A stretch of DNA of 36,496 bases. Origin: Oscillospiraceae bacterium. GTDB taxonomy: Bacteria; Bacillota_A; Clostridia; Oscillospirales; Oscillospiraceae. The notes beneath the pieces are model-generated. The model searched no databases. It worked only from the letters and a program-made list of their open reading frames with translations, and was not told the DNA's origin. The DNA lies in the NCBI GenBank assembly GCA_017627975.1, contig JAGAFT010000044.1, positions 1-36,496 of the forward strand, in the 5' to 3' direction. Positions within the stretch are counted from its first letter, which is position 1. Each line of letters starts with the position of its first letter. The position numbers were made by a program, and so were the translations under genes. Of the stretch, positions 1 to 36,496 are shown in pieces.

Positions 1-1
1 G

Positions 2-631
2 AATCTGTATACCTGTATCAGTGGTGAAACAGATGCACCTGTGGCTAACCGATATCAAATTGCAAGTGCGATAACACCGTCGTCTTATGTTACACATCAT
101 ACAGCAATGGAATATTACGGAATTACTGATCAGGTGTTCTATGAAGTATATGTTGCGTCAGAAACCTCCTTTAACAGCTTTTCCTTTGATGGATACACGT
201 ATCGGTATGTAAAGACAAATTTCCTGGAGGGCGTTGAGAATGTTAAATTCAGCGGGAATATTCGTGTAACAGATAAGGAGCGGACAATTCTTGACAGCAT
301 AAAGGACATGGACAAAATTGCCGGAATGGAAGAGGTCATTGCCGGAATACAAAGCGTAAAACGTCTGAACGAGGCAAAATTGGTGCACTATCTCGAATTG
401 TATGAGAACCAGTTCCTTTATCAAAAAGCAGGATTCATATTTGGACAAATGAAACAGGAACTGGGTTTGACCAGCGAGTTCTTTTCTCTGTGTAAAATCA
501 GGGCTGGAAAAAGTACCAGGTATTTATCAAGCGACCATCCAGATGGGACATTTAATTCAGAATGGAATCTTGTGGTACCAGGTTATATTTTTGATGCGAA
601 GAACGGAGGTGAGTTAGATGCCGATGTATAG
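2..631 (+). CDS. abiEi: AbiEi-type antitoxin/transcriptional regulator of a type IV toxin-antitoxin pair, 5'-truncated by window edge
   Basis: The frame is open from base 2, so the true start lies to the left; about 209 residues are visible. After the cut N-terminus come the AbiEi-style segments 'IASAITPSSYVTHHTAMEYYG' (iA..l.p.aYvS..sALe.hG in the family) and 'RVTDKERTILDSI'. In known AbiE systems this protein has an N-terminal winged helix that represses its own promoter and a C-terminal part that counteracts AbiEii; most of the winged helix would be off-window. Its stop overlaps the start of the downstream toxin gene by 14 nt, which indicates translational coupling. The sequence is AT-richer than the rest of the window. 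Assignment to AbiEi rests on these motifs plus the AbiEii neighbour. Confidence 0.85.
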   Translation, partial: NLYTCISGETDAPVANRYQIASAITPSSYVTHHTAMEYYGITDQVFYEVYVASETSFNSFSFDGYTYRYVKTNFLEGVENVKFSGNIRVTDKERTILDSIKDMDKIAGMEEVIAGIQSVKRLNEAKLVHYLELYENQFLYQKAGFIFGQMKQELGLTSEFFSLCKIRAGKSTRYLSSDHPDGTFNSEWNLVVPGYIFDAKNGGELDADV

Positions 632-1586
632 CAAAAGAGAAATGGCGGAATCAGCTGCAGAATATGGATTTCAGAGGGATACATTTGAAAAAGTACTGCG
701 GTTAAAGAAGGTTCTGGAATATTTTCAGCAGGACGGTTTGCTGAACAAGCACCTGGTTCTGAAAGGCGGCACGGCAATAAACCTTACGATCTTTTCTCTA
801 CCAAGACTGTCCGTGGATATTGATATGGACTATGTCCCAAACGATAGCCGTGAACATATGTTGTCAGAACGCGAAAAGGTCAGGGAGACAATAAAGAACA
901 TTATGGAAGATGAAGGATATGAGCTGGCACCGAATTCCAGATTCAGTCATAGTCTCGATGCCTTTCACTACCAGTATCAGAATTCTGGTGGAAACCGGGA
1001 CATGATAAAAATCGAACTGAATTACTCTTTGCGTGCTCATATCTTTGAACCGGAATATCGGCCGATCCTGACAGATGCGTTTGATGGGCCGATGGACTTG
1101 TTGACGGTTCATCCTCTGGAGATATTTGCTGCGAAGGCAAATGCACTTTTAAGCCGTGCGGCTGCACGTGACTTATATGATTTCCACAATCTTGTAACCA
1201 GTAACCTTTTTGCAGTAGATCATGATCTTTTGCGTAAAGCTATCGTATTTTATGCAACGATATCTGCAGAAACAGTAAACCGAACGTTTGACACTTCAGC
1301 GATTGACAGCCTGACGTTTGCAAAAATACGACGTGATCTGTTCCCGGTCCTCACTCGTATGGAAGGAAGGGATCACTTTGAACTGGAACAGTATAAAACA
1401 GAGATAAAGACATATCTCAAGGAGCTAATGGATCTAACAGATACAGAAAAGTCATATATGGATTGGTTCATTGCAGGCGACTATAGACCGGAATTACTTT
1501 TCGATGACGAAGCAATCGTTGCCAGACTCAAAAATCATCCAATGGCGATCTGGAAGTGCGCGGCTAATCATAATAAAAAGTTGTGA
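618..1586 (+). CDS. abiEii: AbiEii-type nucleotidyltransferase toxin (DUF1814 family)
   Basis: A 322-residue protein. Near residues 49-56 it has LKGGTAINL and then RLSVDIDMDY, the GG(S/T) and D-x-D metal/nucleotide motifs of the DNA polymerase beta-like nucleotidyltransferase fold. A later 'HPLEIFAAKANALLSRAAARDLYD' region matches the conserved K...RDLYD block of the family. Such toxins modify RNA or nucleotides and halt growth during phage infection; that activity is family knowledge, not shown here. ATG at 618 is chosen because GGAGGTGAG (605-613) precedes it at proper spacing inside the end of the antitoxin gene. Length is normal and all motifs are intact, so the toxin looks functional. 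Confidence 0.92.
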   Translation: MPMYSKREMAESAAEYGFQRDTFEKVLRLKKVLEYFQQDGLLNKHLVLKGGTAINLTIFSLPRLSVDIDMDYVPNDSREHMLSEREKVRETIKNIMEDEGYELAPNSRFSHSLDAFHYQYQNSGGNRDMIKIELNYSLRAHIFEPEYRPILTDAFDGPMDLLTVHPLEIFAAKANALLSRAAARDLYDFHNLVTSNLFAVDHDLLRKAIVFYATISAETVNRTFDTSAIDSLTFAKIRRDLFPVLTRMEGRDHFELEQYKTEIKTYLKELMDLTDTEKSYMDWFIAGDYRPELLFDDEAIVARLKNHPMAIWKCAANHNKKL

Positions 1587-1776
1587 TTCGAATTGCCTAA
1601 ACAATTATCATCACTTTTTGATATGAAAAAAATGGATTTGTAACGTAAAATAAGTTACAATTCAAAAAAGACAACAAAAAACGGAAGGGCGCCTGCTAAC
1701 AGGTTTTTGGGGGATGACAGATAGTCTGTGAAGAAGAGTTACATGAGCGGATTGCCACCTTGCACAGAATGAAGAA
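1587..1776. other. AT-rich spacer with a short dyad and a broken coding stretch
   Basis: This 190-nt gap contains TTGTAAC (1638-1644) and its reverse complement GTTACAA (1654-1660), separated by 9 nt; it may be an operator or a weak hairpin downstream of abiEii. From about 1714 coding-like fragments occur in two different frames and run into the next gene (see the finding on 1714-1780). The base composition changes sharply here from AT-rich to GC-rich, so this is a candidate right boundary of the AbiE insertion. No integrase or attachment repeat is visible. Confidence 0.5.
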
Positions 1777-2160
1777 ATGACTACTGGCAAAGGCCAGGCT
1801 GTAAATGCACTTTATCAGTCTGTGAGAGTGATGGCCCTTCTGACCGAAGAGCGCTGCACCTCGGAAGAAATGATCCAGCAGGTGGAAGCAGGCCTGACTC
1901 AGTTTGCCGAGGATGAGGAAGCCACGGTTACCGCGGACGACCAGCTGGCAAACGGCGCACGCTGGCTTTGCAAGATGACCGCGGCACTCGCAAAACTGCT
2001 GAGCCATGACAGCGCGGCTGTCTCCAGCATCGAAGACATGATGAAGGACAACGAAACCCTCGATGCGCAGCAGGACAACGCCGGACAGCAGGCGGTCATC
2101 TGGCTCTACGGCTCCGTCCACATGATGGGCAAGCTGGCCGATGCGCTGGAGAGCAAGTAA
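1777..2160 (+). CDS. Small predicted all-helical protein of unknown function
   Basis: A 127-residue acidic protein beginning MTTGKGQAVNALYQSV. I do not recognise a family. The pattern of hydrophobic residues (QAVNALYQSVRVMALL, MIQQVEAGLTQF, WLCKMTAALAKLL, VIWLYGSVHMMGKLADAL) suggests four amphipathic helices, with no signal peptide or membrane segment. The ATG at 1777 has only a weak upstream ribosome site. An in-frame ATG at 1714 has a G-run before it, but its frame is broken by a stop at 1729 while coding-like sequence continues in the next frame, so the natural protein may have been about 149 residues. Composition is like the GC-rich flank, not like the AbiE genes. A long hairpin follows at 2203-2244. 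Confidence 0.6.
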   Translation: MTTGKGQAVNALYQSVRVMALLTEERCTSEEMIQQVEAGLTQFAEDEEATVTADDQLANGARWLCKMTAALAKLLSHDSAAVSSIEDMMKDNETLDAQQDNAGQQAVIWLYGSVHMMGKLADALESK

Positions 2161-2202
2161 GCAACGCTCTGACAATAATCAATTTCCGAACAGGAACAGA
2201 AA

Positions 2203-2244
2203 CAGCGTCCTGCCTCACCAATCGATGGTGGCGGCAGGGCGCTG
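2203..2244 (+). terminator. Long hairpin downstream of the 127-aa gene, terminator-like
   Basis: CAGCGTCCTGCC (2203-2214) pairs with GGCAGGGCGCTG (2233-2244) with one G-U pair, and an inner CACCA/TGGTG pair (2216-2220/2226-2230) extends it. There is no clear T-run after it on the plus strand, so termination is likely but not certain. The stem resembles the AGCGCCCTG/CAGGGCGCT stem at 6148-6186. Confidence 0.6.
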
Positions 2245-2253
2245 TGCATATGT

Positions 2254-2285
2254 AAAAAACGCCCCTGGAGTTGTTTCCAGGGGCG
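2254..2285 (-). terminator. Rho-independent terminator of the minus-strand flavoprotein gene
   Basis: CGCCCCTGGA (2260-2269) and TCCAGGGGCG (2276-2285) form a perfect 10-bp stem with a 6-nt loop. Read on the minus strand it is followed by six T residues (A-run 2254-2259 on the plus strand). It lies 40 nt past the stop of the gene ending at 2325. Confidence 0.92.
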
Positions 2286-2324
2286 CGAGTCTGTTTTATG
2301 GAACCTGTCAGATGTTACGTGAAA

Positions 2325-4532
2325 TCAGATCTTTCTGGCCGCGAGGTTACCGGCAGCAATGGCTTCCGCAATATTGAACGGAGCGCTGCAGTCGCCGACC
2401 GCCGTGCACGGAATGCCCAGACCATCGATAAGAGCGGTATTCGGGAGCATGTCACGGGCGTCGATGACCGTGTCGCACTCAACCACGATGTCACAGCCGG
2501 TCTCACCGTCGACGACAACGGCGCCGTCGCGGACTTCCTTAAGGGAGGCGTTCGGCCAAAGGCGGGTGCCATTGGCATAGAGCATCGGAACCGTGAACTG
2601 TTTGACCCAGGAGGACTGGCCCTTATCGAGCTTGTCCGTGGGATCCGGAGAAACCATCGTGACGTGTTTGCCCTGGGCGATCAGATACTGGGCAGCATCT
2701 ACCGCCTGAGCATTGCCACCGAGGATCGTTACCTTGTCGCCGACGGGTTTGGAGGCGATGTCGTCGAGCGAAATGACACTGGTTGCGCCGACGGACTCAA
2801 ACTCCAGCTCGGGACGGACGCCGCCCACTGCCAGAACCACATAATCCGGAGCTTCTTTTTCGATCATCTCTCTGGTCACTTCGGTGCCGGTGACGACCTT
2901 GACGCCTTTGAGTTCCTGCTGGCGGATCAGATACTGACGGAGATCTTCCAGATTCTCATGCGGGCCCTTAATGGCATAGGCGAAGGGGAGCAGGCCGCCC
3001 AGGAAGCCCTTCTTCTCGTACAGGGTCACGTCGTACCCGCGCTGTGCGGCGATTCTCGCGGCTTCCATACCTGCCGGGCCGCCGCCGATGACCATGACCT
3101 TTTTGTCACCATCCGCGGGCAGCGGGGTCGGGCCTTCCGGCATCGCGTCACGCCAGGCTCTCTGGGTCGCGGCGTTGACACGACAGTGCTCATAGGTCTT
3201 GCCTTCCTCGTTATAGTCGAAGTGGCAGTGCATGCAGCGCGTGCAGGGCGCAATCTCGTCAAGGCGTCCCTCACGGAGTTTGTTGACGTATTCGGTGTCG
3301 ACCGTGAGCGGGCGGTTCATGAGGAAGAAGTCGCACATGCCATTGGCGATCGCGTCGTTGAAGAACTTGGGCGCGTAGGCCGGGTTCATGCAGGTGACGG
3401 TTCCGACGGGAATGGTGACAGCCTGCTTGATTTCCTGGGCGACCTTGAGCATCATGCCGTAGGCATCGTGGTTAGCGAGAAGTTTGCCTTCAAAATGGCG
3501 GGAGAAGTCAAAGCGCGTACCGTTTGCCGTGGTGCCGATGATGCCGTTGCCCGTAAAGAAGAGGTCGGAAGCAAACTGACAGACGTGCATGCGGAACACA
3601 CCGAGACGGACATGGAGAGAATCTGCGCCGAATTCCTCGAGAGACTTGCAGATCTTGCAGTTCTCCTCCACGGTGGTGGAGAGATCAGACTGGCCGATAT
3701 CAATGTCGTTTTCCTCAATGCCGTTGAACAGAACCTGCACGGGGAAGTCCTTGCCGCAGACTTCCTTGATCCCGGTGATGATCTCGCCGACGAAGCGGGC
3801 CCGGTTTTCAAAACTCTGGGGACCGTATTCGTCGTCACGGTGGTTCCTCTGGCGGGAGAAAAAGGCCTGGCCAATGTTGTTGCCGGCGGCATTGATCTCC
3901 ACCGCGTCGAAGCCGAGGTCCTGCATCTTCTTCGCGCCGTTGATGAAGTCGGCCTTCAGGAGATCGATCTCTTCGCGGGTGAGGTGCTCCGCGAAGGCAG
4001 AGGCGTACTGCGGAGCGGTCGCAGCGTCAAAACCGCTGAAGGAGCGGCCCATGCAGCTGAGCTGATAGCCGATGTAGCCGCCCGCGGCATGCACGCCGTC
4101 GACCACGGCCTTAACATGGGAATCTTCGATCGCGATCGCGCGCCCGCTCGGGAAGTTGTCATGGAAGCGCAGAAAGTCCTCGACCCAGATCATCTCGACG
4201 CCGCCTCTGGCGAATGCGGCATAGTAATCGACCGCTTCTTGCTCGCTGCCGACCTGGGTGTCGGAGCCTGCCGCCGACTTCACCATGCGGTGGTTCAGAT
4301 TCAGCCCACCGAACTTCCAGGGGCTGAACACTGCCGCGAGATCGGAGTCCTTATCGCGGAAATTGTAATCCTGCGGATTCAGCTCCGACAGCACCTTGTA
4401 GGCGTTAACGGCTTCCGGTGCGGCTTTTTCCTCATCCGCAAAGGCAGCGCCCTGACCCAGAAGAGAAGTTGCGGCAAGGCCCAGCGCACCTGCGGCGCTT
4501 CCTTTCAGAAAGTCTCTGCGCGAAATGTTCAT
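2325..4532 (-). CDS. Tat-exported Old Yellow Enzyme-type NADH:flavin oxidoreductase (FadH/BaiCD-like)
   Basis: A 735-residue protein. Residues 1-32 are a twin-arginine signal (SRRDFLKG, then a hydrophobic stretch ending AAFA). An FMN TIM barrel of the Old Yellow Enzyme family follows, then a Cys cluster (CTRCMHC, with a fourth Cys 13 residues later) for a 4Fe-4S centre. The C-terminal FAD/NAD(P) module starts VMVIGGGPAGMEAA and contains VTILGGNAQAVDAA. The layout is that of 2,4-dienoyl-CoA reductase and bile-acid enzymes, which reduce activated C=C bonds. Family-typical histidines are replaced: QLxHxGR reads QLSCMGRS, and the HGAHGYL region reads NAAGNNIGQ, so the substrate probably differs from classical enoates. 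The start is set by AGGAGG 8 nt upstream. It is divergent from a LysR gene, which probably controls it. The substrate is unknown. Confidence 0.9.
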   Translation of the reverse strand: MNISRRDFLKGSAAGALGLAATSLLGQGAAFADEEKAAPEAVNAYKVLSELNPQDYNFRDKDSDLAAVFSPWKFGGLNLNHRMVKSAAGSDTQVGSEQEAVDYYAAFARGGVEMIWVEDFLRFHDNFPSGRAIAIEDSHVKAVVDGVHAAGGYIGYQLSCMGRSFSGFDAATAPQYASAFAEHLTREEIDLLKADFINGAKKMQDLGFDAVEINAAGNNIGQAFFSRQRNHRDDEYGPQSFENRARFVGEIITGIKEVCGKDFPVQVLFNGIEENDIDIGQSDLSTTVEENCKICKSLEEFGADSLHVRLGVFRMHVCQFASDLFFTGNGIIGTTANGTRFDFSRHFEGKLLANHDAYGMMLKVAQEIKQAVTIPVGTVTCMNPAYAPKFFNDAIANGMCDFFLMNRPLTVDTEYVNKLREGRLDEIAPCTRCMHCHFDYNEEGKTYEHCRVNAATQRAWRDAMPEGPTPLPADGDKKVMVIGGGPAGMEAARIAAQRGYDVTLYEKKGFLGGLLPFAYAIKGPHENLEDLRQYLIRQQELKGVKVVTGTEVTREMIEKEAPDYVVLAVGGVRPELEFESVGATSVISLDDIASKPVGDKVTILGGNAQAVDAAQYLIAQGKHVTMVSPDPTDKLDKGQSSWVKQFTVPMLYANGTRLWPNASLKEVRDGAVVVDGETGCDIVVECDTVIDARDMLPNTALIDGLGIPCTAVGDCSAPFNIAEAIAAGNLAARKI

Positions 4533-4576
4533 ACAGCATTCCTCCTAAAATATATTTTCCCGTTTGGGTTACTATG

Positions 4577-4602
4577 ATTATAACATGACATCATATTGTC
4601 AG
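4577..4602 (-). promoter_or_regulatory. Candidate promoter of the Tat flavoprotein gene
   Basis: On the minus strand TATAAT lies at 4582-4577 and CTGACA at 4602-4597. The spacer is only 14 nt, shorter than the optimum, as is common for promoters that need an activator such as LysR. The -35-like element abuts the dyad at 4601-4627. A second small dyad TGACA/TGTCA lies at 4586-4601. Confidence 0.45.
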
Positions 4603-4627
4603 GGATTTGCATGTCTTGCAAATCCCT
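4601..4627. promoter_or_regulatory. Perfect 11-bp inverted repeat, likely LysR operator
   Basis: AGGGATTTGCA (4601-4611) and TGCAAATCCCT (4617-4627) are exact reverse complements around a 5-nt centre. The core fits the T-N11-A pattern of LysR-type sites. It overlaps the -35 box of the lysR-like gene and touches the -35 region of the divergent flavoprotein gene, which is the usual position for autorepression plus activation of the partner. Confidence 0.8.
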
Positions 4628-4644
4628 GTGCAATTTGTTATAAT
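4616..4644 (+). promoter_or_regulatory. Sigma-A promoter of the LysR-type regulator
   Basis: TTGCAA (4616-4621), a 17-nt spacer and TATAAT (4639-4644) lie 44 nt before the chosen start codon. The -35 box is inside the dyad 4601-4627, which suggests autoregulation. Confidence 0.8.
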
Positions 4645-4687
4645 GCGGTATCTTGTCTATACAGATGTTCGTCAGAGGGTGAAACAG

Positions 4688-5599
4688 ATGGATATGAATC
4701 AGCTGGAACTGCTGGATGTACTCGTACAGCAGAAGAGCTTTAAAAAAGCGGCCGGACAGTGTTTTGTCACCACATCGACGCTGACGCGGCAGGTGACCGC
4801 AATGGAAGCCGAGCTTGGTTTTCCGATCTTTGTCCGCTCTGCTTACGGGATTACGCTTACCGAACAGGGGGAAGTCTTTTACAGAGAGACCAGAAAAATC
4901 GTCCGGGAATACAAAGCCGCGGTAATCAACGCCGGAAGCACCGACAGCATGCGCCGTCTGATCCGGGTCGGTACCTACGGCTATATCAAGAAGCAGGTCA
5001 CCCATGTATGCAATGCGCTGAAGCGGGAATATCCGTATATCTCCTTCTCTTTCACATCCTGCAGGTTCACCGATTCCTGTTCTCTTCTGCACAGCCATAC
5101 CGCCGATCTGATCATGCTCGGTGAAATACAGGAAGCGGACGACGGCGTGTTCTGTATGCCGGTTTTTCAGGCATACAACACGGTCATTGCCTCAGACCAG
5201 CATCCTCTGGCGGAAAAGAATTCGATAAAAGCGGAAGAACTGAACGGGCACACAATACTCCTGCCGAAACTGAATCCCCGGCACCGGAACAGAAGAAAAA
5301 TGAAAAACCTGTTTTCCGCCAGCTGTCCGGACAGCGAAATTCTCGAATTTGAACATCCCGATCAGGCGGACGCGATGTGCATGATGAACGAAGCTGTCAT
5401 CTCCTCCATCAGCCTGCTGGATGCCGGTGAAGGAATGCGCCAGATCCGAATCACGGACGCGCCGATGCTCGAAATCGGGATCATGTGCCGGTCTGAGGAC
5501 GAGGACCGGCTGAAACAGGTGATGAGCAGCTGCAGAGAGTATTTAAAGACGCATGCGGATCGTGACCGCCTCGAACTGATCGGCCAAAAACGGCAGTGA
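4688..5599 (+). CDS. LysR-type transcriptional regulator
   Basis: A 303-residue protein from ATG 4688, the usual LysR length. Residues 1-65 form the winged helix-turn-helix: LVQQKSFKKAAGQCFVTTST, then LTRQVTAMEAELGFPIF and the typical 'LTEQGEVFY'. The remainder is the two-lobed effector-binding domain. An upstream in-frame ATG at 4607 would add 27 residues but would start inside the operator and before the -10 box, so it is rejected; AGAGGGTG precedes 4688. ATG 4694 is also possible. The divergent arrangement with the Tat flavoprotein and the shared dyad indicate that it senses a ligand, perhaps the substrate, and regulates that gene. The ligand cannot be deduced. Confidence 0.93.
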   Translation: MDMNQLELLDVLVQQKSFKKAAGQCFVTTSTLTRQVTAMEAELGFPIFVRSAYGITLTEQGEVFYRETRKIVREYKAAVINAGSTDSMRRLIRVGTYGYIKKQVTHVCNALKREYPYISFSFTSCRFTDSCSLLHSHTADLIMLGEIQEADDGVFCMPVFQAYNTVIASDQHPLAEKNSIKAEELNGHTILLPKLNPRHRNRRKMKNLFSASCPDSEILEFEHPDQADAMCMMNEAVISSISLLDAGEGMRQIRITDAPMLEIGIMCRSEDEDRLKQVMSSCREYLKTHADRDRLELIGQKRQ

Positions 5600-5609
5600 T
5601 AACTTGATC

Positions 5610-5629
5610 GCTAAAAGAATTCTTTTAGC
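5610..5629. promoter_or_regulatory. Perfect 20-bp palindrome upstream of the antitoxin gene
   Basis: GCTAAAAGAATTCTTTTAGC is fully self-complementary. It lies 13 nt before a TATACT -10-like box (5642-5647) and about 50 nt before the RelB start, so it covers the -35 area. It is the expected kind of autoregulatory operator of a RelB/DinJ antitoxin. It could instead act as a terminator of the LysR gene, whose stop is 11 nt upstream, but no T-run follows. Confidence 0.65.
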
Positions 5630-5680
5630 AAGCAAACGTGCTATACTATACCCGGAAATCCGAAAAGCGAGGTGCGTCTT

Positions 5681-6001
5681 ATGGCAAGAACAGCAACAAG
5701 AACAGCGAATGTATTCACTCGTGTTGATCCTGAAACAAAAGAACAGGCGGAAGCAATCCTGAATCAGCTTGGCATCCCCATGTCCAATGCAATCGGCATG
5801 TTTTTAAAGCAGATCGTTATGCAGCGTGGAATTCCGTTTGATATGAAGATTCCTGCCTCCCAACCTTTAGCAATCGGCAGCATGACGAAGGAACAGTTCG
5901 ATCTGGAACTGCAGAAAGGCATGGACGATATTGCCGCCGGCCGTGTTATTTCCGCTGATGCGGTTGAAGCGGAGATGAGGAGCTTGTATGGCGAAGGATG
6001 A
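5681..6001 (+). CDS. relB: RelB/DinJ-family antitoxin
   Basis: A 106-residue protein. The N-terminal part (ANVFTRVDPETKEQAEAILNQLGI, then MSNAIGMFLKQIVMQRGIPF) is the ribbon-helix-helix domain typical of RelB/DinJ antitoxins, which dimerise on an operator. The C-terminal half (MTKEQFDLELQKGMDDIAAGRV) is the toxin-binding tail. ATG 5681 is preceded by GAGGTG at 5669-5674; a GTG at 5672 in the same frame would overlap that site. It overlaps a toxin remnant by 14 nt. The antitoxin looks intact although its partner is truncated. It might therefore act as an orphan repressor or cross-neutralise another RelE-like toxin. Confidence 0.9.
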   Translation: MARTATRTANVFTRVDPETKEQAEAILNQLGIPMSNAIGMFLKQIVMQRGIPFDMKIPASQPLAIGSMTKEQFDLELQKGMDDIAAGRVISADAVEAEMRSLYGEG

Positions 6002-6149
6002 GCCTTGGTACAGTCAGGGTGTCCGCTTTATGCCAGTCAAGAACTATCTCGGCTTCTATACCGTGAAGAATGAAACAGTTTCTATTGCACGGATCATGTA
6101 CGGTGGACGCGACATCAGCAAGCAGCTCGAAGAGACAATTGAATGGTAA
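5988..6149 (+). pseudogene. relE: RelE/ParE-family toxin, N-terminally truncated remnant
   Basis: A 53-codon frame (MAKDEPWYSQGV...) overlaps the antitoxin stop by 14 nt. It matches only the C-terminal half of the RelE/ParE fold: 'EPWYSQGVRFMPVKNYLGFYTV' and the last strand 'SIARIMYGGRDISKQL', which carries the conserved RD. Family members are about 90-105 residues, so the first strand and two helices are missing. The junction lies right at the overlap with relB, as expected from an internal deletion that kept the frame open. A product might still be made but is unlikely to be toxic. Confidence 0.82.
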
Positions 6150-6186
6150 CCGAAGCGCCCTGTCGACTTGGCAGGGCGCTTCGGTT
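6148..6186 (+). terminator. Strong hairpin after the relBE remnant
   Basis: A perfect 15-bp stem (6148-6162 with 6172-6186; arms AACCGAAGCGCCCTG and its complement) with a 9-nt loop, starting at the stop codon of the toxin remnant. No adjacent T-run follows, though ATTTTTG lies 12 nt on. It separates the remnant from the hsd promoter. Confidence 0.75.
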
Positions 6187-6203
6187 ATCCGGAGGCATTT
6201 TTG

Positions 6204-6233
6204 TTGCATCTAACCAGCGATCTGTGGTATAAT
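6204..6233 (+). promoter_or_regulatory. Promoter of the hsdMSR operon
   Basis: TTGCAT (6204-6209), an 18-nt spacer and an extended -10 box TGG-TATAAT (6225-6233) lie 53 nt before the hsdM start. It sits just after the terminator-like stem at 6148-6186. Confidence 0.78.
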
Positions 6234-6286
6234 AACATCTTAAATTGGCCATTCTATACATTTTGGCAAATGTGGAGGCAAGCTGC

Positions 6287-7792
6287 ATGATTACCGGCGA
6301 ATTGAGAAACAAGGTTGACTCGATTTGGGATACGCTTTGGACAGCGGGCATTACCAGTCCCATCACGGTTCTGGAACAGATTACGTATCTGATGTTTATG
6401 AAGCTCCTTGACGATAACCAGCTGAAAGCAGAGGCAAATGCTGCAATCCTCGGCGTCCCTTTGAAGTCGAAGGTTTTCGGCGACGGAATCTGCGTCATCA
6501 GTGAGAATCCACGTGTGGAAACGGACTATAAAAATCTTCGTTGGAGTGTTTTCCACAATTACGAGCCCGGTGAAATGTTTTCCAATGTCCAGAACTACGT
6601 TTTTCCCTTCATCAAAGGAATCGGAGAGGGGAAGGATACCGCTTTCAGCCGGTATATGAAAGATACGGTGTTCCTGATCCCGACGGCACGAGTCTTGACC
6701 AAGGTCGTGGATGATCTGGACAGCATGGACATGAACAACAAGGACATCATGGGCGATGTTTACGAGTATCTTCTTGGCAAGATCGCGGCCGCCGGGGAGA
6801 ACGGCCAGTTCCGTACACCTCGTCATATCATCAATATGATGGTCGAACTCATGCAGCCGACGCTGCGGGACAAGGTGCTGGATCCGGCAATGGGCAGCGC
6901 GGGCTTTCTGCTCTCCAGCGCGGTGTATGTCAGTGAGCACCAGAGCCGGGAGCTCATGAAGGCGGATAATCTGAAATATTTCAAGAAAGAGATGTTTTCC
7001 GGTTTTGATACGGATCAGTCCATGCTTCGAATCGGCGCCATGAACATGATGCTGCACGGTGTTGAGGACCCGAATATCATCTACCAGGATTCTCTTTCAT
7101 CCGATAACACCGAGCGTGATGCCTATACCCTGATCATGGCAAACCCGCCCTTTACCGGGAGCGTCTTCCAGGAAGAGATCAGCAAGGATCTCCTGGCGCT
7201 CTGCAAGACCAAAAAGACAGAGCTTCTGTTTCTGGCGCTGTTTATCAAGATGCTGAAGGTCGGCGGCCGCTGCGCCTCGATCGTACCGGATGGCGTGCTG
7301 TTCGGCAGCAGTACGGCGCACAAAGCTTTGCGAAAGGAATTGGTGGAGAACCAGCAGCTTCACGCGGTCATCTCCATGCCCTCCGGCGTGTTTAAGCCCT
7401 ATGCCGGAGTTTCAACGGCGATTCTGATTTTTACCAAGACGAACAGCGGTGGTACCGATCAGGTTTGGTTCTATGATATGAAGTCGGATGGCTTCAGCCT
7501 GGATGACAAGCGCACGCCTCTGCAGCAGAGCGATATTCCGGATATCATTGCCCGGTATCGGAATTTGGAGAATGAAAAGACGCGGGAACGCACGGAGCAG
7601 AGTTTCTTTGTACCCAAGCAGGAGATTGTTGACAATGCTTATGATCTCTCGATCAACAAGTATAAAAAGACGGAATATGTGCCCGTGGAATATCCTCCCA
7701 CAAGTGAGATCCTGCAGAAGATCGATGATCTGGAAGTACAGATCCAGAAAGAGCTGGCAGAGCTGAAAGTGATGCTCAGTCAGTCAAATTGA
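6287..7792 (+). CDS. hsdM: Type I restriction-modification DNA methyltransferase subunit M
   Basis: A 501-residue N6-adenine methyltransferase subunit. The N-terminal HsdM helical domain (ELRNKVDSIWDTLW... LEQITYLMFMKLLD) is followed by the Rossmann methyltransferase: 'GQFRTPRHIINMM', the AdoMet motif DPAMGSAGF at about 199-207, and the catalytic NPPF motif at 286-289. With HsdS it methylates the recognition site; with HsdR it forms the restriction complex. ATG 6287 has GGAGG (6274-6278) at 8 nt. A TTG at 6245 in the same frame is rejected because 6287 matches the usual N-terminus of the family. It is the first gene of an M-S-R operon, 19 nt before hsdS. Confidence 0.97.
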   Translation: MITGELRNKVDSIWDTLWTAGITSPITVLEQITYLMFMKLLDDNQLKAEANAAILGVPLKSKVFGDGICVISENPRVETDYKNLRWSVFHNYEPGEMFSNVQNYVFPFIKGIGEGKDTAFSRYMKDTVFLIPTARVLTKVVDDLDSMDMNNKDIMGDVYEYLLGKIAAAGENGQFRTPRHIINMMVELMQPTLRDKVLDPAMGSAGFLLSSAVYVSEHQSRELMKADNLKYFKKEMFSGFDTDQSMLRIGAMNMMLHGVEDPNIIYQDSLSSDNTERDAYTLIMANPPFTGSVFQEEISKDLLALCKTKKTELLFLALFIKMLKVGGRCASIVPDGVLFGSSTAHKALRKELVENQQLHAVISMPSGVFKPYAGVSTAILIFTKTNSGGTDQVWFYDMKSDGFSLDDKRTPLQQSDIPDIIARYRNLENEKTRERTEQSFFVPKQEIVDNAYDLSINKYKKTEYVPVEYPPTSEILQKIDDLEVQIQKELAELKVMLSQSN

Positions 7793-7811
7793 CATTTGTG
7801 GGGATGATAGG

Positions 7812-9002
7812 ATGAGATTAAGTTGGGAGTATAAAAAGATCGGCGATATCTGCACAGTAGAACGAGGAGGATCACCGCGGCCTATAGATGACTATATTAC
7901 CGACAACCTAGATGGTATCAACTGGATAAAGATCGGCGATACATCTGATTCAATGTATATAACTTCAACCGCGCAAAAGATTATACCCGAGGGGGCGAAA
8001 AAATCGAGGTATGTTCAGCCAGGCGATTTTCTTCTTTCAAACTCCATGAGCTTTGGAAGACCATATATTTTAAAAATCGACGGGTGTATTCATGACGGTT
8101 GGCTTGTCCTTCGCGATAACGGAGGATTATTTGATAAGCGCTTTTTGTATTACTGTCTAAGTGCAAAGCCCACCTACGAAAAATTCAAAATGATGGCTGT
8201 GGGTGGCGTTGTCAACAATTTAAACAGCGAAATGGTTCGGAAAGTTGAAGTGCCTGTTCCGTCAATCACAGAACAAATTGAGGTTGCTGATTTATTAGAC
8301 AAGGTCCATAGTTTAATAGAGAAGAGAAAGCAGGAACTTTCCGCGTTTGATGATCTCATCAAAGCCCGATTTGTCGAGATGTTTGGAGATTTGGCAGATC
8401 CTGCTTGTAAATGGGAAAAATGCAAGCTAGTGGATGTTTGTACTAATTCTGATGATATAAAGTGTGGCCCCTTTGGAACCCAACTAGGAAAAGATGAGTA
8501 TACTGAGGAAGGCGTGGCGATTTGGGAAATTCCTCAGATAAATTCTGAGTTTAGGACTTTACCAACGCATTTTGTGACTGTGGAAAAGGCTAAAGAGCTT
8601 GACTCGTATTCTATAATACCCGGTGATATTGCCATGTCTCGAAAGGGGAATGTTGGACGGTGTGCTGTCTTTCCCGCAACTATTGAAGATGGGATTATAC
8701 ATTCTGATGTATTAAGAATTCGACTAGATAATACGAAAGCTTTACCTGAATTTATGATGCGTCAGCTGCATTATAGTGGTGATGTTCAGCACCAGATAGA
8801 ACTGGTTAGTTCAGGGGCAATAATGGCAGGAATAAATGTAACTAAGCTAAAGCAGATACTCGTGTATCTGCCACCTATAGATTTGCAGAGCAAGTTTGTA
8901 GTTTTCGTCTCACAGATCGACAAATCCAAATCTGCTATTCAGAAGTCCCTGGATGAAACACAGCTTCTCTTTGACAGCTTGATGCAACAGTATTTCGGCT
9001 GA
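7812..9002 (+). CDS. hsdS: Type I restriction-modification specificity subunit S
   Basis: A 396-residue protein with two target-recognition domains. The first (about 1-145) begins WEYKKIGDICTVERGGSPRP and includes 'YVQPGDFLLSNSMSFGRPYI'. A central helical spacer (ITEQIEVADLLDKVHSLIEK, ending ARFVEMFGD) separates it from the second (about 200-345: 'SIIPGDIAMSRKGNVGRCAV', ending 'LPPIDLQSKFVVFV'). A final coiled helix follows, with a QQYFG end. Each domain reads half of a bipartite DNA site; the sequence read cannot be predicted here. The gene is clearly AT-richer than hsdM and hsdR on either side, a common sign of exchanged specificity domains. No recombinase or partial second hsdS is present in the window. 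Confidence 0.96.
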   Translation: MRLSWEYKKIGDICTVERGGSPRPIDDYITDNLDGINWIKIGDTSDSMYITSTAQKIIPEGAKKSRYVQPGDFLLSNSMSFGRPYILKIDGCIHDGWLVLRDNGGLFDKRFLYYCLSAKPTYEKFKMMAVGGVVNNLNSEMVRKVEVPVPSITEQIEVADLLDKVHSLIEKRKQELSAFDDLIKARFVEMFGDLADPACKWEKCKLVDVCTNSDDIKCGPFGTQLGKDEYTEEGVAIWEIPQINSEFRTLPTHFVTVEKAKELDSYSIIPGDIAMSRKGNVGRCAVFPATIEDGIIHSDVLRIRLDNTKALPEFMMRQLHYSGDVQHQIELVSSGAIMAGINVTKLKQILVYLPPIDLQSKFVVFVSQIDKSKSAIQKSLDETQLLFDSLMQQYFG

Positions 9003-9058
9003 TCGCTTCTACTTCTTGCGTACTTAGTTTCCCACTTCTTGAGATAGGGGGCGTATTG

Positions 9059-12000
9059 ATGACGCTTCATCAGTTGCAGCATGATTTGCAGCTTGCCGCC
9101 AATGAAAAGATTCCGGAGGAACAGGCCCGCTTATGCCGGGAACTGTTGGCCTCTGCGATTGACTATATATTTGAAAAGGCGGGAGAAGAAAAGCCGTCTC
9201 AGGCCACCATGCTCGAACTGTTGGACAGTCAGACCATTCGGGCGTATGTGGGCGACTCCGATGTGCTGAATTCCTTGCATTATGTCCGGATCTCCGGTAT
9301 GAATGCCGCTCACGGCCGGCATATTCGCAAAAAGGAAGCCGCCCTTTCGCTCTCGAATATCAGCTATTTAATCGGCCTGATCGCGGCCAAGGAGAGCGGG
9401 ACCGGCGACACCTATCAGAGACCGCCTTACATGAGCGAGGCTGAGACCCGCAGGCTGTATGTGGACCTGTATCTTCGCGAAGCCGGGTGGGAGATCCTCG
9501 ACCAGGAGAACGTGATCCTTCCGGGCAAAGCCTGCATTGAGATAGAAGTACAGGGCATGCCGAATCCAACCGGTCTGGGATACTGTGATTATGTTCTCAC
9601 CGGGCGTGATGCGAAGCCTCTGGCAATCGTTGAGGTCAAGAAAACTTCCGTTTCCCCTGAGAAGGGCAGACATCAGGTGGACCTCTATGCCGAGTGCCTG
9701 AAAAAGATCTATGGCTATAAGCCGATCATGTATTATACAAACGGCTATACGACACGGATCATCGATGGACTCTACCCGGATCGTGATGTGATGGCCTTCC
9801 ACTCTCTGGAAGAGCTGGAAAGGATGCTGCAGCGCCGGAACCGTGCGCCTCTGGTGGATCCTCAGATCAATCCGGAGATTACGGGCAGATATTACCAGCG
9901 GATGGCGATCACGAACATCTGTGAATGGTTGAACCAGAACCACCGGCGCGGCCTGGTCGTCATGGCTACCGGTACGGGGAAGACCCGTCTCGCAATTTCT
10001 CTGGTGGATGTTATGGCGAAGGCCGGATGGGTGAAGACCGTTCTGTTCCTTGCGGATCGGACGGCGCTGGTGAATCAGGCGAAGCGCAACTTTGAAAAAC
10101 TGCTCCCTGATATGAGCATCTGTGAGCTGTCCGCACCGGGCCCGAAGGATTATAATGCAAGACTCATGTTCTGTACCTACCAGACCATGATCAATTATAT
10201 TGATGCGGAGGATAAGCGTTTTACGACCGGGCGATTTGACCTGATCATCATTGACGAGGCCCACCGCAGCATCTTCAATCGCTATGGGTCCATCTTTGCC
10301 TATTTTGACAGCTTTCTCATCGGCCTGACCGCAACCCCGAGAGATGAAGTGGACGCGAATACTTATCGGATCTTTGGCTGCGAGACCGGTGTGCCCAATT
10401 ATGATTATGGCCTGGAACAGGCAATACAGGATAAATATCTTGTCGGCTATCATGTGATCAATCGCACATCGGAATTGCTGCATGACGGCATCGAATATGG
10501 CAAGCTGACCCCTGAACAGCAAGAGCAGCTGCATGATTATCTCCTGGGGCAGACGCCTTCACCGGATTTCTCGATTTCCGGGAGTGAGATTTTTACGACT
10601 CTTTATAACATCAATACCTGTAAGCGTGTTCTGGAAGAATTGATGCAGTGGGGCTACCGTGTGGATGGCGGCGAGACCATGGGCAAGACCATCATCTTTG
10701 CCTACAATCATGAGCATGCCCAGATGATTGTGGATTGCTTTCATGATCTTTATCCCTCGTATCCGGCGAATACCTGCCAGCTGGTTGACTACTCCGTGAA
10801 ATACGGCGAGGATCTCATTATCAAGTTCGATGAAGACCCGGAATTCCGGATTGCGGTTTCTGTGGATATGCTGGATACGGGCGTTGATATTCCGGCGATT
10901 CTGAATCTGGTATTCTTTAAGAAAGTTCGCTCGAAGATCAAGTTTATGCAGATGATCGGTCGGGGAACACGGCTGTGTGAGAATGTCTATGGCCCCGGGA
11001 GAAATAAGAGCGGATTCCAGATTTTTGATTACTGTGGGAATTTTGAATATTTTGGTGAGCATCCGGACGGAAACAGGGGCCAGGAACAGATTTCCCTGTC
11101 CATGCGTCTGTTCCAGGTGAAGCTTGACCTCCTATATGAACTGCAGCGGATCGAGTATCAGGAAGACCCCTGGTATCACGCTTTTTATGACAGAATGAAG
11201 GATGAACTGTTCCAGGAAGTACTGAAAATAAAGGCGAATGCCGGACGAATTCAGGTCCGGCAGGCGATGCAGTATGTGGATCAGTTTTGCGACAGACAGG
11301 TTTGGACTTCTCTTTCACCGCTGATGGTTCATCAGGCGAAAACTGTTCTTTCTCCGTTGTTGGACAGTGGTGTGGCGGGGGATCCGCTGGCCGTTGCCTT
11401 CGATGTGCGTATGTTTTACATTGAGCTTGATTTGCTGGCTTCCGGCACGGTGAAGAGCGCCGGCGCACATGTGAAGAAGGTACGTCTCATTGCAAAATAC
11501 CTGCTGCAGGAGAAAGCTTCGGTTCCGAAGGTCTTGGCGAAAGCAAATGAGCTGAAGAAACTCGCCGGGGATCCATTCTGGATGGCGCCGTCTGTTCCGG
11601 AGCTGGAGCAGCTTCGTGAAGCTGTCCGTGATCTGATGCAGTTCCTTGACAGCCGGGGAAAAGGGAAGTATGAGATCGACATCACGGATCATATCACGGA
11701 GAGCGATTATACACCGGAAGATACCGTCATTGATATACGTACATATCGTGAAAAAGTTCTGGATTATCTTGCCGAGAACAGTGACAGCGAAGTTGTTCAG
11801 AAAATCAGGAATCTTGAGCCCATCAGTTATGAAGATCTTCAGCAGTTGGAACAGATCCTGTGGCATGATCTTGGCACCAGAAACGAATATGAAGAAACCA
11901 CGGAGATCGATAACCTTGCTGCCTTTGTGCGGAGCCTTGTCGGTTTGAGCCAGGAGGCCGTGAATGAAAAATTCGGGGAATACCTGAGCGGGAATCGCCT

Positions 12001-12289
12001 GAACGCCAGGCAGCAGGAGTTTGTGAAAACCGTCATCGATTACGTTCGTGTGAACGGCGATATTGAGGTGACGGATCTGGTCAATACCGAGCCCTTTAAC
12101 AGCTATGACATTCAGGAGGTATTTGGCATTGATGTGCCGGCTCTTGTCAGCATCATTAACCTGCTCCATAATTCTGTTGTCGCAACAGCAGGGGGAAGAA
12201 AAGGTGACGGAAGCCCTCGAATGTTCGAAATCATCGAAGATGGGTCCCCCTACCCGATGGCGGCAGAGCCGGATACGGATTTGAATTGA
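9059..12289 (+). CDS. hsdR: Type I restriction endonuclease subunit R (ATP-dependent translocase/nuclease)
   Basis: A 1076-residue protein. An N-terminal helical segment (residues 1-110) precedes the PD-ExK nuclease (D177 in GYCDYVL; E192-V-K194 in AIVEVKKTS). A superfamily 2 motor follows: Walker A ATGTGKT at 303-309, DEAH at 399-402, LTATP, and the arginine-finger motif MIGRGTRL. The long C-terminal helical region docks on the HsdM/HsdS core. It translocates unmodified DNA and cuts at collision. All motifs are intact, so the system looks active. ATG 9059 follows a GATAGGGGG ribosome site; a TTG one codon earlier is less likely. The DEAH instead of DECH/DEAD form is normal in this family. 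Confidence 0.96.
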   Translation: MTLHQLQHDLQLAANEKIPEEQARLCRELLASAIDYIFEKAGEEKPSQATMLELLDSQTIRAYVGDSDVLNSLHYVRISGMNAAHGRHIRKKEAALSLSNISYLIGLIAAKESGTGDTYQRPPYMSEAETRRLYVDLYLREAGWEILDQENVILPGKACIEIEVQGMPNPTGLGYCDYVLTGRDAKPLAIVEVKKTSVSPEKGRHQVDLYAECLKKIYGYKPIMYYTNGYTTRIIDGLYPDRDVMAFHSLEELERMLQRRNRAPLVDPQINPEITGRYYQRMAITNICEWLNQNHRRGLVVMATGTGKTRLAISLVDVMAKAGWVKTVLFLADRTALVNQAKRNFEKLLPDMSICELSAPGPKDYNARLMFCTYQTMINYIDAEDKRFTTGRFDLIIIDEAHRSIFNRYGSIFAYFDSFLIGLTATPRDEVDANTYRIFGCETGVPNYDYGLEQAIQDKYLVGYHVINRTSELLHDGIEYGKLTPEQQEQLHDYLLGQTPSPDFSISGSEIFTTLYNINTCKRVLEELMQWGYRVDGGETMGKTIIFAYNHEHAQMIVDCFHDLYPSYPANTCQLVDYSVKYGEDLIIKFDEDPEFRIAVSVDMLDTGVDIPAILNLVFFKKVRSKIKFMQMIGRGTRLCENVYGPGRNKSGFQIFDYCGNFEYFGEHPDGNRGQEQISLSMRLFQVKLDLLYELQRIEYQEDPWYHAFYDRMKDELFQEVLKIKANAGRIQVRQAMQYVDQFCDRQVWTSLSPLMVHQAKTVLSPLLDSGVAGDPLAVAFDVRMFYIELDLLASGTVKSAGAHVKKVRLIAKYLLQEKASVPKVLAKANELKKLAGDPFWMAPSVPELEQLREAVRDLMQFLDSRGKGKYEIDITDHITESDYTPEDTVIDIRTYREKVLDYLAENSDSEVVQKIRNLEPISYEDLQQLEQILWHDLGTRNEYEETTEIDNLAAFVRSLVGLSQEAVNEKFGEYLSGNRLNARQQEFVKTVIDYVRVNGDIEVTDLVNTEPFNSYDIQEVFGIDVPALVSIINLLHNSVVATAGGRKGDGSPRMFEIIEDGSPYPMAAEPDTDLN

Positions 12290-12291
12290 CG

Positions 12292-13002
12292 ATGGATTTG
12301 GCAAAATACGATGGGAAGCATGTCCGCATCACGGACAAATGGGGAGAAACCTTCGCGGGCATGGCGGAATATGGAAACAGCAGTTTCCTGGAATGCGAAT
12401 ATGGCGGCGAGGAAGACGGCATTTTCATTGAAGATTGCCTGATTTACAATTCGCAGATCGTTTCCATAGAGGAAATCGAAATGCACGGAACCGTTGAACT
12501 GTGGACGGAACGTATGATCCTGCGCAGATACCGCCCGGAGGATGCGGATGACCTGCACCGGTATCTGGGGAAAGATCCGGCGATGTATGCGTACTCCGGC
12601 TGGAATCCTTACGCGACCTTGGAAATGGCGCGGGAAACCGTGCGCGGGTTTATCGACAGCTATGAAGATGATCATACCTATTCGTGGATCATGGATATTG
12701 ATGATGTGATCGTCGGAACAATTGGAGCCTATGATTATAAAGACGACCAGATTGAGATTGGCTTCAGTGTTGTGCAGGGTTGGCAGGGGCGAGGTCTTGC
12801 GACCGAGGCGCTGAAAAAAGTGCTGGAGTACCTGACGGAAAATGAGGGAATTTCCTGCGTGACGGCATGGTGCGCCGCAGAGAACATCGGATCACGCAAG
12901 TTGCTTGAGAAGGCAGGAATGCAGTTCCTCTGCACGGAGAAGAATGCCATCACAGTCGGGGATAGAGTATACGATAAGCTGATGTATGAATATAGGCGCT
13001 GA
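12292..13002 (+). CDS. Two-domain protein: N-terminal LSm-like barrel plus GNAT (RimJ/RimL-type) acetyltransferase
   Basis: A 236-residue protein. Residues 1-62 (KYDGKHVRITDKWGETFAGM ... GIFIEDCLIYNSQIVSIEEIE) look like a small LSm-like beta barrel. From about residue 68 a RimJ/RimL-type GNAT domain runs to the end: LWTERMILRRYRPEDADDL, the acetyl-CoA loop GWQGRGLATEAL, and 'AENIGSRKLLEKAGM'. It would transfer acetyl from acetyl-CoA to an amine; the substrate is unknown. The ATG is 2 nt after the hsdR stop, so it is likely translated from the same mRNA as the restriction system. Whether it acts with restriction-modification or is a passenger is open. The LSm label rests on pattern only. Confidence 0.85.
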   Translation: MDLAKYDGKHVRITDKWGETFAGMAEYGNSSFLECEYGGEEDGIFIEDCLIYNSQIVSIEEIEMHGTVELWTERMILRRYRPEDADDLHRYLGKDPAMYAYSGWNPYATLEMARETVRGFIDSYEDDHTYSWIMDIDDVIVGTIGAYDYKDDQIEIGFSVVQGWQGRGLATEALKKVLEYLTENEGISCVTAWCAAENIGSRKLLEKAGMQFLCTEKNAITVGDRVYDKLMYEYRR

Positions 13003-13224
13003 TCATGCAAAAGCAGCGACTTTTATGATACAATCATGAAGGAGCGGGTGCTTGTTGCATAGAGTATCTTAACGACTGTAACAATTTGTAATTGCACAAT
13101 TCCACCAGTTATTCCCCCAGTTAATGTAGATTATGAATCGGCTTTTGGCCACGGAGCCTACATATATTTGGGCAACAGTTATCATTTACAATCAATTATC
13201 TAAAAGTGAGGTATTACCACATGA
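13003..13224. other. AT-rich spacer with no confident gene
   Basis: This holds a -10-like TACAAT and an AAGGAG site around 13029-13044 that lead to only a 4-codon frame. It also holds an unrecognised open stretch 13063-13203 (46 codons, no normal start, containing PPVIPPVNVDYESAFGHGAY). Near 13210 a ribosome-site-like GTGAGGT precedes ATG 13221, whose frame (MKKSLYEGLGAVRLL) stops after 15 codons inside the carboxypeptidase remnant. The pattern suggests a region shortened by deletions. Confidence 0.45.
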
Positions 13225-13440
13225 AGAAATCCCTTTATGAAGGTCTGGGTGCTGTGCGGCTATTATGATGCCGCGACCCCGTTCTATGCTGCGGAGTGGG
13301 TGTATGACCACGTGTTCATCAACGACGCACTCCAGGACAATCTGTCCTTCACCTATTACCCCTCCGGCCATATGGTCTATGTGGATGCCGATTCCCTGGT
13401 TCAGGTGCATCAGGATGCCGAAGGCTGGTTCACCAGGTAA
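13225..13440 (+). pseudogene. C-terminal remnant of a serine carboxypeptidase-like (peptidase S10) gene
   Basis: An open frame of about 70 codons containing 'NPFMKVWVLCGYYDAATPFY' and 'TYYPSGHMVYVD'. These are the surroundings of the catalytic Asp (GYYD..TP) and His (GHM) of S10 serine carboxypeptidases, which are otherwise about 400-500 residues long. The nucleophile serine half is absent. Upstream, the frame is closed by a stop at 13222-13224, and a different frame from ATG 13221 with a good ribosome site runs into it, as if a 5' gene start had been joined to this 3' fragment by deletion. ATG 13237 could start a 67-residue peptide, but it would not be an active peptidase. Confidence 0.75.
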
Positions 13441-13469
13441 GCATGCAGGGGGCTTCAGAAGCAACCACG

Positions 13470-13506
13470 AAAAAAAGAAGCCAGTTCAGGCTTCTCTGCG
13501 GTTTTT
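13470..13506. terminator. Terminator-like hairpin, better in minus orientation
   Basis: AGAAGCC (13476-13482) and GGCTTCT (13489-13495) form a 7-bp stem with a 6-nt loop. On the minus strand the stem is followed by a run of T (A-run from 13470); on the plus strand CTGCGG and then TTTTT follow. It may act bidirectionally and separates the remnant from the TAXI promoter. No minus-strand gene that would need it is present. Confidence 0.6.
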
Positions 13507-13550
13507 CCCCTGTGTTCCGGAAAACCGAATCCCGGACCAGTGAATTTTTA

Positions 13551-13580
13551 TTGACAAAACGGTGGTTTTGTCTGTATTAT
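13551..13580 (+). promoter_or_regulatory. Promoter of the TAXI-TRAP genes with an operator-like dyad in the spacer
   Basis: TTGACA (13551-13556), an 18-nt spacer and TATTAT (13575-13580). The perfect dyad GACAAAAC/GTTTTGTC (13553-13560 and 13565-13572) covers the -35 box and spacer, the position of a repressor site. The regulator is not identified in the window. Confidence 0.78.
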
Positions 13581-13649
13581 AGAACGGCAGCAGGGCAGGA
13601 CCGATTCTGTTGAGATGCCTGCCCGGATGAATCAGAAGAAAGGATTGAG

Positions 13650-14798
13650 ATGAAAATGAAAAAGATCCTCGCACTTGTCCTTGCATTGACGATGATCCTT
13701 GCTCTGGCCGCCTGCGGAAGCAGCGCGCCGGCAAGCACGCCCGCACCGTCTGCCACTCCGGCTCCGGAAGCATCAGAGGCACCGGCGGAAGCAGCTGAAG
13801 CACCCGAAGCAGAAGAGGCCCCGGCAGAAGAAGCTGAAGCTCCCGCGGAAGAGTCCGCCGAAGCCCCCGCCGCGGAAGAAGCCGCTGCGGAAGAAGCGCC
13901 GAGCTTTACCGGATCCTATTTGATGGGAACCGGCAGCGCCACCGGCAACTACTATGCGTTCGGCAATGCCGTCTGCACGGTCGTGAATAACGTCACTGGC
14001 GCCAACCTGACGGTCAACGCCACCGGCGGCTCCACGGAGAATGCCCGTCTGCTGGGCTCCAAGGAGAACGAGTTTGCCATGATCCAGTCGGATGTTTACA
14101 GCTATGCCCACCAGGGCGTTGAGCTGTTTGACGGCAGCGCGATCACGAACTTCCAGGCCGTTACAGCCTGCTATCCGGAAATGGTTCAGATCGTTGTGCG
14201 CAAGGACGCGGGGATCAGCTCCGTTGCCGATATGGCCGGTAAGAACATCTGCGTCGGCGCTGTCGGCTCCGGCTACGAAGTTGCCGCGCGCCAGATTCTC
14301 GGCGCCTACGGCATGACCTATGATGACATCAACGAGACCTTCGCCGACCAGGCGACGGCCAAGAACGGTGTTCAGGACGGCACCTTCGACGGAATGTTCC
14401 TCTGCTCCGGCTATCCCAACGGCAACGTTCAGGAGCTTTCCCTCACCGGTAAGATCGAGGTCCTGACCATTGACCAGGAGCATCTGGATATCCTGGTAAA
14501 GGATTATCCGTACTATTCCGCCTTCACCACCGAGACCGATGAGTATAACCTGGGCCACGAGATTACCTCTGTGGCGGTCAAGTGCATGCTGGTCTGCCTG
14601 GACAGCTTCTCCGAGGATGAGATCTATGCGCTGACCAAGTCCATTTATGAGCATCTGGGAGAGATTCAGGAGATCAACTCCAAGGCCAACTACATGAGCC
14701 TTGAGGATGCCCTTTCCGGTATTCCCAGTGACCTGCATCCCGGCGCTCTGAAATATTATGAAGAGCAGGGACTGACGATTCCCGATTATCTGAAGTAA
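13650..14798 (+). CDS. TAXI-family TRAP transporter substrate-binding lipoprotein
   Basis: A 382-residue lipoprotein. The signal peptide ends in a LAAC lipobox (Cys about residue 23), so it is anchored to the outer face of the membrane. A linker of about 60 residues made almost only of Ala, Glu and Pro follows. From about residue 90 the TAXI receptor domain begins: LMGTGSATGNYYAFGNAV, ATGGSTENARLLGS and EFAMIQSDVYSYAHQG are hallmark TAXI blocks. Characterised TAXI receptors bind small organic acids such as glutamate or 2-oxoglutarate-like compounds; the ligand here is unknown. The downstream gene encodes the matching permease. ATG 13650 is preceded closely by AAAGGA; ATG 13656 is an alternative that does not change the mature protein. 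Confidence 0.95.
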   Translation: MKMKKILALVLALTMILALAACGSSAPASTPAPSATPAPEASEAPAEAAEAPEAEEAPAEEAEAPAEESAEAPAAEEAAAEEAPSFTGSYLMGTGSATGNYYAFGNAVCTVVNNVTGANLTVNATGGSTENARLLGSKENEFAMIQSDVYSYAHQGVELFDGSAITNFQAVTACYPEMVQIVVRKDAGISSVADMAGKNICVGAVGSGYEVAARQILGAYGMTYDDINETFADQATAKNGVQDGTFDGMFLCSGYPNGNVQELSLTGKIEVLTIDQEHLDILVKDYPYYSAFTTETDEYNLGHEITSVAVKCMLVCLDSFSEDEIYALTKSIYEHLGEIQEINSKANYMSLEDALSGIPSDLHPGALKYYEEQGLTIPDYLK

Positions 14799-14841
14799 GG
14801 GAAGCTGCCTGAAGCACAGCGCAATCCAAATAAAACGGGCG

Positions 14842-14870
14842 GGGCAGATCCTCTGCTCTGCCCTTCTTTT
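14842..14870 (+). terminator. Intercistronic hairpin between receptor and permease (attenuator)
   Basis: GGGCAGA (14842-14848) pairs with TCTGCCC (14857-14863) and is followed by TTCTTTT. Placed between receptor and permease genes, such a terminator lets most transcripts end after the receptor, giving more receptor than permease. This role is inferred. Confidence 0.78.
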
Positions 14871-14885
14871 ATCAGGAGTAAGTCT

Positions 14886-16820
14886 ATGGGTCTGTTCAAA
14901 CGTAACACAGTACCGGAAGAAGTCAAGCTGGACGAAATCGACCGAGAATCGAAATACAAGCTGTTTTCCCCTCTCGGGGATAAGATCATCACGGTGATTC
15001 TGACTGCATGGGCGATCTTCCAACTGTATGCATCCATTTCCAATAAGGTTCCGCTGCAGATTCTGCGGTACACACACCTGGGGCTGGCCATCTCCATGGC
15101 CTATATCCTCTATCCCGCGACCAAGCACGCCGACCGGCATAAGCTGCCCTGGTATGACTGCGTGCTGGCGGCCCTGTTTGTGTGCGTGGCAGGCTATTTT
15201 ATCATTAATTATAAGCCGCTTCAGTTCCGCGCGGGAAGCTATACCCAGCTGGATACCGTGATGGCGGGGCTGGGCATTGCCTTGGTGCTGCTGGCATGCT
15301 GGCGCGTGGTCGGTCCGCCGATTGTGATTATCGCCACCTGCTTTTTCATTTACGGGCTGGTCGGAAAGTATATGGGCGGTTTTCTTCAGCACCGCGGCTT
15401 CAGCCTGAAGCGCATCATCACCCATCTGTTTATCACCACCGAAGGCGTGATCGGAAACCCGCTCGGCGTCTGCTCAACCTATATCTATCTTTTTATCCTC
15501 TTCGGGGCCTTCCTGGAGAAGACCGGCATCGGCCAGTTCTTTATTGATCTGGCAAACGCGCTGGCCGGTTTTGCGGCAGGGGGCCCGGCCAAGGTGGCGG
15601 TGCTTTCCTCGGCTTTGCAGGGAACGGTTTCCGGCTCCTCGGTGTCCAACACCGTTTCGACGGGCTCCTTTACCATCCCGATGATGAAATCTCTGGGCTA
15701 TGAACCGGAATTTGCCGGCGCGGTGGAAGCGGCCGCCTCCACCGGCGGCCAGATCATGCCCCCGGTCATGGGCTCCGCGGCCTTTCTGATCTCGGAGACC
15801 TGCAGCGTGCCATACCGTCAGCTGATGGTGATCGCGGTTATTCCGGCTCTCCTTTACTTTACGGGAATCTGGATTTCCGTCCATCTGGAGGCAAAGCGCC
15901 TGGGCCTGAAGGGAATCCCGCGGGAAAAGCTCCCGAAGCTCTGGCCGCTGCTGCGGGATAAAGGGCATCTGCTGCTGCCGCTGCTGGCGATTATCTATCT
16001 GATGCTCACCGGCTTTACCATCACGCGCGCTGCCCTGATCGGCTGCCTCATCTGCGTCGTGGTGCCTTATGTCCGGAAGGGAACGCGGGTTCCGTTTCTC
16101 CAGATTTTCAAGGCGCTGCCTCAGGCTTCGCGAAGTGTGATCTCGGTGGCGACGGCCTGCTCCACGGCGGGGATCATCATCGGCATGGTGACCCTGACCG
16201 GCCTTGGCCAGCGCATTGGCACCGGAATCTTCAGCCTGGTGGGAAACAGCGTGTTCCTCGCTCTGGTCTGTGCCATGTTCACCTCGCTGATCCTGGGGAT
16301 GGGTGTTTCCACCACGTCCAACTATCTGATCACTTCGACCATTGCCGCGCCGATCCTGATTAAAGCAGGCGTCCCGCTCCTGGCTGCGCATATGTTCTGC
16401 TTCTACTTCGGGATTGTTGCGGATATTACGCCTCCTGTCGCACTGGCCGCCTATGCGGGCTCCGCCATCGCGAAGGGGAATGCCTTTAAAACCGGCGTGA
16501 ATGCGACCAAGCTTGCCATTGCCGCGTTCCTGATTCCCTATATGTTCGCCCTGAACCCGAAGATGATCATGATCGGCGGAACGTTCCTGGAAGCCCTACC
16601 CATGATCCTGACGGCGATCGTCGGACTGGTCGGGATCGGCGGAGGGTTTATCGGTTATCTGAACGGCCCGATGAGTATGCCGCTGAGACTGATTTCGTTT
16701 GCAGGCGGTATCTGCATGGTGATCCCCGGTACCCTGACCGACATCATCGGCGCCGCGGTCATCGCGGCGGTATTTGCGGTCAACTGGCTGCTTGGGAAGA
16801 AGCGCGCCAGCGCGAGCTGA
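14886..16820 (+). CDS. TAXI-type TRAP transporter fused permease (4TM/12TM, DctQM fusion)
   Basis: A 644-residue polytopic membrane protein. The N-terminal part (to about 150) holds the four helices equivalent to DctQ. The rest is the DctM-like 12-helix transporter with blocks such as FGAFLEKTGIGQFFIDLANA, GTVSGSSVSNTVSTG, AAASTGGQIMPPVMGSAAF and GVSTTSNYLITS. Together with the preceding receptor it forms a sodium- or proton-driven secondary uptake system without ATPase. An N-terminal cytoplasmic stretch (FKRNTVPEEVKLDEIDRESK) precedes the first helix. ATG 14886 has an AGGAG site 8 nt upstream. The 3' end overlaps the convergent YcxB-like gene by 41 nt. Confidence 0.95.
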   Translation: MGLFKRNTVPEEVKLDEIDRESKYKLFSPLGDKIITVILTAWAIFQLYASISNKVPLQILRYTHLGLAISMAYILYPATKHADRHKLPWYDCVLAALFVCVAGYFIINYKPLQFRAGSYTQLDTVMAGLGIALVLLACWRVVGPPIVIIATCFFIYGLVGKYMGGFLQHRGFSLKRIITHLFITTEGVIGNPLGVCSTYIYLFILFGAFLEKTGIGQFFIDLANALAGFAAGGPAKVAVLSSALQGTVSGSSVSNTVSTGSFTIPMMKSLGYEPEFAGAVEAAASTGGQIMPPVMGSAAFLISETCSVPYRQLMVIAVIPALLYFTGIWISVHLEAKRLGLKGIPREKLPKLWPLLRDKGHLLLPLLAIIYLMLTGFTITRAALIGCLICVVVPYVRKGTRVPFLQIFKALPQASRSVISVATACSTAGIIIGMVTLTGLGQRIGTGIFSLVGNSVFLALVCAMFTSLILGMGVSTTSNYLITSTIAAPILIKAGVPLLAAHMFCFYFGIVADITPPVALAAYAGSAIAKGNAFKTGVNATKLAIAAFLIPYMFALNPKMIMIGGTFLEALPMILTAIVGLVGIGGGFIGYLNGPMSMPLRLISFAGGICMVIPGTLTDIIGAAVIAAVFAVNWLLGKKRASAS

Positions 16821-17328
16821 AGCGATCCCGGAGCCTGCTGCTGAGAAGCGAACGCAGGGCCTCGGTTTCTTCTGCGGAAAGAAAGCGCTTGGGAAGAAGA
16901 TAAACCTCCTGGGCACTCAGATAGAAAAGAAACTGATCGTTCAGCTCAAAAGCAGCGGCCAGCTTGTTCCAGAGGCGGCTGAAACGGATTCCCCGGGATG
17001 GAATCTGCATCGTCAAAGACTTCTCATTAAGGAGCAGCTGAAGTTCTACACCGAGCAGACAGTCTTCCCTGCGAAGATAGCTGCGGATCTGCCGCTCATT
17101 TCCCGCGAAGAGAATCAGCGCCCAGACCAGGTAGGCCCCGGCAAGCAGAAAGACAAAGGGGTTGGGGCGGCCCAAACCTGCAGCGGCCCCGACGGCGTAA
17201 AGCACCGAGAACAGCAGAACCCCGAAGAAGATCAGCAGGGGAATGCGGTGACGGAGAAACAGGCCGTAGTACGAGGCCTTTCGATAATCGGAAAGACTGA
17301 CCTGATAACGAATCCGAATGTCTGACAT
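16780..17328 (-). CDS. YcxB-like small membrane protein
   Basis: A 182-residue protein. The N-terminal block IRIRYQVSLSDYRKASYYGL resembles YcxB-like proteins, followed by two transmembrane helices (about 30-50 and 57-76) and a cytoplasmic beta-rich domain (LQLLLNEKSLTMQIPSRGIRFSR, with 'QVYLLPKRFL' style end). Function is unknown in the family. AAAAGGAG lies before ATG 17328. It overlaps the convergent TRAP permease by 41 nt. The plus-strand frame covering the same region has no ribosome site and no family match and is treated as a shadow. A hairpin lies upstream, so it may be transcribed apart from the minus-strand genes before it. Confidence 0.8.
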   Translation of the reverse strand: MSDIRIRYQVSLSDYRKASYYGLFLRHRIPLLIFFGVLLFSVLYAVGAAAGLGRPNPFVFLLAGAYLVWALILFAGNERQIRSYLRREDCLLGVELQLLLNEKSLTMQIPSRGIRFSRLWNKLAAAFELNDQFLFYLSAQEVYLLPKRFLSAEETEALRSLLSSRLRDRFSSRWRASSQAAS

Positions 17329-17369
17329 GATAAGATGCTCCTTTTATACGGACTGATGATCCTGCCGCA

Positions 17370-17401
17370 AATGAGCAGAGTCCTTTCGGACTCTGCTCAT
17401 T
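17370..17401. terminator. Perfect 14-bp hairpin overlapping the stop codon of the 41-aa gene
   Basis: AATGAGCAGAGTCC (17370-17383) and its exact complement (17388-17401) flank a 4-nt loop. The stop codon of the minus-strand 41-residue gene (17397-17399) lies inside the stem. On the plus strand the stem is followed by TTCTTCCTCTTT; on the minus strand no T-run follows. It probably ends or attenuates minus-strand transcription before the YcxB-like gene, perhaps in both directions. Confidence 0.65.
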
Positions 17402-17522
17402 TCTTCCTCTTTCTGCGAACGAGAAGGCAGATCACACGCTCCGCGGCAGTCTCGAAGCGGCTGCCCAGATCGTATAGCTTGCGCAGGACTGTTTTCTTCG
17501 ATTCGGATGAGTTCTTTGCCAT
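17397..17522 (-). CDS. 41-residue basic small protein
   Basis: The frame starts MAKNSSESKKTVLRKLYDLG and ends VICLLVRRKRKK, 41 residues with a strongly basic tail. A near-ideal ribosome site (GAGGAGG) lies 6 nt before ATG 17522, and the start is 23 nt after the stop of the preceding minus-strand gene, so it fits the operon. The middle is one amphipathic helix (LRKLYDLGSRFETAAERVICLL) followed by RRKRKK, which could bind membrane or nucleic acid. No family is recognised. Its reality is supported by the ribosome site, spacing and composition only. Confidence 0.7.
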   Translation of the reverse strand: MAKNSSESKKTVLRKLYDLGSRFETAAERVICLLVRRKRKK

Positions 17523-17545
17523 GTTTGACCTCCTCGGTGTGATGA

Positions 17546-18055
17546 TCAGGGCCGCCGCTCAAAGATCATGAACCGCGCTCCGTCCTGGACGCGCAGCCGC
17601 CCGTTCAGGTAAAAGAAGGGCATGGTTTTCCCTTCGGAGAAGACCAGCATTTTTTCGGTGTCCATCTTCAGCGCGATCGCCCGGTCGAAGATCCCCAGGA
17701 CGGCGCTTCCGTCCTCATGGAGTTCCAGGATCATAGGCATGCCAAGCTGATGTAGCTGGGCGAGAAGCTCGTCGGAAAACGCATCATCTTCCGTACGGAT
17801 TGACACCAGATCGTAGTAGCCCGGAAGCTCCGCGCCTACTTCCTTATAGAACATTGTAAGCGGAACCGGTGTGGGAGGGGGAGAGAGAGTCGGCGTCGGG
17901 GTGGGAGACGGCGTCGGGATCAATTCTTCCTCACGGAGATTGCTCTGGGGAAAGAAGCGCTCCATGAACTGTTCTCCCTTCGGCGTATAGGGAAAGAGCA
18001 GGGTCAGCGCAATCACCTGGAAGAAGAGCAGGTAAAGCATCGTACGGTTCTTCAT
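17546..18055 (-). CDS. Membrane-anchored or secreted protein of unknown function with Pro/Thr-rich linker
   Basis: A 169-residue protein. Residues 1-22 (MKNRTMLYLLFFQVIALTLLF) form one N-terminal membrane anchor or signal peptide. Residues 47-65 are a Pro/Thr/Ser linker (PTPSPTPTPTLSPPPTP). The remaining 95 residues (GYYDLVSIRTEDDAFSDELL ... LELHEDGSAVLGIF ... GARFMIFERR) resemble small extracytoplasmic beta-strand domains seen in many clostridial surface proteins, in which 'ELxxDGSA' and a final MxFER are common; I cannot name a family with certainty. It starts 4 nt after the stop of the phosphodiester glycosidase-like gene, so the two are probably co-translated and act outside the membrane. 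Confidence 0.75.
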   Translation of the reverse strand: MKNRTMLYLLFFQVIALTLLFPYTPKGEQFMERFFPQSNLREEELIPTPSPTPTPTLSPPPTPVPLTMFYKEVGAELPGYYDLVSIRTEDDAFSDELLAQLHQLGMPMILELHEDGSAVLGIFDRAIALKMDTEKMLVFSEGKTMPFFYLNGRLRVQDGARFMIFERRP

Positions 18056-18059
18056 CGGC

Positions 18060-18959
18060 TCATCCCGCGGAAGACAGATCTTCCAGATAGATCAGGTCGG
18101 CGAGGCGCACGGTCTGGCTCGGAAAGCCGACCTCGCGCCCGTGATACCAGACATGCGTTGAAGTGCCCCCGTCCAGATTGTAGGCGCAGCGGCAGCCTAA
18201 CGATGCGAAGAAGGCGGAGAGCTCCTCCAGCGAGACGCCGGGAAACTCCCCCTGATACCCGGCGACGCTGAGCAGGCAGTAGTGCCCCGGCGCGTAGTAG
18301 CCGATGGCAGTGCGGGGATGGTCCCGGGTCAGGTACTCGATGGTGCGGTCGGAGAAGTCCGTGATGGCGCTGCCGTCCTCATTCAGTAGCGTCGGCCCGA
18401 AGGACCAGGCCTGCCATGCGCCATCCAGAGCCTCGTTGACCGCCTCCTGGGTGCCGAGCTCCCAGCCGCGGAAGCAGCGCATGCTTCCGTCCTCGTAAAG
18501 CACACAGAGGTCGTAGCCGCTGACGCAGCTGTTGAGGACGGTGCCGTTGCGGATGGCCGTGACCCCCTGCATGGTATAGAAATCGCCGTTCACGGCGAAA
18601 GCCGCATTGACGGCCCCGGCCGCGTCCTCGATCTCCGAAGGCTCATTGCCGGGGATGGACGGGTCGCCCGCGTACCAGGCGCGGAGACTGTGTACGTCCG
18701 GAATGTAGAGATCCGCGAGAATATACGGACAGGGGAGCGCGCCGTCGGTCTCGTCGTGCTGTTCCAGAAAGATGACCGCGTTCGGGGCGAGGTACATGCT
18801 GTCGTCAAACCGCGATTCTGCCTGGGTCAGGGACGCATACCAGGGAAACTGACTGCTTCTCACCGCGTCAAGATCCGCCGGGGCGTTTTGTGTCAGCGCC
18901 CCGGTCAGAGCAAGCAGCGCCAGCACCCGTCGCAGCATCTGAGCGGTGAAGTCGAACAT
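18060..18959 (-). CDS. Secreted phosphodiester glycosidase (NAGPA/DUF2233)-like protein
   Basis: A 299-residue protein from ATG 18959. The N-terminal RRVLALLALTGALT segment is a signal peptide or anchor. The body carries motifs of the NAGPA domain (N-acetylglucosamine-1-phosphodiester alpha-N-acetylglucosaminidase): 'AAFAVNGDFY', 'SFGPTLL', 'HPRTAIGYYAPGHYCLLSV' and 'CAYNLDGGTSTHVWY'. Bacterial members act on sugar phosphodiesters of the envelope or matrix; the substrate here is unknown. A longer frame from 19124 is rejected: AAAGGA sits 8 nt before ATG 18959, and the promoter at 18993-19021 lies inside the extension. It is the first gene of the minus-strand group and divergent from the ABC exporter. 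Confidence 0.85.
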   Translation of the reverse strand: MFDFTAQMLRRVLALLALTGALTQNAPADLDAVRSSQFPWYASLTQAESRFDDSMYLAPNAVIFLEQHDETDGALPCPYILADLYIPDVHSLRAWYAGDPSIPGNEPSEIEDAAGAVNAAFAVNGDFYTMQGVTAIRNGTVLNSCVSGYDLCVLYEDGSMRCFRGWELGTQEAVNEALDGAWQAWSFGPTLLNEDGSAITDFSDRTIEYLTRDHPRTAIGYYAPGHYCLLSVAGYQGEFPGVSLEELSAFFASLGCRCAYNLDGGTSTHVWYHGREVGFPSQTVRLADLIYLEDLSSAG

Positions 18960-18992
18960 GAAGGCCATCCTTTCGACAGAAATCAATTCTGT

Positions 18993-19021
18993 ATTATGCG
19001 ATGAAAGCGGAAATTTGTCAA
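18993..19021 (-). promoter_or_regulatory. Promoter of the phosphodiester glycosidase-like gene group
   Basis: On the minus strand TTGACA (19021-19016), a 17-nt spacer and CATAAT (18998-18993), 33 nt before the chosen start. This supports the shorter start at 18959. Confidence 0.82.
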
Positions 19022-19055
19022 TTCCCGTCTCAGGTGCATTGTTCATAAAATCCCC

Positions 19056-19085
19056 TTGAACAGGGCTCGGTTCAGACGATATAAT
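19056..19085 (+). promoter_or_regulatory. Promoter of the MacB-like exporter gene
   Basis: TTGAAC (19056-19061), an 18-nt spacer and TATAAT (19080-19085), 64 nt before the start at 19150. It is back to back with the minus-strand promoter at 18993-19021, about 35 nt apart. Confidence 0.78.
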
Positions 19086-19149
19086 ACAGCCGAAACAGAC
19101 CGGGATGCGCGGAAGCCAAGCCATCGATCACGGCAGAAGAGGATTGCCC

Positions 19150-22059
19150 ATGCTGCAGCTGAGAAACATCAAAAAAGACTATACGGTCGCCGATACCAAG
19201 GTTCACGCGCTCAAGGGGATCGATCTCGAATTCCGTGAGAGCGAGTTTGTTGCGATCCTGGGCCATTCGGGCTGCGGCAAAACCACGCTGCTGAACATCA
19301 TCGGCGGGCTGGACCGCTTCAGCGCGGGAGACCTGATCATCAACGGCCGCTCCACGAAAAAGTTCACGGACGCCGACTGGGACGCTTATCGCAACCACTC
19401 CATCGGCTTTGTCTTTCAGTCCTACAATCTGATCCCGCACCAGACAGTTCTGTCGAATGTGGAGCTGGCGCTGACAATCTCGGGGGTTCCGCATTCCGAG
19501 CGCCGCCGCCGGGCGGAAGAGGCGCTGCGCAAAGTCGGTCTGGGGGACCAGCTTCAGAAGAAGCCGAACCAGATGTCCGGCGGCCAGATGCAACGTGTCG
19601 CCATTGCCCGCGCGCTGGTGAACAATCCGGATATCCTGCTGGCGGACGAACCGACGGGCGCCCTGGACACCGAAACCTCGGTCCAGATCATGGAACTGCT
19701 GAAGGAGATCTCCAAAGACCGGCTCATCATCATGGTGACGCACAACCCGGAGCTTGCCGAGCAGTATGCCGGGCGTATCATCCGCCTGAAGGACGGCCGC
19801 ATCACGGACGACAGCGATCCCTATCACGAGGAGCGGATCACACAGCAGGGCAGACGGATGAAACACACATCCATGAGTTTCCTTACGGCGCTCTCCCTGT
19901 CCCTCAACAACCTCATGACGAAAAAAGCCAGGACGCTCCTGACCGCCTTCGCGGGGAGCATCGGCATCATCGGCATCGCCCTGATCATGTCCCTGTCCAA
20001 CGGCATCCAGAATTACATCGACAAGGTACAGGAGGATACGCTCTCAAGCTATCCCATCACCATCCAGGCCGAGAGCGTGGACATGACCGGGATGATGACC
20101 TCGCTTATGGGGATCCAGGCCGCCGATGCGCAGAACCGGCATGACCGGGACGCGGTCTATTCCAGCACCATTATGTATGACCTGATGAATTCCATGGTTT
20201 CGGCAGAGAAGGAGACAAACAACCTGCGGGACTTCAAGGCCTTTCTCGACGCGGACACCGGCGGTATCCGGGACTATATCAGCTCCGCGCAGTACAGCTA
20301 TGACCTGGATATGAATCTCTATGCCGAGGATCCGGACGGAAACATCGTCAAGACCGACATCGTGCAGCTGCTGCAGGACACCATGAGCACCATCTACGGC
20401 GGTAACTACTCCAGCTTCTTCTCCACCTACGGCCAGTATTACTCCATTGCCAATGTCTGGCAGGAGATGCTCCCGGGAGAAGATGACGGGCTGGTGAACC
20501 CGCTGCTCTATGACCAGTATGATCTGCTCTACGGCCACTGGCCGGAGCGCTATGACGAGGCCGTGCTGGTGGTGGATGAAAACAACGAGATCTCGGACCT
20601 GGTGCTCTATGCCCTCGGCCTGAAGTCCAATTCCACCGTGGCCGATGATATGCAGGCCTTCCTCACGGCGGAATCGGTGGAAAAAAAGCAGGAGAGCTGG
20701 AGCTACGAAGAGCTCTGCAGCAAGAGCTTCCGCTATATCTATCCGGCGGATACCTGGCGCATCGAGGACGGCGAGGTTTTGGACCTGACGGCGGAACAGC
20801 TCGGACTGAAGTCCCTCTACCGGGACGGCCTGGAGGTTCATCTGGTGGGGGTCATCCGCCAGAACGCGGACGCCCTGTCCGGGATGATGACCGGCGCCAT
20901 CGGCTACACCCACGCGCTGGTAGAGCACATCATGGCGGAGGCGGAGAAAAAGCCCCTGGTCCGGGAGCAGCTGGCTGACCCGGAGACGGATGTTTTTTCG
21001 GGGCTGCCGTTCCTGGATGACGAGAACGAAGCCCTCAGCAAGACAAAGAAACAGGACGCCGCAAAGGAATACATTGCCGGCGCGACGGAAGCGGAGATCG
21101 CCAAGCTCTATGTCACTTATATGTGCGAGCCGGATGAGACGACGCTGAACGACATGCTGGATGAGCAGCTGGGCGGCATGGATCGGGCCGAAATTGAAAA
21201 AACCGTTCTGGACTATTATCCCGAGTACCGAAGCATGCTGGAGGACCTGGACGACGACACGCTCTTTGACTATGTGCGGCAGATGATGTCCGAGCAGGTC
21301 AAAGCGGGGTATGCGGCCCAGATGCGATCCCTGTACGAGCAGCTTTCCGACCGCCAGCTGGCGGCGGATTTTGAACTTCTGTCCCTGAACGACGACGACT
21401 ATCTCTGGATCTACGACAACGCCATGCCGCCGGTATATGCGGAGCTGACGCTGAAGGATACCCTCAAAAAGCTGGGCTATGTGGACCTGGACAGCCCCTC
21501 GGCCATCAATCTCTACGCGTCTACCTTCGAGAACAAGGACAGCATCTCCGAAGCCATCGAGGCCTATAACGAGACCGTAGACGAAGAGGATGAAATCCAC
21601 TATACCGACATGGTCGCGCTGCTGATGAGCTCCATCACCACGATCATCAATGTTATCAGTTATGTCCTGATCGCCTTCGTCGGCATCTCGCTGGTGGTCT
21701 CCTCCATTATGATCGGCATTATCACCTATATCTCCGTTCTGGAGCGGACGAAGGAGATCGGCATTCTGCGGGCCATCGGGGCGTCGAAGCGGGATATCTC
21801 GCGGGTCTTCAACGCGGAAACCTTCATTGTGGGGCTGGCGGCCGGACTCATCGGGATTCTGGTGACGGTCCTGCTGAATATTCCCATCAACATCATCGTC
21901 CATGACCTCACCGGAATCATGGCCATCAATTCCTCCCTTCCGGCGCCGGGAGCGGTTCTGCTGGTGCTGATCAGTGTGGTGCTGACCTTCATTGCAGGGC
22001 TGATTCCCTCGGGGGTGGCGGCAAAGAAAGATCCTGTCATTGCCTTGCGCTCCGAGTGA
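19150..22059 (+). CDS. MacB-like ABC transporter, fused ATPase and permease with very large extracellular insert
   Basis: A 969-residue protein. The N-terminal ABC ATPase (about 1-225) has Walker [10 protein letters not shown] at 38-46, signature MSGGQMQR, Walker B LLADEPTG and the switch histidine VTHN; it is of the LolD/MacB type. A first transmembrane helix follows near 270 ([21 protein letters not shown]). Then comes an acidic domain of about 500 residues outside the membrane, and three C-terminal FtsX-type helices with the conserved '[17 protein letters not shown]'. Such proteins are mechanotransmitters for export or peptide resistance. No MacA-like partner is nearby. ATG 19150 has GAGG upstream; a start at 19105 is less likely because it has no site. 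The insert is much longer than in classical MacB and may bind an envelope partner such as the next lipoprotein. Confidence 0.92.
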
Positions 22060-22107
22060 GCTCATGTTATACTTGTAAATGAAGTGAAAAGAGTGGAGTG
22101 GAGACAC

Positions 22108-23175
22108 TTGAAAAGCAAACTTCGTTATAAAGAAATTGTTCTTGGCCTGCTCCTGAGCGGGAGCATGCTGCTCGGCGGCTGCGGGGGAGGGTCCGTGCAA
22201 AGCGTGCAGCCGCAAACGACGGCGGCTCCCGTGGAAGAGGCGGCCATGCCCCAGGAAGAGCCTCAAATCACGCAGAACCAGTCTGCAGAACTCGTACCGG
22301 CAGAGCCGGAGGAAACAAAAGACAGACTGCTGATCCACATAGAGCGCACAAGAAAGGACGCCCTCGATCCGGCAGAGGGAAGGACAAGGATCCTGGAATA
22401 CGCCTGGGACAATGTCCGGCTGGAATCGACCCGGTATCCGACGGCTGCGGCCGCGATCATGGAGACCATGGCAGCCCGCCAGGATGCCTGGTATACCGGA
22501 ACGGGAGAGACGGCTTCCGACGCCTACGGATACAACGCCATGCTTGAGGCGGCGGAGGACGGATTCACCATTGCCCGGGAGTATGGAAACCTGCCGGAAG
22601 CCTGCTGCGCCGAGCGCTTTGTCACCGTGCTCCGTGCCGACGAAACGGTCTGCGCCTTCCTGGTCAGCACGGCGACCGATCTCGGCATCGGGCCGAAGAA
22701 GACTGTTTACGAGCTGCTCTGCTTCAACCCGAAGAGCGGGGAACTGCTGTTCTCGGAGCGGGCCGCGGAGGATGCGGGGCCACTTTATACGGCTCTGAAC
22801 TCCCGCTGGACAGAAACCGCGGCCGAGGGCACAGCCGCAGTGACGATCCGGACGATGGACGAGCTGATCGGGGAAAACGTTGAGATCGTGGATCAGGTCG
22901 TCATCGGCGACGGGGGAGAGGCCTGCCTGCTGGTGTTCAGCGGTACGGCGCTGGATGTGCAGATCTGCTCCGTATCCTTTGCGGACAGCTTCGCGGTGGA
23001 TCAGCAGCTCTTCTACTGCGGCGAGCTGAGCGACTGCGCGCTGCAGATGGCGCTGCTTTTCCCGGGGGATCTGCCCAGCACCATGCTGCGCTGGCGCGAC
23101 AGCGAGGGAGAGCATGAATATTTGGTGATGCTCTCCGGAGAGGACGGACATATTTTCCTGAGCGAACACCTCTGA
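22108..23175 (+). CDS. Lipoprotein of unknown function following the ABC exporter
   Basis: About 355 residues from TTG 22108. The signal peptide ends LLGGC, a lipobox, followed by a Gly/Ser/Gln/Pro/Glu-rich linker (to about residue 75). The rest is a mixed alpha/beta domain with 'RYPTAAAAIMETMAARQDAWY', 'ERFVTVLRADETVCAFLVS' and 'LLCFNPKSGELLF'. Its order resembles the DUF4163/DUF3298 arrangement of RsiV/PdaC-type surface proteins, but I am not sure. Start choice: TTG 22108 has GGAGTGGAG just upstream and yields a normal signal peptide; GTG 22084 lacks a site. It is 48 nt behind the exporter and probably in the same operon. A strong terminator follows. Confidence 0.72.
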   Translation: MKSKLRYKEIVLGLLLSGSMLLGGCGGGSVQSVQPQTTAAPVEEAAMPQEEPQITQNQSAELVPAEPEETKDRLLIHIERTRKDALDPAEGRTRILEYAWDNVRLESTRYPTAAAAIMETMAARQDAWYTGTGETASDAYGYNAMLEAAEDGFTIAREYGNLPEACCAERFVTVLRADETVCAFLVSTATDLGIGPKKTVYELLCFNPKSGELLFSERAAEDAGPLYTALNSRWTETAAEGTAAVTIRTMDELIGENVEIVDQVVIGDGGEACLLVFSGTALDVQICSVSFADSFAVDQQLFYCGELSDCALQMALLFPGDLPSTMLRWRDSEGEHEYLVMLSGEDGHIFLSEHL

Positions 23176-23211
23176 TCCCCGAAAAACAAAGAAAATCAGG
23201 ACCTCATTCTT

Positions 23212-23237
23212 ACCCGCCCGGCGAAAGCCGGGCGGGT
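23212..23237 (+). terminator. Strong hairpin terminator before the arginine operon
   Basis: A perfect 11-bp GC-rich stem ACCCGCCCGGC/GCCGGGCGGGT with a stable GAAA tetraloop, 36 nt after the lipoprotein stop. Only a loose ATTGTGCTATTTG follows, so it depends more on stem strength than on a T-run. Confidence 0.82.
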
Positions 23238-23291
23238 ATTGTGCTATTTGCATAAGAAGCGGAGAACGCGCAGCGACAGACTTTGCAACTC

Positions 23292-23305
23292 TGCATAAAT
23301 ATGAA
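23292..23305. promoter_or_regulatory. Upstream ARG-box-like site
   Basis: TGCATAAATATGAA compares with the ArgR/AhrC consensus TGAAT-wwww-ATTCA: the left half matches 4 of 5 and the right half 3 of 5, with an all-A/T centre. It lies 8 nt before the -35 box of argG. Confidence 0.5.
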
Positions 23306-23313
23306 ATGAACAC

Positions 23314-23342
23314 TTGACTTTTCAGGAAAGCCGACCTATAAT
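23314..23342 (+). promoter_or_regulatory. Promoter of the arginine operon
   Basis: TTGACT (23314-23319), a 17-nt spacer and TATAAT (23337-23342), 33 nt before the argG start. It is a near-consensus sigma-A promoter flanked by two ARG-box-like sites. Confidence 0.88.
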
Positions 23343-23345
23343 CAC

Positions 23346-23359
23346 CGCATAATTATTCA
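23346..23359. promoter_or_regulatory. Downstream ARG-box-like operator at the transcription start
   Basis: CGCATAATTATTCA compares with TGAAT-wwww-ATTCA: the right half is perfect, the centre is AATT, and the left half matches 3 of 5. It starts 4 nt after the -10 box, so a bound ArgR would block initiation. The centre-to-centre distance to the upstream site is 54 bp, compatible with two sites bound by one hexamer or by cooperating trimers. Confidence 0.6.
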
Positions 23360-23375
23360 ATAAGGAGCTAATATT

Positions 23376-24590
23376 ATGAATAAATCCGATATTAAAAAAG
23401 TTGTTCTTGCATATTCCGGCGGTCTGGACACCTCCATCATTATCCCATGGCTGAAGGAGAACTACAACAACTGTGAAGTCATTGCCGTCTCCGGCAATGT
23501 GGGACAGGCGGACGAGCTTGAGGGCCTGGAAGAGAAGGCAAAGAAGACCGGCGCATCCAAGCTCTATGTTCTGGACCTGACGGATGAGTATGTGGACGAG
23601 TACATTATCCCCTGCATGAAGGCGGGCGCCGTGTATGAGGACTATCTGCTGGGCACCAGCCACGCGCGTCCCTGCATCGCCAAGGGCCTGGTGGAGATCG
23701 CCCTGAAGGAAGGCGCGGACGCCATCGTCCACGGCTGCACGGGCAAGGGCAACGACCAGGTGCGTTTCGAGCTGGCCATCAAGCACTTTGCACCGAACAT
23801 GCCGATCATCGCCCCGTGGCGTGAGTGGAGCATCAAGTCCCGTGACGAAGAGATCGACTATGCCGAGGCGCATAACATTCCCCTGAAGATCAACCGCGAG
23901 ACGAACTACTCCAAGGACAAGAACCTCTGGCACCTGTCCCACGAAGGATTGGATCTGGAAGACACCGGAAACGAGCCGATGTATGAAAAGCCGGGCTTCC
24001 TGGAGATGGGCGTTTCCCCGCTGCAGGCGCCGGACGAACCCACCTATGTGACGCTGGACTTTGTTCAGGGCGTGCCGGTGGCGCTGGAAGGTGAAAAGAT
24101 GAGCGCCAAGGAGATCATCCTGAAGCTGAACGAACTGGGCGGAAAGAACGGCATCGGCCTGATTGACATCGTGGAAAACCGTCTCGTCGGCATGAAGTGC
24201 CGCGGCGTGTATGAGACCCCGGGCGGCACGATCCTCTATGCGGCGCACAGCGCTCTTGAGACCCTGTGCCTCGATAAGCTTACCATGCACGAGAAGCAGA
24301 AGCTCTCCATCACCTTCGGCGAGCTGGTCTACAACGGCCAGTGGTTCACCCCGCTGCGCGAAGCGCTCAGCGCCTTCGTGGACAAGACCCAGGAGCGCGT
24401 CACCGGCAAGGTAAAGCTCAAGCTCTACAAGGGCAACATCATCAAAGCCGGCATCTGGAGCGACAAGTCCCTCTACAGTGAAGAGATCGCGACCTTCGGC
24501 GAGAGCGACTACAACCAGGCGGATGCCGCCGGCTTCATCAATCTCTACGGGCTGCCCATCAAGGTGCAGGCCATCGTGGACGGAAAGTAA
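23376..24590 (+). CDS. argG: Argininosuccinate synthase
   Basis: A 404-residue enzyme of full length that joins citrulline and aspartate using ATP (seventh step from ornithine to arginine). The N-terminal PP-loop AYSGGLDTS is at residues 12-20, followed by '[12 protein letters not shown]' and '[20 protein letters not shown]', all family blocks. ATG 23376 follows TAAGGAG at 8-9 nt. It is the first gene of the arginine operon, behind a strong promoter with two ARG-box-like sites. argH begins 3 nt after its stop, so the last two steps are co-expressed first in the operon. Confidence 0.98.
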
Positions 24591-24593
24591 GCC

Positions 24594-25970
24594 ATGGCAA
24601 AGATGTGGGCCGGCGTCACGGCCGGAAAGACCGACCGTCTGGCGGATGACTTCAATTCTTCCATCCGCTTCGACAGCCGGATGGCCCGTCAGGATATCAC
24701 CGGGAGCATCGCCCACGCGGCGATGCTCGCGGCGAAGGGGATCATCTCCGAAGCGGACTGCAATGCGCTGACCGAGGGCCTCGCCGGGATCCTCGAGGAT
24801 CTGGAAAGCGGCAAGCTCCTGATCGACGAAAGCGCGGAAGACATCCACATGTTTGTCGAGCAGGTGCTGACCGAGCGCATCGGGGATACCGGAAAAAAAC
24901 TCCACACTGCCCGCAGCCGGAACGACCAGGTGGCGCTGGACCTGAGAATGTATCTGAGAGATGAGAGTGACGAAATCGCCGCTCTCATCCGCGACTTTCT
25001 TCATGTCCTCACCGATCTTGCGGAGAAGCACACCGAAACCATCATGCCGGGCTATACGCATCTGCAGCGGGCTCAGCCGGTGAGCTTCGGCCACTATATG
25101 ATGGCCTACGCGATGATGCTTCTGCGCGATCTGGACCGGCTGAAAGACGGCCGAAAGAGAATGAACGTCTCGCCAATCGGCTGCTGCGCCCTGGCGGGGA
25201 CAACCTATGACACCGACCGGTATCTGGAGGCGGAGAAGCTGGGCTTTGACGGCATCTGCCTCAACAGCATGGACGGCGTCTCGGACAGGGACTTTGCCCT
25301 GGAGCTGCTGAGCACGCTGTCTGTCCTTATGATGCATCTCTCGCGCCTCTCCGAAGAGCTGATCCTGTGGGCGAGCTGGGAATTTCGCTTTATCGCGTTC
25401 TCCGATGCCTACACCACGGGCTCCTCCATCATGCCGCAGAAGCGCAACGCCGATATGGCAGAGCTGGTACGCGGGAAGACCGGACGGGTCTACGGAGACC
25501 TGATGGGCCTGCTCACCACCCTGAAAGGGCTGCCCCTTGCCTACAACAAGGACATGCAGGAGGACAAGGAAGGCGTCTTTGACGCCTGCGACACGGTGAA
25601 GATGTGCCTTCGAATCATGACCCCCATGGTCGGAAGCATGACCGTGAACCGTGAAAACATGCTGCGCGCGGCCCAGGGCGGCTTCATCAACGCCACGGAT
25701 CTCGCCGACTGGCTTGTGAAAAAGGGTATGCCCTTCCGGAGCGCCTATAAGATTTCCGGCCAGCTGGTGCGGACGTGCATGGAGAGCGGGCAGGTCCTGG
25801 AGACGCTTCCGCTGGAGACCTACAAAAGTTACAGCGAGCTCTTCGACGAGAGCCTCTATGAGGCCATCGACCTGAAAACCTGCATGGAAAAACGAATCAG
25901 CGAGGGCGGCACCTCGGTCGCCTCTGTGAAAAAGCAGATTGCGTTTGTCAGAAAGGAACTGGACCAATGA
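24594..25970 (+). CDS. argH: Argininosuccinate lyase
   Basis: A 458-residue member of the fumarase/aspartase superfamily that splits argininosuccinate into arginine and fumarate. The superfamily signature GSSIMPQKRN begins at about residue 276; 'HTARSRNDQVALDLRMYLRD' and 'TIMPGYTHLQRAQPVSFGHY' carry other active-site residues. Length is normal. It starts 3 nt after argG and overlaps the next gene by the ATGA tetranucleotide, so its translation is coupled to both neighbours. Confidence 0.98.
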   Translation: MAKMWAGVTAGKTDRLADDFNSSIRFDSRMARQDITGSIAHAAMLAAKGIISEADCNALTEGLAGILEDLESGKLLIDESAEDIHMFVEQVLTERIGDTGKKLHTARSRNDQVALDLRMYLRDESDEIAALIRDFLHVLTDLAEKHTETIMPGYTHLQRAQPVSFGHYMMAYAMMLLRDLDRLKDGRKRMNVSPIGCCALAGTTYDTDRYLEAEKLGFDGICLNSMDGVSDRDFALELLSTLSVLMMHLSRLSEELILWASWEFRFIAFSDAYTTGSSIMPQKRNADMAELVRGKTGRVYGDLMGLLTTLKGLPLAYNKDMQEDKEGVFDACDTVKMCLRIMTPMVGSMTVNRENMLRAAQGGFINATDLADWLVKKGMPFRSAYKISGQLVRTCMESGQVLETLPLETYKSYSELFDESLYEAIDLKTCMEKRISEGGTSVASVKKQIAFVRKELDQ

Positions 25971-26881
25971 CAAAGGTTTTTATAGACGGAAGCGCCGGCA
26001 CCACCGGCCTGCGGATCCATGAGCGGCTGGCCGACCGGAAAGAGCTGGAGATCCTGAACCTCCCGCCGGAGCTGCGCAAGGATAAGACGGCCAGGGAAGA
26101 AATCCTGAACGCCGCGGATGTGGCCTTCCTCTGCCTGCCGGACGCGGCGGCCATCGAGGCGGCGGACCTGGTGCACGGCAATACCGCGGTCATCGACACC
26201 TCCACCGCCCACCGGACCGAACCCGGCTGGGTCTACGGCTTCCCGGAGCTCCACGGCCTGCGCGAAAAGATCGCCGCCAGCCACCGGATCGGAAATCCGG
26301 GCTGCCATGCCAGCGGCTTCATCTCCCTGGTGGAGCCCCTGGTACATGAGGGCCTGGTGTCGCCGGACACGGCTTTCACCTGTTTCTCGGTGACCGGGTA
26401 TTCCGGCGGCGGAAAGAGCATGATCGCCGACTACGAGGCGGGGGAGAGAGACGCGGCGCTGGATTCGCCCCGGCAGTATGCCCTGGGCCAGAGCCACAAG
26501 CACCTGAAGGAGATGGTAAAGATCTCCGGGCTCACGACGGCCCCGTTCTTCTGCCCGATTGTCGCGGACTATTACAGCGGCATGGCGGTGACGGTCCCGC
26601 TGTTCCGAAAAGACCTGAAGGGCAGCGTCGAGGACGTGAAGCAGCTTTACCGGGCCTGCTACCACAGTGCAATTGTCCACTATGAGGAGTACAGCGAAGG
26701 CATGATCGCCGGCAACGCCCTCTCCGGACGCGACGACATGGCGATTACGGTGGCCGGCAACGACGAAAGAATCCTGCTGATCTCCACCTTCGACAACCTT
26801 GGCAAGGGCGCCTCCGGAGCGGCCATCCAGAACATGAATATTCTTCTGGGACTTGACGAAACCACCGGACTTGCAGTATAA
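25967..26881 (+). CDS. argC: N-acetyl-gamma-glutamyl-phosphate reductase, short (type 2) form
   Basis: A 304-residue NADPH-dependent reductase of N-acetylglutamyl phosphate to the semialdehyde. 'KVFIDGSAGTTGLRIHERL' at the N-terminus is the nucleotide-binding turn of the short type 2 ArgC class. The catalytic cysteine is C113 in GNPGCHASGF, and 'YSGGGKSMI' follows. The type 2 form is about 40 residues shorter than the common type 1. The start overlaps the argH stop by 4 nt. The gap to argJ is 37 nt. Confidence 0.95.
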   Translation: MTKVFIDGSAGTTGLRIHERLADRKELEILNLPPELRKDKTAREEILNAADVAFLCLPDAAAIEAADLVHGNTAVIDTSTAHRTEPGWVYGFPELHGLREKIAASHRIGNPGCHASGFISLVEPLVHEGLVSPDTAFTCFSVTGYSGGGKSMIADYEAGERDAALDSPRQYALGQSHKHLKEMVKISGLTTAPFFCPIVADYYSGMAVTVPLFRKDLKGSVEDVKQLYRACYHSAIVHYEEYSEGMIAGNALSGRDDMAITVAGNDERILLISTFDNLGKGASGAAIQNMNILLGLDETTGLAV

Positions 26882-26918
26882 CAGAGCGAAACTGAACCCC
26901 TTTGAAGGAGAAATAACC

Positions 26919-28154
26919 ATGAACAATCCTGTTTCATCGATTAAACCCATCGGCGGCGGTGTCTGTGCCGCAAAAGGCTTTCAGGCTGCGGGGGTATACT
27001 GCGGAATCCGGAAGAACCCGAACAAGAAAGACCTCGGCCTCATCGTGAGCGACGTGAAGGCGAACGCCGCGGCCGTTTATACCACGAACCTCGTCAAGGG
27101 CGCGCCCCTGACCGTGACAAAGAACCACATCGCCGACGGCAAAGCCCAGGCGGTCATCTGCAACAGCGGCAACGCCAACACCTGCAACGCCGACGGCATC
27201 GAAATTGCCGAGACGATGAGCAGTCTCCTGGGCAATGCACTCGGGATTGACGCAACTGACGTGGTGGTGGCTTCCACCGGTGTCATCGGGCAGCCGCTTC
27301 CCATCGCCCCCATCGCCGCGGGCATTCCGCCGCTGGTGGCGGCGCTGTCCGCGGAAGGAAGCGAGGAGGCCTGCCACGCCATCATGACCACCGACACAAA
27401 GAAGAAAGAAGTTGCGGTGGAGTTTGAACTGGGGGGAAAAACCTGTCATCTGGGCGGCATCGCCAAGGGCAGCGGCATGATTCACCCCAATATGGCCACC
27501 ATGCTGGTCTTCCTGACCACGGACGCCGCGATCAGCGCCCCCATGCTGCAGAAGGCGCTCTCCGGCGATATCCGGACCACCTTCAACATGATCAGCGTGG
27601 ACGGCGACACCTCCACCAACGACATGGTGACGATCCTCGCCAACGGCCTTGCCGGAAATGAGGAGATCACGGAAGAGGGCGAGGACTTCAGCACCTTTAT
27701 GTGCGCCCTGAACACCGTAAATGTACAGCTCTGCCGGATGATCGCCGGAGACGGCGAAGGTGCGACGAAGCTTCTGGAATGCTCCGTCACCGGGGCGAAG
27801 GACGACAAGGCGGCAAAGACGGTCGCCCGCAGCGTCATCAGCTCAAGCCTGACCAAGGCGGCCATGTTCGGCGAGGACGCCAACTGGGGCCGCGTGCTCT
27901 GCGCCATCGGTTACAGCGGCGCGGACGTCGACATCCACAAGGTGGATGTGGTTTTCCATTCCGTGGCAGGCGATGTCACGGTCTGTGAGAATGGCGCCGG
28001 CGTCCCCTTCTCCGAGGAGAAGGCGGCGGAGATTCTGCACGAGAAGGAAATCGATATCCTGATCACCCTCGGCGACGGAGAAGCGGCCGCCACCGCCTGG
28101 GGCTGCGACCTCACGTATGATTACGTGAAAATCAACGGAGACTACCGGACTTGA
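26919..28154 (+). CDS. argJ: Bifunctional ornithine acetyltransferase / N-acetylglutamate synthase
   Basis: A 411-residue enzyme that moves the acetyl group from N-acetylornithine to glutamate, and in its bifunctional form can also use acetyl-CoA, so no argA or argE is needed. The self-cleavage site is visible in 'GSGMIHPNMATMLVF': cleavage before T194 leaves Thr as the N-terminal nucleophile of the beta chain. 'NSGNANTCNADG' and 'DANWGRVLCAIGYSG' are other family blocks. ATG 26919 follows GAAGGAG; an in-frame ATG at 26853 would overlap argC by 29 nt without a ribosome site and is rejected. Confidence 0.96.
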   Translation: MNNPVSSIKPIGGGVCAAKGFQAAGVYCGIRKNPNKKDLGLIVSDVKANAAAVYTTNLVKGAPLTVTKNHIADGKAQAVICNSGNANTCNADGIEIAETMSSLLGNALGIDATDVVVASTGVIGQPLPIAPIAAGIPPLVAALSAEGSEEACHAIMTTDTKKKEVAVEFELGGKTCHLGGIAKGSGMIHPNMATMLVFLTTDAAISAPMLQKALSGDIRTTFNMISVDGDTSTNDMVTILANGLAGNEEITEEGEDFSTFMCALNTVNVQLCRMIAGDGEGATKLLECSVTGAKDDKAAKTVARSVISSSLTKAAMFGEDANWGRVLCAIGYSGADVDIHKVDVVFHSVAGDVTVCENGAGVPFSEEKAAEILHEKEIDILITLGDGEAAATAWGCDLTYDYVKINGDYRT

Positions 28155-28162
28155 AAAGAATG

Positions 28163-28187
28163 TCATCCCCGCCTCCGGCGGGGATGA
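28163..28187. repeat. Intercistronic hairpin A between argJ and argB, CCCCGCC-TCC-GGCGGGG core
   Basis: TCATCCCCGCC and GGCGGGGATGA form an 11-bp perfect stem with a TCC loop, 8 nt after the argJ stop. The 17-base core is identical to that of the hairpin at 31304-31332. There is no T-run, so it is not a simple terminator; it may protect or process the mRNA. Confidence 0.75.
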
Positions 28188-28243
28188 GACGGAAGATTCC
28201 GGCAAATCTGCAGATCCTGCAAACGAAAATGGGAGACCCTGAC

Positions 28244-29125
28244 ATGAATCAGTTTACAAACAGCCAGAGGGCCCAGGTGCTGACCCAGGCCCTGCCCTAT
28301 ATCCGGCAGTACAACGGAAAGATCGTTGTGGTCAAGTACGGCGGCAACGCCATGGTCAGCGAGGAACTGCGCGAGCAGGTCATGGAGGACATTGTCCTGC
28401 TGTGGCTGGTGGGTGTGCGGGTCGTGCTGGTACACGGCGGCGGGCCGGAGATCAGCGATATGATGAGCAGACTCGGCAAAAAGCCGGAGTTTGTGGACGG
28501 ACTTCGCGTCACGGACCAGGAGACCGTGGATATTGTCCAGATGGTTCTCGCCGGTAAGGTCAACAAGACGCTGGTAAAGCTTCTGGAGGTCAAGGGCGGC
28601 AAGGCCATGGGCATCTCGGGCATGGACGGCGGCCTGATCGAAGCGCGGATGAAGCGGGCTGAGCTGGGTTATGTCGGGAGCATCACCGGCGTGAACATCG
28701 AACCGGTGATGGACCTGCTGGAGAAGGGATACATCCCCGTGATCTCTACGCTGGGCTGCGACAAAGAGGGCAACACCTACAACATCAACGGCGACACGGC
28801 CGCGGCTTTCATTGCCGGTGCGCTGGGCGCCGAGCGACTGATCATGATGACGGACATCGCCGGGGTCCTGCGGGACAAAAACGATCCGAACACCCTGATC
28901 CCGGAACTGACCATCGGCGAGGCCATTAAGCTTTTTGAAGAAAAAGTCATCGCGGGCGGCATGATCCCGAAGGTGGAATGCTGCATCGACGCCATCCACC
29001 GCGGCGTGGAGCGCGTGATCATCATGGACGGCAGAGTGCCGCACTCGATCCTGATGGAGATTCTGACGGACGAAGGTGCGGGGACCATGGTATACGGAGA
29101 GGAGACAGAATTATGTCAGAACTGA
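28244..29125 (+). CDS. argB: Acetylglutamate kinase
   Basis: A 293-residue amino-acid kinase that phosphorylates N-acetylglutamate, usually the feedback-controlled step. 'VVKYGGNAMV' binds ATP, and 'VLVHGGGPEISDMMSRLGKKPEFV' and 'INGDTAAAFIAGALGAERLIMMTDIAGVL' are family blocks. The N-terminal helix 'TNSQRAQVLTQALPYIRQYNG' is of the kind found in hexameric, arginine-inhibited enzymes, so inhibition by arginine is likely. ATG 28244 is chosen by GGGAGA upstream and by family alignment; the frame is open back to 28151, but that stretch contains the hairpin and does not look like protein. The end overlaps argD by 13 nt. Confidence 0.97.
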   Translation: MNQFTNSQRAQVLTQALPYIRQYNGKIVVVKYGGNAMVSEELREQVMEDIVLLWLVGVRVVLVHGGGPEISDMMSRLGKKPEFVDGLRVTDQETVDIVQMVLAGKVNKTLVKLLEVKGGKAMGISGMDGGLIEARMKRAELGYVGSITGVNIEPVMDLLEKGYIPVISTLGCDKEGNTYNINGDTAAAFIAGALGAERLIMMTDIAGVLRDKNDPNTLIPELTIGEAIKLFEEKVIAGGMIPKVECCIDAIHRGVERVIIMDGRVPHSILMEILTDEGAGTMVYGEETELCQN

Positions 29126-30276
29126 AGAGCATCGATAAGGAATTTATCGCAAATACCTATGCGCGCTTCCCGGTGGAGCTGGTATGCGGCAAAGGATCCC
29201 TGGTCTATGACGAGACCGGCAAGGAATACATTGACATGGGCAGCGGCATCGGCGTTACCGCCTTCGGCATTGCCGACGACGAATGGAAGGCGGCGGTGAC
29301 CGAACAGCTTGGCAAGCTTCAGCATATGTCAAACCTCTATTACACCGAGCCCTGTGCCATGCTGGCAAAGCTGCTCTGTGAGAAGACCGGCATGAAAAAG
29401 GTTTTCTTCTGCAACTCCGGCGCGGAGGCCAACGAGGGCGCCATCAAGGCCGCCCGCAAGTACGCCGCCGAGAAGAAGGGACCGGAGTACTTCACCATCG
29501 TGACCCTGGAAAACAGCTTCCACGGGCGGACCCTCACGACACTGGCCGCCACGGGCCAGGCCCATTATCACGAGCTGTTCCAGCCGCTGACCCCGGGCTT
29601 TGTCCACGCTCCGGCGAACAACCTGGAGGCGGTGAAGACCGCAGCACTTCAGAACAAAGCCGCCGCGGTCCTGATCGAATGCATCCAGGGCGAGGGCGGC
29701 GTCATCCCGCTGCAGAAAGACTTTGTCACCGGCCTTGCGGAGTTCTGCAAGGCGGAAGACATCCTCCTGATGGTGGATGAGGTTCAGACCGGCAACGGCC
29801 GTACCGGCGAGCTCTATGCCTATATGAACTTCGGGGTGCAGCCGGATGTGATCTCCACGGCGAAAGGCCTCGGCGGCGGACTTCCGCTGGGCGCGGTGCT
29901 CTACGGAGAGAAGACCGAGTTCACCCTGGGGGCCGGCGACCACGGCTCCACCTTCGGCGGAAACCCCGTCTGCTGCGCAGGGGCACTAAGCATCCTGAAG
30001 CGGATCGATGAAAAGCTCCTGGCGGACGTGAAGAAAAAGAGCGCCATGGCCTTTGAAGCCCTGCAGGGCGCCCCCGGCGTGGAGAGCGTCAGCGGCATGG
30101 GCCTTATGATCGGTATCAAGACCGTAAAGCCGGCTCCCGACGTGGTGAAGGCCTGCATGGAGAACGGAGTTCTCTGCCTCACGGCGAAGGACAAAGTCCG
30201 GCTGCTCCCGGCACTCAATATTCCGGAAGATGTATTGATGAAGGCGATCAATGTGATCAAAGGAGCGTGTGCATGA
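29113..30276 (+). CDS. argD: Acetylornithine aminotransferase
   Basis: A 387-residue class III PLP aminotransferase that converts N-acetylglutamate semialdehyde to N-acetylornithine using glutamate. The PLP lysine is K251 in '[14 protein letters not shown]'; '[20 protein letters not shown]' and '[13 protein letters not shown]' (with the PLP-ring aspartate) are intact. ATG 29113 has GGAGAGGAG upstream and lies inside argB (13-nt overlap). The stop overlaps the argF start by ATGA. ArgD homologues often also serve in lysine synthesis, which is of interest because of the DapF domain at the end of this operon. Confidence 0.96.
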
Positions 30277-31256
30277 ATCTGAAGGGAAAGAGCTTTCTGA
30301 AGCTGCTGGACTTTACACCGGCAGAGATCGAAGGGCTGCTGGATCTGGCGGCCGAGCTGAAGGCAAAGAAAAAGGCCGGGATTCCGCACCGGCTTCACGA
30401 GGGAAAGAACATCGCCCTGGTGTTTGAGAAGACCAGTACCCGGACGCGCTGCAGCTTTGAAGTTGCCGCGGCGGATCTCGGAATGCATCCGGTGTACCTG
30501 GACCCCAAGAGCTCACAGCTGGGGAAGAAGGAGAGCATCGCCGATACGGCCCGTGTCCTGGGCCGGATGTTCGACGGCATTGAGTATCGCGGATTTGAAC
30601 AGACTCGTGTGGAGAAGCTCGCCGCTTACTCCGGGGTGCCGGTGTGGAACGGCCTGACCAATGAGTTCCATCCCACCCAGATCCTGGCGGACTTCCTCAC
30701 AATCCGGGAGCACTTCGGCACCCTGAAAGGAAAGAAACTGGTATATCTTGGGGATGCCCGCTACAACATGGGCAATTCCCTGATGGTGGGCTGTGCCAAG
30801 ATGGGCCTGCATTTCGTAGCCTGCGCTCCGGAGAAGTATTTCCCGGATGCGGCGCTGATTGAAGAATGCCGGGCCGTTGCGGCCGAGACCGGCGCGACGC
30901 TGGAGTTTGAAACCGACCCGATGAAGGCCGTTCAGAACGCGGATGTCCTGTATACGGATATCTGGGTCTCCATGGGCGAGCCGGAAGAGGTCTGGGCGGA
31001 GCGTATTCATGACCTCCTGCCGTATCAGGTGACACAGACGCTGATGGAGACCGCGGGTCCGCAGTGCCGCTTTATGCACTGCCTGCCGGCCTATCACGAC
31101 CTGGAGACCGAGAACGGCGTCGCGATCCACGAGAAGTTCGGCCTGGAAGCCATGGAAGTGACGGATGAGGTCTTTGAGGGCCCCCAGTCCATCGTCTTCG
31201 ATGAGGCGGAAAACCGCATGCACACCATCAAGGCGGTCATGGCTGCGACGCTGTAA
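30273..31256 (+). CDS. argF: Ornithine carbamoyltransferase
   Basis: A 327-residue enzyme that makes citrulline from ornithine and carbamoyl phosphate. The carbamoyl-phosphate site STRTR is at residues 55-59, and the ornithine-site motif HCLPAYHD begins at residue 269. The start overlaps the argD stop by 4 nt, with AAAGGAG 7 nt upstream. The next genes make carbamoyl phosphate, so enzyme and substrate supply are adjacent. This placement favours an anabolic enzyme (argF) over a catabolic one (arcB); no arcA or arcC is present. Confidence 0.97.
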
Positions 31257-31303
31257 GGAGTGGTTCGTCAGCGGCCTGCTAAAGGAATAAACACGATGAT
31301 ATC

Positions 31304-31332
31304 TGTAACCCCCGCCTCCGGCGGGGGTTACA
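31304..31332. repeat. Intercistronic hairpin B between argF and carA, same core as hairpin A
   Basis: A 13-bp perfect stem (TGTAACCCCCGCC with its complement) and a TCC loop, in the 118-nt gap between argF and carA. The core CCCCGCC-TCC-GGCGGGG equals that of 28163-28187. No T-run follows. It divides the long operon into arg and car parts and may tune their relative mRNA amounts. Confidence 0.75.
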
Positions 31333-31374
31333 AGAAAATATCTCATCCGTGACCGTGTTAAAGGAACTTTCACT

Positions 31375-32469
31375 ATGGAAACTGTCTATCTGGTATTGGA
31401 AAACGGGATGGCCTTTGCGGGTCATCCCATTGGTGCATGGAAGGGGAACGATCCCGGCCTTGAGACCGTAGGCGAGCTGGTGTTTACCACCGGCATGACC
31501 GGCTACCTGGAGACCCTGAGCGACCCCAGCTATGCCGGGCAGATCATCCTTCAGACCTTCCCCATGATCGGCAACTACGGCCTGATCCCGGAAGACTTCG
31601 AGGGGGCCTGTCATGCGAAGGGCTATGTGGTACGCGAGCTCTGTGATGCTCCGTCAAATTTCCGCAGTGAGGGGACACTGGATTCCTTCCTGAAGGAACA
31701 GGGAATTCCGGGTATCTGCGGCGTGGATACCCGTGCCCTGACCAGACTGATTCGTGAGCAGGGCGTAATGAACGCCTGCCTCTGCCGGACGGTTCCGGAA
31801 GACCTCGGAACGGTCAAAGACTACGCGGTGCGACATGTCGTCACCCAGGTCAGCACCCCGACGGCCCAGGTCTTTGAGCCGCGGAACACAGGGGACGATT
31901 CTATGTGCGCCTTTCATGTGGCTCTTCTGGACTACGGCGCCAAGCGGAACATCATCCGCAGCCTGCAAAAGAGGGGCTGCCGGGTGACGTTGCTGCCCCA
32001 CGACACTGCCGCCGAGGAGATCCTTGCCATGGCGCCGGACGGACTGATGCTCTCCAACGGGCCCGGAGACCCGGCGGAGAATGTCTTTGAGGTCGAACAG
32101 CTCCGGAAGCTGGTGGGGAAACTTCCCATCTTCGGCATCTGTCTCGGCCATCAGCTCTGCGCCCTGGCCATGGGCGGGAGAACCTACAAGCTCAAATATG
32201 GGCACCGCGGGGCCAATCAGCCTGTTACGGACGGTGCACGCACCTGGATCACCACCCAGAACCATGGCTATGCCGTGGAGACGGAAAGCATGCAGGGCAT
32301 CGCGCATCTGAGTTTCCGCAACGCCAACGACGGGAGCTGTGAAGGTCTGGACTACCCGGGCAAGCGCTGTTTCACGGTGCAGTTTCACCCGGAGGCCTGC
32401 GCGGGCCCCCATGACACGGAATTCCTGTTTGACCGCTTCCTGCGGATGATGAGAGGGGAGGAGGACTGA
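31375..32469 (+). CDS. carA: Carbamoyl-phosphate synthase small subunit (glutaminase)
   Basis: A 364-residue subunit that releases ammonia from glutamine and channels it to CarB. The N-terminal CarA domain ('GELVFTTGMTGYLETLSDPSYAGQI') is followed by a class I glutamine amidotransferase domain with the nucleophile C256 in GICLGHQL and the His in 'FTVQFHPEACAGP'. ATG 31375 has AAAGGAAC upstream. The stop is 1 nt before the carB start. As part of the arginine operon, the pair is probably arginine-regulated; whether a second, pyrimidine-linked copy exists cannot be seen. Confidence 0.97.
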   Translation: METVYLVLENGMAFAGHPIGAWKGNDPGLETVGELVFTTGMTGYLETLSDPSYAGQIILQTFPMIGNYGLIPEDFEGACHAKGYVVRELCDAPSNFRSEGTLDSFLKEQGIPGICGVDTRALTRLIREQGVMNACLCRTVPEDLGTVKDYAVRHVVTQVSTPTAQVFEPRNTGDDSMCAFHVALLDYGAKRNIIRSLQKRGCRVTLLPHDTAAEEILAMAPDGLMLSNGPGDPAENVFEVEQLRKLVGKLPIFGICLGHQLCALAMGGRTYKLKYGHRGANQPVTDGARTWITTQNHGYAVETESMQGIAHLSFRNANDGSCEGLDYPGKRCFTVQFHPEACAGPHDTEFLFDRFLRMMRGEED

Positions 32470-32470
32470 C

Positions 32471-35400
32471 ATGCCGAAGGACAGGAGCATCCATAAGGTC
32501 CTGGTGATCGGTTCCGGACCGATCGTCATCGGGCAGGCGGCTGAGTTTGACTACGCGGGCGCACAGGCCTGCCGCATCCTGCGGCAGGAAGGCATCGAGA
32601 CCGTCCTGGTCAACTCCAATCCCGCCACCATTATGACCGACAAGAAGCTGGCCGACGCCATCTATCTCGAACCCCTGACCCCGGAGACCCTGCGCCGCAT
32701 CATTGCCAAGGAGCGCCCGGACGGCCTGCTGGCAGGCCTCGGCGGCCAGACCGGTCTGACCCTCGCCATGCAGCTCAGCCGTGACGGAACCCTTCAGAAG
32801 TACGGCGTACGGCTTCTCGGCTCGGATATCGAGAGCATCGAGCGCGCCGAGGACCGCGAGCGCTTCCGTGAGACCCTGGAAGAGATGGGACAGCCGGTAA
32901 TTCCTTCCGCCACCGCCACCACGGTGGAGCAGGCGCTGCAGATCGCCTCGGAGATCGGCTACCCGGTTATTGTCCGTCCGGCCTATACCCTGGGCGGCAC
33001 CGGCGGCGGCATCGCGGATACCCCGGAGGAGCTCTCTTCCATCGCACGCAACGGCCTGGATCTTTCCCCCATTACGCAGGTCCTCATCGAGAAGTGTGTG
33101 TCCGGCTGGAAGGAGATCGAGTTTGAAACCATGCGTGACGCGGCCGGCAACGTGATTGCCGTCTGCAGCATGGAGAACTTTGACCCGGTGGGCATCCACA
33201 CCGGCGACTCCATCGTGGTGGCGCCGGCTCTGACACTGGCGGACAGGGAGTACCAGATGCTGCGCAGCGCGGCGCTGGACATCATTACCGCCCTCGGCAT
33301 CGTCGGCGGCTGCAACTGCCAGTTCGCGCTGAACCCCGAGAGCTTTGAATACGCGGTCATCGAGGTCAATCCCCGCGTTTCCCGTTCCTCGGCCCTGGCG
33401 TCGAAGGCCACCGGCTATCCCATCGCGAAGATCAGCACGCGCCTGGCCCTGGGCTATACCCTGGACGAGATCCCCAACGATATTACCGGCAAGACCTGCG
33501 CCTGCTTTGAGCCGGCGCTGGACTATGTGGTGGTGAAGCTGCCAAAATGGCCCTTTGACAAGTTCCCCCACGCCTCGCGCCGTCTGGGGACCCAGATGAA
33601 AGCCACGGGCGAGGTGATGGCCATCGCGCCAAGCTTCGAGATGGCCATGATGAAGGCGGTGCGCGGCGCGGAAATCTCTCTGGACAGCCTGAATTTGGCT
33701 TCCGCAGACCCGCGTCCGCTCCGTACGCGCCTGCTGGATCAGGATGACCACCGGCTCTTTACGGTTTTCGAAGCCCTGAAGCAGGGGATGACACCGGAAG
33801 AGATTCATGCGCTTACGAAGATCGACCTCTTCTTCCTTCGGAAGCTGGAAGGTCTCGCCGCCTTTGAGCTGCGTATTGCGGGCAGCCCCCTGAACGGCGA
33901 GGATTACGCCCTGGCCAAGCGCCTGGGCTACCCCGACTCGGCCCTGCGCCGCCTCAGCGGAGCGGCGCTTCCGGCGGAAACCGCCTTCTCGTACAAGATG
34001 GTGGACACCTGCGCAGCCGAGTTCGACGCCGAGACACCCTATTTCTACTCTTCCTGCGATGCGCTCTGCGAATCCCGCAGCTTCCCGCGCAGCGGAAAGC
34101 CCGTGGTCATGGTCCTGGGCTCCGGCCCCATCCGGATCGGCCAGGGCATCGAGTTCGACTACAGCTCGGTGCACTGCGTCTGGACCCTGCGGGAGATGGG
34201 CTACGACGTGGTCATCGTGAACAACAACCCCGAGACCGTCTCCACCGACTACGACACCGCCGACCGGCTCTACTTTGAGCCCCTCTGCCCGGAAGACGTC
34301 TGGAATATTATCCGGGTGGAAAAGCCTGTGGGCGTGGTGGTGGCCTTCGGCGGCCAGACGGCCATCAAGCTGACCGGCTTTCTCTCCGAACAGGGGATTC
34401 CCATCCTGGGCACCTCCGCCGACAGCATTGACACCGCCGAGGACCGGGCCCGCTTCGACGCCCTGCTGGAGCGCTTCGGCATCAGCCGCCCGAAGGGCCA
34501 CGGCGTAAACACGCTGGACGAGGCCCTCTCCGCGGCCGAAGACCTGGGCTATCCGGTGCTTCTTCGCCCCAGCTATGTCATCGGCGGTCAGAACATGTGC
34601 ATTTCCCGCGACCGTGAAACCACGGAGACCTACATGCGAAGCATCCTTGCCGGCGGCATCGAAAACCCCGTCCTGGTGGATAAGTACATGCCCGGCATTG
34701 AGCTGGAGGTGGATGTGATCTCGGACGGCACGGATGTCCTGATCCCCGGCATCATGGAACACATCGAGCGTGCCGGCGTTCACAGCGGCGACTCCATCGC
34801 GGTCTACCCGCCTTACAACCTGACGGACCCTTTCCTCCACCGGATCTGCGACGTCTCCGAGAAGCTGACCCTGGCCCTGGGCACCAGGGGGCTGGTAAAC
34901 ATCCAGTACCTGATCTATGAAGGGGAGCTCTATGTCATCGAGGTCAACCCCCGCGCTTCCCGCACCGTGCCGTATATTTCCAAGGTGACGAATGTTCCCA
35001 TGGTGGACCTGGCATCACGGATCATGCTGGGTGCAAAACTGAAGGATCTGGGCTACGGCACCGGCCTCTGGAGAACCCCGCCCTACTATGCCGTAAAGGT
35101 CCCCGTGTTCTCCTTCGAGAAGCTCTCGGACGCGAACTCCATTCTTGGCCCCGAGATGAAGTCCACGGGCGAAGTTCTGGGCCTCAGCCGAAGTTTCGCC
35201 GAAGCCATGTACAAGGGCCTCACCGCCGCCGGATTTCACATTCCGTCCGCCGGGGACAAGGTGCTCCTCAGTGTGGAGACCGCGGATTACCCTGAAATTC
35301 TGAACCTCGCCCGGCGCTTCCACGAGCTGGGGTTGAAGCTCTGCGGCACCGAAGGCACCGCAGCCACCATTGCCGGGGCAGGCCTGCCGGTGGAACGCTT

Positions 35401-36496
35401 TGAAGCCGAACAGATTCTTCGCGGCGAGGCTCCGGGGCTGAAGCTCATCGTCTATACCGGCGCCGTAAAGGACGGCACCATGGGCGACTACATCGCTCTG
35501 CACCGCCGCGCCATGCAGCTTGGCATTCCCTGCCTTACCTCGCTGGATACCGCCGGGGCGCTGGCCGACAGCATCGCCTCCCGCTACAGCCAGAGCAATA
35601 CCGAGCTGGTGGATCTGAACCGCATGCGCCGCTGGCGCCGGACCATTCCCTTCACCAAGATGCAGGACTGCGGAAACGACTATATCTTCATCGAGAATTT
35701 CGACGGCAGCGTGTCCTGTCCGGAGTCCCTCTGCGTCTCCCTCTGCCAGCCCCACTACGGCATCGGCGCCGACGGTATTGTACTCATGGAGCACTCCGCC
35801 AGAGCGGATGTGCGCATGCGCAGCTTCAACCGGGACGGCAGCGAAGGAAAAATGGCCGGCAACAACCTGCGCTGCGTAGGCAAGTACATGTACGACAAGG
35901 GATATCTCCGGACGGAAAACCTTTCGGTGGAGACCGCCGGGGGCATTCGCCGCCTGAAACTCTTCTGCCGTGACGGGCAGGTGAGCTCGGTTTCCGTGGA
36001 TATGGGCAGGGCAAAGCTGGACGCCGCCTCGGTCCCCATCGACACGGAAAAGCTTCCTCAATCAGCATGCAGCGCCGATCAGAACGCATTCATCAAAGAT
36101 TATCCCGTTGAGATCGCAAACTCACCTTGGCGCATCACCTGTCTCTCGGTGGGCAATCCACACTGCGTGGTCTTCTGCGATACGGTGGACACCCTGGACC
36201 TGGAGACCGTGGGACCGCAGTTTGAGCATGCGGAAATTTTCCCCGAGCGGGTGAACGCCGAGTTCGTGAGGGTCGTGAGCCGTACGGCGCTGCGGATGCG
36301 GGTCTGGGAGCGCGGCAACGGCGCAACGCTCGCCTGCGGGACCGGGGCCTGCGCGGCCGTGGTGGCCGCGGTCGAAAACGGCGTCTGCGACAAGGGAACC
36401 GACGTCCGGGTGACCCTCCCGGGCGGTGACCTGATCGTCAATTATACCGACGAGAGGGTGGTCTTGACCGGCAGCGCCAATGTCGTATTCTCCGGA
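32471..36496 (+). CDS. carB: Fusion: carbamoyl-phosphate synthase large subunit (CarB) + diaminopimelate epimerase (DapF) domain, 3' end beyond window
   Basis: One uninterrupted frame of 1342 codons, still open at the last base. Residues 1 to about 1050 are a complete CarB: two ATP-grasp halves (starts VLVIGSGPIVIGQAAEFDYA and VMVLGSGPIRIGQGIEFDYS, each with EVNPR) and the C-terminal MGS-like allosteric domain (VLLSVETADYPEIL ... DTAGALADSI). After a short RMRRWRR stretch, a DapF domain begins at about 1057: FTKMQDCGNDYIFIEN, GIGADGIVLM, FNRDGSEGKM, VGNPHCVVF and ERGNGATLACGTGACAAVV. It reaches the last strand (VLTGSANVVFSG), so only a few residues should be missing. DapF converts LL- to meso-diaminopimelate for lysine and peptidoglycan. 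The first catalytic Cys (CGNG in the family) is Ala1129 here; the second, Cys1289, is present. Start: GGGGAGGAGG before ATG 32471. CarB is certain, DapF homology very strong, epimerase activity doubtful. Confidence 0.95.
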   Translation, partial: MPKDRSIHKVLVIGSGPIVIGQAAEFDYAGAQACRILRQEGIETVLVNSNPATIMTDKKLADAIYLEPLTPETLRRIIAKERPDGLLAGLGGQTGLTLAMQLSRDGTLQKYGVRLLGSDIESIERAEDRERFRETLEEMGQPVIPSATATTVEQALQIASEIGYPVIVRPAYTLGGTGGGIADTPEELSSIARNGLDLSPITQVLIEKCVSGWKEIEFETMRDAAGNVIAVCSMENFDPVGIHTGDSIVVAPALTLADREYQMLRSAALDIITALGIVGGCNCQFALNPESFEYAVIEVNPRVSRSSALASKATGYPIAKISTRLALGYTLDEIPNDITGKTCACFEPALDYVVVKLPKWPFDKFPHASRRLGTQMKATGEVMAIAPSFEMAMMKAVRGAEISLDSLNLASADPRPLRTRLLDQDDHRLFTVFEALKQGMTPEEIHALTKIDLFFLRKLEGLAAFELRIAGSPLNGEDYALAKRLGYPDSALRRLSGAALPAETAFSYKMVDTCAAEFDAETPYFYSSCDALCESRSFPRSGKPVVMVLGSGPIRIGQGIEFDYSSVHCVWTLREMGYDVVIVNNNPETVSTDYDTADRLYFEPLCPEDVWNIIRVEKPVGVVVAFGGQTAIKLTGFLSEQGIPILGTSADSIDTAEDRARFDALLERFGISRPKGHGVNTLDEALSAAEDLGYPVLLRPSYVIGGQNMCISRDRETTETYMRSILAGGIENPVLVDKYMPGIELEVDVISDGTDVLIPGIMEHIERAGVHSGDSIAVYPPYNLTDPFLHRICDVSEKLTLALGTRGLVNIQYLIYEGELYVIEVNPRASRTVPYISKVTNVPMVDLASRIMLGAKLKDLGYGTGLWRTPPYYAVKVPVFSFEKLSDANSILGPEMKSTGEVLGLSRSFAEAMYKGLTAAGFHIPSAGDKVLLSVETADYPEILNLARRFHELGLKLCGTEGTAATIAGAGLPVERFEAEQILRGEAPGLKLIVYTGAVKDGTMGDYIALHRRAMQLGIPCLTSLDTAGALADSIASRYSQSNTELVDLNRMRRWRRTIPFTKMQDCGNDYIFIENFDGSVSCPESLCVSLCQPHYGIGADGIVLMEHSARADVRMRSFNRDGSEGKMAGNNLRCVGKYMYDKGYLRTENLSVETAGGIRRLKLFCRDGQVSSVSVDMGRAKLDAASVPIDTEKLPQSACSADQNAFIKDYPVEIANSPWRITCLSVGNPHCVVFCDTVDTLDLETVGPQFEHAEIFPERVNAEFVRVVSRTALRMRVWERGNGATLACGTGACAAVVAAVENGVCDKGTDVRVTLPGGDLIVNYTDERVVLTGSANVVFSG

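Follow-up and report, generated by a model that had tools for sequence, protein, structure and literature searches.

The last gene of an arginine operon in the window (the whole 36,496-nucleotide stretch of Oscillospiraceae DNA analyzed here) encodes a carbamoyl-phosphate synthase large subunit (CarB) joined in frame to a diaminopimelate (DAP) epimerase (DapF) domain that carries alanine where active DapFs have their first catalytic cysteine. With a probability that we put at roughly 0.5, this domain is a retired epimerase kept as a non-catalytic module of CarB, which would bind DAP and/or dimerize and would tune or hold CarB.

The open reading frame starts with an ATG at 32471 and, according to the ORF listing and translation, continues on the + strand for 1,342 codons without a stop to the right edge of the window at 36496. 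A sequence-only reading had proposed such an uninterrupted fusion of a full CarB, including its allosteric domain, through a short linker to a full-length DapF-fold domain, and the profile searches bore this out, as both NCBIfam families scored above their cut-offs in this single frame. CarB (TIGR01369) matched over its full length at residues 2-1032 (1357 bits, cut-off 1027) and DapF (TIGR00652) at residues 1060-1342, covering model positions 2-266 of 270 (256 bits, cut-off 114.65). Pfam agreed with NCBIfam and placed the MGS domain at residues 942-996 (35294-35458, + strand), while the bifunctional DapF/glutamate racemase family NF038284 remained below its cut-off (97 vs. 350 bits). The CarB moiety (32471..35566, + strand, residues 1-1032; TIGR01369, Pfam) comprises both ATP-grasp halves, the oligomerization domain and the MGS regulatory domain. 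It is followed by a linker delimited from the alignment of relatives (35567..35647, + strand, residues 1033-1059), in which Met1052 (codon 35624-35626), common to 24 of the 25 relatives in the displayed alignment, is possibly the former dapF start codon. The DapF domain (35648..36496, + strand, residues 1060-1342) has the DapF fold, its predicted model matching 9mro_A, and the window end cuts off about four of its C-terminal residues: the window translation ends in FSG, and relatives P0002, P0003, and P0005 end in FSGTFEY. Judging from these relatives, the stop codon of carB::dapF should lie just beyond the window, about four codons past its end. The window protein resembles known CarBs in its full-length TIGR01369 match, its MGS domain and its position directly behind carA, but differs from them by about 286 added C-terminal residues from another enzyme family. 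It also differs from known DapFs (TIGR00652, PF01678) by the alanine and by the tether to CarB.

The gene order of the operon is argGHCJBDF-carA-carB, all on the + strand. It consists of argG (argininosuccinate synthase, 23376..24590; PF00764, PF20979), argH (argininosuccinate lyase, 24594..25970; PF00206, PF14698), an argC-type semialdehyde dehydrogenase (25967..26881; PF22698, PF01118), argJ (26853..28154; PF01960), an argB-type amino acid kinase (28151..29125; PF00696), an argD-type class III aminotransferase with an uncertain start that overlaps the preceding gene (28978..30276; PF00202), an argF-type carbamoyltransferase (30267..31256; PF00185, PF02729), and carA, which lies upstream of carB::dapF with one base between them and codes for the small subunit with its glutaminase domain (31375..32469; PF00988, PF00117).

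The architecture was already recorded in databases, a point on which the sequence-only reading had called for a domain search. All 120 best matches listed contained both the CPSase (PF02786) and DAP_epimerase (PF01678) domains; 114 were longer than 1,200 aa, and the other six (829-1038 aa) are probably truncated. One fused protein is present in UniRef under a name beginning with 'Multifunctional f...'. A search of open-licence papers on DapF yielded no description of a CarB-DapF fusion. An assembly artefact or frameshift was ruled out because the junction is conserved in relatives and recurs across numerous independent records, among them contigs of 2.9 and 3.1 Mb. Likewise, the many other genomes with this architecture exclude a fusion peculiar to one genome. 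Some Clostridia carry the fusion widely, and a phylum-wide sample of 299 genomes contained it in at least 15. In the CarB tree, before domain-less rows were added, all fused rows fell on one side of a starred branch (100*). The unfused CarBs of genomes G168 and G145 (100*) and of G129 (97*) nested within the fused clade. The DapF-domain tree did not yield a clean single origin, as it needs four changes between fused and standalone states, two of them forced by starred branches. We read this as one probable fusion origin with later losses of the domain, although more than one fusion is possible.

DapF needs two catalytic cysteines. The second is retained in the window as Cys1289 (codon 36335..36337, + strand; Cys217) and was a cysteine in all 121 fused proteins aligned, window included. 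The first is replaced by Ala1129 (codon 35855..35857, + strand), which aligns with Cys73 of Haemophilus influenzae DapF, Cys75 of the cyanobacterial enzyme and the cysteine of solved DapFs and active relatives. Among the 120 nearest fused relatives listed, 119 had alanine at this position and one had serine (with the window, 120 alanines in 121). Standalone DapFs had both cysteines in 57 of 57 cases where both places aligned (a few were fetched twice) and in five of five more. Typing of the fused domain in 113 genomes gave 32 intact ones and 81 without a catalytic cysteine, in some cases without both. This proportion is no census, since the 39 genomes of set A were collected by searching with Ala-type domains and set B consists of kin of one genome. 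An evenly chosen sample of the phylum held at least 15 fused genomes, two of them met before; among the 13 new ones, eight had lost a catalytic cysteine and five were intact. Both cysteines were gone in 51 of 120 matches listed for a Dehalobacter/Syntrophomonas group, 47 of these 51 being of the Ser/Ala type. In a related racemase, according to the available part of the source, a Cys-to-Ser change at either position greatly reduces turnover (PMC11602996). Two-base epimerase activity would thus be gone from the window's lineage, and loss of this activity is presumed for window-type domains generally. Automatic annotation based on domains alone will assign a DapF to many genomes in which it is probably nonfunctional.

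We then compared the state of the fused domain with other sources of meso-DAP in the same genomes. Cysteine-lost genomes yielded a separate DapF in 57 of 81 cases and intact ones in 8 of 32 (Fisher, 1.6e-5, kinship ignored); with Ddh accepted as an alternative to DapF, the figures were 74 of 81 and 21 of 32 (p = 0.0016, kinship ignored). In the phylum sample, the single genome without another route had an intact fused domain, and the twelve with a separate DapF comprised eight changed and four intact domains. The kinship-controlled test of cysteine loss against separate DapF had no power (median p of 1), with well-supported branches providing only five independent pairs; under random pairings, separate DapF went in the same direction in 1.3 and in the opposite direction in 0.7 of the five pairs. 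Since separate DapF is commoner beside cysteine-lost domains, the original fusion was probably an active bifunctional CarB-DapF protein, in which the epimerase half was retired several times over in genomes with a second source of meso-DAP; separate DapF or Ddh would then supply meso-DAP. Intact domains (32 of the 113 genomes) were mostly the only DapF found in their genome and would be fused housekeeping enzymes. Indeed, the fusion of Ruminococcus sp. FC2018 (L013; G027) has the same architecture and linker as the window protein but, unlike it, carries both cysteines, and no other DapF or Ddh was found in that genome, so it is probably truly bifunctional. The sequence-only reading had weighed an add-on against a fused housekeeping enzyme; these now look like two stages of one history, the latter standing for intact fusions and being unlikely in the window's lineage because of its alanine, where an add-on is favored. 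The first two sets, 71 genomes together, included seven with a changed fused domain and no other route found, which may reflect incomplete genomes or residual activity; genome completeness was not given, so a separate DapF that was not found may simply lie in a gap of the sequence. MurE, taken as a possible marker of DAP-type cell walls, scored above its cut-off in all 11 genomes searched, but the model takes in DAP, lysine and ornithine enzymes alike and does not separate them.

What the domain may still do was approached through its substrate pocket. The part of PMC12039745 available lists as DAP contacts of a cyanobacterial DapF Asn66, Asn164, Asn197, Glu215, Arg216, Gly76, Asn77, Gly225, Thr226, and Asn13, and all ten of that list are present in the aligned window domain. 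In 77 domains lacking one or both cysteines, these contacts were kept in 94-100%, the exception being the proximal Asn (81%), and in the double-loss Dehalobacter/Syntrophomonas group each of the ten was found in 45-47 of the 47 Ser/Ala domains. After retirement, selection would have kept the domain as a non-catalytic module, binding DAP in this preserved pocket and/or dimerizing, and holding or tuning CarB next to its MGS regulatory domain. A more specific version, which we hold tentatively, is that the fused enzyme turned several times into a non-catalytic DAP sensor, with carbamoyl phosphate supply following the diaminopimelate level. If so, the carbamoyl phosphate that goes into arginine, and into the pyrimidine of UDP-linked cell-wall precursors, would track a cell-wall and lysine precursor, and DAP binding would be a new allosteric input to a long-studied enzyme, tying arginine and pyrimidine synthesis to the cell wall. 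Decay or loss of the domain in several lineages counts against such presumed control of CarB by DAP.

It is also conceivable, though rather unlikely, that the module is structural only, with the DapF fold dimerizing or stabilizing CarB without a ligand. Conservation of the pocket columns (mean 0.966) did not significantly exceed that of the remaining columns conserved in active DapF (mean 0.927, p = 0.26), so their retention does not single out ligand binding, and DapF-type enzymes dimerize, as the accessible portion of PMC11602996 indicates. There is precedent as well in Escherichia coli, where DapF with both cysteines changed to alanine does not epimerize but still binds and stimulates RppH, a dead DapF acting on another enzyme by protein contact (PMC4227774, as far as the excerpt goes); there, however, a free protein acts on an RNA pyrophosphohydrolase, whereas the window domain is covalently joined to CarB, its presumed target. 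Against a purely structural role, polar side chains that touch only the ligand in known structures were present in 97-100% of dead domains, and some lineages manage without the domain.

The domain could instead be a passenger that lost its function after another DapF or Ddh took over and is drifting slowly towards loss, which we consider doubtful. The fused domains of G112 and G063 have lost pocket residues, those of G014 and G018 are broken near their end by a stop and a frame break, respectively, domain-less CarBs nest in the fused clade, and the dead domain evolves faster than CarB in most pairs. However, dead domains are under purifying selection: dN/dS of the domain was 0.011-0.286 in Cys-less pairs (11 of 13 pairs with an estimate) and 0.049-0.076 in three double-loss pairs. 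Moreover, the window's lineage retains full-length domains throughout 49 rows of the CarB tree, none with Cys73, and double-loss domains keep nearly all contact residues. Whatever the role of the domain, this single gene family offers a rare complete series, from the active fused enzyme through loss of one or both catalytic residues to decay and absence of the domain.

Improbably, the domain might still work as a fused housekeeping epimerase, or its one remaining cysteine might serve a different reaction (elimination, for example) or another substrate, as the second cysteine, the site His and Glu and the contacts are kept, folds related to the modeled domain include dehydratases and other racemases, and seven genomes showed no other DapF or Ddh; but the E. 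coli double-alanine protein is inactive in the available text of PMC4227774, the second cysteine is also gone in some lineages, a separate DapF gene is common beside changed domains, and different lineages have Ala, Gly, Ser, Phe, Thr, or Leu where the cysteine was, a variety unlike one new active site.

The frame at 32471-36496 (+) runs for 1342 codons with no stop before the window edge, as seen in the open-frame listing and its translation. Profile searches matched residues 2-1032 to CarB (TIGR01369, 1357 bits) and residues 1060-1342 to DapF (TIGR00652, 256 bits), bearing out the stop-free in-frame fusion proposed here by the sequence-only reading. Pfam placed the MGS domain at residues 942-996 and identified the upstream genes as argG, argH, argC, argJ, argB, argD, argF, and carA, placing the CarB of the window fusion in an arginine operon. 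By sequence comparison, close relatives end four residues past the window end. The linker contains Met1052 (window 35624-35626), present in 24 of 25 printed relatives; it could be the former dapF start codon, and internal initiation there might still be allowed today.

To describe the distribution of the fusion, we searched proteins of 738-2348 aa, scored from the DapF part alone. CPSase and DAP_epimerase domains were both present in all of the best 120 of 6143 passing proteins (from at least 7989 candidates), six of the 120 measuring 829-1038 aa. The architecture, whose database status had been left as a check, is thus already recorded by automatic annotation; we found no published description of it in the open-licence papers searched. 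In two database proteins, P0108 (1512 aa) and P0115 (1503 aa), the N-terminal domain of CarA (PF00988) precedes CarB-DapF but its glutaminase domain is absent, making a three-part protein. A scan of species genomes found DapF at all of the best 80 loci and a CarB-fused DapF at 39 of them, nearly all in MAGs labelled Clostridia, Ruminococcus or Oscillospiraceae, with three bearing a spirochaete label. These three loci (L016, L048, and L076) lie in MAGs labelled Treponema or Spirochaetaceae; in the CarB tree, a separate branch holds L048 and L076, while L016 groups with Oscillospiraceae and may be misbinned. Among the matches listed, a fused frame occurred in 62 of 149 relatives of the genome carrying locus L001 (three further fused genomes were detected via CarB) and in at least 15 of 299 genomes of an even phylum sample.

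A study of catalytic residues gives Cys73, His159, Glu208, and Cys217 for Haemophilus influenzae DapF (PMC3581254). Ala1129 of the window fusion aligns with the first catalytic cysteine of solved DapFs. Across 121 fused proteins including the window, this place held Ala in 120 and Ser in one, and the second cysteine was present in all 121. Farther afield, the fused domains of 97 genomes (102 domains) were more varied, with residues at the first/second places being Cys/Cys (26), Ala/Cys (47), Gly/Cys (17), Ser/Cys (6), Phe/Cys (4), Cys/Ser (1), and Thr/Ser (1). Both cysteines are absent from the fused domain in a group around Dehalobacter, Syntrophomonas, and Sporotomaculum; the 120 matches listed in a further search comprised 47 Ser/Ala, 3 Ser/Thr, and 1 Ser/Ser versus 66 Cys/Cys, 2 Ala/Cys, and 1 Gly/Cys. 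The second cysteine was replaced by Ser at three loci (L183, L187, and L228, in genomes G132, G155, and G323), with the first either kept or gone.

In a tree built from the CarB part only (99 fused and 13 unfused rows), all fused rows fell on one side of a branch with 100* support. The intact or changed state of the cysteines required at least nine changes on this tree, of which starred branches forced 5 to 6. The window fell in a 49-row group with no intact domain. The CarB tree alone gives no direction to these changes, which we read as losses because separate DapFs had both cysteines in 57 of 57 cases where both places aligned (some genes being fetched twice) and in 5 of 5 more. The DapF domain itself can be, and was, lost, since domain-less CarBs nest among the fused ones in a tree with 12 more CarBs (G168 with G145, 100*; G129, 97*).

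Meso-DAP can also be made by Ddh without an epimerase. Searching with TIGR00652 and TIGR01921, respectively, we found a separate DapF in 4, Ddh in 15, and neither in 10 of the 26 intact-fusion genomes among the first 97. Of the 71 changed-fusion genomes, 47 had a separate DapF, 37 had Ddh (17 of these lacking a separate DapF), and 7 had neither, two of which carry a Treponema label. For G005, two fragments at the ends of contigs were scored together as one separate DapF. With 16 further genomes, including G175, truncated at the edge of its contig and scored intact from its first cysteine only, a separate DapF accompanied 8/32 intact versus 57/81 changed fusions (Fisher 1.6e-5, kinship ignored), and a separate DapF or Ddh 21/32 versus 74/81 (Fisher 0.0016, kinship ignored). 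A kinship-controlled version of the comparison between cysteine state and separate DapF had only 5 usable pairs and no statistical power. In four genomes (G001 C7, locus L112; G040 C1; G045 C55; G042 C153), a separate dapF begins within approximately 20-30 bases of the end of the changed fusion; that of G001 has both cysteines and 45% identity to the fused domain.

The changed fused domain is under selection. Its dN/dS ranged from 0.011 to 0.286 in the 11 changed-fusion pairs that allowed an estimate (another two being saturated), and was about 0.05-0.08 in three double-loss pairs. CarB gave 0.014-0.169 in all 13 changed-fusion pairs, and DapF 0.014-0.062 in seven intact pairs, several at saturated dS. 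DAP contacts were taken from work on a cyanobacterial DapF (PMC12039745); in our alignment to solved DapFs, the Asn66 and Cys75 of this enzyme took their expected positions. Nine of these ten residues were kept in 94-100% of 77 changed domains and Asn13 in 81%; in the double-loss group, each of the ten was kept in 45-47 of 47 domains. Contacts were lost outright in the fused domains of G112 and G063. Pocket retention is no proof of ligand binding, because other columns conserved in active DapFs were kept about as well (0.927 versus 0.966 for contact columns, p 0.26).

An Escherichia coli DapF in which Ala replaces both cysteines has no epimerase activity but still binds and stimulates RppH (PMC4227774). 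This mutant is direct evidence that DapF without its cysteines is an inactive epimerase, although the window domain retains one of the two; it also sets an example of a catalytically dead DapF that influences a different enzyme. We favour the explanation that the fused domain of the window lineage has lost epimerase activity and serves CarB as a DAP-binding and/or structural module. We regard the protein as a classical enzyme that carries a pseudoenzyme domain; that its epimerase half was retired more than once, and that the pocket was kept, both seem to be new. Within the upstream stretch covered, at most approximately 2.8 kb, carA lay alongside the fusion in 29/39 fused loci, and argF near 10/23 changed versus 0/16 intact ones; these counts point to a tendency of changed fusions to lie within arginine operons. 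A second, unfused CarB scored above the cut-off in 11/39 genomes.

Elsewhere, the window encodes an AbiEii-like nucleotidyltransferase of type IV toxin-antitoxin systems (618-1586), type I restriction-modification methylase, specificity, and restriction subunits (6245-12289), and an NMT1-like binding protein adjoining a DctM-type TRAP transporter gene (13650-16820). Two open frames had zero Pfam matches, one of 363 aa (22084-23175, +) and one of 768 aa (2271-4577, +), the latter overlapped by a 735-codon frame on the opposite strand.
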